A DNA stretch of 64,000 nt from Lachnospiraceae bacterium (GTDB lineage: Bacteria; Bacillota; Clostridia; Lachnospirales; Lachnospiraceae): contig JAFQZU010000038.1 in NCBI GenBank assembly GCA_017405805.1, forward strand, positions 1 to 64,000. Direction: 5' to 3'. The notes under the pieces were generated by a model, which searched no databases, was not told the DNA's origin, and saw only the letters and a program-made list of their open reading frames with translations. How positions within the stretch are numbered: position 1 is the stretch's first letter; every line of letters starts with the position of its first letter. The translations under genes and the position numbers were made by a program. This document shows, piece after piece, positions 1-64,000 of this stretch.

Positions 1-20
1 CAGGATCAAACTCTCATGTT
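1..20 (-). rRNA. rrs: 16S rRNA gene, 5' end only (partial)
   Basis: The reverse complement of the first bases reads AACATGAGAGTTTGATCCTG, the conserved start of bacterial 16S rRNA. The gene runs leftward out of the window, so only about 20 nt are visible. The exact mature 5' end cannot be fixed here. Confidence 0.93.
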
Positions 21-381
21 AAAAAAAGTAAATCTTTCTTCGAAAGATTAACTTTAAGAGCCCCGCTGCGCGGGTCTCTGGAATTCTTTTTAAATTCCTA
101 ACGAAGTTTAATACTGTTCAGATTAAACGTTAACGTCTATTCTGCTCCGTATTACTTGGTCGTTCTGAATTCATTCACATTTGTCAGCAGTGATATTCGC
201 AGAACTTCGTTCTGCTCATAACGGGCGTTCCGCCCTATATGTCTCTGTCTGCTTCGCTGCCGGAGTGCGAGCACTCCATCAGCTCTTCAGCCAGATCCAT
301 GCACTGCTGAATTTTAGGAATATATTCAGGGTTGCATTTCAATTAAGTTGTCATATATTTGTTTGTTATGGTGCTTTCACC

Positions 382-406
382 GCCTGCCTGGCAGGCCGGT
401 TTTTTT
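382..406 (+). terminator. Terminator-like hairpin in the rRNA leader
   Basis: GCCTGCC-T-GGCAGGC is a perfect 7-bp stem followed by CCGG and seven T on the plus strand. It therefore looks like an intrinsic terminator for transcription opposite to the rRNA operon. In the rRNA direction the T run becomes an A run ahead of the stem, so it should not stop rRNA synthesis. Its role is inferred only. Confidence 0.4.
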
Positions 407-432
407 CGCCTCATTTTTCAGCGGCGAATGCT

Positions 433-461
433 ATTCTATCATCACTTGGTTTGTTTTGCAA
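433..461 (-). promoter_or_regulatory. rRNA operon promoter
   Basis: On the minus strand there is a -35 TTGCAA (456-461), a 17-bp spacer and a -10 TAGAAT (433-438). It points at the 16S gene about 400 bp downstream, with a predicted start near 427. The 20-430 leader otherwise holds only short stems, such as the one at 60-80. I saw no gene in it. Confidence 0.6.
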
Positions 462-541
462 GAGGAAATTTGGAAATTTTTAAAAATTATTTTTTTTAAG
501 CATTTTCCTTATTTACGCTCTTGATCCAGCTGCCAAGTGAG

Positions 542-629
542 CGGAGAAAGAGGGATTTGAACCCTCGCGCCGGTTTCCCGACCTACACCCTTAGCAGGGG
601 CGCCTCTTCAGCCTCTTGAGTATTTCTCC
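542..629 (-). tRNA. tRNA-Ser(GCT)
   Basis: Read on the minus strand, acceptor arm GGAGAAA (623-629) pairs with TTTCTCC. The anticodon loop CTGCTAA carries anticodon GCT, a long variable arm (class II, as in Ser) follows, and the T arm contains GGTTCAAATCC. CCA is not encoded: the next bases are C then T. The gene lies just upstream of the rRNA operon on the same strand. Confidence 0.93.
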
Positions 630-690
630 TCGCCTGAATCATACCAAATATGGGCGTTATGTAAGCGCCTTTTTTCAAAGCGCATATTCT

Positions 691-719
691 ATTATATGCA
701 TAGGGGACATCTTTGTCAA
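691..719 (-). promoter_or_regulatory. Consensus promoter of tRNA-Ser
   Basis: The minus strand shows TTGACA (714-719), a 17-bp spacer and TATAAT (691-696), a perfect sigma-A consensus. The predicted start near 684 is about 55 nt before the tRNA. No terminator is visible between the tRNA and the rRNA promoter, so it may read on into the rRNA operon. Confidence 0.8.
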
Positions 720-810
720 TTACAAGATACGGGCTTTTTTCTGCCATCCTCTACTACATATCTGTTTCCATATCTCTATGCTCAGGCAGCCGCCTTATTC
801 CAGCATGGCG

Positions 811-1221
811 TTACGCATTCAGCTCTCCGCAAACGGCATCCAATTCCGAATCCGAGGGATGGCGGGGCGACCAAAGGATCTTCTGTCCGTCGTCTTTATA
901 GCGGGGAATGACATGAATATGGAAGTGATGGACCGTCTGGCCCGCTGCCTCTCCGTTGTTCTGTACGATATTGAGACCGTCGATGGAAAGCTTGTCCCTG
1001 ATGCGTCCTGCCGCCTGCTGAGCCGTAACCGCAGCATCTTTAAGCCAGTCCTCAGGCATATCAAAAAGATTTGCGAAGTGCTCCTTGGGAAGTACCAGCG
1101 CATGCCCCCTTGTGGCGGGCCCATTGTCCAGGATCACGCGGAACCGTTCATTTTCAAGGATTGTGCGGGAAGGAATCTCTCCATTCGCGATCATGCAGAA
1201 AATGCAGTTTGAATCTTTCAT
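811..1221 (-). CDS. HIT family protein (histidine triad nucleotide hydrolase)
   Basis: A 136-residue protein of the usual HIT/Hint length. The triad HHFHIHV lies at residues 98-104, where the last histidines form the nucleotide-phosphate active site. An N-terminal CxxC pair (Cys6, Cys9) matches zinc-site HIT branches. The family hydrolyses purine nucleotide conjugates such as AMP-lysine or Ap4A; the substrate here is unknown. The ORF can be extended upstream by 31 codons, but ATG 1221 has a GGAGG site 7 nt before it (GAAACGGAGGAAAACATG), and homologues begin at the CIFC motif. It follows the VaFE gene on the same strand, separated by a stem-loop. Family call is firm; physiological role is not known. 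Confidence 0.9.
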   Translation of the reverse strand: MKDSNCIFCMIANGEIPSRTILENERFRVILDNGPATRGHALVLPKEHFANLFDMPEDWLKDAAVTAQQAAGRIRDKLSIDGLNIVQNNGEAAGQTVHHFHIHVIPRYKDDGQKILWSPRHPSDSELDAVCGELNA

Positions 1222-1262
1222 GTTTTCCTCCGTTTCACTCTTCTCTTCAGTACAATCAGACT

Positions 1263-1306
1263 GCTGTCGGGGGAAACTGCAACAGTGCAGAGTTTCCCCT
1301 GACAGC
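1263..1306 (-). terminator. Long stem-loop after the VaFE gene
   Basis: GCTGTCGGGGGAAACTGC (1263-1280) pairs with 1287-1306 over about 16 bp with a short loop. It sits between the stop of the VaFE gene and the HIT start. There is no T run in the minus-strand direction, so it may be a weak terminator, an RNA-stabilising 3' stem or a processing site. Confidence 0.4.
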
Positions 1307-1354
1307 TTGTACATCAGTATAGCATATTCCTCTTGTCCCGCCTACTTTCTGATG

Positions 1355-4300
1355 CTATCCCTCCGACTGCTTTTTCCGGTTTCTGCCGGATATAGCCAGC
1401 ACCGCGACGACAGCAGCCAGCGCGCTGATCAAGGCAGCCGCCCACGGGAATATATCCGTTTCGTCGCCTGTCCTGGGGGAGACGCCTCCGGACGGTGTTT
1501 TTACGGAAGACGGCCAGTTCCTGCTGACGGTCGTTTTTTCCGGCGTCGGCCGGTCCGGCTGCCGGGTCACTGTCTGCTTCTCCTCGCCCAGATCCTTATG
1601 CGCTGCCAAAAGGACCGGCGCCTCCCCTGCAGGCCGGTTTTCATACAGCTCCTCAAAAACAACGTACGGACCCGCCTTCAGGTTTTTCGTCTCGAAGGAG
1701 AAGACAACGTCCGTACTCCCCTCACTCTTTGCCGCACGAAACGCAGTCTCTCCCCGGATTGCTTTTCCGTCGGCGAAAACTGTTTTGCCGGTCTCTTTGC
1801 TGACCAGTTCCCCTTTTACGGTATACCGTTTGCCCGGTTCGAGATTTGTATATTCCACCTTATCGATCACAGTAACTCTTCCGGATGCCGCAATGCTTCT
1901 GTCACCGTCCAGTCTGTCGGCAGCCATCGTAATGAGCGACGGAAACCGGATCGTCTGATCCGCGTCCTCCAGATCCGCATGGACGATCACATCCTTCCCT
2001 TCGCTGCGCACGGTCTCGAAGGCAACGATCCGATGTCCTGCCAGGCTCCTGCCGTCCAGTACAAAACGGAGCACAAAGCTGCCGTCGGGCTCCTTCGGAA
2101 TGAACTCATCCTCTGCCGTTACGTTCTTTCCCTGCAGGACGACCGGCTTACCGGTCTCCTTGTCCATCAAAGTCCCGCTGATCTGATAGCGGACGCCCGG
2201 AATGAGGTTTTGATAAAAGAACTCATCCAGGATCGTGATCTTTTCATCCGCGTTGGAGATATTTGTGCCGGTCCTTGAATCGACTGCCTTTGTCCTGCCG
2301 GAAGGGAAGTGGATCGTCTGCGCTTCGTCCTCTGCGTTTTCGTGAATGATCAAAGGAAGCTCTCCATACAGTACCCTTTCGAATATGACCGCACTCTTTC
2401 CGGCCAGATCCGATGCGTCGACGGCAAAATACAGCGTCTCCGTCCCGTCTTCCGTCTCCGGCGTGAAGAGATGCTCCTCCACGGGGTTTCCCTCCGGATC
2501 TGACATCACAGAAGCGATCTCTCTTACCTCTTCACCCTCTTCCGCCTTCAGCATGACTTTCCCCGCGATGCGGTATTCTGTCCCGGGCAGAAGGTTTTCA
2601 TAGGAAAAGACATCCTTTATTATAATGCGGTCCCCCGCCTGCATGGTGTGCGCGCCGGTCTCCGGATCGGAAGCCTCCGTGTGTCCCGCAGGAAACCGTA
2701 CCGTCTGCGCCTCATCGTCAATGTTTTCATGGATCAGGATCTCCGCATCCCCGCAGCTGACTCTCTCAAAGACGACGGCTTCTTCCCCTGCCAGCTCTGA
2801 TCCGTCCAGCCGGAAGCTGATCTCCAGCGTACCGTCGGCGGCAGTCGGCACAAACGCAGCCTCCTTTTCCGTAAAAACGACGTCTGCCGCCTGCTCCGAC
2901 ACCGCGCCGCAGATGACGGATCCTATTTCCTGCGCTGTCCGCCTGTTCATGATCCGCCCGGTGAGCGTATACTTCTGGCCCGGGATCAGATTCTGAAAGA
3001 CGAACGTGTCTCTGAGCGTGACCTCCTTGTCCGGAAATGCGACCGGAAGGCCTGTTTCCGTATCGATGACGGCAGTATGTCCGTCCGGAATATACAGCGT
3101 CTGGGCGTCGTCTTCGGGATCTTCATGGAGAATGACGGTCTCTCCGTTCAGCGTCACTTTTTCGAAAACCACGATATCATGGTCTGCGAGCGCACTCGTA
3201 TCCGTCAGGAAGTACAGTGTACATGTACCGTCCTTATCCTCGGGCGTGAACGTATAGCAGCCCTCTTTAACGGGGTTCCCCTCCTCGTCTGTCATGACGG
3301 ACGGGATCTCCTGACCGCCGGCGCGGTCCACGATTCTGCCGGTTATGCGGTATTTCTCGCCGGGCAGCATGTTCCTGTAGGAAAACGTATCCTCGATGAG
3401 CGTTTTTTTGTCCGCGGCCGCACTCGCGGTCCCGGTCCTTGTATCAGAAGCGGCCGTCTGCCCTGCGGGGTAGTGTATCATCTGGTCCGGATCACCAATG
3501 TCCTTGTGCGAAAGGAGCACTTCCCGTCCATACCGCACCTCCTCCAGGCACACAAGATCCCTGCCGCCCATGGCGGACGCATCTGCTTTAAAGCGCACTG
3601 TGACTCTGCCATCCTTTTCAGCGGGCTTAAACAGTACCTGCTCAACCTCATTTCCCTGCTCGTCCAGAAAGCTCCACAGAGAAGGCTCCAGGATCTCCCC
3701 GGTCTCCGCGTCCGCCAAGACGCCGGCCACAGCATACTCTGCTCCCGGAAGCAAATTCTGATAGATGATGGTATCCGTTATCATGGATTCCTTCTCAGCC
3801 AGGGCACACTGCTTTCCGGTCCGTTCCCCCGCTGCCATCGTTCTGCAGGCAGGGACATGGATGATCTGATCCTCATCATCGTAATCTCTGTGCGCGCCGA
3901 TCAGCTTTTCCCCGCAGTACAGCTCTTCGAAAACAACGATATCCCGTCCGCTCAACCCGGTGGTATCTGCCTTGAAGGCGACCTTGACTATGCCCGTCTC
4001 TTCTTCCGGTTTGAACGACGCCTCTCCGGTGACAGGCTTCCCGTCGGCCCGGACCGGCTCCCGGAGCGATCTGTCCATCAGCACGCCCTTCACGGTGTAA
4101 TTGAGTCCGGGAATGAGATTTTCGCAGGTCACGGTATCGACAAAGACCCTCTCTTTCCCGACCGCCGTGCAGCGAGTCCCGGTAACGGCATCCGCTGCGG
4201 AAGTGCGCAGGCGGATAAAGCGGATCGTCTGTGCCTCATCCGCAAGGTCCTCGTGAACCGCTCCTTTCAGTTCCTTCGCTGATCCGGTCAGTCTCTCAAA

Positions 4301-7099
4301 AACGACTGCGCTCTTTCCTGCCATGGATTCATCGGCTTTAAAGACATAGTTCATGACCAGTTTCCATTCCAGCGCGGTCGGCGGTGTAAAGGTCTTAACT
4401 GCCGTGACCTCTTTCCCGTCTGCGTCCTTTATGGTTTCCCCGGTCTCTTTATCCACCAGCCTTCCCGAAATAGTATACTCTCTGCCGGGAACAAGATTCT
4501 TATAGTATACGGTATCCTGGATCCTGACATTTTGTCCGGCGGAGGAAAACTGCGCCCCCGTCTCCGAATCCTGCGCCTGTGTCCGGATCTCGGGGTCGAT
4601 CGGCGTATCGCCGGCTTCCAGACGGAGTTCTCTGGAATTACTGCTCTTTAGCTGCCCCTGTATATTTTTGACCGTGACCGTTTCGCCGTCCTGTACGATC
4701 CGTCCGATATAAGTGGCGGACGAACCGAACATGCCGTCGTTTTTGTATCCGTGGGCAGCCTGCGTCTCTTTTACCGTGATCGTGCCCAGAGGCAGCGTCC
4801 TGCCCAGAACTGCCAGACAGGATCCGTCCTCCTGCTCTTTGGCCGTGATCTCCCAGGTCTGGGCCGCGCCGGACGGAAGATTTGCCGCTGTATAGTAACC
4901 GTCATAGTAGCACACCTGGAATTTTGTGCCCTGGAGGGTCCTGCCTTCCTGTTCTCCTTCCAGCTTGTTCTTCTTTTCTATGACCAGCGATTCAGGGCCA
5001 TGGAGCGGAACGTCCTCGATCAGGACCTCCGTCGTCTTTCCGGGAAGCTTCACCTCTGTCTTTTTCACGGCTTTGCTGAGCGCATACCCTTTGGGCGCTG
5101 CGATTTCCTTTACATAGTATGTTCCCGGTGCGATCTCCAGTTCCTTCGTCTCTCCGCTTTCATCTGTCACCAGCGTGCCGACGCTCTTTTTGCAGGCACT
5201 GTCTGTGTAGATGCCGAATCTGGCGCCTCCCAGCGAATAGCAGGCGTTTCCTTTCACCAGCGCGCTGTCCGCCGAAGACTTCTTGATCTTCAGCCTTGAC
5301 GTGTCCGGTTCATCCGTAAACCGAACCGTAAAAGTCTGGTCAGGCACATTTACGTCGACAGTCTTTACGGCTGAATTGATCTTAAAGCCTTTGGGCGGCG
5401 TGATCTCTTTGACATAGTAGGTGCCGCAGCTGACCCGCAGCGTGCCGGACCTGCCGTCTGCCCCGGTCGTCAGCCTCCCCGCGCTCTTTGTGCAGCCGGG
5501 ATCCAGATAGACGCCGAACACTGCGCCCGCCAGGGAATAGCCGTCATGGTTCTGTGTGAGCCCCGGGTCGGAGGAGGTCTTGACGACCGAAACATCCGCA
5601 TTATCCAGGGGGTACGCGCCAAAACCAAAGTCCTGCCAGGAATCATGATTATACTCGGCGACATACAGGTAATAGGCGTCGGGTTCCGGAAGGGTATTCA
5701 ATTTGGCCGCAAAGGTTCGGACATCTTCCTGCAGATGGGTGCTGGTACCGATAAACCCGTCCCCTGCGCTGCTTTTATAGGCATATCCCAGCCGGGCGTA
5801 GATCTCTGCCGTCGCCACATGGGTGATGATGTTGGCTCCTCCCTCGTCATACCGGCCGCCGTGAGAATCCCGATAGACCTGCTGGACCACTTCGCGGCCG
5901 GGTCCGTATGCGCCGTAGTACATGGCTTTGCGGAGCATGGGGGCGTCATATATGACCACCCTGTCGGCCTTCCAGCCCTCGTTGTCACCGCCCCCTTTGC
6001 GCGGGTCCATACAGACGGACCACCCGACCAGGCTCTGTGCGGTGTGCATCTCATAGACATAAGTATTAAAGCTCCCGTAGTCTCTGCCGTTGTCGTCATA
6101 AGAGATCCACACCGCATTTTTGCAGGTGATCGGGACATAAGCGGTAACCGGCTTCTTCGTTCCCGCGCCGCCCTGGGTCCAGTCGGGATCCGCGGAAGCC
6201 GCAAGCAGAAGGAAGGGGGAAAAACTGTCACTGGAGACCGTCACTTCTCCGTCATCCTCCGCCCCTTTCAGCTGCTCCATCCTGCCGGGATCATAGTCCT
6301 TCGCATGGCAGACTGCGAGTTCCTTCTCGGCGGGCAGGCCGGCAAAAGACACCTCAACCGGGCCCGCAGGCTGTATATCCTTCCCTTCAGCGTCCTTAAA
6401 GTGAATGTCCAGCACCGCGACCGCATACATACCGGGTGCCAGTTCCTGTGCTCGGTCTATGTATTTGCCGGATTCATCCTCCGGTATTTCGCTGACCTCT
6501 GCTTCCGCACCTGCGGGGAGCACTCCCTCCCCTGCACGGATCGTCACGGTAATCAGGCCGGCACTGCGGACCGCTTCAAAAGGGGGCATATCCGCTTTTC
6601 TGTCTTCCTCAACAGCTTCATCCGTATGGCCTTCCTCAGGTTCCGGCTCTTTCTCCTTCGATTCTTCTGTACTCGGTTCTTCTGTCTTCGGTTTTTCTGC
6701 TTCCTCCTTCTCTTCCGGTACTTCCGGATCTGTCTGCCCCGGATCCTCCGTCGTTTCCTCTGATGCAGGAACCTCTTCCTCCGGGGACGCTCCCTCTTCC
6801 GCAGTCTCCTTTTCTTCTTCAGAACCCCCTTCCTGTGCAGACTGTTCCGCTTCCGCAGCCGGTTCCGCTTCCACAGCCGGTTCCTCTTCCGCAGCCGGTT
6901 CCGCCTCAGCAGCCGGTTCCGCCTCAGCAGTCGGCTCCGTTTCCTGCAAATCCTCCTGCTGTAAATCTGCTTCCTGCTCCTCCCGGTCCCCGGCCAGTTC
7001 CACCGCGGCAGCCGTCATGGGATTCCCCTGCAGAACTGCAGAAAAAATGACCGCCGCTGTCAGGAGCGCTGTCAGTATTTTTTTGTATCCTTTGTTCAT
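1355..7099 (-). CDS. Giant VaFE-repeat, wall-anchored surface protein (putative adhesin)
   Basis: 1914 residues. A signal peptide (about 1-33) is followed by an Ala/Glu/Pro-rich segment (about 38-170) with 18-bp DNA repeats, then a domain around residues 310-500 resembling surface thioester domains (SVCMDPRKG, then ITHVATAEIY). Three SpaA/Cna-B-like domains follow (about 500-830), the first two with YYVKEI. Eight tandem VaFE repeats come next (about 850-1860), each with a D-x-F/Y-x-N-L-x-P-G motif and a V-x-F-E motif. The C-terminus has SPRTGDE, a hydrophobic helix and RNRKK, which is a sortase signal of the LPXTG-like class. VaFE and SpaA domains form internal isopeptide bonds and make rigid stalks. 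ATG 7099 has GGAG upstream. The gene is 33 bp after the FHA gene, so it is probably the last gene of the Tad operon. No sortase is in the window. Ligand unknown. Confidence 0.88.
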   Translation of the reverse strand: MNKGYKKILTALLTAAVIFSAVLQGNPMTAAAVELAGDREEQEADLQQEDLQETEPTAEAEPAAEAEPAAEEEPAVEAEPAAEAEQSAQEGGSEEEKETAEEGASPEEEVPASEETTEDPGQTDPEVPEEKEEAEKPKTEEPSTEESKEKEPEPEEGHTDEAVEEDRKADMPPFEAVRSAGLITVTIRAGEGVLPAGAEAEVSEIPEDESGKYIDRAQELAPGMYAVAVLDIHFKDAEGKDIQPAGPVEVSFAGLPAEKELAVCHAKDYDPGRMEQLKGAEDDGEVTVSSDSFSPFLLLAASADPDWTQGGAGTKKPVTAYVPITCKNAVWISYDDNGRDYGSFNTYVYEMHTAQSLVGWSVCMDPRKGGGDNEGWKADRVVIYDAPMLRKAMYYGAYGPGREVVQQVYRDSHGGRYDEGGANIITHVATAEIYARLGYAYKSSAGDGFIGTSTHLQEDVRTFAAKLNTLPEPDAYYLYVAEYNHDSWQDFGFGAYPLDNADVSVVKTSSDPGLTQNHDGYSLAGAVFGVYLDPGCTKSAGRLTTGADGRSGTLRVSCGTYYVKEITPPKGFKINSAVKTVDVNVPDQTFTVRFTDEPDTSRLKIKKSSADSALVKGNACYSLGGARFGIYTDSACKKSVGTLVTDESGETKELEIAPGTYYVKEIAAPKGYALSKAVKKTEVKLPGKTTEVLIEDVPLHGPESLVIEKKNKLEGEQEGRTLQGTKFQVCYYDGYYTAANLPSGAAQTWEITAKEQEDGSCLAVLGRTLPLGTITVKETQAAHGYKNDGMFGSSATYIGRIVQDGETVTVKNIQGQLKSSNSRELRLEAGDTPIDPEIRTQAQDSETGAQFSSAGQNVRIQDTVYYKNLVPGREYTISGRLVDKETGETIKDADGKEVTAVKTFTPPTALEWKLVMNYVFKADESMAGKSAVVFERLTGSAKELKGAVHEDLADEAQTIRFIRLRTSAADAVTGTRCTAVGKERVFVDTVTCENLIPGLNYTVKGVLMDRSLREPVRADGKPVTGEASFKPEEETGIVKVAFKADTTGLSGRDIVVFEELYCGEKLIGAHRDYDDEDQIIHVPACRTMAAGERTGKQCALAEKESMITDTIIYQNLLPGAEYAVAGVLADAETGEILEPSLWSFLDEQGNEVEQVLFKPAEKDGRVTVRFKADASAMGGRDLVCLEEVRYGREVLLSHKDIGDPDQMIHYPAGQTAASDTRTGTASAAADKKTLIEDTFSYRNMLPGEKYRITGRIVDRAGGQEIPSVMTDEEGNPVKEGCYTFTPEDKDGTCTLYFLTDTSALADHDIVVFEKVTLNGETVILHEDPEDDAQTLYIPDGHTAVIDTETGLPVAFPDKEVTLRDTFVFQNLIPGQKYTLTGRIMNRRTAQEIGSVICGAVSEQAADVVFTEKEAAFVPTAADGTLEISFRLDGSELAGEEAVVFERVSCGDAEILIHENIDDEAQTVRFPAGHTEASDPETGAHTMQAGDRIIIKDVFSYENLLPGTEYRIAGKVMLKAEEGEEVREIASVMSDPEGNPVEEHLFTPETEDGTETLYFAVDASDLAGKSAVIFERVLYGELPLIIHENAEDEAQTIHFPSGRTKAVDSRTGTNISNADEKITILDEFFYQNLIPGVRYQISGTLMDKETGKPVVLQGKNVTAEDEFIPKEPDGSFVLRFVLDGRSLAGHRIVAFETVRSEGKDVIVHADLEDADQTIRFPSLITMAADRLDGDRSIAASGRVTVIDKVEYTNLEPGKRYTVKGELVSKETGKTVFADGKAIRGETAFRAAKSEGSTDVVFSFETKNLKAGPYVVFEELYENRPAGEAPVLLAAHKDLGEEKQTVTRQPDRPTPEKTTVSRNWPSSVKTPSGGVSPRTGDETDIFPWAAALISALAAVVAVLAISGRNRKKQSEG

Positions 7100-7132
7100 T
7101 CGTTATCTCCATACCCATTTTCCGTTTTGCAA

Positions 7133-8485
7133 TCACCTGTAGACAAAGGTCAGTGTGCCGATCCGCACTTCATCCCCTCTCTCCAGTTTCTTTTTCTTAT
7201 GCACTTCCAGCAAAAGCCCGTTCACCCGGGTTCCGTTGGTGCTGCCCAGATCGCAGACCGCGACGCCGCCGCTCCCGCCTCTCTCGAAGCGGGCGTGGAC
7301 TCTGCTCACAGAGGGGTCCCCCAGCACGAGATCGGCATATTCCGTGCTCTTTCCCACTGTGAGCGGCAGATTCTCAAATGTGATCGTATAACCGTGCGCC
7401 TTGCCGACGCCATACAGGCGCCCTGTATCCTCCGGCTTGAGGAAGACCGTTGCTTCGACCTCCTCCGGTTCCTCGCGCTGCGCACTTTCTCTCCACTTCC
7501 ATTCCATGGCATACTCGCCTGCAGCCGGCTGCACCGCAGCGTTCTGCGCGGTGCGTCCCGCATCCGCAAGCTTTCTCTCCCTCGCGGTCAGGACTCTGTC
7601 CACCGTCAGAAAAACAGCGCCGGCAGCCGCCACTGCAGCCCCTGCAAAACACAGGCTCCTCTCCCGCTCTGTCATGAGAAACCAGTACTGCACAAACAAA
7701 AGACCTGCTGCCGTCAGCACAAGTGCCACGGGCAGAAGCCATTGCGCGATCCGCTTTAATACGGCTTTTTTCCCTGACGCTTCCTTTTTATTCGGCTCCC
7801 CCGGGAGTTCTTCCGCCTCCCGGTCCGCGTCGGTTCCCAGCCTTGTCTGACCGGCACTGTCCTCATACAGCTGCCCGGGCGCGTCGGATATCCGGACCGG
7901 CCCCTCCTCTTTAGGAGCGTCCTCGGACAGCCCTCTTCCATCCTCTGAGGAAGCAGGATCCTCCTCATATTCCCGCAAGGCACTCCAGAATGCAGCGTCC
8001 GATTCCCCTGCCAGCGCGGCAAACCGGTAAGCCGACGCCGCGGCGTCTCTGTCCTCCGGATCTATGTGATCGGCCAGAAAGGAGAAGACCTCCTTTCCGT
8101 CCCCTTCCTCCGGGACATAGACAAACAGGAAGCGCCCTGCCGCGAAATCATAGCAAACCGTCTCTTCCCGCAGCAGGAGCTTCTCCGGATCCAGCAGATA
8201 TCTTCCCAGAGACTGCGTCAGTTCCTTCAGACACTTGATAAAAAGCCTGTATTTGTCCCCGGAAATCGTGCGGTCGGAGAACAGCGTCTGCACGCTTTGT
8301 TTCCCGGTGACGTCGTAGTACAGATAAGCATTCCCGTCCACCTCCCGGATGCTGCACGGGAGAAGTCCTTCTATGTGATTTACTGTGAACATGCGGTATT
8401 GATATCCTCCCAGATCTGCTTTCTCCGGGCACGGAATCACCAGATATGTTCGTCCTGAAGCTCTGAAATATTCGGGTCCTTTCAA
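7133..8485 (-). CDS. DUF6382-type membrane protein with C-terminal FHA domain
   Basis: About 450 residues. The N-terminal ~170 residues resemble the DUF6382 region found next to clostridial Tad genes. An acidic linker follows, then two hydrophobic helices (about 245-290). The FHA domain occupies the last ~95 residues, with the conserved SRVHARF and GSTNGTRVNG motifs, and binds phosphothreonine peptides. It may link the pilus machine to Ser/Thr kinase signalling (inferred). I place the start at TTG 8485: GGGAGAAAA precedes it, and it overlaps the stop of the preceding TadE-like gene as TTGA. A GTG start 17 codons upstream would overlap that gene by 55 bp. Confidence 0.83.
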   Translation of the reverse strand: MKGPEYFRASGRTYLVIPCPEKADLGGYQYRMFTVNHIEGLLPCSIREVDGNAYLYYDVTGKQSVQTLFSDRTISGDKYRLFIKCLKELTQSLGRYLLDPEKLLLREETVCYDFAAGRFLFVYVPEEGDGKEVFSFLADHIDPEDRDAAASAYRFAALAGESDAAFWSALREYEEDPASSEDGRGLSEDAPKEEGPVRISDAPGQLYEDSAGQTRLGTDADREAEELPGEPNKKEASGKKAVLKRIAQWLLPVALVLTAAGLLFVQYWFLMTERERSLCFAGAAVAAAGAVFLTVDRVLTARERKLADAGRTAQNAAVQPAAGEYAMEWKWRESAQREEPEEVEATVFLKPEDTGRLYGVGKAHGYTITFENLPLTVGKSTEYADLVLGDPSVSRVHARFERGGSGGVAVCDLGSTNGTRVNGLLLEVHKKKKLERGDEVRIGTLTFVYR

Positions 8486-8943
8486 TTTTCTCCCAATTCC
8501 TTTACTGCGGAAATGAGCGCCAGCGCACGGCGGCACTTTCTGAAGGACTGCGGCGGATCCGTGATCCTTGCCCGCATGGCCGTTCTGAAGGTAAACGGAT
8601 CTCCTCCCTCACTCCACGCGGCAAAAGATACCGGCGTCATGACGGTCCCCTCAGCGGCCGCAACCGCATATTTTCCTTTTTCCGTTGTAAACGACAGATC
8701 CCGCACGGCCACATATGTCGTCCAGCCCTCCGCAGAACTGTCCCCCGGCGCCGCTTCACATTTCCGTATGCTCTCCCTGTATGCGCGGACATAACACTCC
8801 TGCACCGCGGCGCAGCGGTCGTACAGCAGAAATGACAGCGATACCGAAAGAAGTATGAATATCAATACAAAAGGTACGATATAGGCGGCCTCCACCGTCA
8901 TATAAGCAGAGGCCCTGCCACGCAGACCAGGCCTGTCCCGCAT
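8482..8943 (-). CDS. TadE-like minor pilin / pseudopilin
   Basis: 153 residues. A short basic N-terminus is followed by YMTVEAAYIVPFVLIFILL. The TVEAA stretch, with Glu five residues into the hydrophobic helix, is the TadE/TadF prepilin-like signature. The remainder is a small extracytoplasmic domain with three cysteines. TadE-type proteins are processed by A24 prepilin peptidases and are needed for Tad pilus assembly. It ends in a TTGA overlap with the FHA gene and starts 10 bp after the A24-like peptidase gene. Confidence 0.78.
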   Translation of the reverse strand: MRDRPGLRGRASAYMTVEAAYIVPFVLIFILLSVSLSFLLYDRCAAVQECYVRAYRESIRKCEAAPGDSSAEGWTTYVAVRDLSFTTEKGKYAVAAAEGTVMTPVSFAAWSEGGDPFTFRTAMRARITDPPQSFRKCRRALALISAVKELGEN

Positions 8944-8953
8944 TGGTCCCTCC

Positions 8954-9427
8954 TTATTTTAAAAACCTGTATATCCCTGTGATCACGCACGCTGCAGCGC
9001 AAAAAGGCAGAAAGGGAACTGCCGTATCTCTTCCGATCCTCCCGGCAGCCCATGCGGGCAAGCAGATCCCAAGGAACAAAAAGAGTGCGGCAAACAGGAT
9101 CATGAGACTCTCCCGCGGTCCCGTCAGAAGGCCGAGCACCAGAAAACTCAGTCCGTCCCCCGTGCCAATCCCGCTTCCGGGAAGAAATGCCATCACAAGA
9201 AGACAGGCGGCCGTCAGCAGTGCCAGGCCCATGTCATATCCGGTGACCAGAGGGATATCCGTTCCCGCTATGCGGACACAGTCCAGCACAAACGCTGCGG
9301 CGCCGCATGCCAGCGTAAAAAGAAGGCTAACGGATCCGCGCGCAAAGTCCTGCGCAGCCTGTGTGATCAGAAAAAGTGCGGCTGCCCCCATTCTTACCTG
9401 ATATTCAATGTTCATGACCGGCTCCAT
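8954..9427 (-). CDS. A24-type prepilin peptidase-like membrane protein (second copy in operon)
   Basis: 157 residues, almost entirely hydrophobic helices. Two aspartates match A24 aspartic peptidases: Asp27 in AAQDFARGS and Asp91 in GIGTGDGL, the GxGD motif. A24 enzymes cut the Gly/hydrophobic junction of prepilins at the inner face of the membrane. A clearer TadV-like peptidase sits at the other end of the operon (16647-17093), so this one may serve the TadE-like proteins (inference). ATG 9427 has GGGAGG 5 nt upstream and is preferred to ATG 9415; either start overlaps the end of the preceding gene. Confidence 0.7.
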   Translation of the reverse strand: MEPVMNIEYQVRMGAAALFLITQAAQDFARGSVSLLFTLACGAAAFVLDCVRIAGTDIPLVTGYDMGLALLTAACLLVMAFLPGSGIGTGDGLSFLVLGLLTGPRESLMILFAALFLFLGICLPAWAAGRIGRDTAVPFLPFCAAACVITGIYRFLK

Positions 9428-10367
9428 TATTTCCTCCCGCTGCGCAAATGGGGCATGGACGCAGGTTCTCTGCCGCCTGGTCCTTAGTCATTTCCGAGAC
9501 GGACCGCCCGATTCCCCCGCAGGACGGATCACAGTGGTAACGGTTCCCTTCTTTGGTGATCAGAACCATCCCGCTCTTTTGCGGATGGCACAGCTCACAG
9601 GCATGATAGATGGATCCGTCGCCGCTTCGGATGGTATCCAGCCGGGAGGCCGGCACTTCCCTGATCTGCGGATTGAGGTAAATACAGTGGCTGTCGGTGT
9701 GATAGACCACGCCGTATCGGGCCACATATACCTGCTCCTGTCCCGCTTCTGTGCCGCCGTCCGCATCTTCCGATGCGGCCCCTCCGCGGTATCCCACCCA
9801 GGCATGCCCGTAAAAGCGGCTCTGCATGCTGAAGGAGGGAAGTGCCAGAACCGGAATGAAGGGACGGATCCTGTATTCCGCAGACAGCAGGATATTCCCA
9901 TCCTTTGTCAAAATGCGGGAATGTCGGTAGGTTATGCCGCCCCCCGCGCACATTCTTCTCAGGTAATCTCTGCCCAGACTCGCGTTGACATGCCCCTGCA
10001 CATAAGCCTGGGTGAAGATCCGGCTGCCGATCTCTTCCGGCATGCCGGTGCCCGCGGAGCCGCCATCTCCGCCGTCCCCTTCGTTTCCGGCGGCGTACTC
10101 CATGTAATAGGCGTATTCGCACAGTTCTTCCCCGCATTGCTGCAGCGCCGCCTGCAGACTGCTCTGGAGCCGTACTGCCTCGAATAATGTCAGGACATTG
10201 AGCAGGAAGAAGAGAAACAAGGGCAGGACCATGGCAGCCTCCACCGTCATGCTCCCTCTGCTCTCCCTGTTAAGGAGAGGCCGGCATGCCCTTCTCCTTC
10301 GATCCGCTGCCCGGAGAGGCTTTTTCAATCTCACTGATCCTGATTCGAATCTCCCGATGCCGGGCAT
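9405..10367 (-). CDS. TadE/TadG-like pilus assembly protein, Cys/His-rich C-terminus
   Basis: 320 residues. A basic N-terminal stretch leads to SMTVEAAMVLPLFLFFLL (about 39-56), a class-III prepilin-like signal helix. The mature part is extracytoplasmic. Its C-terminal third holds CELCHP, DPSCGG and CPIC motifs with nearby histidines, which could bind metal or form disulfides. GAAAGGAGGGC precedes ATG 10367. It follows the DUF5702 gene and overlaps the A24-like gene by 23 bp. The TadE-type helix is clear; the C-terminal domain is not one I can name. Confidence 0.72.
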   Translation of the reverse strand: MPGIGRFESGSVRLKKPLRAADRRRRACRPLLNRESRGSMTVEAAMVLPLFLFFLLNVLTLFEAVRLQSSLQAALQQCGEELCEYAYYMEYAAGNEGDGGDGGSAGTGMPEEIGSRIFTQAYVQGHVNASLGRDYLRRMCAGGGITYRHSRILTKDGNILLSAEYRIRPFIPVLALPSFSMQSRFYGHAWVGYRGGAASEDADGGTEAGQEQVYVARYGVVYHTDSHCIYLNPQIREVPASRLDTIRSGDGSIYHACELCHPQKSGMVLITKEGNRYHCDPSCGGIGRSVSEMTKDQAAENLRPCPICAAGGNNGAGHEH

Positions 10368-10408
10368 GTAAAATGCCCTCCTTTCTCATTTCCTGCGTCT
10401 TCAAACAT

Positions 10409-11986
10409 TTAGTCGTAACCGACAGCCGTCTCCATGGAACACGCGTATCCGCCGCAGGATGCCCGCACGCCGATCTGCAGTGCATCGATGCAGTTGTCCA
10501 GCAGAAAGGTCCCGTTTCCATCGGTTTCCCGGATATTCATCTCCATAATGTCCATCGTGCGCTGCGTCTTGCGGGTACCTCCTTCCATATACAGAAGTCC
10601 CGCCAGATACTGTTCATAGGTCAGGCCTTGCGTCCCTTCCGTTCTGACCGCTTTTTTTTGCGGGTCCAGCAGCATGAGGAGCGAGGTCTGCCACTCCTCC
10701 GGCGTTTTGCTGAGAGGCACCTTTCCTCCGGCATACAGGACCCGCAGATCCTGCAGACTCTCCAGATAGGACCATCCCAGAATCAGCGCCGTCTCCAGCG
10801 GTTTCTCCAGCTCCGGGTTGAACAAAAGGAGCGAAGCCGCGCCCGCGATCACGGAAACTTTCGCTTTACGGCCCTCATCGCCGAGCAGACAGAGACAGTT
10901 TGCACCCTCCCGTATGAACATGAGGCGCCGCGCCGTCCCCTCCAGATTTTCCGCGTCAGCCCCTTCCCCGCAGAGGATATACTCCTGCTCGTAGCGCAGA
11001 GGACCCTCGTGGGGACCCTGAGTGTAACAGCCGCACTTCTCGCTGATATAGGCATTAAAGAGCAGCTCATCGGCCGCCGGATATCCGTGAGAATTTACGG
11101 GTACCAGCCCGCTCCCGGTCCGCACGGCACGGCGGGACAGCTGCGCGGACGGGTCGACCTGTCCCTGTGACAGGCTTGAAATATCTCCGAAGATCTGCCG
11201 CAGGAGCGGCAGCAGCATAAACCGCTCCATCTCATCGACCATCTGCTCCGCTTCGGGCTTTTCTCCGTAAAGTGCCTCTTCGGCAGCTTCTGCCCTGCCG
11301 CCGGACGCCGCGCCGTTTTCCTGTGCTTCTTCCAGGGTCTGCTCCGCCTTTTCCCTTCCCTTTTGAAGCGCCTCCTTCAGTTCCTGCGTGTTTTCCTCCC
11401 TGCGTACCTCCCAGTCTCTGCCGGAGATCTCCAATCCGTGCCACTGGTCCGCACTGACGAGCACTTTGCCGAGCACGGCGCCTGCGGGATCCGCCGTCAT
11501 ATAGGCGTAGACCTGTTCCCTGACCGCCTTCCCGTTCCCGTCACAGGCAAAGCGGGCCTGCGGTACCTGCAGCGATTCGATCGCCAGCGGGGACAATTCC
11601 ACCGATCTGCCGACGGTCCTCCTGCAGTTTTCTTCCAGATAAAGCCGCAGTCTTGCGCAGACATGATCCAGGGAGCCGGCCTGTGTCCCATACCCGGTGT
11701 CGATCATAAAAAGATCATACCGGCGGTGCAGCACAGGATGAAATTCCGCCAGCACGGAGCCGGCCGCGATCCTCGTCACACTCTCCAGCCTCATGCGTAC
11801 GGCACTCTGTCTCAGACCGCTGAGCAAAACAAAAAACAGGGCCAGTATTGCAGACAGCGAGAGCGCCAGAAAGATCGTCAGGTAGCCTTCTGCCCGCGCC
11901 CGGAGAGAAATTCTCTCTTTTTCCTCAGGAGATGATGGAGCTGCTGTCACTGTTGATCTTCTGGAATATTTTTTTTGCGAGATCAT
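10409..11986 (-). CDS. DUF5702-type Tad-locus membrane-anchored protein
   Basis: Up to 525 residues. One N-terminal transmembrane helix (GYLTIFLALSLSAILALFFVLL) is followed by a large extracytoplasmic domain rich in short helices. This matches the DUF5702 protein common in clostridial Tad loci and may act like a TadG/TadF component. The longest start, ATG 11986, would overlap the flp gene by 62 bp. No good ATG lies after flp, so the true start may be a GTG near 11950 or a rare codon near the flp stop. The N-terminal ~30 residues are therefore doubtful. Function in assembly is inferred from position only. Confidence 0.68.
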   Translation of the reverse strand: MISQKKYSRRSTVTAAPSSPEEKERISLRARAEGYLTIFLALSLSAILALFFVLLSGLRQSAVRMRLESVTRIAAGSVLAEFHPVLHRRYDLFMIDTGYGTQAGSLDHVCARLRLYLEENCRRTVGRSVELSPLAIESLQVPQARFACDGNGKAVREQVYAYMTADPAGAVLGKVLVSADQWHGLEISGRDWEVRREENTQELKEALQKGREKAEQTLEEAQENGAASGGRAEAAEEALYGEKPEAEQMVDEMERFMLLPLLRQIFGDISSLSQGQVDPSAQLSRRAVRTGSGLVPVNSHGYPAADELLFNAYISEKCGCYTQGPHEGPLRYEQEYILCGEGADAENLEGTARRLMFIREGANCLCLLGDEGRKAKVSVIAGAASLLLFNPELEKPLETALILGWSYLESLQDLRVLYAGGKVPLSKTPEEWQTSLLMLLDPQKKAVRTEGTQGLTYEQYLAGLLYMEGGTRKTQRTMDIMEMNIRETDGNGTFLLDNCIDALQIGVRASCGGYACSMETAVGYD

Positions 11987-12101
11987 TCAGCTGCTTTTTG
12001 AATATGACCACGAGGCCGATGAGGACCACCATGATCAGGATCACTTCCACGGTCCCCATTCCGGACTCATCCCGTATAAAAGACCTGATATCTCTGCTCA
12101 T
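11925..12101 (-). CDS. flp: Flp-type type IVb pilin (major pilus subunit)
   Basis: 58 residues, too short for many gene finders. The start is MSRDIRSFIRDESG followed by MGTVEVILIMVV. Cleavage after Gly14 would leave Glu at position 5 of the mature pilin, the classic type IV prepilin rule. One hydrophobic helix and a short Lys/Ser-rich tail follow, as in the Flp1 family. GGAAGG lies just upstream of ATG 12101. It sits between tadC and the DUF5702 gene, where the major pilin of clostridial Tad loci is expected. The processing enzyme is probably the TadV-like peptidase at 16647-17093. Confidence 0.87.
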   Translation of the reverse strand: MSRDIRSFIRDESGMGTVEVILIMVVLIGLVVIFKKQLNDLAKKIFQKINSDSSSIIS

Positions 12102-12113
12102 ATACCTTCCTTT

Positions 12114-13619
12114 CTACATTCCAAATGTGTAATAAGCGGGAATGATGATGATCACCATCGTGATCGTCAGCATCATCCCCATCGGAAACAGTAGTTTCGT
12201 CTCCGCCTCCTCTGATATCTCCCGCGCGGTATTCCTCCGCTCCATCACCGCGGCGTCGGCTTCCGCCTGAAGCGCGGACAGTAGCGACCGGTTGCCCTTC
12301 CTGAGATTCTGCAGAAGGAGCGTACAGAATCTCGTATACTGTCGGGACCGGCATCTTCTGCCGAAATGGCTGTATGCCTCTCCCTCGGAAACGCCGCTTC
12401 CCAGCTCTCTGCATACCATCAGGATCTCCTCGTAGGCACCGTTGGGCTGCCCGCCCCGCCTGCGGAGCGCCTGATACGATTCTCCCAGCTGTTCAAAGCA
12501 GCCCCGCACACTTACGCCGGCCCCGAGATAGAGGACCATTTTGCTCACGATCTCCGGGTAGGCCAGACGGATCTGTCTCTCCCTCGCAAGCATTTTTTCA
12601 TGGAGCCGGGCCGCAGAGACCAGAGCTGTCAGGATCCCCGCAAGCACTGCCGTCACAAATATGCCCGTCCCGGAATCGGGAGGGTTTTCCGTCCAGTCCA
12701 CTGTCACGCCCCGCACCTTCTGCGGCAGCGCGAAGGCAGCGCCGGTCAGGTCTTCCTGTTCACTGGCCTCCAGTGCCTGTCCTACCTCTCTCTTGAAAGC
12801 GTCCTCCGGAGCTGCCGGCGCCGGAATGACCATGACAGGGATCTGTGCCGTATATCTTCTTCCCACGGCAGTCCCGTCATCGTACGTCATGACAGCCGTC
12901 AGTGTGACCTCCTCCTGCTGCCCCTGCGCAAGCGCCCGGGCATTGACCGTGCCGTCCGAATCGATCAGGGCGTAGCTGCTGCTCTCCCAGGCGATGGAAA
13001 AAGGATACCCTTCCGCTGCGGCAATAAGGCTGAGCGGTCCGCACACGTGTCTTGTGTCCCGGTTCTGCGAGAGGATCATGGACGGGAGCTCGCGCGAGAG
13101 CGCGTCGGCTAATCTGTCCGTTTCCTCCTCTGCAAGCCTTACGGCATGCAGCGTGACACTGTACCGCTCCTTTCCCGGAAAGCCGTCTTCTTCCGCTTCC
13201 GGGAATCTGGCCGTGAGGGACATCTGCACGTCCTCTCCTCCGACCTCTTCCCGGACCACGTTCCCGCTCCTGTCCATGCGCGCTTCCAATCCCGCCGCGG
13301 CATAGGACGCCGCTGCAAGCAGATCTCCCGCCAGGATGACGCAGAGAAGGAGCTTGAGCCGGCCTGCATGGCACTGCTCTTCCCTCTTTTTCAGATCCGG
13401 TCCCGGATGCAGGGCCGCCAGATCTCTGCGCACCTGTTCCTGCTGCAGAAGGTCCGGCATGCGATGGCGCCGCCCCTTCTCATACAGCCGGTAGAGCATC
13501 GCTGCGGCGGCATCGAACAATCCCTGCTTCTCCTCTGCCGCCCGCCGTCTGCTGCGCGCCGCGAGAAGCATCAGGAGCAGATAGAGGACGATCACCGCGC
13601 CGTATACATAGATCTGCAT
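12114..13619 (-). CDS. tadC: TadC-like inner-membrane platform protein with extracytoplasmic insert
   Basis: 501 residues. The C-terminal ~180 residues are a type II secretion F domain ending in helix MMLTITMVIIIIPAYY. An N-terminal helix, a cytoplasmic stretch and a second helix come first. Between about residues 110 and 310 is an extracytoplasmic insert containing an Ig-like pattern: FSIAWESSSYALIDSDG, then VTLTAVMTYDDG, resembling an atrophied bacterial Ig fold. Classical TadC proteins are ~300 residues, so this insert accounts for the extra length. TadB and TadC form the platform on which TadA drives pilin assembly. AAGGAGG precedes ATG 13619. The gene is 12 bp upstream of flp. Confidence 0.82.
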   Translation of the reverse strand: MQIYVYGAVIVLYLLLMLLAARSRRRAAEEKQGLFDAAAAMLYRLYEKGRRHRMPDLLQQEQVRRDLAALHPGPDLKKREEQCHAGRLKLLLCVILAGDLLAAASYAAAGLEARMDRSGNVVREEVGGEDVQMSLTARFPEAEEDGFPGKERYSVTLHAVRLAEEETDRLADALSRELPSMILSQNRDTRHVCGPLSLIAAAEGYPFSIAWESSSYALIDSDGTVNARALAQGQQEEVTLTAVMTYDDGTAVGRRYTAQIPVMVIPAPAAPEDAFKREVGQALEASEQEDLTGAAFALPQKVRGVTVDWTENPPDSGTGIFVTAVLAGILTALVSAARLHEKMLARERQIRLAYPEIVSKMVLYLGAGVSVRGCFEQLGESYQALRRRGGQPNGAYEEILMVCRELGSGVSEGEAYSHFGRRCRSRQYTRFCTLLLQNLRKGNRSLLSALQAEADAAVMERRNTAREISEEAETKLLFPMGMMLTITMVIIIIPAYYTFGM

Positions 13620-13656
13620 GAAATATGCCGCCTCCTTCCGTTATTCCTTCCTGTGC

Positions 13657-14439
13657 CTACACCCGGATGTCCAGTATCTTCTCTCCCAGAGCATACGCTG
13701 CCAGATATCCCGCAAGACACACCGTCATGAAGGCGATCCCCGTGAGATTATGGTAGAGTACGTCAAAAAAGCCCGGCGACGTGGCGCTCACATACAGGAC
13801 CAGCACAAACGGCGTCATATTCATGATCCGGCACTCCATTCTCCTGTTTCCCAAAAGGATCCGTATCTCCTCCTCCACGTCGATCCTCTCCTGCAAAAGA
13901 ACGGCAGTCCTGCCCAGTACGTCTACCATGTTGCCGCCGCTCCGCTTCAAAATGGCAAACACTTCCGAAAACTCCCGGATCTCTTCCACGTCCCAGCCGG
14001 CCGCAAATGCCTCCAGGAGCTGTTCCAGCGGTACCCGGTTTTCCAGTCCGTTCTCGATCCTGACCAGCTCCTTTGTGATGACGGCGTTCTCTCCGTACTG
14101 AAAGGCCATCTCCTTCCGGCTCTCGCAGAAGGCGTTCTCCGGCGAATCGCCGGCTTTCAGGGCTGTGATGACGCTCCCGAGCGCATCCCGGAACTGCGCC
14201 GCAAGCACCCGCTGCTCCTTTTCCCGCCTCTCCTTCCGCCTGAAACAGGCATAGGCCGCACCGGCCGGCAGAAGCGGCAGCAGCGCTGCGAGCGACCGGT
14301 AAAACAGCATGCTGAGGAGGAATGCTGCCGCAAGCGCATCGGGCAGGCTCCTGAGATCAAAGTCCAATGCCCGCCATCTCGAACTTAAGGCGGTGAGCCG
14401 GCTCCGCAAGCCTGATCCACTCTCCTTCCAGCTTCCCAT
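13657..14439 (-). CDS. tadB: TadB-like inner-membrane platform protein
   Basis: 260 residues with a type II secretion F domain (FRDALGSVITALKAGDSPENAF, about 84-105) and hydrophobic helices at both ends. It is the partner of TadC in the Tad pilus motor platform. ATG 14439 has GAGGAG 6 nt upstream and lies inside the end of tadA, so the two genes overlap by 83 bp. No later ATG gives a complete F domain. Such a long overlap is unusual, but both reading frames look genuine and it implies translational coupling. Confidence 0.87.
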   Translation of the reverse strand: MGSWKESGSGLRSRLTALSSRWRALDFDLRSLPDALAAAFLLSMLFYRSLAALLPLLPAGAAYACFRRKERREKEQRVLAAQFRDALGSVITALKAGDSPENAFCESRKEMAFQYGENAVITKELVRIENGLENRVPLEQLLEAFAAGWDVEEIREFSEVFAILKRSGGNMVDVLGRTAVLLQERIDVEEEIRILLGNRRMECRIMNMTPFVLVLYVSATSPGFFDVLYHNLTGIAFMTVCLAGYLAAYALGEKILDIRV

Positions 14440-15595
14440 CTTTTTCTCCTCTCTCCCTGAATTGGTACAGGGGCGTGAGCTGCACCTGGCCGTCCAGAAG
14501 CCCCGTGACCTCCGAGATCTCGAGGAGCTTTCTGCTTCTGTCCCGGAGCCTGCCCAGATGGACGATCAGGTCGATCCCCGATGCGATCTGCCCCCTGATG
14601 GCGGGAAGGGGCAGGTCCATTCCCATCAGGACCATGGTCTCCAGCCTGGCGATCATATCCCGTGCGCTGTTGGCATGGCCTGTACTCAGGCTCCCGTCAT
14701 GGCCGGTGTTCATAGCCTGCAGCATATCGATGGCCTCCGCCCCGCGCACCTCTCCGACGATCACCCTGTCCGGCCGGATCCGAAGGCTCGCCCGGATCAG
14801 GTCCCGGATCGTGACCGGCTCACAGCCCTCTACGTTGGCGTTCCGCGCCTCCAGCCGCACCAGGTTGGGGCTGTGAAGGAGCTGCAGTTCTGCGCTGTCC
14901 TCTATGGTCACGATCCGCTCCTGCGGAGGTATGAAACCGCTCAGAACATTCAGGAAGGTGGTCTTGCCGGACCCGGTTCCGCCGCTCACGAAGATATTGA
15001 GCTTTGCCAGCACACACTTTCTCAAAAACTCTGCCGCTTCCTCCGACAGCGCTCCCAGACGCAGTAGATCCTCCATGGCAAAAGGCCTGTCCGGAAACCG
15101 GCGTATGGTGAGGACCGGACCGCACAGCGCCACCGGCGGCAGGATCACGTTCACGCGGGAGCCGTCTTCGAGGCGCGCGTCCACGATCGGGGAGGAGGCG
15201 TTCACCACGCGGTTGCAGGACGCGACGATCTGCTGGATCAGATTGTGGAGCTTCTCCTCCGAGGAAAAAGCGATCCCCGCCGGCAGGAGCTCCCCTGCCC
15301 TCTCGATAAATATGCTGGAAGGGCCGTTCACCATGATCTCCGTGATCCCGGGATCGTCCAGGAGCTCCTGGAGCACATCCAGTCTCCGGATCGCGTGAAA
15401 GATCTCCTGTCTGAGCGATTTCATCTCCTCCACCGTCAGCTGTCCCTCCCGGCGTCTGGCAGTGATGGCCTCATCGATCAGATCCAGGACCTCTGTGTCC
15501 GGAATCTCCCTGGACAGGTCGATCCCCCGCAGGATCTCCTCGTGGATGGTGCTCCTTGCCTGCTCGTAGCGGCTGTTCTCTCCCGGATGCTTCAA
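14357..15595 (-). CDS. tadA: TadA/CpaF pilus assembly ATPase
   Basis: 412 residues, close to the family size. The N-terminal domain contains DPGITEIMVNGPSSIF, typical of CpaF. Walker A GGTGSGKTT is at residues 205-213, an Asp box follows (TIEDSAELQL), and the Walker B region is RVIVGEVRGAEA, with a His box in TGHDGSLSTGHAN. TadA is the hexameric cytoplasmic ATPase that powers Tad pilus extension and often retraction. Its ATG overlaps the tadZ stop as ATGA, and its 3' end overlaps tadB. Confidence 0.95.
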   Translation of the reverse strand: MKHPGENSRYEQARSTIHEEILRGIDLSREIPDTEVLDLIDEAITARRREGQLTVEEMKSLRQEIFHAIRRLDVLQELLDDPGITEIMVNGPSSIFIERAGELLPAGIAFSSEEKLHNLIQQIVASCNRVVNASSPIVDARLEDGSRVNVILPPVALCGPVLTIRRFPDRPFAMEDLLRLGALSEEAAEFLRKCVLAKLNIFVSGGTGSGKTTFLNVLSGFIPPQERIVTIEDSAELQLLHSPNLVRLEARNANVEGCEPVTIRDLIRASLRIRPDRVIVGEVRGAEAIDMLQAMNTGHDGSLSTGHANSARDMIARLETMVLMGMDLPLPAIRGQIASGIDLIVHLGRLRDRSRKLLEISEVTGLLDGQVQLTPLYQFRERGEKDGKLEGEWIRLAEPAHRLKFEMAGIGL

Positions 15596-16650
15596 GGCTT
15601 CCCTCCTTTCCCCGTGTCGAAGAGTTTTTCCTCCGCAGCCAGCTTTTCCACAAATGCGGCCAGTTCTCCCCGTGTCAGCATGTCCAGGCGGGGCGGCAGC
15701 GTGCGGAATACCGGCATCCGGAATTTTTTCATGCGCAGCAGGATCTCCTCGCAGTGCATCTCCCGCAGCATCTCTTCATAGCGGAGCATTTTTGCCTTGG
15801 AAAAGCCGTCCTCCCGCTCGATGGTATAGACCACGTCGCATCCTTTGAGAATGTCGAAGAGCCCGTCCGTATGCTCCGTCAGGTCCAGGATCAGATACCG
15901 GTATTCCGTCACCTGCTCGATGGTATCCAGAAGGGAGAGCCACTCCTGCTGGCGAATGGACCGCATCTGCAGAAACGATTCCATGGGCGGAATGTAGTGC
16001 AGGGCGCCGATCTTTTCCGTCATGAGGCTGATCTGGGCTGCCATCTTCTCCCTGGCGCACTCGTTGTAATAAAGAAGGTCGCTGACGCTGGCCCGGTAAT
16101 TCTTCTCGAGCAGCACGCCCAAGCCGGACCAGGCCTCAAAATTCAGATACAGCGTGCGCGCCTCCCTTGCCAGGATCTGGCCCAGGCACAGGGAGAAGGT
16201 CGTCTGCAGACAGCGCGTGAGGGGAGAATAGACGCCGATCCGCCGCATCGGGGCGCCGTGGCGCATGCTGCCGGGCGAAAAATGCGTGTCCGCGGCGCAC
16301 CGCTCCCGTATCCCCGCTGCGATGTTTTCCACCGCCTGGTACTTGCTGATGCTGTCCTCCTCCATGTAGCACTCCTCCTCGTTCAGGATCAGCACGGAGG
16401 AAAAACCGGCTTCCCGCACCGCCCCGGTATACTGGGACTGGGCGATGACCAGAAGCGAGAGATCCCCGGGGCGGCAGTGTTCCAAGAGGCTTGCGCCGGA
16501 GGAGTAAAGCGAGATCCCGCAGGGGACCGCCTCGGTTTCCATAAGATAGTCCGCCAGGCGATGCATATAGCCTGTTTCGCTGTCGCAAAGCGCAATTCGT
16601 CCGGTGCTCCCCGCGGGAGCCGCCTGTTCCATAGAACTGATCGTATTCAT
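15592..16650 (-). CDS. TadZ/CpaE-like protein, receiver-like plus degenerate ParA-like domain
   Basis: 352 residues. The first ~130 residues look like a degenerate receiver fold (RIALCDSETGYMHRLADYL). The rest resembles the MinD/ParA-like part of TadZ, which places the pilus machine in the cell. The usual deviant Walker A (KGGxGKT) is replaced by SPLTRCLQTTFSL, so it probably does not hydrolyse ATP. A CxH-type cluster is absent. It starts in an ATGA overlap with the peptidase gene and ends in an ATGA overlap with tadA. The call rests on fold-like features plus its fixed place before tadA; sequence similarity is low. Confidence 0.68.
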   Translation of the reverse strand: MNTISSMEQAAPAGSTGRIALCDSETGYMHRLADYLMETEAVPCGISLYSSGASLLEHCRPGDLSLLVIAQSQYTGAVREAGFSSVLILNEEECYMEEDSISKYQAVENIAAGIRERCAADTHFSPGSMRHGAPMRRIGVYSPLTRCLQTTFSLCLGQILAREARTLYLNFEAWSGLGVLLEKNYRASVSDLLYYNECAREKMAAQISLMTEKIGALHYIPPMESFLQMRSIRQQEWLSLLDTIEQVTEYRYLILDLTEHTDGLFDILKGCDVVYTIEREDGFSKAKMLRYEEMLREMHCEEILLRMKKFRMPVFRTLPPRLDMLTRGELAAFVEKLAAEEKLFDTGKGGKP

Positions 16651-17093
16651 AGTGCATACCTGACGCCGTTCCGCTCAAGGAGCAGACACAGCATGATCCC
16701 GGTGCCGATCGGCACCGCAAAGGGGACGGGCCTGTGCCGGTCCCTGTGACGAAGCAGCAAACAGAGGGCGATCACGCCGCCCGCAAGAAATGAGAGCAGG
16801 GCGCAGACGCGGTATGTCGCGCGGTCCATGTAGAGCGCAAGCACCGCCAGCATCTTGATGTCTCCCGCGCCGAGTCCTCCCGACAGCCAGAAGGGATACA
16901 TCACAAGGACCGTCAGGAACATCCTCGAGGCAAGGACCGGCACGGCGCCGGCCTCGCCGGCCGCGATGCGCAGCAGGATCCCGTATCCGAGGGTCGGGAA
17001 AAGCAGCCAGTTGGGGATCTTTCCGTCCTTTATATCCGATACCGCGGCCATCACCGCAAACAGCGCCAGCACGCCCCGGCTTCCTTCCGCCAT
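16647..17093 (-). CDS. tadV: TadV/CpaA-type prepilin peptidase
   Basis: 148 residues from ATG 17093, chosen because AAAGGAGGTGAG lies 6 nt upstream. A longer ORF start at 17156 lies above the predicted promoter -10 and is unlikely. It is an A24 aspartic peptidase: Asp20 in AVSDIKDGKIPNWL and Asp78 in GGLGAGDIKML, embedded in hydrophobic helices. It cleaves Flp prepilin after Gly at the cytoplasmic face. First gene of the Tad operon. Confidence 0.88.
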   Translation of the reverse strand: MAEGSRGVLALFAVMAAVSDIKDGKIPNWLLFPTLGYGILLRIAAGEAGAVPVLASRMFLTVLVMYPFWLSGGLGAGDIKMLAVLALYMDRATYRVCALLSFLAGGVIALCLLLRHRDRHRPVPFAVPIGTGIMLCLLLERNGVRYAL

Positions 17094-17127
17094 AGGTCTC
17101 ACCTCCTTTCCGCGGCTGGTAAACCAG

Positions 17128-17156
17128 ATTATAGGGAGCAGAAAATCGGGGCGCAA
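17128..17156 (-). promoter_or_regulatory. Tad operon promoter
   Basis: Minus strand: TTGCGC (17151-17156), 17-bp spacer, TATAAT (17128-17133). It lies 35 bp before the TadV ribosome-binding region. With the tight gene spacing downstream, it could drive all eleven Tad-type genes and the VaFE gene. Confidence 0.65.
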
Positions 17157-17409
17157 CAGGGCCGTATATAGGCCTTTTTATTTGTGAAAAATGACAAAAA
17201 ACGCCCCGGGGAAGGTGCCTTTAAGCCCTGTAAACGCCGTAAAACCCGGCCTTTGCAGGGTGTCAAAAGCGCCTCCTGCAGCCGCCGTTTCAGGGCTCCT
17301 GTACCGCTCCCGGAGGGCCGGAAAACGGCGGTACGAGGTTTTGCCGGAGGGGGAGTTTCTCTTTTCGCGGCGGATAATCCGCCAAAAGAGGCGGCAGCCA
17401 CGAATCCCG
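17157..17409. other. GC-rich intergenic stretch between divergent promoters
   Basis: Between the Tad promoter (minus) and the rubredoxin promoter (plus) I see no convincing gene. The stretch holds several stems, for example CGGCGGATAATCCGCC near 17368-17384 framed by CTTTT and AAAAG, and CCGCCGTTTC/GAAAACGGCGG around 17283-17330. Overlapping plus-strand ORFs here are Arg/Pro-rich and unlike proteins. It could be a structured RNA or regulatory region. Confidence 0.3.
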
Positions 17410-17438
17410 TTGCATCCCCCGTGCGCTTCCTATATAAT
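17410..17438 (+). promoter_or_regulatory. Rubredoxin promoter
   Basis: TTGCAT (17410-17415), 17-bp spacer, TATAAT (17433-17438) on the plus strand, about 65 bp before the rubredoxin start. Confidence 0.65.
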
Positions 17439-17504
17439 CCTGTATATGACGGGAACAGCTTCCCGGAGCATACTCAATCTTTTTTCCGATGAAAGGGGAA
17501 TTTC

Positions 17505-17669
17505 ATGAAGAAATACGTTTGTGACGTCTGCGGCTATATCTATGATCCCGAGGTCGGCGATCCGGACAACGGCATTGATCCCGGCACGGCCTTCGAAGAC
17601 CTTCCCGACGATTGGGAGTGTCCTATGTGCAGCGTGGGCAAGGAGGAGTTCTCCGAATCCGACGAATAA
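17505..17669 (+). CDS. Rubredoxin
   Basis: 54 residues. Two CxxC pairs, YVCDVCGY (Cys6, Cys9) and ECPMCSVG (Cys39, Cys42), bind one iron, with the typical DWECP between them and [16 protein letters not shown] in the middle. It is the cytoplasmic one-electron carrier of anaerobes, often feeding rubrerythrin or flavodiiron oxygen and peroxide defence. GAAAGGGG precedes ATG 17505. It is monocistronic, with its own promoter and terminator, and converges on the DUF1858 gene. Confidence 0.96.
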
Positions 17670-17710
17670 GCTGCCGCTTTAAAAGAAATGCTGCGCTTTG
17701 GGCGCACGAA

Positions 17711-17748
17711 AAAAAGAACCGTTGTCCTTCGGGATAAACGGTTCTTTT
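17711..17748. terminator. Bidirectional terminator (rubredoxin / DUF1858)
   Basis: AAAAGAACCGTT pairs with AACGGTTCTTTT through a stem closed by a TTCG tetraloop, with one bulged A. The plus strand has a T-rich tail, and the A run at the left makes a T run on the minus strand. It lies between two convergent genes and can stop both. Confidence 0.85.
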
Positions 17749-17781
17749 CCTTTTGTCCAAAAGATTAGTAATGCGCAGGCC

Positions 17782-18006
17782 TCATGCCTGGGTGATGCCG
17801 AGCTCGTAGTTGAGATAGTTCACCACTTCACCGGAATCCAGACCGTGCACCATGCATGCCTCCTCGAGCGACTCATTTCGAGAAGCAGGGCAGCTGATGC
17901 AGCCCATGCCGCAGTTCATCAGCACGTATGCGGACTCCGGATACTTGACGAGGATCTCTCCGATCAGCATTTCGCCTGTTACGGGTTCGTTTTTGATTTC
18001 TGCCAT
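17782..18006 (-). CDS. DUF1858 domain protein (putative redox disulfide protein)
   Basis: 74 residues, matching the small DUF1858 family, described as hybrid-cluster-associated redox proteins. It carries VLMNCGMGCISC with Cys32, Cys36 and Cys39, and the usual LIGEILVKYPES and YLNYELG segments. The cysteines may form a disulfide or bind a metal cluster. It has its own promoter (18058-18085) and a shared terminator. Being convergent with rubredoxin fits a redox role, but the partner is not known. Confidence 0.88.
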   Translation of the reverse strand: MAEIKNEPVTGEMLIGEILVKYPESAYVLMNCGMGCISCPASRNESLEEACMVHGLDSGEVVNYLNYELGITQA

Positions 18007-18057
18007 CTTTTTTTCCTCTCTGTTTTCGGGATACTGTTATGTTTTTCCGGTAACATT

Positions 18058-18085
18058 ATTATATATATTTCTTCCGACAGCGCAA
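18058..18085 (-). promoter_or_regulatory. Promoter of the DUF1858 gene
   Basis: Minus strand: TTGCGC (18080-18085), 16-bp spacer, TATAAT (18058-18063), about 50 bp before the start codon. Confidence 0.6.
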
Positions 18086-18090
18086 GCCCC

Positions 18091-19323
18091 TCACAGTCCG
18101 TGCCCCTGCACGATCATATAGATGAACACGTAGTACATGCCCGAAATGAGGTGCAGTACCAGGATGATGACCGAAAGAAGGAGCCCGAAATCGAACCGGC
18201 CTCCGGCCGTGTCCTCCGCCCCGCCGGCCGCGCCGGCAATGCTGTTCGGGAAGGCGCGCCGCAGAAGACTCCGCATCGCGCAGTACCAGACCAGATACAG
18301 GCCCAGAAGATATCCCCAGCTGAAATTGCCGTGGGAGGCGCGCTCCCCTGACTCGGCAAGAAGCAGTCTCTCGGCAAACCCCATCGCCAGCATGAGCCAT
18401 GCGAGGACCGTATCCCAGTCGATCTTCCTGCGCACCGCATCGAGGATCAGCATCACGACAGGGAAGGCCGCCGCGAGGAGGAAGGATCCGAAAATGGACC
18501 GGGTAAACTGCCCCGCCACCTCAAAGGGCGCGAAGCGCACGCCGGACGCCCCCTTGTTGTCGCTGTAAAAGGACAGGACGAACTGCGTGATCGTGAGCGC
18601 CAGCGAGGGGATGCAGGTGATGAAAAGGGCGATCGCTAGGGACAGATTCTTGCGCTGGTACATGATGAGCCAGATGATCATGAGCACAAAGATCGCCGGA
18701 TAATATATCTGCACGAAGCTCGGCTTGGCCAGGTTGGTGAGAAGGAGCAGGACTGCGAGCAGGATATATTTCCAGACAGGCTGCTTTTTCTCGAAGTTGG
18801 ATTCCTGGCTGCTCACGAGAACGGAGCCCAGAAGCACGAAAAACAGGAGCGCGAGGGGTTTTACCGCGATGGTCGTGGGGTTGTGCCACACGTTCGGGGA
18901 CCCCTGTCCGAGATAAGGCTCCTCATTGAACCAGGGCAGGTAAATGGCGCCGCACAGGTGAAGGACAAGGGCGCCCAGCGCATGCGCCGAGGCCGGTATG
19001 CCGGGCACTGCCTTACGCAGTGTGAGGAAGGCGATCACAAAGAGCAGGGTGTACAAAAAGCCCGATACCAGGCCGGCCGCGATCTCCACGCGGCAGCGCA
19101 GAAGATGCATGACGCCGTAGGTCATCAGATGCCATATCGGCTCCATGTGCTCTTTGAAGAGTTTGGCGGGACTGCTCAGATCCAGGCTCTTTACGATCTC
19201 CTCGTGAGCGGGGTAATCCATCCCCACAAGAGCGGTCAGAAAAGCCGCCGTAAAGATGATCGCCAGGCCGCACACAATGACCGCCCAGGCCGGGATTTTC
19301 CTCATTGCATTATCCAGTTTCAT
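18091..19323 (-). CDS. Polytopic membrane protein of unknown function (GT-C-like)
   Basis: About 410 residues from ATG 19323, which has AGGGAG upstream. The 74-codon upstream extension runs into the 3' end of the znuB-like gene and is out of character. I count roughly ten hydrophobic helices. After the first helix comes ALVGMDYPAHEEIVKSL and then HMEPIWHLMTYGVMHLL, acidic and aromatic extracytoplasmic loops of the kind seen in GT-C glycosyltransferases using lipid-linked sugars. A conserved-looking FNEEPYLGQGSPNVWHNPT loop follows. I cannot assign a family; GT-C membership is a guess from topology and loop composition. Confidence 0.6.
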   Translation of the reverse strand: MKLDNAMRKIPAWAVIVCGLAIIFTAAFLTALVGMDYPAHEEIVKSLDLSSPAKLFKEHMEPIWHLMTYGVMHLLRCRVEIAAGLVSGFLYTLLFVIAFLTLRKAVPGIPASAHALGALVLHLCGAIYLPWFNEEPYLGQGSPNVWHNPTTIAVKPLALLFFVLLGSVLVSSQESNFEKKQPVWKYILLAVLLLLTNLAKPSFVQIYYPAIFVLMIIWLIMYQRKNLSLAIALFITCIPSLALTITQFVLSFYSDNKGASGVRFAPFEVAGQFTRSIFGSFLLAAAFPVVMLILDAVRRKIDWDTVLAWLMLAMGFAERLLLAESGERASHGNFSWGYLLGLYLVWYCAMRSLLRRAFPNSIAGAAGGAEDTAGGRFDFGLLLSVIILVLHLISGMYYVFIYMIVQGHGL

Positions 19324-19384
19324 TTTTCCAAGTCTCCCTGTTGTAATCTTAGGACTGCCGGCGCGCCCGCAGGGGCCCGCGGCC

Positions 19385-20227
19385 TTATCCTTTATTATAT
19401 GTCTTTTCCCGGACTTTCGATATACCCAGATAAATGAAAAACGCCGCAATATTGCAGAGGACGATACTGGCCCCCGTGGGCGTCGCATGGAGGTAGGAAA
19501 TGGTGAGCCCCAGTAAGAGGCAGACCACGGACACGATCCCCGCACTGATCATGACGCCCCGGAAGGTCTTGAAGACCCGCATGCTGGTCAGTGCCGGAAA
19601 AACGACGAGACTGGAAATGAGAAGAGATCCCATCATCCGCATGCCGATCACGATGACAAGGGCTGTGAGGACGGCGATCAGGATGCTCAGGCGTCCGGTC
19701 CGGATCCCCGTCGCCCTCGCGAAAGTCTCGTCGAAGGTCACGGCAAAAATCCGGTTGTAGAACAGAAGGAACACGACGAGCACCGCCGCGGAGATCACCG
19801 CGGTGAGGACCACGTCTCCCTCAGACATACTGAGGATGCTGCCGAACAGGTAATTGTAGACGTCCGTGTTCATGCCGGTCGTCATGGAGACCACCGTCAC
19901 GCCCACTGCCAGAGATCCGGTCGAGATCAGGGCAATGGCCGCGTCCCCGTGGATGCGGCTGTTTTCCGACAGGTACAAAAGGGCCACGGCAGCCGCCATG
20001 ACGACGGGGATCGCAACGGCAAGAGGCGCCGCGTTCATGGCGGAAGCGATGGCCAGCGCGCCGAAACCGACGTGCGAAAGCCCGTCCCCGATCATGGAAT
20101 ACCGCTTCAGGACCAGCGTCACGCCAAGAAGCGCGGCGCAGAGCGCGATCAGGGATCCCACGGCAAAAGCCCTGCACATAAAGGGATAGGTAAACATCTC
20201 CGGTATCAGTCCGATCATTTCAGACAC
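19385..20227 (-). CDS. znuB: Zinc/manganese-type ABC transporter permease
   Basis: 280 residues of the ABC-3 family with about eight hydrophobic helices. It contains the family pattern YSMIGDGLSHVGFGALAIA near residue 45 and RMMGSLLISSLVVFPALT near the C-terminal half. It forms the membrane channel with the ATPase upstream, whose stop it overlaps by 8 bp. With the solute-binding lipoprotein it imports Zn2+ (or Mn2+). The Fur-family box before the operon supports metal control, but metal identity is not proven. Confidence 0.9.
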   Translation of the reverse strand: MSEMIGLIPEMFTYPFMCRAFAVGSLIALCAALLGVTLVLKRYSMIGDGLSHVGFGALAIASAMNAAPLAVAIPVVMAAAVALLYLSENSRIHGDAAIALISTGSLAVGVTVVSMTTGMNTDVYNYLFGSILSMSEGDVVLTAVISAAVLVVFLLFYNRIFAVTFDETFARATGIRTGRLSILIAVLTALVIVIGMRMMGSLLISSLVVFPALTSMRVFKTFRGVMISAGIVSVVCLLLGLTISYLHATPTGASIVLCNIAAFFIYLGISKVREKTYNKG

Positions 20228-20990
20228 CTCCTTTGTCCGCCTGCGCGGGATCCTTTGCGGCTTTCCCCTGTTTGCGGATGTGCACGGCGGCTTCTCCCAT
20301 AAAGGCGTGATAGGCCGCGCTCTTTTTATAGCTTTCCGTCCTCCCGAAAAAGAGCTGCCGGTCCTCCCCCAGATGCAGGATATGACTCGCGTAGCGGGTC
20401 GCCGCCTTGAGGTCGTGGGAGACCATGATCACGGTGATGCCCATCTCCTTGTTGATCTTCCGGATCAGGCCGTACATGCCGGCCGTCACGAGCGGATCCA
20501 GGCCGGCGACGGGCTCGTCAAGGAGCAGAAGCTCCCCCGTCGCGCAAAGGGCTCTGGCCAGCAGAACGCGCTGCTGCTGCCCGCCGGACAGTTCCCGGTA
20601 GCTGCGGTTTTTAAGGTCCGCGATCTCCAGCGCCTCCATGTTGCGGAGCGCCTTCTCCCTGTCCTGCTTCCTGTAGAAAGGGAACAGGCCCAGGCCGGGA
20701 AGACAGCCGGAGAGCACCACCTCGTTTACGCTGGCGGGAAAATCCCGCTGTACGGGCGTCTGCTGGGGGAGATAGCCGATCCGGTCCGGCCGCAGCCCCT
20801 CTCCCGTCGTCAGCGTGCCCGCGGAGGGTTTTTTCAGATGCAGCAGACCCTTCATAAGGGTGCTCTTTCCCGCGCCGTTCTCTCCCACGATGCAGAGATA
20901 GTTTCCCCTCTCCACCGTAAAATTCAAATCGTGGAGCACCGTCACTCCCTCATATGCAAAAGAAAGGTTCTCACAACTGATCAGACTCAT
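20220..20990 (-). CDS. znuC: Zinc/manganese-type ABC transporter ATPase
   Basis: 256 residues. Walker A GENGAGKST (36-44), Q-loop around YLPQQTP, signature LSGGQQQR (134-141), Walker B LLLLDEPVAGLD, and an H-loop in VSHDLKAA. The C-terminal ~50 residues extend beyond the core. It powers the permease encoded immediately downstream (8-bp overlap) and follows the binding protein by 18 bp. Confidence 0.92.
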   Translation of the reverse strand: MSLISCENLSFAYEGVTVLHDLNFTVERGNYLCIVGENGAGKSTLMKGLLHLKKPSAGTLTTGEGLRPDRIGYLPQQTPVQRDFPASVNEVVLSGCLPGLGLFPFYRKQDREKALRNMEALEIADLKNRSYRELSGGQQQRVLLARALCATGELLLLDEPVAGLDPLVTAGMYGLIRKINKEMGITVIMVSHDLKAATRYASHILHLGEDRQLFFGRTESYKKSAAYHAFMGEAAVHIRKQGKAAKDPAQADKGGV

Positions 20991-21008
20991 TTTTCCTCTC
21001 CCGCTCCT

Positions 21009-22088
21009 CTACTGCAGGGCCTCGCGGAGCACTTCCAGATTTCCCCGCATCAACGACAGATATGACGCCCCGCTCTCAAACTCATCTCTCGTCACATTGT
21101 GACAGGTGTGAAAGGTCCTCTGCACCGCGCCGCTGCTCTCCGCTATAGCCCTGGCGATGGTCCCGCTGGAAAGCTCGATGGAAAAGACCACCGGGATCTT
21201 CTCCTCCCGCACTTTGTCGATCAAAAAGGCCATGGTCGCCGCGCTGGGCTCGGACTCCGAGGCGCATCCGGGGAAGGCGGCGTAGTAGTCCAGCCCGTAT
21301 TCCTCGGCAAAATACCGCACCGGGAACCGGTCCCCGAAGACGATCGTCGTCCGGTTTCCCTCCTCGACGATCTTCCTGAACGCGGTGTCCAGCTCCATTG
21401 CCTGTTCGCGGAAAGCTGCCGCGCAGCTTCTGAAATGCTCCGCCCGGGAGGGATCCAGGGTGCAGAGCGTCTCCGCTATGGCCTCCGTTATGATCGCGGC
21501 ATTGACGGGAGATGTCCACACATGCTCGTCGATCTCCTCGTGGTCGTGCTCGGACGAATCGCCGCTGTGCTCGTGGGCGTGGTCCTCGTCCTCGTGGGCC
21601 TCTTCCTCGTGGGCGTGGTCCTCTTCGCCCTCCTCGTGCGAGTGCTCGTGATGCAGATCCTGCATGCCCTCCACATGTTCTTCCTCGACGGTCTCCACCA
21701 GCTCCACCATGCGAAGCGTCTGCGGCGCCTGGTCTCCCATATTATCCAGAATCTGATCCACCCAGACGTCGTTCTCCCCCCCGGTATAGATAAAGAGATC
21801 ACAGTCCCGGATCATGCGGATATCCATGGGCGTGGGCTCGTAGGAGTGAATCTCCTCCCCCGGCCTGAGGAGCATGGAGACATGCGCCTGTCCGCCGGAC
21901 GCCTCCCTGGCAAGATCGAAGGCAGGAAAGATCGTCGCGACGATCTGCAGCATGCCGTCCTCCGCCTCCGGACCGGAGGCGCCACCGGCGCTGCAGCCTG
22001 CCGCCGCCGGCGGCAGCGCCAGAAGAATGATCATTAAGAGCGCGGCGATCCCTCTCCGCCCCCGTCTTTTTTCTTTATATTTATACAT
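21009..22088 (-). CDS. znuA: Metal-binding lipoprotein of the ZnuA/AdcA family, His-rich loop
   Basis: 359 residues from ATG 22088; the ORF remains open further but that part lies antisense to aroE. A basic N-terminus and hydrophobic segment end at AAAGC (Cys32), a probable lipobox. Metal ligands of the cluster A-I family are visible at His81 (HSYEP) and His189 (DEHVW). Residues about 138-183 are a His/Glu/Asp-rich loop that may trap zinc. The usual third histidine appears replaced by Asp in VFGDRFPVRYFAEEYG. It delivers metal to the ZnuBC-like permease. Promoter and Fur-type box lie just upstream. Confidence 0.9.
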   Translation of the reverse strand: MYKYKEKRRGRRGIAALLMIILLALPPAAAGCSAGGASGPEAEDGMLQIVATIFPAFDLAREASGGQAHVSMLLRPGEEIHSYEPTPMDIRMIRDCDLFIYTGGENDVWVDQILDNMGDQAPQTLRMVELVETVEEEHVEGMQDLHHEHSHEEGEEDHAHEEEAHEDEDHAHEHSGDSSEHDHEEIDEHVWTSPVNAAIITEAIAETLCTLDPSRAEHFRSCAAAFREQAMELDTAFRKIVEEGNRTTIVFGDRFPVRYFAEEYGLDYYAAFPGCASESEPSAATMAFLIDKVREEKIPVVFSIELSSGTIARAIAESSGAVQRTFHTCHNVTRDEFESGASYLSLMRGNLEVLREALQ

Positions 22089-22103
22089 ATCTCTCTCAAT
22101 TTG

Positions 22104-22120
22104 AAAATGATTATCATTTT
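22104..22120 (-). promoter_or_regulatory. Fur-family (Zur/Fur-type) operator
   Basis: AAAATGATTATCATTTT is a perfect palindrome around one central base and matches the classic Fur box core. A second half copy, AAAATGATTATA, lies at 22128-22139 over the -10 element. The operator sits at the predicted start of transcription of znuA, so repression by a metal-loaded Fur-family protein is expected. Confidence 0.8.
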
Positions 22121-22133
22121 TGATCAGAAAATG

Positions 22134-22162
22134 ATTATACGTGCAATTAAAAACCGCGTCAA
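22134..22162 (-). promoter_or_regulatory. znuACB promoter
   Basis: Minus strand: TTGACG (22157-22162), 17-bp spacer, TATAAT (22134-22139). The predicted start is near 22127, directly before the Fur-type box. Confidence 0.75.
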
Positions 22163-22265
22163 GCAGGATGTGGGAATTCGGGGGCAAAAAAAGCGCAGCT
22201 CTTTTTTTTGCGCGCAAATTGTAATAGAATACCGTCATGTCAAGTATGCAAAAGGAGGTACCGCC

Positions 22266-23135
22266 ATGTCCAAGCCCGTCACCGGCACGACCCGGCTTCT
22301 CGCCCTGATCGGCAGCCCTGTCTCCCACTCCCTGTCTCCGGAGATGATGAACTATGCCTGCCAGCTTCTGGGGCTGGATTACATGTACGTCGCTTTTGAC
22401 GTCTCCAGGGACCGGGTGCCGGCGGCGCTCGAAGCGATGCGCACGCTCGGGATCCGGGGCTTCAATGTCACCATGCCCTGCAAGATCGAGGCTTTCCGCT
22501 GTGCGGACAGGCTCTCCCCTGCCGCCGGGATCATCGGCGCGTGCAATACGCTGGTCAACGACGGCGGCACGATCACTGGGCACATCACGGACGGCGAGGG
22601 CTATGTGAACATGCTCCGCAGCGAAGGCGTCGAGATCCGGGGCCGCAAGATCACCGTCGCAGGCGGCGGCGGCGCGGCGGCGGCGATCCAGGTGCAGTGC
22701 GCCCTGGACGGCGCGAGGGCCGTAACCATTTTCCAGCGCCGCAGCGCCACTTTGGAGCGCGCCCTGGAGACGGCGGACAAGATCCGCGCTGCCTGCCCGG
22801 ACTGCGAGGTCAGAGTCTGCGATCCGCAGGACCGGGACCTTCTCAGGAGAGAGATCGGGGAGAGCGATATTTTTGCGAACGGGACCTCCGTCGGCATGCA
22901 ACCCAATGCGGACGCGAGCTTTATCGAGGACCCTTCCATGTTCCGGCCAGGTCTCGTCGTGACGGACGCCGTATACGACCCCGTCGAGACAAAGCTCCTT
23001 GCGGACGCAAAAAAGGCCGGCTGCCTCACCATCGGCGGCAAAGGAATGCTGCTGTGGCAAGGCGTCTCGGCCTTCAGGCTCTTCACCGGGCACGACATGC
23101 CCGTGGAAGAGATACGCAGGAAATTCTTCCTGTAA
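22266..23135 (+). CDS. aroE: Shikimate dehydrogenase
   Basis: 289 residues. Shikimate-binding SHSLSP (20-25), catalytic Lys73 in NVTMPCK, Asp109 in HITDGEGY, the dinucleotide loop GGGGAAAA (133-140), ANGTSVGM and the C-terminal GKGMLLWQGVSAF. It reduces 3-dehydroshikimate to shikimate with NADPH in aromatic amino acid synthesis. AAAAGGAGGTACCGCC precedes ATG 22266. NVTMPCK differs from the usual NVTIPHK, and the IRGRK/AAIQ region is divergent, so quinate/shikimate dehydrogenase paralogue activity is possible. It is divergent from znuA and not linked to other aro genes here. Confidence 0.9.
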   Translation: MSKPVTGTTRLLALIGSPVSHSLSPEMMNYACQLLGLDYMYVAFDVSRDRVPAALEAMRTLGIRGFNVTMPCKIEAFRCADRLSPAAGIIGACNTLVNDGGTITGHITDGEGYVNMLRSEGVEIRGRKITVAGGGGAAAAIQVQCALDGARAVTIFQRRSATLERALETADKIRAACPDCEVRVCDPQDRDLLRREIGESDIFANGTSVGMQPNADASFIEDPSMFRPGLVVTDAVYDPVETKLLADAKKAGCLTIGGKGMLLWQGVSAFRLFTGHDMPVEEIRRKFFL

Positions 23136-23143
23136 TTTCTGTC

Positions 23144-23353
23144 TTACGCGATGTCAAGCACCTTGTAATCCTTGGCTTCCACCGCTGCCTTCAGGGTGTC
23201 ATCCGCGATCTCCTTGGCCATGGTGACGACCGCCGTGCCCTTCTCGTGGCTGACATCCGCCTGCGTCACGCCGTCGATCCCTTCCAGGGCCTTTTTCACG
23301 GTCGCCTCGCAGTGCATGCACATCATTCCTTCGATCTTCATTGTCTTGTTCAT
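23144..23353 (-). CDS. Possible internally translated CopZ-like copper chaperone
   Basis: Within the copA reading frame, ATG 23353 is preceded by GAAAAGGAGAATGCG: an AAGGAG core 6 nt before the ATG. It would give a free 69-residue HMA protein with the metal motif MCMHCE (Cys12, Cys15), exactly the size of CopZ, in addition to the same domain fused to CopA. The start site is seen in the sequence; separate translation is inference. Confidence 0.5.
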   Translation of the reverse strand: MNKTMKIEGMMCMHCEATVKKALEGIDGVTQADVSHEKGTAVVTMAKEIADDTLKAAVEAKDYKVLDIA

Positions 23354-25717
23354 CGCATTCTCCTTTTCTTTTTTGTATTCCGATAAAAGCGTCCCGTCCG
23401 CATCCGTCTGGACCGGGTTTTTCAGCTTTGTATCCTTTGCGCTGCTGTGTTCGTCAAAACCATTGAGCCGCAGCGCGTTGGTCACCACGCAGAAGCTGGA
23501 CAGGCTCATGGCGAGCGCCCCGAACATGGGATCCATCGTGATCCCCAGCGGCGAAAGTACGCCCGCGGCGATTGGGATCAGGATCGTATTGTAGCAAAGC
23601 GCCCAGAACAGTCCCCAGAGGATGGTCTTATAGGTCTGCCGGCTCAGTCTCACTGCCGCGCTGACATCGCTCAGCCGGCTCTTCATCAGCACCACGTCCG
23701 CGGCGTCGATAGCGACGTCCGTACCGGCGCCGATGGCGATCCCGATATCCGCCCTCGTCAGGGCCGGCGCATCGTTGATCCCGTCTCCTACCATGGCTAC
23801 GCGGCCTTTCTCCTGAAGCCTGCGGATGACTTCCTCCTTGCCATCCGGCAGGACGCCCGCGACCACCTCGTTCACGCCCGCCTGGCGCCCGATGGCCGCA
23901 GCGGTCCTCTCGTTGTCTCCCGTGAGCATCACGACGTGGATCCCCATATTCTGGAGCTCCCTGACCGCCTGCGCACTGTCCTCCTTGATGGTGTCCGCCA
24001 CCGCGATGACGCCGGCCACTTTTCCGTCCCTGGCAAAGAAGAGCGGCGTTTTTCCTTCTTCCGCCATGGTCTGTGCCGCGCGGATCATCTCTTCGCTGAT
24101 CTTAGCCTTTCCCTGTATGAAGGACAGGTTTCCGCCCGCCAGCACCGCGCCGCCGCAGACCGCTGTCAGCCCGTTTCCGGGAAGCGCCTTGAAATCCTCC
24201 ACCTCAAAAGCCTCCACGCCCTGCTCCTGACCGTAAAGAAGAACGGCCTTCGCAAGGGGATGCTCGCTCTTTTTCTCAAGGGAGCAGGCCAGCCGGAGGA
24301 GCTCCTGCTCCGAAATGCCCGGCGCCGCCGTGATGTCCGTCACGCGGGGCTCGCCCCTGGTGATGGTGCCTGTTTTGTCGAGGGCCGCGATCTGGATATT
24401 TCCCGTCTCCTGCAGCGCCTCCGCCGTCTTAAAGAGCGTTCCGTTCTTTGCGCCGACGCCGCTTCCGACCATGATGGCCACCGGCGTCGCAAGACCGAGC
24501 GCGCAGGGACAGCTGACCACCAGCACGGAGATCCCCCTGGCCAGCGCCGTGCCGAGCGGCGCGTGCAGGATCACCAGCCAGACGAAGGTCACGACCAGCG
24601 CCACCGCGATGACGGCCGGCACAAAAACGCCCGAAATCGTATCCGCGAGCTTTGCGATCGGCGCCTTGGTGGCCGCCGCGTCGCTCACCATCTGAATGAC
24701 CTTTGCCAGGCTCGTGTCCTCTCCGACCCGCGTGGCCTCGCACTTCAAAAAGCCCGACTGGTTGAGGGTCGCCGAGGATACCTCGTCTCCGGCCTCCTTG
24801 TCCACCGGGATGGATTCGCCGGTCAGCGCCGCCTCGTTGACCGCGCTGCTTCCCTCCAGCACCACGCCGTCCACGGGGATCGTCTCGCCGGGGCGCACGA
24901 CAAAAACGTCGCCCTTCCGCACACTGTCGATATCCACGGTCACTTCCTGCCCGTCCCGGATCACCACGGCGGTCTCCGGCGCAAGCTTCATCAGGGACCG
25001 CAGCGCGTCTGTCGTCCTTCCCTTGGACCTGGCCTCCAGCATCTTGCCCACAGTGATCAGCGTGAGGATCATCGCGGCCGATTCAAAATAGAACTCGTTC
25101 ATATAGGCCGCTGCGGCGGCACTGTCTCCCCTCGCTGCGGCGCCGGACATCGCGAACAGGACCGCCGTGGAGTACACAAAGGCCGCGCCCGAGCCCATCG
25201 CGATCAGCGTGTCCATGTTGGGCGCGCCGTGGAACAGGCTCTTAAAGCCGCTTATAAAGAACTTCTGGTTGATCACCATGACGATTCCCGCCAGGAGGAG
25301 CTGTACCAGCCCCATGGCCACGTGGTTGCCGTCAAAAAAGGCCGGCAGCGGCAGTCCCAGCATCATATGCCCCATGGAGAAATACATGAGCACAAGCAAA
25401 AAGCCCAACGAGGCGATCAGTCTCCTTTTGAGCACCGGGGTCTCATGGTCCTTCAGCGCCTCCTCCTCCGCGGCGATCTTTGCCAGCATGCTCCCCGCCT
25501 TCTTCTGTCCGGCGCCCTCTCCCTTGGGGGAGGCCCCGTATCCGGCGTCCGTCACCGCCTTGATGATCTCTGCGGGAGAAGCCGTCCCCTCGACGCCCAG
25601 CGTGTTCGTCAAAAGGCTCACATTGCAGGAGGTGACGCCCGGCACCTTTCCGACCGCCTTTTCCACGCGCGCCTGGCAGGCCGCGCAGCTCATACCCGTC
25701 ACTGTATACTGTTCCAT
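23144..25717 (-). CDS. copA: Copper-exporting P1B-type ATPase with C-terminal CopZ-like domain
   Basis: 857 residues. N-terminal HMA domain with GMSCAAC (Cys11, Cys14); membrane helices; phosphatase motif TGES; CPCALG near 402 in the transport helix; phosphorylation site DKTGT near 445; hinge GDGINDAP near 647. The last 69 residues are a second HMA domain with MCMHC, joined by a Lys/Glu linker. It pumps Cu(I) out of the cytoplasm. It lies 41 bp after csoR and is probably co-transcribed. The HMA domain at the C-terminus is unusual for CopA and has its own ribosome-binding site (see next entry). Confidence 0.95.
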   Translation of the reverse strand: MEQYTVTGMSCAACQARVEKAVGKVPGVTSCNVSLLTNTLGVEGTASPAEIIKAVTDAGYGASPKGEGAGQKKAGSMLAKIAAEEEALKDHETPVLKRRLIASLGFLLVLMYFSMGHMMLGLPLPAFFDGNHVAMGLVQLLLAGIVMVINQKFFISGFKSLFHGAPNMDTLIAMGSGAAFVYSTAVLFAMSGAAARGDSAAAAAYMNEFYFESAAMILTLITVGKMLEARSKGRTTDALRSLMKLAPETAVVIRDGQEVTVDIDSVRKGDVFVVRPGETIPVDGVVLEGSSAVNEAALTGESIPVDKEAGDEVSSATLNQSGFLKCEATRVGEDTSLAKVIQMVSDAAATKAPIAKLADTISGVFVPAVIAVALVVTFVWLVILHAPLGTALARGISVLVVSCPCALGLATPVAIMVGSGVGAKNGTLFKTAEALQETGNIQIAALDKTGTITRGEPRVTDITAAPGISEQELLRLACSLEKKSEHPLAKAVLLYGQEQGVEAFEVEDFKALPGNGLTAVCGGAVLAGGNLSFIQGKAKISEEMIRAAQTMAEEGKTPLFFARDGKVAGVIAVADTIKEDSAQAVRELQNMGIHVVMLTGDNERTAAAIGRQAGVNEVVAGVLPDGKEEVIRRLQEKGRVAMVGDGINDAPALTRADIGIAIGAGTDVAIDAADVVLMKSRLSDVSAAVRLSRQTYKTILWGLFWALCYNTILIPIAAGVLSPLGITMDPMFGALAMSLSSFCVVTNALRLNGFDEHSSAKDTKLKNPVQTDADGTLLSEYKKEKENAMNKTMKIEGMMCMHCEATVKKALEGIDGVTQADVSHEKGTAVVTMAKEIADDTLKAAVEAKDYKVLDIA

Positions 25718-25758
25718 CGTTTCCCTTCTTTCCGGGATCGGTCAGAGCGCTCTGCCGA

Positions 25759-26055
25759 TCACTTCATCAGCTTCTGCAGCACGTTGACCAGTTCGTCCAC
25801 CTTATCGCTGTTTCCCTCTCTGACGTCCTCCGTCACGCAGGTGCGGATGTGGCTGGCCAGCAGTACCTTGGTGAAGCTGTTCAGGGCGCAGTTGGCCGCG
25901 GACACCTGATTGATGATATCGATGCAGTAGGCGTCCCCCTCCAGCATTCTGCGGATTCCGCGCACCTGCCCCTCGATCCGGCTGAGCCGGTTGAGAAGAT
26001 CCTTCAGCTCCTTCTCCGATCTCACTTTGGTCCGACAGCATTCGTTCATTTCCAT
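25759..26055 (-). CDS. csoR: CsoR-type copper-sensing repressor
   Basis: 98 residues, all-helical DUF156 family. Cu(I) ligands of CsoR are in place: Cys44 (AYCIDI), His69 and Cys73 (SHIRTC). RLSRIEGQVRGIRRML is the family signature. Apo-CsoR binds DNA and copper releases it. Start codon is uncertain: ATG 26055 or ATG 26049 begin close to homologues, while a TTG at 26082 overlaps the likely Shine-Dalgarno. It sits before copA and has its own operator-containing promoter, so autoregulation is expected. Confidence 0.92.
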   Translation of the reverse strand: MEMNECCRTKVRSEKELKDLLNRLSRIEGQVRGIRRMLEGDAYCIDIINQVSAANCALNSFTKVLLASHIRTCVTEDVREGNSDKVDELVNVLQKLMK

Positions 26056-26105
26056 AGGTACTCTTATGCCGCTCCTTTTCAATCCAAACTCTCACTGCGA
26101 TTGTC

Positions 26106-26134
26106 ATTATATACCCCCATGGGGTATATTGCAA
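26106..26134 (-). promoter_or_regulatory. csoR-copA promoter with CsoR operator in the spacer
   Basis: Minus strand: TTGCAA (26129-26134), 17-bp spacer, TATAAT (26106-26111). The spacer is filled by the inverted repeat TATACCCC-AT-GGGGGTATA (26109-26129), which matches the G/C-tract palindromes bound by CsoR. Bound repressor would cover the space between -35 and -10. Confidence 0.85.
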
Positions 26135-26266
26135 TCCCATTCGGACGTTTCTCTCCCGTCAAAATGTATCCCTCACCGAAGTTTTACAGTATAATCATAT
26201 TGAATGATTCTCTCCGATATGAGAAAATATTACTAATTTATTACAGTTTATTACAGCTTTAAAGAT

Positions 26267-27787
26267 ATGAACCGATCCCTATTCACACAGCTCAAAAAGC
26301 ATCCGGCCATTCCCATGGCGATCGCAGCGGTTTTCCACGCCTTCATGAGCGTGCTGCGCTATTTTTTCGATCAGGCCTATATGCTCCCTGTCGGCTATGC
26401 CCTGACCTCCGCCGCGATCATCATTACGGCCTTTCTTCTGGTGCGGTACCGCCCTGCCCTTCATCTGCGGCCGGGGCACTTCCTCACCCTTTTTTTGATG
26501 CTCGGTTTTATCGTCTCCTGCGCCGTCGCGACCAGCATCAGCAAAATGGACATGTTCCATCAGAACCGCCTCTATCTCTATGACACGTTTATGACGCTGA
26601 TGTTCTTCTATCCCCTGGGACACTGCGTCGGGCGATTGAAACGGCATTTTCATCTGCGCGTCTTTCTCCACATCGTCCTCACGGCATGGTCCCTTTTCAT
26701 GCTGTTCGTGGTGATCCGCATCTTCCAGGTGCGCCCCATTCCGGTGCCGCTTGGCGGCTACATTTATATGAACAATGACCTGCACAGCCTGTGTCTGAAC
26801 TGCAACCCCAACACCACGGGCCTGATCCAGATGATCTTTTTCCTTCTGGCGCTCTTTCTGGCAGTGTGGGACAAATATCCGCCCCTTCGGTTTTTGTGCC
26901 TGTGCATGGCCCTCGTCAACTACGCGGCGCTCGTTCTCTCGGATTCGCGGACGTCGATCACCGCTTCCGTACTCGGCGTCTCTCTGATGACCTTCGTGGT
27001 CCTGCTCACGATCAGGCCCTCTTTGCCGCTCCGCTACCGTCTTCTCTATTCGGCCGTCGGTGCTGCCATCGCCGTCGTACTCTGCTTATTGATGCGGAAC
27101 GCTATATCCTACCTCTATGAAGTGCTGGTCAGGATCCCCAACACCTCTCCCATCGCTGCAGCGGACTCTCTGATGCGCGCGGCGGCAGGAGACATGCGGG
27201 GCCGGACCAGTGCGCTTGTGGGAGATGTGCGCGGCAGCTTCCGCTCTGCGCTTCCTCCGGAGCAGGCCTTTGTTCTTTCCGGCCAGGCTTCGACCCTCAA
27301 CGGAAGTCTGGACATCCTTCTGAACCGTCTGCTCACGGGACGGCTCACCATATGGACGGCCGCATTCAAGACCATGACTTCCTCCCCCCGTAACCTGCTG
27401 GCAGGCGTGACGCCGGCGGGCGTAAGGGCTGCCATCTATGAGCAGACCGCCGGCCGCTTCAATATGTACACGCACAACCAGTTCCTGGAGATCGGCGTCT
27501 CCCTGGGCCTTCCCTGTCTGATCGCCTTTTTCGCCTCCCTGGTCCTGGATATCATCTATGCCGTCCGCCTGTTCCGGCTCGGAACGGCACGCCGGACCGC
27601 GCTTCTCGTCCCCATGCTGGCCGCCGTCCTGATCCTTGCCAACATGACGGAGGCGACACTTCTCTTTTACCAGTTTCCGTCGGCCTATCTCTTTTTCTTC
27701 CTGAGCGGATGGCTGGGAGAAAAGTGGATCTACGAACAGAAAAGACTCCGGCGTCTGCAGGAGAAAGCTGCAGAGCAGCCGCAATAA
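26267..27787 (+). CDS. O-antigen ligase/polymerase-like membrane protein
   Basis: 506 residues with about ten to twelve hydrophobic helices. A long extracytoplasmic loop (about 285-385) ends in GRLTIWTAAFKTM, and YTHNQFLEIGVSLG follows; R-x-x-I-W and T-H-N are hallmarks of the Wzy_C/WaaL family. Such proteins join or polymerise lipid-linked glycans outside the membrane. It stands alone on the plus strand with a terminator after it, away from the main polysaccharide cluster. Acceptor unknown. Confidence 0.8.
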   Translation: MNRSLFTQLKKHPAIPMAIAAVFHAFMSVLRYFFDQAYMLPVGYALTSAAIIITAFLLVRYRPALHLRPGHFLTLFLMLGFIVSCAVATSISKMDMFHQNRLYLYDTFMTLMFFYPLGHCVGRLKRHFHLRVFLHIVLTAWSLFMLFVVIRIFQVRPIPVPLGGYIYMNNDLHSLCLNCNPNTTGLIQMIFFLLALFLAVWDKYPPLRFLCLCMALVNYAALVLSDSRTSITASVLGVSLMTFVVLLTIRPSLPLRYRLLYSAVGAAIAVVLCLLMRNAISYLYEVLVRIPNTSPIAAADSLMRAAAGDMRGRTSALVGDVRGSFRSALPPEQAFVLSGQASTLNGSLDILLNRLLTGRLTIWTAAFKTMTSSPRNLLAGVTPAGVRAAIYEQTAGRFNMYTHNQFLEIGVSLGLPCLIAFFASLVLDIIYAVRLFRLGTARRTALLVPMLAAVLILANMTEATLLFYQFPSAYLFFFLSGWLGEKWIYEQKRLRRLQEKAAEQPQ

Positions 27788-27832
27788 AAAAACACCCCTC
27801 TTTCCGCGTATAGTGCGAAAAAAGGGGTATTC
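27788..27832 (+). terminator. Terminator after the O-antigen ligase-like gene
   Basis: CACCCCTCTTTCCGC pairs imperfectly with GCGAAAAAAGGGGT; A-rich on the left and T-rich on the right. It begins directly after the stop codon and may also serve the convergent gene at 27858. Confidence 0.7.
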
Positions 27833-27857
27833 TGACCGTTCTCTGCCGGGGGAGCAC

Positions 27858-28112
27858 TCAGCCCTTCAGGCCCCTGCTCTGCCGGTCCATATCTTCTACC
27901 ACGATATCGTAGATCTCCCCGATCGAGGCACAGTATTCCAGCACCTTCCAGGGCTCGTTGGTATGGAAATGAATCTTGATGGGGTCGCCGTCTCCGCCTA
28001 CTGCCAGAAGACTGTCCCCGACGAAATTCTCCGTGATATAGTCATTGACTTCATCCTCGTCCAGATCATCCCCGTCGATCAGCAGCTGTGTATCATATCT
28101 GAATTCAATCAT
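27858..28112 (-). CDS. Stand-alone FakA/DAK-type C-terminal domain protein
   Basis: 84 residues. It matches only the C-terminal part of fatty-acid kinase FakA / DAK2-type proteins: VGDSLLAVGGDGDPIKIHFHTNEPWKVLEYC followed by GEIYDIVVEDMDRQ. The N-terminal DhaL-like kinase domain is absent. AGGAGG precedes ATG 28112, so it looks like a true small gene, not the end of a decayed one. In full-length FakA this domain helps hold the FakB-bound fatty acid; as a free unit its job is unknown. A palindrome lies just upstream and ftsH is 60 bp away on the same strand. Confidence 0.75.
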   Translation of the reverse strand: MIEFRYDTQLLIDGDDLDEDEVNDYITENFVGDSLLAVGGDGDPIKIHFHTNEPWKVLEYCASIGEIYDIVVEDMDRQSRGLKG

Positions 28113-28125
28113 CTTGTATCCTCCT

Positions 28126-28151
28126 GTATGATTAGATATATCAAATCATAC
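28126..28151. repeat. 26-bp near-perfect palindrome (possible operator)
   Basis: GTATGATT-AGATATATCA-AATCATAC is symmetric except for one A/A pair. It lies 14 bp upstream of the small FakA-C gene and 22 bp after the ftsH stop. It has no T run, so an operator is more likely than a terminator. Confidence 0.5.
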
Positions 28152-28172
28152 CATATTTTTGGATGCTCTGCA

Positions 28173-30095
28173 TCAGTCCTTCCCGGAAACTTCGGGAGCC
28201 TGCGGCTGATCGCCGCCGCTGCCGGCGGTCTCCTCTTCGCTCTCTTCCTCCATCATGGGGATCTCGCGGGGGATCGGCTTGCGGTTCAGGATATTCATGA
28301 ACTCGTCGCCGGTGATCGTCTCGCGAAAATACAGATACTCCGCAAGCTCATCCATCTTGGCTTTGTTGTCGCGCAGGATCTGCAGCGCCTTTTCGTGCTG
28401 GCGCCGGACCAGTTCGACGACTTTTCTATCGATCAGGGCCTGTGTATCCGCAGAGCAGGCCAGCGAGGTATCGCCGCCCAGATACTGATTGCTCACCGTC
28501 TCCATGGCCACCATATCGAACTCGTCGCTCATGCCGTAGCGGGTGATCATGGCGCGCGCCAACTTGGTCGCCTGCTCGATGTCATTGGAGGCGCCGGTCG
28601 TGATGCTTCCGAACTCCACTTCCTCCGCGGCGCGGCCGCCGGTCAGCGTCGCGATCTTGTTTTCCAGCTCCTCTTTGCTCATCAGGTAGTGGTTGCCCTC
28701 TTCCTCCACCTGCATTGTGTAACCCAGAGCGCCCGAGGTGCGGGGAATGATGGTAATCTTCTGCACCGGCGCGCTGTTGGTCTGTCTGGCCGCCACCAGG
28801 GCGTGTCCGATCTCATGATAGGAGACGATCAGCTTCTCCTTATCGGTGAGAATGGCGTTCTTCTTCTGGTATCCGGCGATGACGACCTCGATGCTCTCCT
28901 CCATATCCGCCTGCGTGGCAAAACGCCTTCCGTCGCGGACCGCGCGCAGCGCCGCCTCATTGACGATATTTGCGAGCTCGGCGCCCGATGCGCCTGCCGC
29001 CATGCGGGCGATCTTGTTGAAGTCGACATCGCTGCCGATCTTGATCTTCTTTGCGTGGACCTTCAGGATGTCCTCCCTGCCCTTGAGGTCGGGAAGCTCC
29101 ACCGGCACGCGCCGGTCAAAGCGTCCGGGGCGGGTGAGGGCGGGATCCAGGGCGTCGGGACGGTTCGTGGCCGCCAGGATCACGACGCCGAGGTTTTCCT
29201 CGAAGCCGTCCATCTCGGTCAGCAGCTGGTTGAGGGTCTGCTCACGCTCGTCATTTCCGCCCACAAGGCTGCCGTCGCGCCTTTTGCCGATGGCGTCGAT
29301 CTCGTCGATAAAGACGATGCAGGGCGCTTTTTCCTGCGCCTGGCGGAAGAGGTCGCGCACCTTGGAGGCGCCCATACCCACGAACATCTCCACGAATTCC
29401 GATCCGGACATGGAGAAGAAGGGCACGTTGGATTCACCGGCTACCGCCTTGGCGAGCATGGTTTTGCCGGTTCCGGGAGGGCCCACCAGCAGGATGCCCT
29501 TGGGCATGGTGGCGCCGATCTCCTTGTACTTGCCGGGATCGTGCAGATACTCCACGATCTCCTGAAGGTTTTCCTTCGCCTCCTCCTCACCGGCGACGTC
29601 CGAAAAGCGAATGCCCTCCGTTGACTTGACGTAGATCTTGGCGTTGCTCTTGCCCATGCCGAACATCATGGAGCCCGGCCCGCCGCCGGCCCTGTCCATC
29701 AGGCGCTTGTTCAGGTAATATCCCAGACCGGCAAAAATCACGATCGGGAAGACCCAGGACATCAAAAAGGCGACCAGCGGCGACATCTGCTGCTGAATGT
29801 CGCTTCCGAATTTTACGTTCGCATTATGCAGGCGGTCCACCAGACCCAGATCCGTCACCGGGGCGGTAACATAGATATTGCCGTCCGTGTCCGAAAACGT
29901 GATCTTGTTGGACTCAATTTCCACCTCTTCGATCTTCCCGCCCTCGATCATGGTCAGGAACTGGTTGTAATCCACCTCCGTGACCGAAGCATTCTGAATA
30001 TAGGGCATGACGATCGTATTGAGAAGAAGCAGAACCGTCAATGCGATCAACGCATAGTAAAGCATTGGCCTTTTGGGAGATTTTACTTCATTCAT
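28173..30095 (-). CDS. ftsH: ATP-dependent zinc metalloprotease FtsH
   Basis: 640 residues, the usual size. Two N-terminal helices flank an extracytoplasmic domain. The AAA module has Walker A GPPGTGKT (~206), Walker [13 protein letters not shown] and the SRH pair GRFDRR. The M41 protease has zinc motif HEIGH (~427). The C-terminus is short and acidic. FtsH hexamers degrade membrane and unstable cytoplasmic proteins. It stands alone here, without the tilS/hpt neighbours often seen. Confidence 0.97.
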
Positions 30096-30201
30096 TTTTC
30101 TGTCTCATCCTTTTCCAAAACAAATTGTTCACAACTTAAATAGTATCGTATCACTATACTATAAAAAATAGGAGTGCTTTTTCTAAATCTTTTGTAAAAA
30201 A

Positions 30202-30236
30202 AAGTGTTTTAGCAGCCCGCCACTGCTAAAACACTT
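30202..30236 (-). terminator. Terminator of the metallo-beta-lactamase/cell-wall protein (copy 1)
   Basis: AAGTGTTTTAGCAG pairs perfectly with its mirror across a CCCGCCAC loop, and eight T follow in the minus direction. The same stem occurs again at 34647-34681 with a one-base loop difference. Confidence 0.88.
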
Positions 30237-30264
30237 CAACTATCTCTGATTAGCTGACCGCACC

Positions 30265-33042
30265 TTACTCTGCCTTCTCAGATTCTGCTTCGGTCTGCAT
30301 TACTTCTTCTTCCGTCCGGAGTTCTGCATCCGGTGCTGCAGAATCTGCTTCCGCAGCCTCAGTTTCCGACTCCTGCACGGCGTCTTCCGCCTGAGACACT
30401 TCCTTCGCATCTGCAGTCTCAGCCTCAGACGCAGCATCCGCAGTCCCGGCCTCAGGCGCAGCATCTACAGCCTCGGCCTCAGACATTTCCTCCGGATCCG
30501 CATCTGCAGCCCCGGCCTCAGGCGCAGCATCTGCAGCCCCGGCCTCAGACACTACCTCTGCATCCGCATCTACCGCCTCAGCCTCAAGCTCCTGCACAGC
30601 ATCTTCCGCCTCAGACGCTGCCTCCGCATCCTCATTTACAGCCTCAGCCTCAAGTCCTTCCTCTTCCGGCATGCCCTCCGTTTCTGCAGACTCGACCGCC
30701 TCAGCGACCGCCTCATCCGCAGCAGACTGCACATCTTTTTCTTCATCGGGGACTGCTGCTGCATCGGGAACTGCTGCTGCATCGGGAACTGCCGCTGCAT
30801 CGGTGACTGCTTTTGCATCGGTGACTGCTTTTGCCGTACTCCCGGCTTCCTTTTTCACTGCGGACCGCACAGCGGTGCCTGCTTCAGACTTGGCCGCCAC
30901 GATCTTGCTGGCGATCCCGTATTCGTTGAAGAAGTACTTCGTCCCGTGCACTGTCTTCCATCCGCCCGTGTACATGCTGTAGTCACGGCCAAGATAATAG
31001 TAGCGGCCGTTGATCCTGCGAAGGCCTTTTTCGGCTGCGCCGTTCTCTTTCGGATTGAAGTAATACCACTTGCTTCCGACCTTCTGCCAGCCCTTCTGCA
31101 CCACGCCCCAGCTGTCCGTGTGATACTTTCTGCCGCTCACGGTCGTCCATGCGTTGGTCTTCATGGCGCCTTTGGAGCTCATGGTGTAACTCTTGCCGCC
31201 GATCTTTGCAAGGCCGGTCACTGCCGCGCCGTTCTGCCCGGGATCCAGGTAGTACCAGTGGTTCCCCACCTTGGTCCAGCCGCTCTGCACCACGCCCCAG
31301 GCGTCCGAGTGATAGTATTTCCCGTGATTGTCCATCCAGGCGTTCTTCATCATCGAACCGTCCGACGCGAACATGTAGTGCTTGCCGCCGACCGGTTTGA
31401 TGCCGATCTCGCTGGCGCCCCCTTTGGACGGGTTCAAATAGTACCATTTTCCGCCGACCTGCGTCCAGCCCTTCTGCAGAATGCCGTAGCCGTCCGTATA
31501 GTACCGCTTGCCGTTCTTTTTGATCCAGCCTTTGTGCATCTGGCCGAGGGTGTTGCCGTAGTAGGTTTTGCCGCCCACTTTGAAGAAACCGGTCTTGCAG
31601 ATCCCGTTTTTGTCGATGTAATACCAGTCCTTCCCGAGCTGTTTCCAGCCGTTTCCCCGCTGCAGATGCCCGTAGCCGTCCAGAAGATAGACTTTTGTGC
31701 CGATTTTTGTCGGGCCTTTGCGCATGGCGCCGTCGCTGCCGAGATAGAAGGTGTCCTTGCCTATGGTCTTCCAGCCGGTCTGCAGGATCCCGTTGTTTTC
31801 CAGGCAGAACCAGGTCCCGTGCACGTCGGTCCATCCGCTGCGGCGCACGCCCCAGCCGTCCACGTAGTAAGTATATTTTCCGACTTTCACGAAAGAATCC
31901 AGAAGGATCGAGCCGTCCTGTCCTATGAACTGAAGGCCCCGGAAAGTTTTGACCCATCTCCCGTTAAAAGCTTTCCCGTTCGCCTGGACCGGCTCGTGCG
32001 ACACGATATTGGCGAACATCTCCCGGCAGATCACTGCGGGGGTTTTGATGTTGAAGCTCATAGGCACGACGACCGTTGTGCCGTCTTTGAACTTTATCTT
32101 CTCATAAAACGTATTTACGTGGCGGCCGGCGGTCGTGTAGATGAAGCCGTCTTTTGCCGTAAATGTAATGGTCCCGTTGTAGCGGGTACCGTAAACGCTT
32201 GCCATCGAAGACATGCCGTTGATCCGCTCAGCGCACGACCAGCCTCCTGCCCAGCTGTCGCTGCTCCGGTTCTCATTGTAGGTATACCAGGTATACTTGG
32301 GATTGACTTTTGATATAAAGCTGTACTGATTGCTGGTGGCATATCCGTGATGGCTCATCTTGAACACATCCGCCCTGAGATCCACGCCGGATGCAATGAC
32401 CGCATCCTCTCCCTCTCTTTCCAGGTCCCCGCAGGTCAGAAACCGGATACCGCCTCCCGTAACCCGGGTCACCAGCGAGTGGTTGTTGATGTAGTGGAAA
32501 TCGTAATCATCTCCCGTATAGTTGATGTGTGCAAGGACATCCACCTTCGCGTCCCCGACGTCAAAAGAGGACCCCGGACTGACCCACCTGATGGGCACTC
32601 CTTTGGCGTTCGCCGCGTCGATGACCTCATTCATGAGTCCCCTGTGGAAATCCATGTACCAGTCGCCCGGCGCCGGCTTCATATAATAATTATCCGGCAG
32701 GTATACAGTCCCGACATTATAATTCCGAATAATATCGTCCAGGTAATAATCGTGATCATCATGATAATGCGAGAGATACACGTCAAAACTTTTCTTCCCG
32801 TTCTGATTGAGCCACTTGAAGATCGTCCCGTTGCTGTCCTTGTCCCCGCTGTCCATGAGCAGTCCCTTGCCGGCCGACTCGATATAAGTCGCCTCTCCGA
32901 GATTATCCGCCCCGAGGTCGATGGCCGTGATCTTCAATTCCGATCCGGCCATGACAGACATGACCGGCATCAGCATTGCGCTGATCGCGGTGAGCAGTCC
33001 TGCCGTTCTGCGTAATGTCTTTCTGAGCCCCCGCTTTTTCAT
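30265..33042 (-). CDS. Secreted metallo-beta-lactamase-fold protein with choline-binding-type repeats
   Basis: 925 residues from ATG 33042 (GGGAGG 8 nt upstream). Signal peptide 1-32. Metallo-beta-lactamase domain about 35-300: SHYHDDHD (His92, His94, Asp96, His97), CGD at 204-206 and SHHG near 231. Residues about 345-710 are aromatic GW-x-WYY cell-wall repeats, including long units with NGAA-x-GL and WGVVQ-x-GW, also found in the amidase at 48688. The last ~215 residues are an Ala/Glu/Asp-rich tail with 18-bp DNA repeats. Pneumococcal Pce joins the same two domain types and removes phosphocholine from teichoic acid. The substrate here is inferred, not shown. Confidence 0.85.
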   Translation of the reverse strand: MKKRGLRKTLRRTAGLLTAISAMLMPVMSVMAGSELKITAIDLGADNLGEATYIESAGKGLLMDSGDKDSNGTIFKWLNQNGKKSFDVYLSHYHDDHDYYLDDIIRNYNVGTVYLPDNYYMKPAPGDWYMDFHRGLMNEVIDAANAKGVPIRWVSPGSSFDVGDAKVDVLAHINYTGDDYDFHYINNHSLVTRVTGGGIRFLTCGDLEREGEDAVIASGVDLRADVFKMSHHGYATSNQYSFISKVNPKYTWYTYNENRSSDSWAGGWSCAERINGMSSMASVYGTRYNGTITFTAKDGFIYTTAGRHVNTFYEKIKFKDGTTVVVPMSFNIKTPAVICREMFANIVSHEPVQANGKAFNGRWVKTFRGLQFIGQDGSILLDSFVKVGKYTYYVDGWGVRRSGWTDVHGTWFCLENNGILQTGWKTIGKDTFYLGSDGAMRKGPTKIGTKVYLLDGYGHLQRGNGWKQLGKDWYYIDKNGICKTGFFKVGGKTYYGNTLGQMHKGWIKKNGKRYYTDGYGILQKGWTQVGGKWYYLNPSKGGASEIGIKPVGGKHYMFASDGSMMKNAWMDNHGKYYHSDAWGVVQSGWTKVGNHWYYLDPGQNGAAVTGLAKIGGKSYTMSSKGAMKTNAWTTVSGRKYHTDSWGVVQKGWQKVGSKWYYFNPKENGAAEKGLRRINGRYYYLGRDYSMYTGGWKTVHGTKYFFNEYGIASKIVAAKSEAGTAVRSAVKKEAGSTAKAVTDAKAVTDAAAVPDAAAVPDAAAVPDEEKDVQSAADEAVAEAVESAETEGMPEEEGLEAEAVNEDAEAASEAEDAVQELEAEAVDADAEVVSEAGAADAAPEAGAADADPEEMSEAEAVDAAPEAGTADAASEAETADAKEVSQAEDAVQESETEAAEADSAAPDAELRTEEEVMQTEAESEKAE

Positions 33043-33173
33043 TTGATGCGCCTCCCGCATAAAAATTCAGTCATTTGTATAATACTATTTTATCCCGTTT
33101 TCCGCTACTTATTTCGTGCATTGCGGGGGAAATGAATTTTTATTTGGGGAGGTTTGGGATGGCGCGGTAGGCT

Positions 33174-33255
33174 AGGTGCCTTCCTTTTCGGGATTTAGGC
33201 TGTCTCGGTCTGCTAAGTGCCTTCCTTTTCGGGATTTAGGCTGTCTCGGTCTGCT
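33174..33255. repeat. Tandem 41-bp duplication
   Basis: Two adjacent copies of a 41-bp unit (33174-33214 and 33215-33255) differ at one base. Each contains GTGCCTTCCTTTTCGGGATT and GGCTGTCTCGGTCTGC. TATAAT follows at 33255-33260, without a clear -35. The surrounding 33061-33400 stretch holds no gene that I can support. Confidence 0.8.
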
Positions 33256-33401
33256 ATAATCTAGAAAAAATTGGGTTTTGCAGCAAAGGATACGACAATT
33301 CTACGGATATCATTTCTGCTTTTTGCAGTAGTAGCAGAGGCGCTCTCTGCCAAATCCTCCACATTTCCCGGCAAAGCTGGATAATCCCCCCATTGCCGGC
33401 A

Positions 33402-33429
33402 TTGACAGGAACTTTTTTTGTCTTATAAT
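33402..33429 (+). promoter_or_regulatory. Strong promoter before the frameshifted nuclease-like gene
   Basis: TTGACA (33402-33407), 16-bp spacer, TATAAT (33424-33429). It leaves a ~130-nt leader that can fold, for example GTCCGC...GCGGAC at 33461-33504, before the AAGGAGG site at 33552. Confidence 0.7.
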
Positions 33430-33561
33430 GACCCTATCTGATCCGGGGGATCTCCCCGGCAGTCCGCGGAAGATGCCCATTCCCCCTGCGGACAGATATT
33501 CCACATTTTTAGTGAAAGCGTGTAAAGGTTGTACAGTGATTCCTGTACGGAAAGGAGGCAG

Positions 33562-34358
33562 ATGGCAGATCATTTCGAAGCGGTTATCCGGAGCCGGATC
33601 GAATATTTGGAAAATATCACGGCAAAAAAGAAGGCAGCCCTGCAAAATGTCCCGGAGGGAAGGCTGCGCTGCAGCAGGATCGGAGGAACCGTTCAATATT
33701 TCAAGCGCGTCAAAAGTGACGATACGACCGGCACTTACATCCCTGTAGCGCAAAAAGAATTGGCCAAGCCCTTGCCCAAAAGACCTACGATCAGGACGTC
33801 CTGAAAACTGCCGGGGAAGAATTGAAACAGCTCCTCAAGCTGGAAGAGAGGCGCCGGAGGAAGACTATTGAGAAAATATATGAGAAATACGGCACATCGC
33901 GAAAGGCGCTGGTCAATCCCGTCTCGCTCCCCGATGATGAGTATGTCGAACAGTGGCTCAGCAAGCCTTATAACACACTTGGGTTTACCCGGGACGATCC
34001 GGAGTTCTATTCCGAGCGGGGCTTGCGCGTCCGGTCCAAATCCGAAGTGTTTATTGCCGATTTGCTGGACGAACTTGGCGTACCCTATCGGTATGAGGAA
34101 GCCATCTTTCTAAAGGGCCGGGGCTGGATCTATCCTGATTTCACGGTGATGAATGTCCGGCTTCGCAAAATATACCTGTGGGAGCATTTCGGGAAAATGG
34201 ATGAGCCGGACTACTGCAAGAAGAATTTGGGCAAACTGGAAGATTATGAAAAAAACGGGTATTTCCTGGGCAAATACCTGATCCTGACGATGGAGATCAG
34301 GGACAGACCGGTCTCGCCGCCCAGGATCAAAAGAGTTGTGGAGACGTATTTGCTCTGA
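33562..34358 (+). pseudogene. Frameshifted PD-(D/E)XK nuclease-like gene
   Basis: The gene starts at ATG 33562 (AAAGGAGGCAG before it) with MADHFEAVIRSRIEYLEN and runs to TGA 33804. The adjoining frame continues the protein to 34358 with QKTYDQDVLKTAGEELKQLL and onward. Inserting one G near 33766 would restore a ~266-residue protein reading AKALAQKTYDQD. The C-terminal half carries SEVFIADLLDELGVPYRYE, then WIYPDFTVM and YLWEHFGKM, the E...D...ExH layout of a PD-(D/E)XK nuclease-like fold. Whether the shift is real, a sequencing slip or programmed cannot be decided here; no standard slippery heptamer is in frame. Confidence 0.72.
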
Positions 34359-34646
34359 ATGAAAGGAAGCTTTCCGGAGTGCTCTGCTACAAATATTATT
34401 TCTACTGACTTAGCTGACGCGCTCTGCTATAACACTGTGTTTTTGACAAGTTCTAAGTCGCAAGATCGAGATTCTATGGATAACTTCCTGGATTCTCTAA
34501 CTATTAGCAATATACCTATCTGCTATATCAAGCAATTATTTTGATACTGGCAGAACAGGCCCTCGCAAGAATACAGATGTGATCGCAAAAAATCCAATTC
34601 CTGGCAGAGCTCGACCACTAAAAACTACTGCTATCAAAAAAGAAAG
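34359..34646. other. AT-richer intergenic stretch, no gene recognised
   Basis: Base composition is clearly AT-richer than the neighbours. A 61-codon ORF at 34359-34544 has no upstream ribosome-binding site and no recognisable motif. I see nothing else to annotate. Confidence 0.4.
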
Positions 34647-34681
34647 AAGTGTTTTAGCAGCCCACCACTGCTAAAACACTT
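34647..34681 (-). terminator. Terminator after the GT-C-like gene (copy 2)
   Basis: The same stem as at 30202-30236, with loop CCCACCAC. It lies about 105 bp after the stop of the membrane protein. Between them, GGAGCGCCGC-x-CGGTCAG occurs twice, and the second copy continues into TTAGCTGACCGC, also present next to copy 1. Confidence 0.8.
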
Positions 34682-34785
34682 CGAAAATCACGGGTTAGCT
34701 GACCGCGCGGCGCTCCCAGCCCCAAACGCTATCCTGACCGTGCGGCGCTCCCCGCGCCACCACGCAGCTCCAAATCTCCAAACTC

Positions 34786-36717
34786 CTACCTCAAAAGCCC
34801 CGTCTCCTCATCAAACCGGTAGATCTCCTCTTCCTCCGGTCCCTCCGGATCCGCGAAGGCGCTTCCGAAGTCCTCCCGGAACGCGTCATTGAGCCGGTAC
34901 ACGGCGACATAATCATAGTCTTTCGCCTCTGCCAGCCATTCCTCTTTTGAGCACTGCCAGGTCGTCGTATCCGTCGAGTAAGCAGGCTTGCCGACGCTGA
35001 AATGTCCGTAGGGAAGCTCCGTATCCACCGGATCTGTCAGGTAGCGGAGCGCATAGTAGTCCTCCCCGATGCCGCCCTGGATGATCAGATAGACGCGGGC
35101 GCCTTCTCCGCACTCCTCCACGATCCGCTCCGCGAAGTCCGTGAACTCCTCACGCTTTTCCGAAGACTCTTTGACGTAATCTCCGTTGAGGAGTTTTTTG
35201 ACGCTGAGCGTGCTGCTGCACACGAGGACTGCCGAGAGGCATACGGCGGTGAAAAGACCTGCTTTTTCGCGGTGATACCGGAACATGAAGCAGAGCGCCG
35301 CGGCCAGAGAGCACAAAAGGACCACCAGGATCACCGTGTTCATGTAGCGGTCATAGCTTGCCAGCCGCTCCGCTTCCTCGTCCGTAAAGGAATTGAACAC
35401 ATAGATGGCCCCGATGAAATAAATGTACAGGATCTCCATGACGACGAGCACGGCCGCCGCCGCCCTTCTGCCCGCCATTTCCTTCCCGGTCTCCTGCGCC
35501 GTTTCCTTCCCGGTCTCCTTCCCCGTCTCTTCCCCCCTGACGATGAGGCGGAAGATGAGATAGAGGCCGAGAACGCCTGCCACGACCAGGAAGAAATAGT
35601 TCACGGCCGCATCCGTGTTGGCGATCCGGACGAAGGGCGTAAAGAGGGCTTCCTTGAAGTTTTCCAGCACTTCGAAGCGGGGCGCCTCCTCGTCCCTCGT
35701 GAAAAAGATGCGGGTATATTCGATGATATCCACCTTGTTGGAGAACTGCACCGCCCTGCCCGAAGCTTTTACGACGGCGCTCCAGGATAGCTTGGCAGCT
35801 GCCGCCGCCAGGGCGGGAAGGGCAAGACGAAGTGTGCGGAGGCTGATCTTTTTTCCTTCTTTTTTCGCGAAGACAGCCCGGACCGCATACGCCGCCGCCA
35901 GAAAAGCGGCAAAAAACAGCCCCGAATCCTTGGTCAGCGTAAGCATCGCGCAGGTGAGAGAAAGGAAAACCGCAAGGAAGGGCCCGTCCTCATCCGTCAG
36001 AAGCGCAGCAAAACCGGCCGCCGCCGCCGTGGCCAGAAAACCGTCGATCAGCACGAGCGAATAGTAATAGCTGTACAAAAAGAGCGGCGCGATAAACAGG
36101 ACGGCCGCGCAGGCTGCCCGATGAGAAATCTTCCGGGCAGGGATCCGCTCCAGCATCCCCGCGATCAGCGCCGCGCAGAATACACGGTAGGCGACGATGA
36201 CTCTCCACTCCATGAATTCCCCCTCTCCGGTGAGGGCGCCGATCTTCAGGAAAAGATACTGAAAGAGCGCCATGCCGGGGGGATAGGAAGGAAAGAGCGA
36301 CCGGGGGGACCACAGCGCAAACGCGTTGGTCCTGTAAATGATCCGCACACACTCTCCCCAGTGGGTAAACTCGTCGTAGGAAATGAAAAACGCATCTTTA
36401 AGACAGAGGCAGAACAGGACGGAAGCCGCCGCGAAGGTGACAAACGTGCCGGTGAAAAAGCGCCTCGCGATCGCAGCCCGCTCTCCGGTCCGGATCACCC
36501 TGACTGCCGCGAGCACCCACAGCAGCGCCGCCGCCGCGCAGACCGCATACATGCCGGTTCTGAGGAATCCCGCGGCACCGAAGCAGTACATGACCAGGAC
36601 CGCCCCCATACAGGTAACGGGCAGAACTTCTCCATATCGTTTTTGAAACCGTGCGCAGGCATAAGCACTTCCGGATGAGAGCACGATCAGAAGAAGGATC
36701 AGCGACAGCATATCCAC
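34786..36717 (-). CDS. Polytopic GT-C-like membrane glycosyltransferase
   Basis: 643 residues with about 13 hydrophobic helices and a C-terminal soluble region (~510-643). The first large extracytoplasmic loop has ISYDEFTHWGECVRIIY; an Asp-Glu pair there is where GT-C enzymes bind the lipid-phosphate sugar. LWSPRSLFPSYPPGMALFQYL follows. A short GKETGKETAQETGKE linker has 12-bp DNA repeats. It probably moves a sugar from a polyprenyl-phosphate donor onto an extracytoplasmic acceptor (inference). It lies 17 bp after the Pce-like gene and likely shares its transcript. Confidence 0.7.
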   Translation of the reverse strand: MDMLSLILLLIVLSSGSAYACARFQKRYGEVLPVTCMGAVLVMYCFGAAGFLRTGMYAVCAAAALLWVLAAVRVIRTGERAAIARRFFTGTFVTFAAASVLFCLCLKDAFFISYDEFTHWGECVRIIYRTNAFALWSPRSLFPSYPPGMALFQYLFLKIGALTGEGEFMEWRVIVAYRVFCAALIAGMLERIPARKISHRAACAAVLFIAPLFLYSYYYSLVLIDGFLATAAAAGFAALLTDEDGPFLAVFLSLTCAMLTLTKDSGLFFAAFLAAAYAVRAVFAKKEGKKISLRTLRLALPALAAAAAKLSWSAVVKASGRAVQFSNKVDIIEYTRIFFTRDEEAPRFEVLENFKEALFTPFVRIANTDAAVNYFFLVVAGVLGLYLIFRLIVRGEETGKETGKETAQETGKEMAGRRAAAAVLVVMEILYIYFIGAIYVFNSFTDEEAERLASYDRYMNTVILVVLLCSLAAALCFMFRYHREKAGLFTAVCLSAVLVCSSTLSVKKLLNGDYVKESSEKREEFTDFAERIVEECGEGARVYLIIQGGIGEDYYALRYLTDPVDTELPYGHFSVGKPAYSTDTTTWQCSKEEWLAEAKDYDYVAVYRLNDAFREDFGSAFADPEGPEEEEIYRFDEETGLLR

Positions 36718-36734
36718 CTCTTACATAACTGTTT

Positions 36735-39518
36735 TTACTGTCTGATTCCGTAGGCGTTCAGAGTGTAGGTCTTGCCGCCGACTGTGACAGTCGTGTTTTT
36801 GAGCATGACGCCGGCACTGTTCAGGTAATAAGTACTGCTGCCCAGTGTCAGCCAGCCCGTCTGCATGGCGCCGCTGGCGTCGGGATAATACCAGTTTCCG
36901 CCGATCTGCTTCCAGCCCGGTCCGCTCACCATGATGCCGTAGCCGTCGACATAGTAGTGCTTCCCGCCCGTCGTCACCCAGGCGTTTTTCTGCATGACGC
37001 CGTTGGTCCCGAAATAGTACCAGTCAGCGCCGATCTGCTTCCAACCGGTATTCGCGGACCCGTTAGCCCTCATGTAATACCAGTTTCCGCCGATCTGCCT
37101 CCAGCCGGCGCCCCTCTGCAGGATGCCGTAGCCATCCAGGTAATAGATGTATTTGCCGACCTTGATCAGCCCCTTCTGCATGACGCCGGTGCTGCTGAAG
37201 TGATACATGTCATTGCCCAGCTTCAGCCAGCCCGTATGCACGGTGCCGTCCTTGAAATAATACCAGTTTCCGCCGATCTGCTTCCAGCCGGCGCCGGTCT
37301 GCAGCACGCCGTAGCTGTCCAGATAGTAGAGTTTTCCGCCGATCTTGGTGACGCCCTTCTGCATGACGCCGGAGGCGGAGAAATAATACTTTTTGCCGCT
37401 CAGGGTCAGCCAGCCGGTCTTTACCTTGTTGGTGCTGGTGATGTAGAACCAGTTTTTGCCGATCTGCACCCAGCCCTTCTGGCACATCTCGCCGCTGCTG
37501 TTGAAGGCATAGGTGCGGCCGCTCAGCGTCAGCTTGCAGTTCTTCTGCATGACGCCGTAGCCGTTCATGTAATACCACTTGCCGCCGAGCTGCTTCCAGC
37601 CCTTTTGCATGACGCCGCTGCTGTTCATGTAGTACCAATTGCCGCCGACCTGCGTCCATCCGGTCGCCATCCTGTATGTGCCGTCAAAATAGTACCAGCT
37701 CGAACCGATCTGCTTCCACCCCTTCACGGGCTTGCCGTCGTCTCCCACATAGATCTTGCTGGGCTTGCCGGAGGCGTCAGCATACCAGGTGCTCCAGCCC
37801 TTTACCTGCTGCGCTTTCCAGTAGATCGGCGTGCCGTACTGGTTGTCGGCCGTACGGTTGTAGATCTTGATGGTTTTGCCGGAAAAGTCCGCGACCAGCG
37901 CCGCGCTGGCTTCGCTGGTACGATACGTGGTCGTCCCGATGGAATCCAGATAAGCGTTGAAATTGGCCCCGTTCTCCGGCTGCAGCTTGGTGGAGCGGGT
38001 CGAGATCACCGCATACTTCGGCTTCAGGGTCGCGAGGGTCTTTGCGCCCGTACTTCCTGCGTAGCCGTGATGACCGATCTTATATAATGTAGTGTTTGTC
38101 GTCTTCTCATTGCGGACGATCGCGTCGATGACCCTGTCCTCCGTGCCGCCTGCCAGCTGCATATCCGCCATCAGCACCGCGCGGGCGCCGTCCTTTTCCA
38201 CGGTGGCAACGATGCTGTTGAGGTTTTCGTTGGTGCCGGAAACCTTATACAGGTTGTAGAGCCGGATCATCAGATTGCCCATAGTAAAGGCGATGTTGTC
38301 GCCTATGGAATCCGCGGTATCCTTTACCAGCGTCGCACCCAGCTTATTCATGACAGTCTGGGAGGGAGAGGATGTATCGAGGAGCTGGACATTCCTGGCC
38401 TTCATCGCGTTCAGCGCCACGTCGGAGTAGTAATCATTGTGCCAGCCGGCGTCCTCCGTGGTCCCCGTATAATTCTTGTAGATGTAGACGGAGCTGCTGT
38501 CCATGAATCCGGCGTTTGCAATGTCCGTCACGCCGCCGATATGGTCGGAATGCGTATGGGTCACCACCATGAAGGCCAGATGCTTGATGCCGAGCGTCAT
38601 CAGATAGCTCACCACGTTCTTCCCGTTGGCATTCGATACTGTATATTCCGGATATTTATTGTTGACGCCGGACGGATGGGAGGTGTCGATCAGGCCGTAG
38701 ATGCCGTTGCTCTCCACCAGCGTCGCGTCGCTGGAATCGCCGTTTGTCTTGAGGGAGATAAAGTGGAGCCGGTCCACGGTCCTTCCGGCCATCGCAGTGG
38801 CAAAGGCTTCCGGAACCGTCGTCGCCGTCGTCGCGGCAAAAGGCGCCGCCAGCAGCATTTCGCTCGACGCACCGACCTCTGCTTTAGCCTTCGGTGCTTC
38901 CTCTGCAGGTGCGGTTTCTTCCGCAGGCGCGGTTTCTTCCGCCGCAGCCTCCTCTGCAGGCGCAGATTCCACGCTCACTTCTGCAGATTCCTCCGCAGTC
39001 TCTTCCATTGCTGCGTTCTCTTCCGCTGCCGCAGTCTCTTCCGCTGCTGCGGTCTCTTCCACTGCTGTAGTCTCTTCCGCTGCCGAAGTTTCTTCCACTG
39101 TGGCAGTCTCTTCCGCTGCCGCAGTCTCTTCCGCTGCCGCAGTCTCTTCCGCTGCCGCAGTCTCTTCCGCTGCCGCAGTCTCCTCCGCAGGCACAGCTTC
39201 CCCGCTCTCCTCTGCGGGCGCCTCTTCCGAACTTACAGCCTCCGTTTCAGGCGATTCTTCCGAAGCCGCCGTCTCCGGTGCAGTTACAGCCTCCTCTGCG
39301 GGCGCCTCTTCCGAAGCTGCCGTCTCCGGTGCAGAGATACTCTGCGCCGGGCTGTCCTGTACGATTTCCTCAGGTTCTGCGGTCTCAGGCGCTTCCGCCA
39401 CAGCCCCGCTCAGCACTTCCGCCGGTCCCTCAGCCGCCAGAACCGCGAGCGGCTCTGCCGTCACCATCAACATTGCCAGCAGCGCCGGCAAAAACACATT
39501 CCTGATAATCTTCTTCAT
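36735..39518 (-). CDS. Pce-like secreted metallo-beta-lactamase protein with choline-binding-type repeats
   Basis: 927 residues from ATG 39518 (GAGGAG upstream; a start 15 codons earlier is poorer). Signal peptide about 1-29. Residues about 40-230 are Ala/Glu/Thr-rich, with EETAAA-type six-residue repeats. The metallo-beta-lactamase domain (about 250-560) has TLVESNGIYGLIDT, VVTHTHSDHIGG near 318 and IGHHGYAG near 483; the zinc-site layout and domain order resemble pneumococcal phosphorylcholine esterase Pce. The C-terminal ~350 residues are about 17 GW-x-WYY repeats. It may cleave a phospho-substituent from surface glycan while held to the wall. The low-complexity part is N-terminal here but C-terminal in the protein at 30265. 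Confidence 0.86.
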   Translation of the reverse strand: MKKIIRNVFLPALLAMLMVTAEPLAVLAAEGPAEVLSGAVAEAPETAEPEEIVQDSPAQSISAPETAASEEAPAEEAVTAPETAASEESPETEAVSSEEAPAEESGEAVPAEETAAAEETAAAEETAAAEETAAAEETATVEETSAAEETTAVEETAAAEETAAAEENAAMEETAEESAEVSVESAPAEEAAAEETAPAEETAPAEEAPKAKAEVGASSEMLLAAPFAATTATTVPEAFATAMAGRTVDRLHFISLKTNGDSSDATLVESNGIYGLIDTSHPSGVNNKYPEYTVSNANGKNVVSYLMTLGIKHLAFMVVTHTHSDHIGGVTDIANAGFMDSSSVYIYKNYTGTTEDAGWHNDYYSDVALNAMKARNVQLLDTSSPSQTVMNKLGATLVKDTADSIGDNIAFTMGNLMIRLYNLYKVSGTNENLNSIVATVEKDGARAVLMADMQLAGGTEDRVIDAIVRNEKTTNTTLYKIGHHGYAGSTGAKTLATLKPKYAVISTRSTKLQPENGANFNAYLDSIGTTTYRTSEASAALVADFSGKTIKIYNRTADNQYGTPIYWKAQQVKGWSTWYADASGKPSKIYVGDDGKPVKGWKQIGSSWYYFDGTYRMATGWTQVGGNWYYMNSSGVMQKGWKQLGGKWYYMNGYGVMQKNCKLTLSGRTYAFNSSGEMCQKGWVQIGKNWFYITSTNKVKTGWLTLSGKKYYFSASGVMQKGVTKIGGKLYYLDSYGVLQTGAGWKQIGGNWYYFKDGTVHTGWLKLGNDMYHFSSTGVMQKGLIKVGKYIYYLDGYGILQRGAGWRQIGGNWYYMRANGSANTGWKQIGADWYYFGTNGVMQKNAWVTTGGKHYYVDGYGIMVSGPGWKQIGGNWYYPDASGAMQTGWLTLGSSTYYLNSAGVMLKNTTVTVGGKTYTLNAYGIRQ
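39018..39190. repeat. 18-bp in-frame tandem repeats
   Basis: The unit GCAGTCTCTTCCGCTGCC, read on the minus strand as part of EETAAA, is repeated about nine times with few changes. The last four copies (about 39110-39181) are identical. In-frame units of this kind can change number by slippage without breaking the gene. Confidence 0.8.
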
Positions 39519-39622
39519 ACACTCCTCAATTCCATGGGGTTCCGTTACACCGTGATTTGCCATTTAATTAACAACAACTTATCACTTTTGTAACATTTCG
39601 TCAATATTTTCGTATTCTTTCT

Positions 39623-40663
39623 TTATTCCCCTGCGACCCGCTTCTTATAGAACAGGCGCATGGCAGCAAAAACGGGATAACTCCCTCTCACAAGGCCCCT
39701 CACCATGGTGTACCGCCTGCAGGCCTCCTCATACAGCGCGGGATACGCCCGAAGCTTTTCACTCCAGGCCCTGCAGCGGGCAAAGGCCTCCCGGGCATCT
39801 GGATAGACGATGTAATTGCCCATCTGGAAGAGCACGATCCTGCACAGCTGGTCCGTAAGGCATGCTTTTACGGGTGCGGACAGGCCGGTTTCCTTCCGGC
39901 GATAAGCTTCTGCGAGGCGCAGCAGCACGCTCTCCGCGTCCGTCCAGTGGCGGATCCGTCCCTGCAAGCTGACGCTCTGTCCCTCGTCGCCCATCCTGTA
40001 GCAGTAGATGGGGGCGGGATATCTCGTGATCGTCTCCGCGTAAAGGAGCGGGAAGAATACATACTCGTTGTCCGTGTAAAACAGCTTTTCCGACAGCGTG
40101 ACGCCGTGCTCCTTAAGGAGATCGGTCCGGATGGCCAGCTCGTGCAGATGGATCTCCTGCAGCGTGCCCTCCTTCAGCTCCGAGAGGGGGATCCCCGCGC
40201 CTCCCGGCCGCTCCTCTTTTCCGGACCACGCGGACCCTTCTTTCACCTGGAAGCGGTGCCGGTCCATGTCCAGTGTTTTGCCGGTCATATAGACTTTGTT
40301 GTAGGGCGTCAGCACGAGGTCCGCTTCCGCCTCCGCCAGAAAATCAAGATATCCGCGCATATTGATCTTCTGGAACCAGTCGTCGCCGTCGAGCTGGCGG
40401 AAATAGCGCCCCGTGGCGTGGAGAATCCCGTAGTTGAGCGTGGAGCCGTACCCGCCGTTTTCCTTGTGCACCGGGATCACCGTCTCCGGATACCGGGCCG
40501 CGTACTCTTTCGCGATCTCCAGGGTCTCGTCCTTTCCGCCGTCGTCGATCACAAAGATCTCCAGGTCCTTTGCCAGATCCCCGCCCAAAAGGGAATCCAG
40601 CGTATTGCGGATATATTTTCCGACCTGGTAGGCCGCTATGGATATAGTCAGGATCTTCTGCAT
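39623..40663 (-). CDS. Family 2 glycosyltransferase
   Basis: 346 residues. GT-A fold start ILTISIAAYQVGKYI, nucleotide site FVIDDGGKDETLE, acceptor/metal motif QLDGDDWF. Family 2 inverting transferase adding one sugar to a lipid-linked intermediate in the cytoplasm. Last gene of the rhamnan-type operon, 10 bp after the next gene. Donor and linkage not predictable from sequence. Confidence 0.85.
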   Translation of the reverse strand: MQKILTISIAAYQVGKYIRNTLDSLLGGDLAKDLEIFVIDDGGKDETLEIAKEYAARYPETVIPVHKENGGYGSTLNYGILHATGRYFRQLDGDDWFQKINMRGYLDFLAEAEADLVLTPYNKVYMTGKTLDMDRHRFQVKEGSAWSGKEERPGGAGIPLSELKEGTLQEIHLHELAIRTDLLKEHGVTLSEKLFYTDNEYVFFPLLYAETITRYPAPIYCYRMGDEGQSVSLQGRIRHWTDAESVLLRLAEAYRRKETGLSAPVKACLTDQLCRIVLFQMGNYIVYPDAREAFARCRAWSEKLRAYPALYEEACRRYTMVRGLVRGSYPVFAAMRLFYKKRVAGE

Positions 40664-40673
40664 TGTCTCTTCC

Positions 40674-41747
40674 TCACAGCTTTTCGATCAGCGCGGTCAT
40701 CTGGTCCGCCCTGGCGCTCCAACCGTTCTCACGCAGGAAAGCTTCCCTCTCCGCGTTTCCGTAAGGGACCGCGGGATCTTCCAGCATACTGCGGATGGCG
40801 CCGCAGTAGGATTCCTCATCCGTATAGAAGCGGACAAAATCCCCGAAGCGCTCCACTTCCTTGTAGCGCACGCAGAGTATGTTCCTGTCAAAATTGATGT
40901 ACTCATAGAGCTTGACCGGATCCACCGCCTCGATGATCTCATTGACATGGAAGGGCATGATATAGCAGTCCGCGTCGGCAGTCGCCTCCCCCAGCCTGTC
41001 ATGTTCCACGGTCCCGATATAGCGGATCCTCTCGTGCTGCGGGACCGGGACTTTGGCCGGGCCGGCCAGCAGGTATTCGATCTCGGGAAAGACCTCCAGG
41101 CTCCTGAGGACCAGGTCAAAATCAAACCAGGTGTCGATGGTGCCGAAATAGCAGAGCGTAAAGGGCTTTCCTTCCCTGCGGCCCGCGTCCTCCCGGGGCG
41201 GCAGGATCTCCCCGCCGAATCCGTTCCGGACCACATGGATCCGCTCCGCCGTGTTTTTCCCGTAGCGGGCGATCAGGGACTCCCTGAGCTTTGCACTGCT
41301 GGCGAAAATCAGGTCCGCTCTTTTTACGAGCGCGCCCTCATCCCGCAGCGTCCGGCGCCGCAGCCATTCTTCCCCGCTGAAAGCATAGTAGTCGTCCATG
41401 CAGTCGTAGATCACGCGGCCTTTGAATTTTGACACGGTGCCGACCATCTCGGGCCGGGTGATAAAGACATAGTCCGGATCCTCTTTCCCTATGATCTTAG
41501 CGAAGCGGGACCGCACCCAGGCCTCGTTGACCTGATGCAGCTTTCTGGAGCGCCCGATCAGCGGGATCACCTTCACCGGAAGGAGCTTCTCCCCCCTGGT
41601 CTCCCGCTGCTGCAGCCCTTTCCGGTTGTAGCGGTACTGGTAGACGATCGTGGTGTCGAACCGCTTCGACAGCTCCTCTGCGATGAAGTGGGGGCGCTGC
41701 TTGATCCAGTTCCACTCCACGTTCATCTGATAGACCATTTTTTTCAT
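40674..41747 (-). CDS. TuaH-like family 1/4 glycosyltransferase
   Basis: 357 residues with GT-B features: N-terminal WNWIKQRPHFIAEELSKRF, VIYDCMDDYYAFSG in the middle and a C-terminal region with YLLAGP and EAVDPVKLYEYI before RNILCVRY. It resembles teichuronic-acid-type (TuaH) transferases using nucleotide sugars. It sits between wecB and the family 2 enzyme. Sugar unknown. Confidence 0.8.
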   Translation of the reverse strand: MKKMVYQMNVEWNWIKQRPHFIAEELSKRFDTTIVYQYRYNRKGLQQRETRGEKLLPVKVIPLIGRSRKLHQVNEAWVRSRFAKIIGKEDPDYVFITRPEMVGTVSKFKGRVIYDCMDDYYAFSGEEWLRRRTLRDEGALVKRADLIFASSAKLRESLIARYGKNTAERIHVVRNGFGGEILPPREDAGRREGKPFTLCYFGTIDTWFDFDLVLRSLEVFPEIEYLLAGPAKVPVPQHERIRYIGTVEHDRLGEATADADCYIMPFHVNEIIEAVDPVKLYEYINFDRNILCVRYKEVERFGDFVRFYTDEESYCGAIRSMLEDPAVPYGNAEREAFLRENGWSARADQMTALIEKL

Positions 41748-41775
41748 AGGATTCTCCCATCGTAAAAAGCGACCT

Positions 41776-42873
41776 TCACAGGGTCTCTTCGAGTATTCTC
41801 ACGATCCGCTCGCTGGCGTGCCCGTCCCCGTAGGGATTGCTGGCCTGCGCCATCCTGCGGTAAGCCTCTTCGTCGTCCAGAAGCTCCTTGAAGTTGCGGT
41901 AGATGGTCTCCTCCTCCGTTCCCACGAGGCGCAGCGTTCCCGCCTTGATGCCCTCCGGTCTCTCGGTGGTGTCCCGCATGACCAGGACCGGCTTCCCGAG
42001 GCTGGGCGCCTCCTCCTGGATCCCGCCGCTGTCGGTCAGGATCAGGTGGCTCCTGGACATGAAGTTGTGGAAATCCACGACCTCCAGGGGCTCTATGATG
42101 TGGAACCGGTCGTCCCCGGCAAAAACGTCGGCGGCCGCCTGCCGCACCAGAGGATTCATGTGGATGGGATAGATGACCTTCAGATCGCCGTACTCGTCCA
42201 CGATCCGGCGGATGGCGCGGAACATCCTGTGCATGGGCTCTCCCAGATTCTCCCGGCGGTGTGCCGTGAGCAGGATCAGGCGGCTGCCTTTTGCCCACTC
42301 CAGCTCCGGATGGCTGTAGGATTCGCGCACCGTGGTCTTCAGGGCGTCGATGGCGGTATTCCCCGTCACATAGATGTGGGCGGGATCCTTTCCCTCACGG
42401 ACCAGATTGTCCCGCGACACCTCCGTGGGAGCGAAATTGTAGCGCGCAAGGATGCCCACCGCCTGGCGGTTGAACTCCTCGGGATAGGGGGAGTAGATAT
42501 TGTAGGTGCGCAGCCCCGCCTCGACGTGACCCACGGGGATCTGCAGATAGAAGCAGGCCAGGGCCGTGACGAAGGTGGTGGAAGTATCCCCGTGCACCAG
42601 CACGACGTCGGGTTTCTCCTTCTCCAGGACTTCCCTGATCTTCTCCAGGATGGACGTCGTCACGTCAAAAAGCGTCTGCCTGTCCTTCATGATGGCCAGA
42701 TCATAGTCCGGAACGACCCCGAAGGCGTGCAGCACCTGGTCCAGCATCTCCCGGTGCTGTCCCGAGACACAGACGACCGTCTCCAGATTCGGATTTCTTT
42801 TGAGCTCCCCGACCACGGGGCACATCTTGATGGCCTCCGGCCGCGTGCCGAATACTACCATTACTTTTTTCAT
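41776..42873 (-). CDS. wecB: UDP-N-acetylglucosamine 2-epimerase
   Basis: 365 residues from ATG 42873 (CGGAG upstream); a start 7 codons earlier overlaps the previous gene. FGTRPEAIKMCPV at the N-terminus, VHGDTSTT, HVEAGLRT, LLTAHRREN and LTDSGGIQEEAPSLG are all family hallmarks. It interconverts UDP-GlcNAc and UDP-ManNAc, so ManNAc may be part of the glycan or its linkage unit. Confidence 0.94.
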   Translation of the reverse strand: MKKVMVVFGTRPEAIKMCPVVGELKRNPNLETVVCVSGQHREMLDQVLHAFGVVPDYDLAIMKDRQTLFDVTTSILEKIREVLEKEKPDVVLVHGDTSTTFVTALACFYLQIPVGHVEAGLRTYNIYSPYPEEFNRQAVGILARYNFAPTEVSRDNLVREGKDPAHIYVTGNTAIDALKTTVRESYSHPELEWAKGSRLILLTAHRRENLGEPMHRMFRAIRRIVDEYGDLKVIYPIHMNPLVRQAAADVFAGDDRFHIIEPLEVVDFHNFMSRSHLILTDSGGIQEEAPSLGKPVLVMRDTTERPEGIKAGTLRLVGTEEETIYRNFKELLDDEEAYRRMAQASNPYGDGHASERIVRILEETL

Positions 42874-42886
42874 ATTTTCACTCCGT

Positions 42887-43864
42887 TCAAACACTGCCGG
42901 TCAGATACTTTTTATACATGCCGAGCGAGAGGATCAAGCACCGGCTGACGGTCTTTACGGGCTTTCCCCAATCCACCCTGTACTTTCTCACGACGGCCAA
43001 GGCAAAGGGGCCGCCCTCCAGGATCGCCCTGCGGATATTCCGAAGGCGCGCGCTGTCATAGCCCATGTCCCGCAGCCTGGAAATGACGATGAGGGACTGC
43101 GAATAGGTCAGCGCGTGGTCCTTCGCCAGCTTCTGCAGGTCCCGCATTCTTTCCAGCACCCTGGCCGGACCGTAGGAATACTTCTGGCCGGCGGTCACGT
43201 TTTCGCCGTGTCTTCGGTAGTGCATGGTGACCTGTCTGCTGTAGATCACGTCCCCCAGCACCGCCGCGAACTTGGCGTAATAGTTGTCGTGGGAGAGGAT
43301 CTTCGTCTCCTCTTTGTGCACATCCGGCGCCGGGACCGCCCTGAACAGCGCGTCGTTCATGATCGTGTTGCAGCCGAATACGATGTGCGAGAAGAAAAGG
43401 GACGCCTTGTTGACATAGCGGCAGCCCATGGCGTCTCCCACGCTGTCAAAGATCCGGTTTCCTTCTCCGTCAATGACATCCATGTCCGCAAAGGCGAGGG
43501 CCGGTTTTTTCGTTCCGGACAGGAGACCCGTCATCACTTCCAGCTTGTCGGGCAGCCACTCGTCGTCCTGGTCCGCAAAAAGATACCAGCGGTAGGGGCC
43601 CTTTTCCCTGCAGTAAGCGGCCAGTGCGTGAAAATTGCAGTAGGCGCCGTGGCAGCCGGTGGGATTTTCCCGGTAGGAGATCCTCTGATCCCGCCCGCAG
43701 TACTCCTGCAGGATGGCCTTTGTTCCGTCCGTGGATCCGTCGTCCTGGACCACCAGCTCCCAGTCCTCCATGGTCTGTGCGAGAATGCTGTCCAGCTGCT
43801 GCCGCAGGTAATGTTCCCCGTTGTAGACGGCCATCATGATCAGCGCCGACCTTTCCTTTATCAT
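42887..43864 (-). CDS. Family 2 glycosyltransferase (rhamnosyltransferase-like)
   Basis: 325 residues. IMMAVYNGEHYLRQQLDSIL, VVQDDGSTDGT, and LFADQDDEWLPDKLE match family 2 enzymes near dTDP-rhamnose genes. It probably adds rhamnose (inference). It overlaps none of its neighbours except 13 bp of spacing to wecB. A stem-loop separates it from the cytidylyltransferase gene upstream. Confidence 0.83.
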   Translation of the reverse strand: MIKERSALIMMAVYNGEHYLRQQLDSILAQTMEDWELVVQDDGSTDGTKAILQEYCGRDQRISYRENPTGCHGAYCNFHALAAYCREKGPYRWYLFADQDDEWLPDKLEVMTGLLSGTKKPALAFADMDVIDGEGNRIFDSVGDAMGCRYVNKASLFFSHIVFGCNTIMNDALFRAVPAPDVHKEETKILSHDNYYAKFAAVLGDVIYSRQVTMHYRRHGENVTAGQKYSYGPARVLERMRDLQKLAKDHALTYSQSLIVISRLRDMGYDSARLRNIRRAILEGGPFALAVVRKYRVDWGKPVKTVSRCLILSLGMYKKYLTGSV

Positions 43865-43916
43865 AAACAGTCCTCTCTTTGTCAGTTTTCCGGGAACATG
43901 CGAAAGCCTGCCGGCA

Positions 43917-43942
43917 CCGGCGAAACCGCTCCGGTTCGCCGG
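43917..43942. repeat. Inverted repeat inside the polysaccharide operon
   Basis: CCGGCGAAACCG-CTC-CGGTTCGCCGG, nearly perfect, in the 129-bp gap between the cytidylyltransferase and the family 2 transferase. There is no T run. It could be an internal attenuator or an mRNA-stabilising stem. Confidence 0.55.
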
Positions 43943-43993
43943 CGATCGGCAGACTTGATCTCCGATTACGATTATGACGATCCGATGGATCCC

Positions 43994-44710
43994 TTACGAC
44001 TTGAGCCAGTCATCCTTTTTGGTGTGCAGGAGCGCCTTGAAGATCATCAGGTCGTCCACCGTGGTGATCTTGAGGTTTTCCTCCGAGCCCTTGGAGAAAT
44101 AGATCATCTCTCCCAGCTGCTGCATCAGCGTGCAGGACGCCGCCGTGTTGGTGATGCCCTTCTCCGCGGCCATCTTATGCGCCCACATGAGCTTCCCGTA
44201 GGTGTAGGTGTGGGGCGTCTGGGTGCGGAAGAGCTGCTCGCGGGGGATGGATACGTTCGAGGACATCCCGTCGTCCGTGCTGCGGAAGACCGCTTCCACG
44301 CAGGGGATGGCCGCCACGGCGCTGCCGTGCTGCTTGAAGACCGCCAGGCTGTTGGAGATGATCTCCCCGCTGACCAGGGCACGATTGCCGTCGTGCACCA
44401 TGACGATGTCGTCGTCCGAGAGGTCCTCCCGCATGGCCTGCAGGCCGTTGCAGATGGATTCCTGGCCCGTCGCGCCGCCGGGGACCACCCAGCGGAGTTT
44501 GCTGATATTGAACTGCTTGGCGTAAGCTTTAAGTACGTCCACCCAGGAGGGGAGCGTCACCACGTTGATGGCGTCCACCGCGGGATGGTTCTGAAAAGCC
44601 TCCATCGTGTGAATGATGATGGGCTTGTTGTCTACGTGCATGAATTGCTTCGGGATATCCTGCCCCATGCGGGACCCGGTTCCGGCTGCGGTGAGTAATG
44701 CGACGATCAT
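43994..44710 (-). CDS. IspD/TarI-like cytidylyltransferase
   Basis: 238 residues. LLTAAGTGSRMGQDIPKQF is the CTP-binding loop of IspD/TarI enzymes; VHDGNRALV and RTQTPHTY also fit. IspD makes CDP-methylerythritol; TarI makes CDP-ribitol; the family also covers related CDP-alditols. Being 18 bp from licD in a surface-glycan operon, it more likely supplies a CDP-activated group for LicD than serves isoprenoid synthesis. No TarJ reductase is in the window, so CDP-ribitol is not certain. Confidence 0.85.
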   Translation of the reverse strand: MIVALLTAAGTGSRMGQDIPKQFMHVDNKPIIIHTMEAFQNHPAVDAINVVTLPSWVDVLKAYAKQFNISKLRWVVPGGATGQESICNGLQAMREDLSDDDIVMVHDGNRALVSGEIISNSLAVFKQHGSAVAAIPCVEAVFRSTDDGMSSNVSIPREQLFRTQTPHTYTYGKLMWAHKMAAEKGITNTAASCTLMQQLGEMIYFSKGSEENLKITTVDDLMIFKALLHTKKDDWLKS

Positions 44711-44728
44711 AACCTGCTGCTGTGCTCC

Positions 44729-45598
44729 TTATTTGTATTTCAGTTCCAAAAAGACGTGCCGCTCTCTCTTCTCCGGCGGCGGCACCTCCATATAATTACC
44801 GTAGAATTTCGATAGAAACCCTCTCGCCCTGACCGGGATCTTGAAGGTCGTGTCCTCGAAGGGCGCGTCCTTAAACTCACACATGTCGCTGCGCCGGTAA
44901 AGCTCTCCGACAAAATGCTTTCTCCCCGTGGGGATGGCCACCAGCGAGGAGTGCTCGTCCTTGCAGAGGGCGTTCCAGTACTGGGTCCAGGCGATCCACT
45001 TTTTCAGGGGGATCCGCCCCAGAAGACGGCCCAGCGCCTGTTTGCTGCGGGCGTAGTTGATCTCCCTCGCCTCCAGCTCCTGCAGCTCCTGCGGCAGATC
45101 GCTGTTGCGCACCGCCCTGACCGCGGATACCGCGTAGGACAGGCCCATGCTCATGCCTGCCTGCAAAGCCCGCAGAAACGGGTTGTCGAAGGTGTTTTCC
45201 ATAATGTAGAGATCGATGGAGATCCCGCACTCTTCCACATTCCAGTCGTACTTGCGGCGCGCCACGGTCCCCTTCTTGCGGATCTGCGTGACCATGAGTC
45301 CGAGCTCCGGATATTTGTCCGGCGTCTGCAGATAATACCTGTCCCCGAGCTTCTCGTCAAAGATCGCGCACATCCTGTCGTAATCCTTCCGGGGCATATT
45401 CAGGTCGATATCGTCGTCCCAGGGAATGAAGCCCTTGTGGCGGACGGCGCCCAGAACGCTGCCTCCGCTCAGGGAATACGCGATCCCCTCCTCGTCCAGG
45501 ACTTTGACCACATCCTTGGCGATCTTCAGGACCTCCTCCTGGTACCGCCGCAGGTCCTCTCCCTCCAGGACGATAATGTCGTCTTTCGTATATTTCAT
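44729..45598 (-). CDS. LicD-family phosphotransferase
   Basis: 289 residues. SLSGGSVLGAVRHKGFIPWD and then DDDIDL form the LicD nucleotidyltransferase-fold signature. LicD proteins move phosphocholine, or phospho-alditols in related enzymes, from a CDP donor onto a sugar. ATG 45598 overlaps the stop of the DUF1972 gene as ATGA, with GGAG 8 nt upstream. The cytidylyltransferase follows by 18 bp, forming a probable donor-synthesis plus transfer pair. Confidence 0.92.
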   Translation of the reverse strand: MKYTKDDIIVLEGEDLRRYQEEVLKIAKDVVKVLDEEGIAYSLSGGSVLGAVRHKGFIPWDDDIDLNMPRKDYDRMCAIFDEKLGDRYYLQTPDKYPELGLMVTQIRKKGTVARRKYDWNVEECGISIDLYIMENTFDNPFLRALQAGMSMGLSYAVSAVRAVRNSDLPQELQELEAREINYARSKQALGRLLGRIPLKKWIAWTQYWNALCKDEHSSLVAIPTGRKHFVGELYRRSDMCEFKDAPFEDTTFKIPVRARGFLSKFYGNYMEVPPPEKRERHVFLELKYK

Positions 45599-46842
45599 CA
45601 CGGCAACTCCAAAAAGAGCTTCTCGTAAGCCTTTACGATCTTTTCCCAGCTGTAGGCACCGGCCATGCGGGCCTTGGCCATCCGGCCGTACTCCTCGATC
45701 TGTTCCTGCGTAAATCCGTCGGCCCGCTCGATCAGCCTCGCGAGGTCCCCGGGCTCCTTCGTCCAGTACAGCGCGGCGTCCTCAGCCACTTCCCTGTTGA
45801 AGCCCACATTCAGAAGAAGATTGAGCTTGGTGCTGCCCAGGCCCTCGAGGAGACTGGGATTGGTGCCGCCCACCTCGTGCCCGTGCAGGTATCCGTAAGC
45901 GTTCTCCCGGATCTTGCGGAGCAGTTCCTGGTCATAAACGGTCCCGACAAAACGGATGCGGTCATCCTTTTTGAAATGGAGCCGCTTCTCCAGGCGGGCC
46001 AGGAAGCGGTCGTCCGCCGTGGTGATAATGGCAAATTTCTTGCGGGTGGAGGACTTCATGAACTCCCGGATCATCACCTCGTAATTGTTCTCGGGAACGA
46101 AGCGTCCGACCACCAGATAATATTCGTTTTTCTCAAGACCCTTGTCGCGCAGCCACCCGGTGAACTCAGGGGCGTCGTCAGCCAGCTTCGAGGGAACGGT
46201 GTCCGTCCCGTACGCGATAAAACGGGTCTTCGGTGCGTACTGCCTGTATTCTTTCCGGATGTACTTGCGGATGTTGCGGCTGTCGCAGATCACGAGGTCC
46301 GCGCTGCGGACCATCATTTTCTCGGACTCTTTCCAGTAGGCCCGCACCGGTGCGCTCCACTTGGCCCTTCTCCACTCGTGTCCGTCGGGATTGAGGAGCA
46401 GAACGCCGCCCAGCTCGTGGATCTCCTTCTTGTAGCGCTCGATGAAAGGTCCGATCCGGCACGCCAGGACATAGAAGATCGGGTTCTTGATGGAAGGTCT
46501 CTTCCTGCAGTATTCGATGCAGTACTTCAGGGCTTCGAGATCATACAGCACCGCGCGCGCGGAGCCGATGTTGTGCGCCTTGATGCTGAAGCACTTGGCG
46601 CCGTTGTATTCGTAGCGGAAATTCTCGGCGCCCATGGCCGCGACGTGATAGCGGATCCTGTCGCTGATCCTGTAAGCCGTAAGCTTTTCCACAAAGGTCT
46701 CAAAACCGCCATAGGCAGCAGGGATACCCTTGCTGCCGATAATAAAGACCTGTTTCTTTTCCGTCTGATATCCAGGATGATCCTTGTGATCAGATAATCT
46801 GTGAACCTCTTTCCCGTTCACCCTCATCAAGGTTTCGTCCAT
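45598..46842 (-). CDS. DUF1972-type rhamnosyltransferase (Cps2T/RgpA-like)
   Basis: 414 residues. An N-terminal DUF1972 segment, VFIIGSKGIPAAYGGFETFVE, leads into a GT-B fold with PDGHEWRRAKW, YYLVVGRFVPENNYE and a glycan-donor motif HGHEVGGTNPSLLEGLG. The family includes beta-1,4-rhamnosyltransferases that start rhamnan or capsule chains. It comes directly after rmlD-rmlC, which fits use of dTDP-rhamnose. GAGGAA precedes ATG 46842. Confidence 0.87.
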   Translation of the reverse strand: MDETLMRVNGKEVHRLSDHKDHPGYQTEKKQVFIIGSKGIPAAYGGFETFVEKLTAYRISDRIRYHVAAMGAENFRYEYNGAKCFSIKAHNIGSARAVLYDLEALKYCIEYCRKRPSIKNPIFYVLACRIGPFIERYKKEIHELGGVLLLNPDGHEWRRAKWSAPVRAYWKESEKMMVRSADLVICDSRNIRKYIRKEYRQYAPKTRFIAYGTDTVPSKLADDAPEFTGWLRDKGLEKNEYYLVVGRFVPENNYEVMIREFMKSSTRKKFAIITTADDRFLARLEKRLHFKKDDRIRFVGTVYDQELLRKIRENAYGYLHGHEVGGTNPSLLEGLGSTKLNLLLNVGFNREVAEDAALYWTKEPGDLARLIERADGFTQEQIEEYGRMAKARMAGAYSWEKIVKAYEKLFLELP

Positions 46843-46878
46843 ATGCCGTTCCTCACTGCTGCTTAGTCCGGAGCCTGC

Positions 46879-47466
46879 TCACTCCATATTGGGCCATCTC
46901 TGATCCTTGTCGCTCAGGATCAGCGGTGTTCCGTCATCCAGATGGTAGTCTCCCGCCTCGGGCGTTCCGCGGTAGGTGCCGGAGATCCCCGGCCACTCGA
47001 TGCCGATCTTCGGGTCGTTCCAGGCAAGTCCCTCCTCGTCCCCGGGATGCCAGAAGTCCGTCACCTTGTAGCAGAACCTGGCCACGTCGCTCAGGACCAG
47101 GAACCCGTGGGCAAACCCCGCCGGAATGAAGAACTGACGGGCGTTCTCCCTTGTCAGCTCCACGCCGTGCCAGCGGCCGTAAGTGGCGCTGCCGGGCCTT
47201 AAGTCGACCGCCACGTCATAGACCCTTCCGTCTATGACCCGCACGATCTTGGCCTGCGGAAAATTCTTCTGGAAATGAAGGCCCCTGAGGACACCCTTTA
47301 CGGACATGCTCTCGTTGTCCTGCACGAAGACGGCGTCGATGCCGGCCTCCTGCAGATCCCTCTGGTTGTATGTCTCGGCAAAATATCCCCGCTTGTCCCT
47401 GTGTACGGAAGGCTCTATGATGCACAGCCCCTCGATGGGCGTCCTTGTAACTGAGATCTGTCCCAC
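46879..47466 (-). CDS. rmlC: dTDP-4-dehydrorhamnose 3,5-epimerase
   Basis: 195 residues, the usual size. VHRDKRGYFAETYNQRD, VLRGLHFQ with the catalytic His region, VYDVAVDLRPGSATYG and FIPAGFAHGFLVLSD are RmlC motifs. It acts after RmlB and before RmlD. It follows rmlD by 1 bp and precedes the DUF1972 transferase. Confidence 0.95.
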   Translation of the reverse strand: MGQISVTRTPIEGLCIIEPSVHRDKRGYFAETYNQRDLQEAGIDAVFVQDNESMSVKGVLRGLHFQKNFPQAKIVRVIDGRVYDVAVDLRPGSATYGRWHGVELTRENARQFFIPAGFAHGFLVLSDVARFCYKVTDFWHPGDEEGLAWNDPKIGIEWPGISGTYRGTPEAGDYHLDDGTPLILSDKDQRWPNME

Positions 47467-47467
47467 T

Positions 47468-48391
47468 TCAATCGCTCCCTGACTCCTCCGTCTGCCGCAG
47501 ATACCTTGCCAGTGCGTCCCGCCAGTCCGGAAGAGGTGTAAATCCGTTTTTCGTCAACTTGCTTTTATCCAGACGGCTGTTGAAAGGCCTCGCCGCCTTT
47601 GACAGCCCGTATTCTCTCGTCGTGACCGGGATGACCTTCACGTCCATCCCCGCCTGCCGGAAGATCTCCACGGCAAAATCATACCAGGAGATATATCCGC
47701 CCTCATTGGTCGCGTGGTAGTAACCGTAGCGGTCCGTTCCGGCCATGTCCGCCAGAAGCCGCGCCAGATCGTACGTATAGGTCGGCGTCCCGATCTGGTC
47801 ATTGACCACCCGCAGTGTGTCGTGCGTCTTTCCCAGCCTGCACATGGTGCGGACGAAGTTATTGCCGTTCTGCCCGAAGACCCAGGCGATGCGGACGATG
47901 AAGAGCTTCTTTGCCAGCTCTGCCGCCGCCAGCTCCCCCTCGAGCTTTGTCTGCCCGTAGACGTTGAGCGGGCTGTAAGCCCTGCTGTCCGGATCCCAGG
48001 GCTCCGTGCCCTGTCCGTCAAAAACGTAATCCGTGCTGATATAGATCATCTTCGCGTCCGCAAGGGCCGCTGCCTCTGCCATATTGCGCGTCCCGTCGCG
48101 GTTGATCCTGCGGACCTTATCTATATTCTCCGGCTCCTCGGCCGCGTCCACCGCCGTCCAGGCGGCGCAGTGAAAGATGACGTCCGGCCGGATCTCACCG
48201 ATCGTCCGGAGCACCTGCTCCCTGTCCGTGATATCCATCCTCACATAGGGCATGCGGCTTACGGGTGCATCGTCCGGGAAAGCGGGGTCCTCCCGCAGGT
48301 CCGAGCCGACCGCCTCCAGGCCTCTCCCGGCCAGTTCATTCATTATATCATGTCCCAGCTGACCGCAGACACCTGTGACAAACGCTTTCAT
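47468..48391 (-). CDS. rmlD: dTDP-4-dehydrorhamnose reductase
   Basis: 307 residues. Short-chain dehydrogenase-type start FVTGVCGQLGHD, STDYVFDG, and the YGQTKLEGE catalytic Tyr/Lys. It makes dTDP-L-rhamnose with NAD(P)H. First gene of the 39623-48391 operon. RmlB is not in the window; RmlA is on the opposite strand at 55726. Confidence 0.95.
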   Translation of the reverse strand: MKAFVTGVCGQLGHDIMNELAGRGLEAVGSDLREDPAFPDDAPVSRMPYVRMDITDREQVLRTIGEIRPDVIFHCAAWTAVDAAEEPENIDKVRRINRDGTRNMAEAAALADAKMIYISTDYVFDGQGTEPWDPDSRAYSPLNVYGQTKLEGELAAAELAKKLFIVRIAWVFGQNGNNFVRTMCRLGKTHDTLRVVNDQIGTPTYTYDLARLLADMAGTDRYGYYHATNEGGYISWYDFAVEIFRQAGMDVKVIPVTTREYGLSKAARPFNSRLDKSKLTKNGFTPLPDWRDALARYLRQTEESGSD

Positions 48392-48579
48392 CTTATCAAT
48401 CTCCAGAGCAAACTACCTCTATCATAATAGGCTACATTACTATGCTATTATAACCCATCGATGCAAATCCGCATACCTCATTCCTCCATTTTATCACCGA
48501 TATTCACCTCGAATTCGAAAATTTAAAAAAAAATCAGGCCGCAATACCGCAAAAATCAGGAACGTGTGTTTGTTTTTCG

Positions 48580-48608
48580 TTGCGGTGACGCCGCCATTGC
48601 TATATACT
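48580..48608 (+). promoter_or_regulatory. Amidase promoter
   Basis: TTGCGG (48580-48585), 17-bp spacer, TATACT (48603-48608), 80 bp before the amidase start. A minus-strand TATAAT for rmlD is also present near 48450, without a clear -35. Confidence 0.55.
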
Positions 48609-48687
48609 GAACAATATAATATAGTAAATCGTTACCCTTACGCCGCGGCGCCCCGCGCCGCATTTTCAGTTTAATGAGGAGAATACC

Positions 48688-50028
48688 ATGCCTTCAAGAG
48701 ATAGTCAAACCGCACGGACCGCTCTGCGCCTGATCCCGGCGGCGCTTGTTTTTGCGCTGCTCCTTGCCTTTGCCGTTCCTTCCGCGCTGCCGTCGGCCGC
48801 GCCGGCTGCCGCACAGGCCGCAACCGCCTCCGGGTGGAGGCTGAGCGGCGGAAAGTGGTACTACTTCAAGAGCGGCAGGAAGCAGACCGGCTGGCTCAAG
48901 GACGCCGGCAAGTGGTACTATCTGGACCCGAAGCAGAAGGGCGCCGCGGCCAAAGGACTGCGGGTCATCGGCGGGAAGGGATACCTTTTCGGGGCGGACT
49001 GCGCCATGAAGGTCAACGCCTGGATGAACACCAACAACCAGCGCTACCACAGCGACGAATGGGGCGTCGTGCAGACCGGCTGGCAGAAGATCTCCGGGAA
49101 ATGGTACTACTTCCGCCCCGCCTGGAACGGCGCCGCCGCCAAGGGCCTGTGCCGGATCGACGGGAAGGGGTACCTTTTCGGCGCGGATTACGCCATGAGG
49201 ACAAACGCCTGGATGAACACCAACGGACACCGCTACCACAGCGACGAGTGGGGCGTCGTGCAGACCGGCTGGCGAAAGATCGCCGACTGCCTGTACTATT
49301 TTGGCAAGTCGGGCGCCATGTACACGGGAAAGAAAACGATCGACGGAAAGGTCTTCCGGTTCCGCGCCGACGGCGTCTTTATGCGGGGCACCGGCAAGAC
49401 GGTAGTTCTCGATCCCGGCCACTCGGGCGTGACCGCCGAGGGGACCGTCCCGCTCGGCCCCGGCTCCTCCGAGAGGAAGGATGCGGACTCCCCCGGGACC
49501 AGGGGCGTCGAGACAGGCGTCTACGAGTATGAGCTCAATCTGACCATGGCCTTTAAAATAAAGAAAGAACTGGAATCCCGCGGTTATACGGTCTTTTTGA
49601 CCAGATCCGACAGCAGCGCCCCCCACGACTGCATCGAGCGCGCCGAGGTCGCCAACAGCAACGGCGCCGACATCTTCGTACGGCTCCACGCCAACAATAA
49701 ACGGGATCACTCCGCGACGGGCGCCATGACCATCTGCATCACGCCCGACAATCCCTTTGTGCCGCAGATGTACCAGCGCTCCCGGCTCCTGTCCGAGAAA
49801 CTCCTGAACTGCTACGTGCGGGCCACCGGCTGCGTATGGGAGGAGATCTGGGAGACGGATACCATGACCGGCAACAACTGGAGCAAGGTCCCCACGACCC
49901 TGATCGAATTCGGCTATATGTCCAACCCCGGCGAGGACAGGAAGATGCAGACGGCCTCCTACCAGGCAAAGATGACCCTCGGCACCGCCAACGGGATCGA
50001 CGCCTATTTTGAGGCCATCGGTAGGTAA
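48688..50028 (+). CDS. N-acetylmuramoyl-L-alanine amidase with N-terminal choline-binding-type repeats
   Basis: 446 residues. A signal peptide (about 1-44) is followed by cell-wall repeats (about 47-236), including two ~66-residue units with NGAAAKGL, AWMNTN and YHSDEWGVVQTGW. An Amidase_3 domain follows: VLDPGHSG (zinc His), ETGVYEYELNL (zinc Glu), RLHANN (zinc His) and IEFGYMSN (catalytic Glu). It cleaves the peptide stem from muramic acid. Lytic choline-binding proteins such as LytA are analogous in role, though with a different catalytic family and domain order. GAGGAG precedes ATG 48688. Confidence 0.93.
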   Translation: MPSRDSQTARTALRLIPAALVFALLLAFAVPSALPSAAPAAAQAATASGWRLSGGKWYYFKSGRKQTGWLKDAGKWYYLDPKQKGAAAKGLRVIGGKGYLFGADCAMKVNAWMNTNNQRYHSDEWGVVQTGWQKISGKWYYFRPAWNGAAAKGLCRIDGKGYLFGADYAMRTNAWMNTNGHRYHSDEWGVVQTGWRKIADCLYYFGKSGAMYTGKKTIDGKVFRFRADGVFMRGTGKTVVLDPGHSGVTAEGTVPLGPGSSERKDADSPGTRGVETGVYEYELNLTMAFKIKKELESRGYTVFLTRSDSSAPHDCIERAEVANSNGADIFVRLHANNKRDHSATGAMTICITPDNPFVPQMYQRSRLLSEKLLNCYVRATGCVWEEIWETDTMTGNNWSKVPTTLIEFGYMSNPGEDRKMQTASYQAKMTLGTANGIDAYFEAIGR

Positions 50029-50069
50029 TCTCCCCCGGCAGGGGGACCGGCTTCCCCGATCAGCAGTCA

Positions 50070-50099
50070 TTTACAAATATTCTCTGTCGGTAGTATAAT
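50070..50099 (+). promoter_or_regulatory. Promoter of the aminosugar operon
   Basis: TTTACA (50070-50075), 18-bp spacer, TATAAT (50094-50099), about 40 bp before the aminotransferase start. It should drive the eight plus-strand genes to 58370. Confidence 0.6.
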
Positions 50100-50140
50100 G
50101 AAAATGATATGCTATGGCTGACCAAGGAGTATTTTATTCT

Positions 50141-51280
50141 ATGTCCAATTTTCAGATTCCTTTTAATATACCGCCCTTTACCGGCTCCGAGCTCACCTAT
50201 GTCCAGCAGGCCGTAGACGCTCACAAGATCTGCGGCGACGGTCATTTCACGAAGATGTGCTCCGAGTGGATGCAGGAGCGTTTTAAGGCAAAGCGCGCCC
50301 TTTTGACGACCAGCGGCACGACCGCGCTGGAGATGGCAGCGCTTTTGTGCGGCCTGGAAAAGGGCGACGAGGTGATTCTGCCCAGTTTCACCTTCTCCAG
50401 CACCGCCAACGCGATCGTTCTGACAGGCGCCACGCCTGTCTTCGTCGATGTGCGTCCGGACACCATGAATATCGACGAGAAGCTGATCGAGGACGCCATC
50501 ACGGACCGCACCCGCGCCATCATGGTGGTCCATTACGCCGGCGTGGCCTGTGAGATGGACACCATCCTCGACATCGCGCGCAGGCACTCCCTCAAGGTCA
50601 TCGAGGACGCCGCGCAGGGCGTCATGGCCTTTTACAAGGGGCGCGCCCTGGGCACGATCGGCGATTACGGCTGCTACTCCTTCCACGAGACCAAGAACTA
50701 TTCCATGGGCGAGGGAGGCGCGCTGATCCTCCAGGACGACGCCGACATCGAGCCGGCGGAGATCCTGCGCGAGAAGGGCACCAACCGCGCGAAATTCTTC
50801 CGCGGCCAGGTCGACAAATACACCTGGGTCAACTACGGCAGCAGCTATCTTCCCAGCGACATGAACGCCGCCTACCTCTGGGCGCAGCTCCTTGAGGCGG
50901 ACGCGGTCAACGAGGACCGCCTCGCCACCTGGAACGCCTACCACGAGGCGTTTCTCCCCCTCCAGGAGGCCGGCCGGCTCGAGCTTCCCTTCATCCCCGA
51001 CGAGTGCACGCACAACGCGCATATGTACTACGTCAAGCTTCACGATCTCGAAGAGAGGACGCGCTTTATCAAACACCTCAAGGAACGCGGGGTGAGCAGC
51101 GTCTTCCATTACATTCCCCTCCACTCCTCTCCCGCCGGACGCCGCTTCGGCAGATTCCACGGGGAAGACGTCTACACGACGAGGGAGAGCGAGCGCCTTG
51201 TAAGGCTCCCCATGTACTACGGCCTTCGGCGCACAGACAGAGAGCACGTCATCCGCACCGTGCGGTCATTTTTTGACTGA
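50141..51280 (+). CDS. WecE/RffA-type dTDP-4-keto-6-deoxyhexose aminotransferase
   Basis: 379 residues from ATG 50141 (AAGGAG 11 nt before); a start 9 codons upstream is possible. PLP-dependent DegT/AryC1 family: Asp156 in VIEDAAQG and Lys185 in SFHETKNYSMGEGG; the FHETKN sequence is typical of WecE, which makes dTDP-4-amino-4,6-dideoxygalactose from dTDP-4-keto-6-deoxyglucose. RmlA, the first enzyme of that route, lies in the same operon. First gene of the operon. Confidence 0.88.
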   Translation: MSNFQIPFNIPPFTGSELTYVQQAVDAHKICGDGHFTKMCSEWMQERFKAKRALLTTSGTTALEMAALLCGLEKGDEVILPSFTFSSTANAIVLTGATPVFVDVRPDTMNIDEKLIEDAITDRTRAIMVVHYAGVACEMDTILDIARRHSLKVIEDAAQGVMAFYKGRALGTIGDYGCYSFHETKNYSMGEGGALILQDDADIEPAEILREKGTNRAKFFRGQVDKYTWVNYGSSYLPSDMNAAYLWAQLLEADAVNEDRLATWNAYHEAFLPLQEAGRLELPFIPDECTHNAHMYYVKLHDLEERTRFIKHLKERGVSSVFHYIPLHSSPAGRRFGRFHGEDVYTTRESERLVRLPMYYGLRRTDREHVIRTVRSFFD

Positions 51281-51325
51281 GCGGCGCGCACGGCACGCTT
51301 AGGAAAGGAAGGTAGAACCACCGTT

Positions 51326-52312
51326 TTGAAAATGCAAGCCGATACGGCCAGAAGTGCCGGCTCCCTGATCAGCTTTATTATCCCCTGCTACGCCAGCGAA
51401 GGCTCCGTCTCCCTGGTGATGGACGAGATCCGGCAGGTCGTGGCGCAGGGCGCCGGTTTTGATTATGAGATCATCGCAGTCAACGACTGCTCCCCTGACA
51501 ATGTGCTGTCCATCCTGCGGCGGGAAGCCGAAAAGGACCCGAAGGTCACCGTCATCGACCTGGCCCGGAACGGAGGCCGGCACAACGCCCTCCTGTGCGG
51601 CTGCCACTACGCCTCGGGCGACTACATCGTCTTTATCGACGACGACCAGCAGTGCCCAGCCGACAGGCTCTGGGACCTCATGGATCCGCTGATCCACGGC
51701 GACGCGGACGTGGCGATCGCAAAATATCCCAAAAAGACCCAGTCCCGCTTCAAAAATTTCGGCTCCGCCGTCAACGACACGGTGGCCACCTGGCTTCTGG
51801 GCAAGGATAAGAACCTGAAATTCTCCAACTTCTCCGTCATGAAGCGCTTTGTGAAGGACGAAGTGATCAAGTACACCAACCCCTATCCCTATCTCTCCGG
51901 CCTCATGCTGCGGGCTACCCGCAACGTCGTCAATGTGGAGATGGAGGAGCGGGAGCGCAAGATCGGCGTGGGACATTACAGCTTTGCCAAGTCCTTCGCC
52001 CTGTGGATGAACAGCTTTACCGCCTTCTCGGTGAAGCCCCTCCGCATCGCGACGACCTTCGGGATCGCCTTCTCGTTTTTTGGCGCGATCATGATCCTCT
52101 ACACGGTGATCCACAAGCTCATCAACCCCAACGTGGCGATCGGCTACAGTTCCCTGATGTCCATGCTCCTGTTCATCGGCGGCATGGTCATGTTCATGCT
52201 CGGCCTCATCGGGGAGTACGTGGGACGGATCTACATCTCCCTCAACAATTCCCCGCAGTTCGTAGTCAGACAGATCTACCGCGGCGGCAGGAAGGAGGGG
52301 CCGAATGAATAG
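51326..52312 (+). CDS. GtrB/ArnC-like polyprenyl-phosphate glycosyltransferase
   Basis: 328 residues from TTG 51326; ATG 51332 is equally possible. A DPM1-type GT-A domain (SFIIPCYASEGSVS, VNDCSPDNV, FIDDDQQCP) is followed by two C-terminal helices in the arrangement of GtrB and ArnC. These enzymes put one sugar on undecaprenyl phosphate at the inner face. The likely donor is the dTDP-amino sugar of the gene before it. It overlaps the ATP-grasp gene by 8 bp. Confidence 0.86.
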   Translation: MKMQADTARSAGSLISFIIPCYASEGSVSLVMDEIRQVVAQGAGFDYEIIAVNDCSPDNVLSILRREAEKDPKVTVIDLARNGGRHNALLCGCHYASGDYIVFIDDDQQCPADRLWDLMDPLIHGDADVAIAKYPKKTQSRFKNFGSAVNDTVATWLLGKDKNLKFSNFSVMKRFVKDEVIKYTNPYPYLSGLMLRATRNVVNVEMEERERKIGVGHYSFAKSFALWMNSFTAFSVKPLRIATTFGIAFSFFGAIMILYTVIHKLINPNVAIGYSSLMSMLLFIGGMVMFMLGLIGEYVGRIYISLNNSPQFVVRQIYRGGRKEGPNE

Positions 52313-53528
52313 GATCCTGATCATCGGCGCCGGCGATTTCCAGCTTCCGCTGGTGCAAAAGGCGTCAGAGCAGTATGAAGTTCTTCTGGCCGCCCCCGTC
52401 ATTTCCGATGCTTTTCTCCCTTATATCAGCGGGAAATTCATCACGGACGTGCGGGACAGGGAGGCTATTCTGGCATATGCGCGCACGATGGATATCTGCG
52501 GCGTCACCACCGACCAGACCGATATCGCCGTGCGCTCCGTCGCCTATGTGGCCGAGCAGCTGGGGCTGCCGGGCATAGGCTATGAGACCGGCTGCCTGTT
52601 TACCGACAAAAGTCTCATGCGGCAGAAAATGGCTGAACTTGGAATTCCGCTTCTGCCCAATAGGACCGTCTTCAGCCCGGAAGAGGCGCTCTCCTTCTAC
52701 GGGGAGATCGGCGGAGACGTCATCATCAAGCCCCTGGATACACAGGGGAGCCGCGGCGTGCAGGTCTGCCGAAGCGCTGCGGAGCTTCGGGACAAGTACG
52801 CGGAGGCTTCACGGTGGTCCTCAAACGGCGCCGTGATCGTGGAGCGCTTTGCGACCGGACGGGAGTTCGTCGTCGAGGGCCTCGCGGTGGACTATGAATT
52901 CCGCAATCTCTGCATCGGGGATACGCTCTATTTTGACCTTCCCGACGCCTTCGCGGCCAAGAGCCGGATCTTCCCGACCACGGCGGACGAGGCGCTTGCG
53001 CAGCGTGTGCTGGACCTCAACACCCGGATCTGTACCGGCTTCGGACTTCGCCAGGGCATCACCCACAGCGAATTTATTATGGACGGCGGCGAGATCTATC
53101 TGATCGAGACCGCGGCGAGAGGCGGCGGCGTGTTCATCTCCTCCGACCTGATCTCGCTGTCCACGGGACTGCAGACGGAGCAGTTCCTTCTGGACATCGC
53201 CACGGGCCGGCAGAAAGGCCTTCCAAAGATCCTCCCGCAGCAGTGTGTCTGCGGCTATATGGCCTTCTATATCCCGGTGGGCGAAGTCGTCCGCGTCAGC
53301 GGCGTGGAAGAGGTGCAGTCGCTTCCCTACGTCCATCGCAACCAGCTGGAAAAACTGCGCGCCGGCATCCGCAACGAGGAGGGCCACACGGACAAGACCT
53401 CCCGGATCGCCCTGATCGTCTCCGCACCGGACCGGGATACCCTGAACGAGAGGATGGCGCATATCCGCTCCGTCCTGCAGGCAGACGTAAAGACGCCTGA
53501 CGGCACTGCGTCTCTCATCTGGGAATGA
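52305..53528 (+). CDS. ATP-grasp ligase (CarB-like), unknown substrate
   Basis: 407 residues. N-terminal ILIIGAGDFQLPLV pre-ATP-grasp fold, then TDKSLMRQKMAELGIPLLP, IIKPLDTQGSRGV and the Mg-binding FIMDGGEIYLIETAARGGG. ATP-grasp enzymes join a carboxylate to an amine or thiol through an acyl-phosphate. In this operon the obvious amine is the 4-amino group of the sugar, so it may acylate it (inference). It overlaps the preceding gene by 8 bp. Not purine or carbamoyl-phosphate synthesis: no such neighbours. Confidence 0.82.
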   Translation: MNRILIIGAGDFQLPLVQKASEQYEVLLAAPVISDAFLPYISGKFITDVRDREAILAYARTMDICGVTTDQTDIAVRSVAYVAEQLGLPGIGYETGCLFTDKSLMRQKMAELGIPLLPNRTVFSPEEALSFYGEIGGDVIIKPLDTQGSRGVQVCRSAAELRDKYAEASRWSSNGAVIVERFATGREFVVEGLAVDYEFRNLCIGDTLYFDLPDAFAAKSRIFPTTADEALAQRVLDLNTRICTGFGLRQGITHSEFIMDGGEIYLIETAARGGGVFISSDLISLSTGLQTEQFLLDIATGRQKGLPKILPQQCVCGYMAFYIPVGEVVRVSGVEEVQSLPYVHRNQLEKLRAGIRNEEGHTDKTSRIALIVSAPDRDTLNERMAHIRSVLQADVKTPDGTASLIWE

Positions 53529-53582
53529 GCGCTCAACTTTGTTTATTCTTTATTTTTTTAACTAAAAGGGAGTTTTACGAAA

Positions 53583-54974
53583 ATGGCAAATTATGAACTG
53601 GATCACAAGTTGGAACATCCCAACACGCTCAAGGCTTACTTCAGTCTCATCCGTGAGCCCGTCAACAGCGGAAACTACAAGAAATACCGCGAGATGCAGG
53701 ATAAGCGCATCCACGAGCTGATGACGGCCGCCTATGAGATTCCCTTCTACAGGGAGCGCTTCGAGCGGACCGGCACCACGCCCGACGACTATCACTGCGC
53801 GGAGGACCTCTACAAGTTCCCCCTGCTCACCAAGGACGAGCTGCGCGAGTGGATGGACGGCGAAGCCGAGGCGGATCCGGACAAATTCAAGCACTGGCAC
53901 GTATCTCCCACTTCCGGCTCCACAGGAAGGCCGCTCCGCTGCCTGGTCTCTCCCAAAGAGAGCGCCTGGTCCACGGCCAACTGGCTGCGCGTCATGAGAA
54001 TGGCAGGCTTCGATCCTTTTCGCGGCAAAACAATGAGCCGCCCCAATTCCCTGCACGGCCCGGTCAAGGAGAGCGATTCCCCCATCCAGAAGCTGGGCAT
54101 CCTGCGCCGCCGCTACATGTCCGACACGATCAAGCAGCGCGTGGACACGCAGACGCTCGTGGACGAGATCAACGCTTACAAGCCCGATTATCTCTACAAC
54201 CACAAGAACCTTCTCATGCGCATTGCGCTTTACGTCAAGGAGACCGGTGTCTATCTGTGGAAGCCGAGCTTCTATACGCCTTTTGGCGAGATGCTGGACA
54301 ACCCTTCCAGACAGCTCCTGACAGACGTGTTCGGTCCCGGCCTGGTGGACGCCTACGGCATGGGCGAGACCGGTTCCTGCGTGACCCGGATCCCCGGCAA
54401 AAAATACTATCAGGTAAACAGCGACCTCTTCGTGGTCAACATCTACGACGATGACCTCAAGGGCCCCGCCATGAAGGGCATGGCTGTCATCACGCCCCTC
54501 TACAAGACCGAGATGCCCCTGATCAACTACACTTCCTTCGACAGGATGGACACCTACTTCAAAAAGGGCCTCCGCTTCGTGCGCGGCATACAGGGCCGCA
54601 TGAACGACGTCATCCACCACCGCGACGGGAGCGTGACGGAGTGGGGCAATATCTCCGGCATCGTGAACTATATCCCCGAGATCGTCCAGTACCGGATCGT
54701 CCAGGAGGACTACGACAACCTGACCATGATGATGGTCCGCAATCCCGACGTTCCCGCTGAGCGCCAGGACGAGATCGTCAAGGACCTGGATGCCAAGCTG
54801 GTGGCCATGTTCAAGGATCCCCACTTCCATATCACCTACGAGTGGTATGACGAACTTCCCAGCGATCCCAACGGCAAACTCCGCGTCATCGTCAGCAAAG
54901 TGCAGCCGGGCGCGCTCGGCGAGCCCGAAAACGCCGGGCGGGACTTCGGCAGCGAAAAGATTGAAGAGGCGTAA
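53583..54974 (+). CDS. PaaK/CapK-like adenylate-forming enzyme
   Basis: 463 residues. SPTSGSTGRPLRC is the phosphate-binding loop of phenylacetate-CoA ligase-like enzymes; DAYGMGETGS follows and IQGRMNDVI lies toward the C-terminus. CapK-like members often sit in capsule loci with unknown roles. Here it may activate the acyl group used on the amino sugar together with the ATP-grasp protein (inference). GGGAG precedes ATG 53583. Confidence 0.85.
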   Translation: MANYELDHKLEHPNTLKAYFSLIREPVNSGNYKKYREMQDKRIHELMTAAYEIPFYRERFERTGTTPDDYHCAEDLYKFPLLTKDELREWMDGEAEADPDKFKHWHVSPTSGSTGRPLRCLVSPKESAWSTANWLRVMRMAGFDPFRGKTMSRPNSLHGPVKESDSPIQKLGILRRRYMSDTIKQRVDTQTLVDEINAYKPDYLYNHKNLLMRIALYVKETGVYLWKPSFYTPFGEMLDNPSRQLLTDVFGPGLVDAYGMGETGSCVTRIPGKKYYQVNSDLFVVNIYDDDLKGPAMKGMAVITPLYKTEMPLINYTSFDRMDTYFKKGLRFVRGIQGRMNDVIHHRDGSVTEWGNISGIVNYIPEIVQYRIVQEDYDNLTMMMVRNPDVPAERQDEIVKDLDAKLVAMFKDPHFHITYEWYDELPSDPNGKLRVIVSKVQPGALGEPENAGRDFGSEKIEEA

Positions 54975-54976
54975 TC

Positions 54977-55336
54977 GTGATCGACCGTTTTTTAAGCAAA
55001 CGAAGAAATATCATCCTGCTCGCCCTGGTCGCGGTGTTCATGGAAAGTCTTACTTCTCCGTGCCTGAAGCTGGGCGGACAGTACCCCTTTATGTCGCCGG
55101 GCTACATCATGTGGTTCTGCATCGCCGTGCTGATCCTGGGCTTTTACGCCGTATGCTGGCAGCTCATCCTGGAAAAGATCCCGCTGACCACCGCCTACCT
55201 TCGCCGGGGCCTCAGCTACATACTGGTCTTTTTATGGGCACACGTGATCTTTCACGAGACGATCACCTGGAAACAGATCCTCGGGATCGCCGTGATCACT
55301 TTGGGAATGGTGGTGAGTATAAGCGATGAACACTGA
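54977..55336 (+). CDS. EmrE/ArnE-like four-helix membrane protein (subunit 1)
   Basis: 119 residues, GTG start 54977 with GAGG upstream, 2 bp after the adenylating-enzyme gene. Four hydrophobic helices of SMR/EamA half-size, with LTTAYLRRGLSYILVFLWAHVIF and ETITWKQILGIAVITLG as in ArnE/ArnF. It pairs with the next gene, which it overlaps by 11 bp. Such pairs flip aminoarabinose-lipid in Gram-negatives; here they may flip the lipid-linked amino sugar. Confidence 0.78.
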   Translation: MIDRFLSKRRNIILLALVAVFMESLTSPCLKLGGQYPFMSPGYIMWFCIAVLILGFYAVCWQLILEKIPLTTAYLRRGLSYILVFLWAHVIFHETITWKQILGIAVITLGMVVSISDEH

Positions 55337-55691
55337 TTTTCTGACGCCGCAGGTATGCTACGCCGCGGCCATTCTCGGTGCTTTTGTCACCGCCCTGAGC
55401 CAGATCCTGCTGAAGCGGCAGGCAAATATCACCGAAGCCGGAAAAAAGGGATTTCTGCAGAAATTTCTGAATATCCGCGTTTTTCTTTCCTACGGGATGC
55501 TGTTCATGACGCTGGTGATCAACCAGATCGCGCTGATCCATGTGCCGATCTCCGTCATGCCCTGCATCACCGCGACCAGCTTTATCTGGGTCTTTGTACT
55601 GGGGATCATCATCCTTGGGGAGAAGGTTTCCCGCAGAAGGGTCCTGGGCGTCGCCATTATCATCGCCGGCGTGATCATCTCCCGGCTGTAA
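55326..55691 (+). CDS. EmrE/ArnF-like four-helix membrane protein (subunit 2)
   Basis: 121 residues, four hydrophobic helices. [16 protein letters not shown] (a conserved acidic residue of SMR drug pumps is absent), [21 protein letters not shown] and [14 protein letters not shown]-like end. The start lies inside the previous gene, as expected for a coupled heterodimer. Probable flippase half. Confidence 0.78.
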
Positions 55692-55725
55692 AACCGTCAC
55701 ACCATCAGAAGGAGTATTCGTATTT

Positions 55726-56640
55726 ATGAAAGGTATCATTCTCGCCGGCGGTTCCGGCACCCGACTGTATCCGCTGACCCGCGTCACGTCCAAGCAGCTT
55801 CTGCCCGTGTACGACAAGCCGATGATCTACTATCCGCTTTCCACGCTCATGCTGGCGGGGATCCAGGACATCCTGATCATCTCCACTCCGGAGGACACCG
55901 GCCGCTTCCGCGACCTTCTCGGCGACGGCTCCAGCTTCGGCATCCGCCTCTCCTATGCGGTGCAGGAAGTCCCCGCGGGACTTGCGCAGGCATTTCTCAT
56001 CGGTGAGGACTTCATCGGCGACGACCCCTGCGCGCTGATCCTGGGCGACAATATTTTTTACGGCGGCTACTTCCGCCCCGCTCTGCGCGCGGCCGGTGAC
56101 AACGCCAAGGAGGGGCTTGCCACAGTCTTTGGCTACTATGTTGATAAGCCCGAGCAGTTTGGCGTCGTGGAATTCTCCAAGGACGGGAAAGTCCTCTCCG
56201 TGGAGGAAAAGCCCGCCAACCCCAAGTCCAACTATGCCGTGACCGGTCTGTATTTCTACAGCAATGACGTCGTAAAACTCGCCAAAGAGGTCCGTCCCTC
56301 CAACCGCGGAGAACTGGAGATCACCGATCTCAACCGCATGTACCTGGAGCAGGGCCGTCTCAAGGTCCAGGTCCTTGGCCGCGGCTTCGCATGGCTCGAT
56401 ACCGGTACGGTGGACTCCCTCATGGACGCCGCTCAGTTTGTCTCCACCATCCAGGCCAGACAGGGCGTGATCATCTCGGCACCGGAGGAGATCGCCTACC
56501 ACGCGAAGTGGATCGACAAAGAGACGCTCCTCAAGTCCGCCCAGCTCTATGGAAAATCCTCCTACGGCAAGCATCTGCTCAATGTCGCGCAGGACAAGCT
56601 CCTGTATGTGGAGATCACTTCGAACGAGGATCTCGACTGA
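55726..56640 (+). CDS. rmlA: Glucose-1-phosphate thymidylyltransferase
   Basis: 304 residues. [18 protein letters not shown] (1-18), [44 protein letters not shown] and GFAWLDTGT are RmlA signatures. It makes dTDP-glucose, feeding both the rhamnose branch (rmlC, rmlD on the minus strand) and the amino sugar branch in this operon. AGAAGGAG precedes ATG 55726. RmlB is missing from the window. Confidence 0.96.
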
Positions 56641-56669
56641 GACCCTCTGCCGCAATAACAGGTTAGAAC

Positions 56670-58370
56670 ATGATTGCAATCCTCAAAGATTTTTATGAAC
56701 GGATCGCCTCCAGAAAGGCCTTCTGGATCCCGCTCCTTCTCCTGTCCTTCGGCGCATACGGGTTTTCCATGCTCAACCGGACCCTCTGCGCGGACGATCT
56801 GGCCACGGATCTCTATGTGAACAGTACCATCTGGCTGGCGGAACTGCGCTGGGGCGCCGTTCTGTGGAAGCGTCTCCTCTCTTTCGGAGACGCTGTTCCG
56901 TTTTTGGACAAATATCTGTCGCTGCTGTTTCTGACGGCGGCAGCCACCGTCCTTGCCTGCATCTTTTACACGCTGCGGGGCCGAAAAGGGAACGCCGCGA
57001 CGTATGCCGCGGCAGCATGTGTCTTTGCCACCTTCCCGATCCTGCAGGAGATCTGGGAGTTCACCTGCGGCGGCACGCTGATCGTACCGGGCGACTTCCT
57101 CCTCACCTTCCTGGTGCTTCTTTTCCTTCTCACCCATAACCGCCTTACGCCGGCCGGCGTACTGGTCCCTTCACTGGTCATGTCACTGGTGTGCTCCAGC
57201 GCCGAATCGCTGGCCCCCTGCTACGTAGCAGCGGTTATGATGATCCTCTACTACAAGTACTGTGTCCGCCGGGTGCAAGATGAGACCGCTCCGGATCCCG
57301 CCGATCCCGCGGATCCCGCCGACCCCGCAAATCCCGCCGATCCCGCCGACCCCGCCGATCCCGCCGACCCCGTCCGGTGCGCCCCGGGAGGGCACTTTGC
57401 CTGGATCGTCGACGGTCTGCACTACGCGCTGATTCTGGTGCTGGCCATGATCATCCGGGTCATCATCGGATATGCCATTATGAAGATAATGGGGCTCACC
57501 TTTACCCACACCGGCGACACCACCATCATGTGGCCGCTTACCGGAGAGCAGCTGCGCCTCTTGATCGGCGAATTCCTGACCAACTACGCAGCGGCGGCGC
57601 TGGTCTATCTGCCGATCGCGTCCTTTGTTCTTTTTGCGCTGCTCTTTATCCTCTACAGCATCTGTATGTGCGCCCGCGGCAAAAGTCCTCTCCCCATATT
57701 GATCGCCCTTCTGATCTTCATCTCCCTCTTCTTCCTGATGCTGATCCAGGGGCAGGTGATGTGGTACAGGACCGCCATCACGCTCATGCTCTTTGCCTCC
57801 TTTACGGCCTTCCTGATCATGGAATATCTGGAAACCAGACCCGCGGCCGTCTATGCGGCTGCATCAGTCCTGCTCCTCTTCCTCTGCTGGAGGCAGGCCG
57901 CCTACACGCACATGCTGCTGGCGCTCGACAACCAGCGCTCGGAAAACGAAGCGGCCATGGTGTATCAGATAGGACGTGACATCGTCTCCCAATACGATGC
58001 AAAACCGGTCGTCTTCGTGGGGGACCACAGCATGAGCCACGATCTGTGGCTGCGGACGTCGGTGTCCGGCGACTCGCTCCGCGAGCGCCTCTTCTACCGG
58101 ATCCGCCGGAAGCTGACCGGACAGGATTCCACCTTCTATTACGTGCAGTCCAACGTCACGTCGACCATCGACTGGTATCAGCGTGAGTTCGACGGGAAAC
58201 TGATGGATGCCTACTTTGCTTATTACGGATTTGATCTGGATGTGCTGGAAGACCTGTCGGAGCAGGAAGTGGAGTATTATACGCAGAAGGCGCGGGAGAA
58301 GAATATGAGGCCCTATCAGACTGAGGATATGGGGGAGTATATACTGGTCTGCTTAGGAAAACTGGAATAG
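56670..58370 (+). CDS. GtrII-like membrane glycosyltransferase with DPA repeats
   Basis: 566 residues, about 11 hydrophobic helices. CADDLATDLYVNSTIWLAELRWG near the N-terminus matches the GtrII glucosyltransferase pattern with its acidic pair in the first extracytoplasmic loop. Around residues 210-235 is a (DPA)-type tandem of about nine units. GtrII enzymes take a sugar from polyprenyl phosphate and add it to a glycan outside the membrane. Last gene of the operon, which makes it the likely final transferase. Confidence 0.78.
   Translation: MIAILKDFYERIASRKAFWIPLLLLSFGAYGFSMLNRTLCADDLATDLYVNSTIWLAELRWGAVLWKRLLSFGDAVPFLDKYLSLLFLTAAATVLACIFYTLRGRKGNAATYAAAACVFATFPILQEIWEFTCGGTLIVPGDFLLTFLVLLFLLTHNRLTPAGVLVPSLVMSLVCSSAESLAPCYVAAVMMILYYKYCVRRVQDETAPDPADPADPADPANPADPADPADPADPVRCAPGGHFAWIVDGLHYALILVLAMIIRVIIGYAIMKIMGLTFTHTGDTTIMWPLTGEQLRLLIGEFLTNYAAAALVYLPIASFVLFALLFILYSICMCARGKSPLPILIALLIFISLFFLMLIQGQVMWYRTAITLMLFASFTAFLIMEYLETRPAAVYAAASVLLLFLCWRQAAYTHMLLALDNQRSENEAAMVYQIGRDIVSQYDAKPVVFVGDHSMSHDLWLRTSVSGDSLRERLFYRIRRKLTGQDSTFYYVQSNVTSTIDWYQREFDGKLMDAYFAYYGFDLDVLEDLSEQEVEYYTQKAREKNMRPYQTEDMGEYILVCLGKLE
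57295..57373. repeat. 9-bp in-frame tandem repeat (DPA units)
   Basis: About nine copies of GATCCCGCC or close variants (GACCCCGCC, GATCCCGCG, AATCCCGCC) encode Asp-Pro-Ala. Copy number could change without a frameshift. Confidence 0.85.
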
Positions 58371-58444
58371 AGAGAAAGCCACCGCAGGGTCTTTTCACGC
58401 CCATAGGATGGGCGGAGTACGGAAGTCCTTATGGGGGCGGCCAT

Positions 58445-58760
58445 TTGAGTGGGACATTCCCGACTGGGCAGCAGGTTCCTTCATTTGAGTGGGACAGTTT
58501 TCTGCGGTAAGCTTGGATTTACCGACCATATGGGCAGATTTCCTATCTTGAGTGGTGAAATTTTAAGAGCTGTCCCGACCAAATAAGTGAACAATTCGGT
58601 TGAGTGGTGGATTTAGCCTGAATGTCCGGACCAAATTGAAGAATTTGAAATGTGAGTGGTATGGATTTAAAAAAAGTCCCGACCGAAGCAAGAAATTTCA
58701 TTTTTGAGTGGAAAAACCTTCAAAAAAGCCCCACTAAAAAATCAAACAATTCATATTTAA
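58445..58760. repeat. Degenerate repeat array, 52-bp period
   Basis: TTGAGTGG or a one-base variant occurs at 58445, 58485, 58548, 58600, 58652 and 58704; the last four are exactly 52 bp apart. GTCCCGACC or a variant occurs at 58572, 58624, 58676 and 58728, also exactly 52 bp apart. Bases between are mostly A/T-rich and not conserved. Some units can fold, for example CAATTCGGTT with GACCAAATTG. No ORF crosses the array convincingly. Confidence 0.85.
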
Positions 58761-58787
58761 TGGAACCAAGAGCGAGGCTGCAGCAAA

Positions 58788-58864
58788 GAGTCGTATATAA
58801 CAACCCGCAGGACCTTTGAGCGAGCATAGGCGAGCGTGCCCAAGGGTGTTATATACGACTCTCC
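58788..58864. repeat. Stem-loop element with GAGTCGTATATAAC ends (copy 1)
   Basis: GAGTCGTATATAAC (58788-58801) is inverted at 58849-58862. The interior contains TTTGAGCGAGCATAGGCGAG. It lies 4 nt after the stop codon of the oxidoreductase gene on the minus strand. A longer relative is at 60082-60183. Confidence 0.85.
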
Positions 58865-58868
58865 CCTA

Positions 58869-60005
58869 TTATAAAGTGATCCAGACATTCCCCTTCTTCT
58901 GCGACTCCACACACGCATGCACAAACCGCATCCCGTCGACGCCGTCATGTATGTCGGGGAAGGTATACCCATCGGCCTCCCGGCCTTCTTTTTTTGCAAG
59001 AAGGACCTGTGCGTAGGAGCGGTAAATATTTCCGAAGGCCTCATAGAAGCCCTCATGATGCCCCGCCGAGACGCGATTCAGACGATTGCTCTGCGGGGAC
59101 ATGTATTCTTTGCCCGCTTCCAGAAGCTGCGTGGGGCCGCCTTTTTTCGTATAGCGCAGAACGTCCGGCTGCGTGTGGTCCCATTCCAGCGATCCGTCGG
59201 TCCCGATGACATAGATGGCGGGACTGCAGATCTTTCCAATGGCGATCTGGGAAGCCCACAGGACGCCGGTCCTTCCCTCGCCAAGATCCATAAAGACCGA
59301 AGTGTTGGTCTCCAGCGGCAGATAGGAAGGATACGTATCCAGCATGGCCAGGACCCTGTGGATATGAAGGCCGGTGAACTGGACCAGGAGCTGCTCGGCG
59401 TGCGTGCCCAGATCCCCCGTGCAGAGCGCTTCGCCCACCATCTCGGGATGGAAGCGCCAGGGCAGTTCATCCCCCGGCTCCGGGCTGACGGACTCGATGA
59501 CCCAGTCTTCGGGGTGCTGCACCCGGACATGAACGATGTCGCCGATCGCACCGCTGCGGATCATTTCCCGTGCCTGTCGGATCACGGGGTACCCTGTGTA
59601 CCCGTAGGTCACGCCAAACAAAATGTCATTTTCCTCTACAATCTTCTCCAGTTCGACCGCCTGCTCCAGCGTCAGGGTCAGCGGCTTGTCACAGACGACG
59701 TGGATCCCCCGCTCCATAAAGTAACGGGCGATCTCATAATGGCTGACGTTGGGCGTCGTGATCGAGACAAAATCAATGCCGTCTTCGCGCTCCGCCTCTT
59801 TGTCCGCCATCTCTTTGTAGTCGCGATAGATACGGGAAGCATCCAGTCCCCAGGCGTCAGCCGTGCGAAGGCTGGTCTCGTAGCTGCGGGAAAAGCAGCC
59901 GGCGCAAAGCTCTGTCAGATCGTCCATCTGGGCGGCGTGCCTGTGTACGTCGCCTATATAGGAACCGAGCCCTCCGCCGACCATACCATATTTCAGTCTT
60001 TCCAT
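58869..60005 (-). CDS. Gfo/Idh/MocA-family NAD(P)-dependent oxidoreductase
   Basis: 378 residues. N-terminal Rossmann fold with MVGGGLGSYIG, SITTPNVSHYEIA, and the catalytic-region Lys in HVVCDKPLT; the C-terminal half is the family alpha/beta domain. These enzymes oxidise or reduce sugars, inositols or nucleotide sugars. AAAGGAGACAGT precedes ATG 60005. It stands between two copies of the same stem-loop element. Substrate unknown; location suggests a sugar. Confidence 0.88.
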   Translation of the reverse strand: MERLKYGMVGGGLGSYIGDVHRHAAQMDDLTELCAGCFSRSYETSLRTADAWGLDASRIYRDYKEMADKEAEREDGIDFVSITTPNVSHYEIARYFMERGIHVVCDKPLTLTLEQAVELEKIVEENDILFGVTYGYTGYPVIRQAREMIRSGAIGDIVHVRVQHPEDWVIESVSPEPGDELPWRFHPEMVGEALCTGDLGTHAEQLLVQFTGLHIHRVLAMLDTYPSYLPLETNTSVFMDLGEGRTGVLWASQIAIGKICSPAIYVIGTDGSLEWDHTQPDVLRYTKKGGPTQLLEAGKEYMSPQSNRLNRVSAGHHEGFYEAFGNIYRSYAQVLLAKKEGREADGYTFPDIHDGVDGMRFVHACVESQKKGNVWITL

Positions 60006-60081
60006 ACTGTCTCCTTTCCGTCTCCCTCTACTCTTCCGTTGTCAGGGAACCAGTTTTCTGCCCTCCGGTATATTATATAGC

Positions 60082-60183
60082 GGAGAGTCGTATATAACCC
60101 ACGCAGGGCCTTTGAGCGGCCATCGGGCCGCGGACAGAGCGAGCATAGGCGAGCGTGCCCAAGGGGGTTATATACGACTCTCC
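60082..60183. repeat. Stem-loop element with GGAGAGTCGTATATAAC ends (copy 2)
   Basis: GGAGAGTCGTATATAACCC (60082-60100) is inverted at the right end (60165-60183). The interior matches copy 1 but holds an extra ~23-27 bp around GGCCATCGGGCCGCGG. It lies 5 nt after the acyltransferase stop codon. Confidence 0.87.
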
Positions 60184-60188
60184 AACGC

Positions 60189-61247
60189 TTACGGAACAAG
60201 TTTTCTGATCCCCGGTATCTTCTTCAGCACCGCCACCACGAAAAGTGTAATGACATAGGTGCCGAGCGCCCCGAACAGGCGATACTGCCAGCTTGCCCCT
60301 GACGGATCCGTGTGCCTGCAGATGATGGCCAGGATCTCCCTGTGCAGCAGGAACACGCCAAAACTGTACCCCGCCAGGATCCCGGTATTTTTGCGAAAGC
60401 GCGCAGACCAGCGGTCATCAGAAAAGACCTGCTTCACAAAGAGGAAGACGGCGGCCGCCGACAGCACTGCGTGAAACTGCGCGTATCCCGAAAAAAGATA
60501 ATCGATCTCGCCGGCCGCGAAGCTCGCTTTCCAGGTATACAGAAAGCGCAGCAGAACGCTCAGGACGGCCGCCGCATAGACCATATACCGCCTCTGCGCA
60601 GACACCTCCTGCGTAGAGAGCAGGTAGCCGAGAATGACATGGATGAGGTAGCCGTTAAACAGGATCGAGAGGTTGCTGTTGTAAGTGACGCCGACAGCCT
60701 GAAAGGCCACGGGCAGCACGGACTGCGTGACGAACATCACGATCACGGCATACCAGAGCGTACTCCTGTAACGTGGCGCCGCGAGCGGCGTCAGGACGGG
60801 AAGGGTAAGGTATACGCCGATGATCGTAAAAAGGAAGTAGTAGATGGGCGCCGCCTGACTGGAAAAGAAGGCGTTCAAAAAGAAAGCGGCAGGCGGTCCC
60901 GATACGGCCAGTTCCCCCTTCGCGAACTTAAAGACGATAAAAAAGACCGACCAGAACAGGAGCGGGATGACGACTTTGGAGACCCTCTTGCGGAAGAATT
61001 CGGGCGTGTCATATTTTTTGCCGTAATCGAACAGGGTCGCGCCGGTGCACATGACAAAAACCGGTACGGCCCAGTAGAGCGCGCACTGCGCGAAACAGCT
61101 CGTGACCCAGGAGCGGGTCATCGTGAAGCTGTGAAAATTGCCGGTGGAATGCAGGAAGATCACCGCGACGGCAGACATGATATTCAGGACGTCCAGATAG
61201 AGGATCCTCCCCTTCCCCTGTGCGGCGGTTTGGTCAAGATTCTTCAT
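60189..61247 (-). CDS. Membrane acyltransferase, acyltransferase-3 family
   Basis: 352 residues from ATG 61247 (GAGGGG upstream; an earlier start lies deeper in the licD gene). About ten helices, starting with ILYLDVLNIMSAVAVIFLHS, where the conserved His lies, and FRKRVSKVVIPLLFWS. The family O-acetylates or acylates surface sugars. It overlaps the second licD by 14 bp. Confidence 0.85.
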   Translation of the reverse strand: MKNLDQTAAQGKGRILYLDVLNIMSAVAVIFLHSTGNFHSFTMTRSWVTSCFAQCALYWAVPVFVMCTGATLFDYGKKYDTPEFFRKRVSKVVIPLLFWSVFFIVFKFAKGELAVSGPPAAFFLNAFFSSQAAPIYYFLFTIIGVYLTLPVLTPLAAPRYRSTLWYAVIVMFVTQSVLPVAFQAVGVTYNSNLSILFNGYLIHVILGYLLSTQEVSAQRRYMVYAAAVLSVLLRFLYTWKASFAAGEIDYLFSGYAQFHAVLSAAAVFLFVKQVFSDDRWSARFRKNTGILAGYSFGVFLLHREILAIICRHTDPSGASWQYRLFGALGTYVITLFVVAVLKKIPGIRKLVP

Positions 61248-62163
61248 CCCAGGTCCCCTCTTCCATTCTGCGCAGATATTCCGTGTAAGGGACATCGGGA
61301 TCATAGATCATTCCCGTGTGCCAGGAAGGTGCCTGCGCGGGCGTCATGTAGCCGTCCCCGTAGTAATTGCGCAGGATGCGGTCGTAGCCGATGGGCGCCG
61401 GCAGCTTCATGAACTCAAAGGGCAGCTCCACGGTATCCGCATAGGCCCAGGCGGGCATGCGGGGGCACTCCTCCAGTTTTTCATAGAAGGTCAGAAGGCC
61501 CATATCGCTCCCCTTTTTCCCCTGTCTCTTCGCGAAGGACTCATAGAGTTTATACCACCTGCGGAAGCCGATCAGATTCATTCCCCTGACATAGGCCCGC
61601 TTCATCCCCTTTCGCAGGGGATTCTCGGATTCCTTGTGAAAATAGACCGGGATCAGCATCCTGCGGACCACGTCCAGCCCCTTGTTGCGCGCCTTGTTGA
61701 GGACTTCTCTCTTCGAAAACCAGTCCAGCGGGAATATGTCGATAAAGATCCCCTGATTGAAGGACACCGCCGTCTTTTCCACCGGGCTGATCCCCGTGGT
61801 ATTGGAATTGCGCAGCTGCGCGTGCCCGCGCAGGTAGTCCTTGTCCGAGTAGGCGGACTGCAGAAAATAGGGCTCCTTGAATTCCTCGGCGCCGATCTGC
61901 AGCAGCTTGTCGTAATCCTCCCGCTTCATGACGACGTCGATATCGTCGTCCCAGGGAATGAAGCCCTTCTCCCGCACGGCGCCCAGGAGCGTGCCGCCGT
62001 CCATAAAGTAGGTCAGTCCGTGTCTGCGGCAGACATCGTCCAGCACGGCGATCAGGTCCAGTTCCACCGCCCAGATGCGCTTCATTTTGGCGGAGATCTC
62101 GTATCCGTTTCTCACTTCCGGCGCAAGAAAGCCTTCCGGCAGCTGTATCGTAAGCTCAGTCAT
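61234..62163 (-). CDS. LicD-family phosphotransferase (second copy)
   Basis: 309 residues. FMDGGTLLGAVREKGFIPWD and then DDDIDVV form the LicD signature. Weak overall similarity to the copy at 44729, so it is not a recent duplicate. It is followed directly by the acyltransferase and preceded by the flippase gene, so the second phospho-substituent may be added to the repeat unit exported by that flippase. Confidence 0.92.
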   Translation of the reverse strand: MTELTIQLPEGFLAPEVRNGYEISAKMKRIWAVELDLIAVLDDVCRRHGLTYFMDGGTLLGAVREKGFIPWDDDIDVVMKREDYDKLLQIGAEEFKEPYFLQSAYSDKDYLRGHAQLRNSNTTGISPVEKTAVSFNQGIFIDIFPLDWFSKREVLNKARNKGLDVVRRMLIPVYFHKESENPLRKGMKRAYVRGMNLIGFRRWYKLYESFAKRQGKKGSDMGLLTFYEKLEECPRMPAWAYADTVELPFEFMKLPAPIGYDRILRNYYGDGYMTPAQAPSWHTGMIYDPDVPYTEYLRRMEEGTWDEES

Positions 62164-62176
62164 ACCCTGTTTACTC

Positions 62177-63634
62177 CTATTTCCTGTGCATGAACTTATA
62201 GATCATTCCGCTCCCTGTATCCAGGGCAAACCGGATAAAGCTGTCCTTAAGGACTGCAAGGACCGCCAGATATATGATCACGCCGACGCAGAACTGTGCG
62301 ATGATCACGGTGATCTCTCCGTGGACGAAGCGGCCGGCGCAGACCATCCCTGCCAGCATCACAAGGCCTGCGACGAGCTTCTTCCAGCCCAGCTGCACCA
62401 GTTGGGCTGGCGTCAGGTAACCGTTGCTGTGCCGCACGTACAGGACGGAGATCAGCGTCTCCGCCGCCAGGGAAGCGATGACGGCGCCCTGGCTCTTGAA
62501 GACCGGGATCAGCAGCAGATTGAGCACCAGGTTCGTGACAGAGCCCATAATGATGAAGCGCGCGCTCACGGCGCGGAGCCCCGCGGGGTTGTAGTACTGG
62601 CTGCCCAGGCAGTTGCTGACGCCGATAATGACGATGATCGGGCTCAGCAGCTGCAGGACCCTGATGACGCCGTCGTATCCGGGGCCGAAGAAGACGGGGA
62701 CGAAGTTGGCGGCGATCCCGAGGATCCCGAAACAGATCCCGACGCCCATGAAGAAGATATAGTTCATGGAGTCGAGGATCCTTCTCTTGATCTCCTCATG
62801 CCGGTTCTCGGCAAAAAGCCAGGAGATCCTGGAGCCGAGCACGTGGTTGAGCGCCGTAAAGGTGAGCGCCTCCATCATCTTGATCAGCTTGGTCGCCTGC
62901 TCGTAATAGCCGTTCTGGCTGGCGTCCTTTGTGATAAAGCCGATCAGCGTCTTGTCCAGCACCGTGTAGATGGACGTCGCCACCGTGGGGACAAAATAGA
63001 TAAAGGTCTCGTGGAGGTGCCTGCGGAAGGTAAACTTTCTCCAGTCCACCGGGACCAGAAACTTCGGGAGCGTCACCCACATGGACAGCGTGCCGAGGAG
63101 CGTGGTCGCGCAGACGATGAAGATGTACAGCGCCAGATCGTCCCTCGACTTGATAAAGGTAAAGAGCAGGATGACGCCTGCGATCTTGATGGCCGAGTTC
63201 TTGAAGACCGTGTACTGGAACATCTCCAGACCGTCGTAGAACCAGGCGATGTCAAACATGGTGTTGAACAGGTTCAGTGAGAGGATCAGGTAGAAGATCT
63301 TGTACTTCTGGTTGAAATAGATCCACACGGCCCACGCGCACAGCATGACCGCTGTCGTAAAGACCGTCAGCAGTTCGATCTCCCAGAACAGTTTGCTCCG
63401 CATTTTTGCGTCGTCCCGGTTCCTGGCGATCTCCCGCAGGCCGTAGGAGGCCGTTCCGAGCCCCGCAAGGAGCGAGAAAAAATACTGGTTGGAAAGGGTA
63501 AAGCTGTAGATCCCGACCTGGTCGACGCCCAGGACACGGGATATATACGGCGCAGTGATCAGCGGTGTGAGCAGCGTCAGTACCTGATACATCGTGCTGA
63601 GGACAAGGTTTTTCTTAATACTAGGTCCTTTCAA
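62177..63634 (-). CDS. Wzx-type polysaccharide flippase
   Basis: 485 residues with about 14 helices of the MOP/RfbX superfamily: LSTMYQVLTLLTPLITAPYISRVLG near the start, YSFTLSNQYFFSLLAGLG, DIAWFYDGLEMF. It turns lipid-linked repeat units to the outer face. I place the start at TTG 63634: AAGGAG lies 6 nt before it and it overlaps the previous stop as TTGA. The longer ORF start at 63715 lies well inside the upstream gene. Confidence 0.9.
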   Translation of the reverse strand: MKGPSIKKNLVLSTMYQVLTLLTPLITAPYISRVLGVDQVGIYSFTLSNQYFFSLLAGLGTASYGLREIARNRDDAKMRSKLFWEIELLTVFTTAVMLCAWAVWIYFNQKYKIFYLILSLNLFNTMFDIAWFYDGLEMFQYTVFKNSAIKIAGVILLFTFIKSRDDLALYIFIVCATTLLGTLSMWVTLPKFLVPVDWRKFTFRRHLHETFIYFVPTVATSIYTVLDKTLIGFITKDASQNGYYEQATKLIKMMEALTFTALNHVLGSRISWLFAENRHEEIKRRILDSMNYIFFMGVGICFGILGIAANFVPVFFGPGYDGVIRVLQLLSPIIVIIGVSNCLGSQYYNPAGLRAVSARFIIMGSVTNLVLNLLLIPVFKSQGAVIASLAAETLISVLYVRHSNGYLTPAQLVQLGWKKLVAGLVMLAGMVCAGRFVHGEITVIIAQFCVGVIIYLAVLAVLKDSFIRFALDTGSGMIYKFMHRK

Positions 63635-64000
63635 GTTGTGCTCCTTAAGATCCTCTCTTTTTCCAGCATAGGAACCACCGCGAGCAGCAGCGGATTGTAT
63701 GCCAGATCGATCCATATATTATTCATAAATGTAAACAGCAGCAGTACACTGACCCATACATACAGCATCCCGTCCCCGGTCCGCCCGGCGGCAGTATACA
63801 GATATGTGTACAGCGCCACGATCAGCAGGGTGAACAGGATCCCGAAGGCAAAGACAGAAAAACCTATCCCCGAATCAATGTAAAAATAGTCCCTCGCGAG
63901 AGCGCCCCCGTTGATCACGAAGGTCTGGCCCACCATCTCGATCCGCCTGCCCAGGACAGGCAGCGAATAGCGGAGGAAGGCCTCGTGCAGCATGACGATG
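63631..64000 (-). CDS. Probable Wzy-type polymerase, C-terminal end (partial)
   Basis: At least 123 residues visible, open at the window edge. LPVLGRRIEMVG precedes a short loop (INGGALARDYFYIDSG) and two or three helices, then WIDLAYNPLLLAVVPML. Membrane topology and position before Wzx suggest the polymerase of the same unit. Family assignment is by context. Confidence 0.55.
   Translation of the reverse strand, partial: IVMLHEAFLRYSLPVLGRRIEMVGQTFVINGGALARDYFYIDSGIGFSVFAFGILFTLLIVALYTYLYTAAGRTGDGMLYVWVSVLLLFTFMNNIWIDLAYNPLLLAVVPMLEKERILRSTT

Follow-up and report, generated by a model that had tools for sequence, protein, structure and literature searches.

Several described systems come close to the locus studied here. 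In the ArnB-ArnC-ArnA-ArnEF lipid A pathway, which uses UDP-Ara4N, an amino sugar on undecaprenyl phosphate (Und-P) is modified on its nitrogen in the cytosol (N-formylation, then deformylation), moved by an SMR-size flippase pair and transferred outside (ArnT); no ligases take part. The GtrA-GtrB-GtrII system of O-antigen glucosylation handles neutral glucose, relies on the GtrA flippase and leaves the sugar unmodified. Gram-negative O-antigens also contain N-aminoacyl Qui4N/Fuc4N sugars, 4-amino-6-deoxy sugars whose nitrogen bears an (acyl)amino acid, and L-amino acid ligases such as BacD yield free dipeptides. In Gram-positive bacteria, CsbB-GtcA-YfhO and its relatives are described as multi-component transmembrane glycosylation (PMC8035078).

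We analysed an eight-gene operon (50141..58370, plus strand) of a Lachnospiraceae bacterium (GCA_017405805.1, contig JAFQZU010000038.1), within a window that comprises the whole 64,000-nt stretch of DNA. It shares with multi-component transmembrane glycosylation a GT-A type probable Und-P loader and a GT-C transferase, YfhO itself being found in Clostridiales versions of the cassette, and has small membrane proteins that may play the part of the flippase; it differs in that this flippase candidate is an SMR/EamA pair and not GtrA, in its predicted dTDP-4-amino-4,6-dideoxy sugar and in two extra ATP-dependent ligases. The proposed pathway would share with Arn the Und-P amino sugar, the cytosolic N-modification, the SMR-size pair and the outside transfer, whereas the ligases have no counterpart in Arn and the ArnC, ArnE and ArnF equivalog cut-offs are missed here. 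With the glucosylation system the operon has in common the GtrII family transferase (PF14264), but glucose, the GtrA flippase and the absence of sugar modification are features of that system. Unlike the L-amino acid ligases BacD, BL00235 and RizA, to which it is 19-21% identical over the model, the operon's ATP-grasp enzyme sits in a sugar cassette. The proposed product resembles the N-aminoacyl Qui4N/Fuc4N sugars in being a 4-amino-6-deoxy sugar with an N-linked (acyl)amino acid; however, it would be a single Und-P-linked side sugar transferred by a GT-C enzyme, and not part of an O-antigen repeat. The sugar and transfer genes resemble known systems, and in the open-access literature searched we found no description of the gene set, nor of the two acid-joining enzymes in such a setting.

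Operon layout, sugar and transport genes

All eight reading frames were confirmed on the plus strand, and the intergenic gaps from WecE through GtrII are, in order, +45, -8, +54, +2, -11, +34 and +29 bases. A promoter scan of 49900-58700 gave a single site, TTTACA-18-TATAAT (50070..50099, plus strand), a consensus match only, which agrees at 11 of 12 positions and stops 41 bases short of the WecE start. Shuffles of the region contain on average 3.6 such sites against the one found, a count not significant alone; it is the 11 of 12 match and the position that make 50070-50099 a plausible promoter. An Rfam search of 49900-59000 returned no family at threshold. The eight-gene arrangement is not due to chance, since it recurs in other genomes, and the eight tight or overlapping plus-strand genes described by the first-pass annotation are borne out by the frames and the gaps, its one promoter being plausible. 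LicD and choline-binding proteins are encoded near the operon.

The first gene (50141..51280, plus strand) encodes WecE, dTDP-4-amino-4,6-dideoxygalactose transaminase, with 623.9 bits against a TIGR02379 cut-off of 434.85 and E values of 5e-161 or better to PDB 4piw and 6blg. RmlA, glucose-1-phosphate thymidylyltransferase (55726..56640, plus strand), scores 470.4 bits (TIGR01207, cut-off 360.65). Since RmlB lies elsewhere in the same genome, outside the window (C16:66462-67424), and RmlC and RmlD are present at 46879-48391 on the minus strand, both above their family cut-offs, the operon's RmlA may also serve rhamnose synthesis. Together, WecE, RmlA and RmlB argue for the dTDP-4-amino-6-deoxy sugar claimed earlier, more precisely a dTDP-4-amino-4,6-dideoxy sugar.

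The GT2 transferase (51326..52312, plus strand; PF00535 91.5 bits, cut-off 23.3) is PgfS/ArnC-like and has the form of a GT-A type Und-P-sugar synthase with two C-terminal hydrophobic segments; it falls below the PgfS (136.5/500) and ArnC (114.1/529) cut-offs. It probably loads Und-P, an acceptor assigned from kinship alone. SMR1 (54977..55336, plus strand; PF00892 33.7 bits, cut-off 28.2; three hydrophobic segments), of ArnE/F size, and SMR2 (55326..55691, plus strand; 23.3 bits, below that cut-off; four segments), which overlaps it, are SMR/EamA-like small membrane proteins. This pair is the small-flippase candidate, with no GtrA match listed and scores below the equivalog cut-offs of ArnF (SMR1, 41.7/99) and ArnE (SMR1, 36.3/92; SMR2, 34.7/92). 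The last gene (56670..58370, plus strand) encodes a GtrII-like polytopic glycosyltransferase of GT-C type, with eight hydrophobic segments, 46.4 bits to PF14264 (cut-off 30) and no match among the NCBIfam profiles. Related loci L032, L080 and L081 carry YfhO (PF09586), and further loci have YfhO by similarity. A GtrB/ArnC-like Und-P loader, two ArnE/F-size proteins and transfer outside the cell had all been proposed before; the SMR-size pair is present, kinship is what speaks for the loader, and GtrII here and YfhO in relatives support the transfer.

The two ligases

The ATP-grasp protein (52305..53528, plus strand) exceeds two broad Pfam cut-offs, CPSase_L_D2 (39.8/19.8) and ATP-grasp_4 (34.8/27), and reaches none in NCBIfam, where the BacD equivalog gives 53.3 bits against 850. 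It has the fold and the ATP-grasp catalytic residues of the L-amino acid ligases, and shares the E-x-A-A-R motif with BacD; identity over the model is 19-21%. On these features we assign it to the L-amino acid ligase (BacD/BL00235) kind.

The PaaK-like adenylating enzyme (53583..54974, plus strand) reaches no cut-off in Pfam or NCBIfam; TIGR02155, the PaaK phenylacetate-CoA ligase, gives 51.1 bits against 646.3. Residues T110-S-G-S113, Y258-G259, E262, D320, R339 and K432, which we take to be the P-loop, the Y-G-x-x-E motif, the hinge D/R and the C-terminal lysine, are invariant across 22 aligned sequences and place the protein, by residue pattern, in the PaaK branch of the adenylate-forming (ANL) superfamily. 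Phenylacetate degradation is out, given the 51 bits against 646 and an operon devoid of such genes. A hydroxy-acid substrate was also considered: a ketopantoate-reductase-like gene adjoins PaaK in L079 and L082 only, and the L083 gene considered as such is an epimerase. A link to lactate was set aside as well. The L-lactate permease gene near the PaaK relative in L045 and L115 says little about the enzyme, because the protein in question fuses TetR to a PaaK relative lacking the C-terminal lid. Neither ligase is above the cut-off of any family with a known unrelated substrate. Of the two findings that the first-pass annotation named as refuting its reading, neither arose: the ligases match no such family above cut-off, and the genes co-occur elsewhere. 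Its ATP-grasp ligase is narrowed to the L-amino acid ligase kind.

Recurrence in other genomes

The operon genes co-occur in other genomes with conserved linkage (gene calls in the fetched loci come from a codon-usage script, not annotation), and the initial interpretation as a whole is supported in part. At family level the cassette is rare. At E 1e-20, 8 of 200 genomes of the family have PaaK, seven besides the window's at 34-46% identity, and at E 1e-60 the ATP-grasp turns up in 4 of 397, three besides the window's at 31-33%; the close ATP-grasp form occurs in the window's genome alone among the 397 and is absent from a same-genus genome. No GtrII was found in L085-L087 or L094, on contigs that extend beyond SMR2.

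The sugar genes can do without the ligases. Three genomes (G236, G220 and G468) have GtrII-WecE-GT2-SMR1-SMR2 and two more (G436 and G465) WecE-GT2, none of the five with a ligase next to these genes, and WecE and GT2 (41-49%) occur with neither ligase, at the thresholds used, in 24 of the 61 genomes of one genus. Counting in the seven genomes whose PaaK matches are all diverged weakens the co-occurrence table (25, 7, 1 and 28). The counts are uncorrected for shared ancestry. In one genus PaaK stands apart from the cassette, where it could serve another pathway.

Proposed pathway and alternatives

The conserved operon probably serves an unusual amino sugar with an N-linked amino acid or other acid, its carriage on lipid over the membrane and its attachment at the surface. 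On balance, we favor as the best explanation of the whole an acylated Fuc4N flipped on lipid and put on a surface polymer. RmlA, RmlB and WecE would make dTDP-4-amino-4,6-dideoxy-galactose (dTDP-Fuc4N), whose sugar the GT2 enzyme would transfer to Und-P. The ATP-grasp enzyme would convert an amino acid carboxylate to an acyl phosphate and join it to the free 4-amino group, and the PaaK-like enzyme would adenylate a second acid, either capping the amino acid or providing the acid. The finished lipid-linked sugar would then be flipped by the SMR1-SMR2 pair and transferred by GtrII (YfhO in relatives) to the surface polymer. The data show the gene order, the family membership of WecE, RmlA and GtrII, active-site residues that do not vary, and genes that stay linked and co-occur; we infer everything that the two ligases do, whether they act before or after loading, the flipping step and the acceptor.

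Surface decoration with modified Fuc4N is the part we hold with good confidence, the sugar's amine as target of the ATP-grasp enzyme is favored by a little, and a two-part (acyl-aminoacyl) substituent is tentative. Against the proposal, Pfam and NCBIfam reveal no N-acyltransferase in the operon that could take up acyl-CoA made by PaaK. Also against it stand the sugar loci that lack ligases, the PaaK set apart from the cassette in one genus, the rarity of the close ATP-grasp form in the family, the possible rhamnose role of RmlA and the GT2 and SMR scores below the Arn cut-offs. We would call it unlikely, if conceivable, that every element holds at once in one Gram-positive system: an acyl-aminoacyl chain built on the lipid-linked Fuc4N nitrogen by two ATP-dependent ligases, a dedicated SMR heterodimer exporter, GtrII or YfhO as final transferase by lineage, and acid activation controlled by a TetR regulator that certain species join to a PaaK core which has lost catalysis and senses the acid. 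Should the favored pathway hold, Clostridia of the gut and rumen would in many cases have a surface sugar with a peptide-like substituent, which none of the published systems found predicts; where polysaccharide loci contain ATP-grasp and PaaK-like genes, these would gain a testable job, and SMR-type proteins might flip a bulky modified lipid-linked sugar.

A single ligase could do the acylation, PaaK N-acylating (or supplying acyl-CoA) with an acid made by the ATP-grasp enzyme, or the reverse. We find this doubtful; the cassette of L040 holds two different ATP-grasp genes and PaaK, a better fit to stepwise building. Slightly less probable is that the ligases leave the sugar alone and work together on a small product, an acyl-amino acid or something dipeptide-like, the sugar genes being merely co-operonic. 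The fold match to L-amino acid ligases agrees with this, as do the ligases of G438 and G467, on a different contig from WecE-GT2, and the PaaK similarly separated in 25 genomes. However, the SMR pair has stayed with the ligases in the operon that G438 and G467 keep apart, and in all five plasmid records distant relatives of the ATP-grasp enzyme have a sugar aminotransferase within 2 kb.

That the module acylates a wall polymer or lipid, Dlt-like on teichoic acid, rather than the flipped sugar, seems to us very improbable. Teichoic acid D-alanylation likewise begins with an activating enzyme, DltA (PMC8035078), and LicD and choline-binding proteins are at hand, but the eight genes include no carrier protein or MBOAT-type transferase and neither ligase has predicted membrane segments. 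Finally, a standard Fuc4NAc route of the enterobacterial common antigen type, in keeping with a WecE above its family cut-off, is rejected as very improbable, since Pfam and NCBIfam find no acetyltransferase among the eight genes, and assembly of that antigen is unlike single-sugar Und-P chemistry with GtrII/YfhO.

Gene content of the operon and its probable pathway

The eight plus-strand genes claimed by the first-pass annotation were all found, at 50141-58370, in the order WecE, GT2 (a PgfS/ArnC-like transferase), ATP-grasp, PaaK-like, SMR1, SMR2, RmlA and GtrII, with successive intergenic gaps of +45, -8, +54, +2, -11, +34 and +29 bases. In profile scoring, WecE, RmlA and GtrII reached their curated cut-offs. 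The proposed GtrB/ArnC-like loader is indeed closest to PgfS and ArnC but falls under both cut-offs; likewise, the small membrane proteins SMR1 and SMR2, taken for a pair of ArnE/F size, are SMR-like and closest to ArnE/ArnF but under those cut-offs. No NCBIfam cut-off was reached by the two ligases of the window, the ATP-grasp (of the L-amino acid ligase kind) and the PaaK-like adenylating enzyme. A single promoter had also been claimed. The promoter-like site TTTACA-18-TATAAT (50070-50099, 11 of 12 matches), the sole one in 49900-58700, is suggestive by its quality and position, but the site count is uninformative, with a mean of 3.6 sites in shuffles of the search region versus this one. 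Just 3' of the operon, at 58445-58740, lies a degenerate repeat of four copies with a 52-base spacing (TTGAGTGG ... GTCCCGACC); its strict pattern occurs at four sites on four contigs genome-wide, and 0 times in a backwards control.

The predicted genes for the route to dTDP-Fuc4N (dTDP-4-amino-4,6-dideoxy-galactose) are together in one region, because WecE and RmlA belong to the operon and RmlB lies on the same contig, 2.5 kb beyond the window end (495 bits, cut-off 365.1). RmlC and RmlD are on the opposite (minus) strand at 46879-48391, both over their cut-offs (234.2 against 155.75 and 284.8 against 224.05 bits), and RmlA and RmlB may serve rhamnose too.

We regard it as reasonably probable that the operon encodes a multi-component system for surface glycosylation that includes an N-acylation module in the cytosol. 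Most likely, dTDP-Fuc4N would be made, its sugar loaded onto undecaprenyl phosphate, and the sugar nitrogen aminoacylated and then acyl-capped; SMR1-SMR2 would flip the modified lipid-linked sugar, which would finally be passed to a surface polymer, the putative acceptor. Acylation may equally come first, with loading onto undecaprenyl phosphate afterwards.

This polymer may originate from the minus-strand polysaccharide genes beside the operon (43994-48391 and 60189-63715), namely two LicD, IspD-like, RmlC, RmlD, a DUF1972 glycosyltransferase, acyltransferase 3 and a polysaccharide flippase. A phosphocholine-type polymer would be in keeping with the LicD, IspD-like, rhamnose and choline-binding-repeat genes nearby; nothing ties such a polymer to the operon. 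Proteins with choline-binding repeats (amidase, L,D-transpeptidase or metallo-beta-lactamase-like) are found near cassettes in the window (48688-50028) and in loci L086, L091, L093, L105, L106, L107, L109 and L117 from other genomes. The repeats were present in 8 of 8 tested relatives, all chosen for likeness to the window's choline-binding proteins, and this proximity may reflect just how common such proteins are.

Recurrence and divergence of the cassette

The proposed gene set does co-occur elsewhere. Using the PaaK-like protein as query against genome contigs, a scan that detects close relatives only, we recovered 38 loci. Genes in relatives were called with a custom script. The full WecE-GT2-ATP-grasp-PaaK-SMR1-SMR2 cassette is present in six (L032, L034, L036, L037, L039, L040), and is interrupted by contig ends in two more (L033, L038); in L040, PaaK adjoins two different ATP-grasp genes. 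Two loci titled Eggerthellaceae carry a partial cassette in a different order, L030 with ATP-grasp at 58% and GT2 at 68%, L035 with distant ATP-grasp relatives only (26 and 28%). In 25 loci, PaaK (70-80% identity) stands without another cassette gene in the DNA examined, some contigs being short, except for GT2 matches of 26-33% in L010, L015, L022 and L028. A comparison of 397 genomes from the window's family showed the close ATP-grasp form in the window's own genome only; it is absent from the sole other listed genome of its genus.

Diverged versions retain the ATP-grasp and PaaK pair. Locus L080 reads RmlB-RmlA-SMR1-SMR2-PaaK-WecE-GT2-ATP-grasp, with the transferase YfhO upstream (RmlB 487.1 bits, cut-off 365.1). 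Genomes G438 and G467 have WecE-GT2-RmlA-GtrII at one site and ATP-grasp-PaaK-SMR1-SMR2 at another (ATP-grasp 28-30%, PaaK 48%). Here the flippase-like pair accompanies the ligases, as expected if it must fit the modified sugar. However, G236, G220 and G468 have SMR1-SMR2 beside GtrII-WecE-GT2 with no ligase adjoining, and G436 and G465 have WecE-GT2 with neither the SMR pair nor a ligase alongside.

Plasmid neighbourhoods offer an independent hint of the ATP-grasp target. Relatives of ATP-grasp (27-30% identity) were identified in five plasmid records, with a sugar aminotransferase less than 2 kb away in 5 of 5: those of Enterococcus hirae, Bacteroides finegoldii, Parabacteroides distasonis, Aureibacter tunicatorum and Acetoanaerobium noterae. 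In the last, an unannotated locus, our own search placed WecE-like (41%) and GT2-like (33%) genes immediately before the relative, whose C-terminal domain is that of L-amino acid ligases. In A. tunicatorum (L127) the relative adjoins pseC and pseF in a pseudaminic acid cluster, and possibly provides an alternative N-acylation of a pseudaminic acid precursor. The order at L127 3094-9791 is pseB, pseC, pseF, ATP-grasp, hypothetical, acyltransferase, pseI. PaaK relatives at 22-26% occur in four plasmid records; in the three whose neighbourhoods were read (the other being a second Methanosarcina), two adjoin glycosyltransferase genes and one lies within a gene annotated as glycosyltransferase.

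The ligases as an optional module

All 25 genomes with stand-alone PaaK also have an ATP-grasp gene (best E value at most 7e-117), on a different contig of these draft assemblies in 25 of 25. By coordinates it adjoins WecE and GT2 in 24; in G220 all three share a contig, with about 29 kb between ATP-grasp and the other two. Across 61 genomes of one genus, picked because the genomes with stand-alone PaaK belong there, both ligases occur in 25, PaaK (at least 70%) alone in 0, ATP-grasp alone in 1 and neither in 35 (Fisher p = 3e-16, shared ancestry ignored). The sole ATP-grasp-only genome is G460, where the gene spans two contigs. If the seven of these genomes with only diverged PaaK (46-58%, fusions included) are scored as PaaK carriers, the counts become 25, 7, 1 and 28 (p = 1.3e-9).

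Of the 61 genomes, 57 carry WecE and 59 a GT2 relative. In 24, WecE and GT2 occur without either ligase, and the GT2 there is of a different type (41-49%); the ligases therefore form an optional part of the system. A further WecE cluster without ligases was seen in the same genus (L111-L114, L120-L122), with WecE followed by a 580-645 aa protein and then a GT2 of another kind (45-50%), the latter preceded in six of the seven by a 150-216 aa protein. In L111 these two proteins (592 and 150 aa) matched no Pfam family.

Final transferase and TetR-PaaK fusion

GtrII lies downstream in the window, L090-L093 and L095; YfhO lies upstream in the six complete cassettes and in L078, L080, L081 and L082. 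According to PMC8035078, YfhO is the GT-C enzyme required, together with CsbB and GtcA, for the addition of GlcNAc to lipoteichoic acid in Bacillus subtilis and Staphylococcus aureus. Because one GT-C family thus swaps for another, the exchange gives good support to the predicted sugar transfer on the outside. The GtrII-like gene of the window contains an in-frame low-complexity run, DPADPADPANP (57280-57375).

The remaining 3 of the 38 loci (L044-L046) carry a TetR-PaaK fusion, also found in L115. In L044 (9344-11020), L045 (9344-11020) and L115 (6847-8445), a TetR-like N-terminal domain precedes a PaaK core without its C-terminal lid and catalytic lysine; in L046 the start matches this fusion and the remainder is lost at the contig end. 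The TetR match is weak in Pfam (18.8 and 19.1 bits, cut-off 24). The fused part aligns with free TetR (26-50%, E 4e-11 or better), itself over the cut-off in both proteins tested (34.3 and 34.8 bits) and divergent to an adjoining PaaK in ten loci. The fusion looks like a candidate regulator, which we infer would sense the PaaK substrate or adenylate. An L-lactate permease gene lies near it in L045 and L115.
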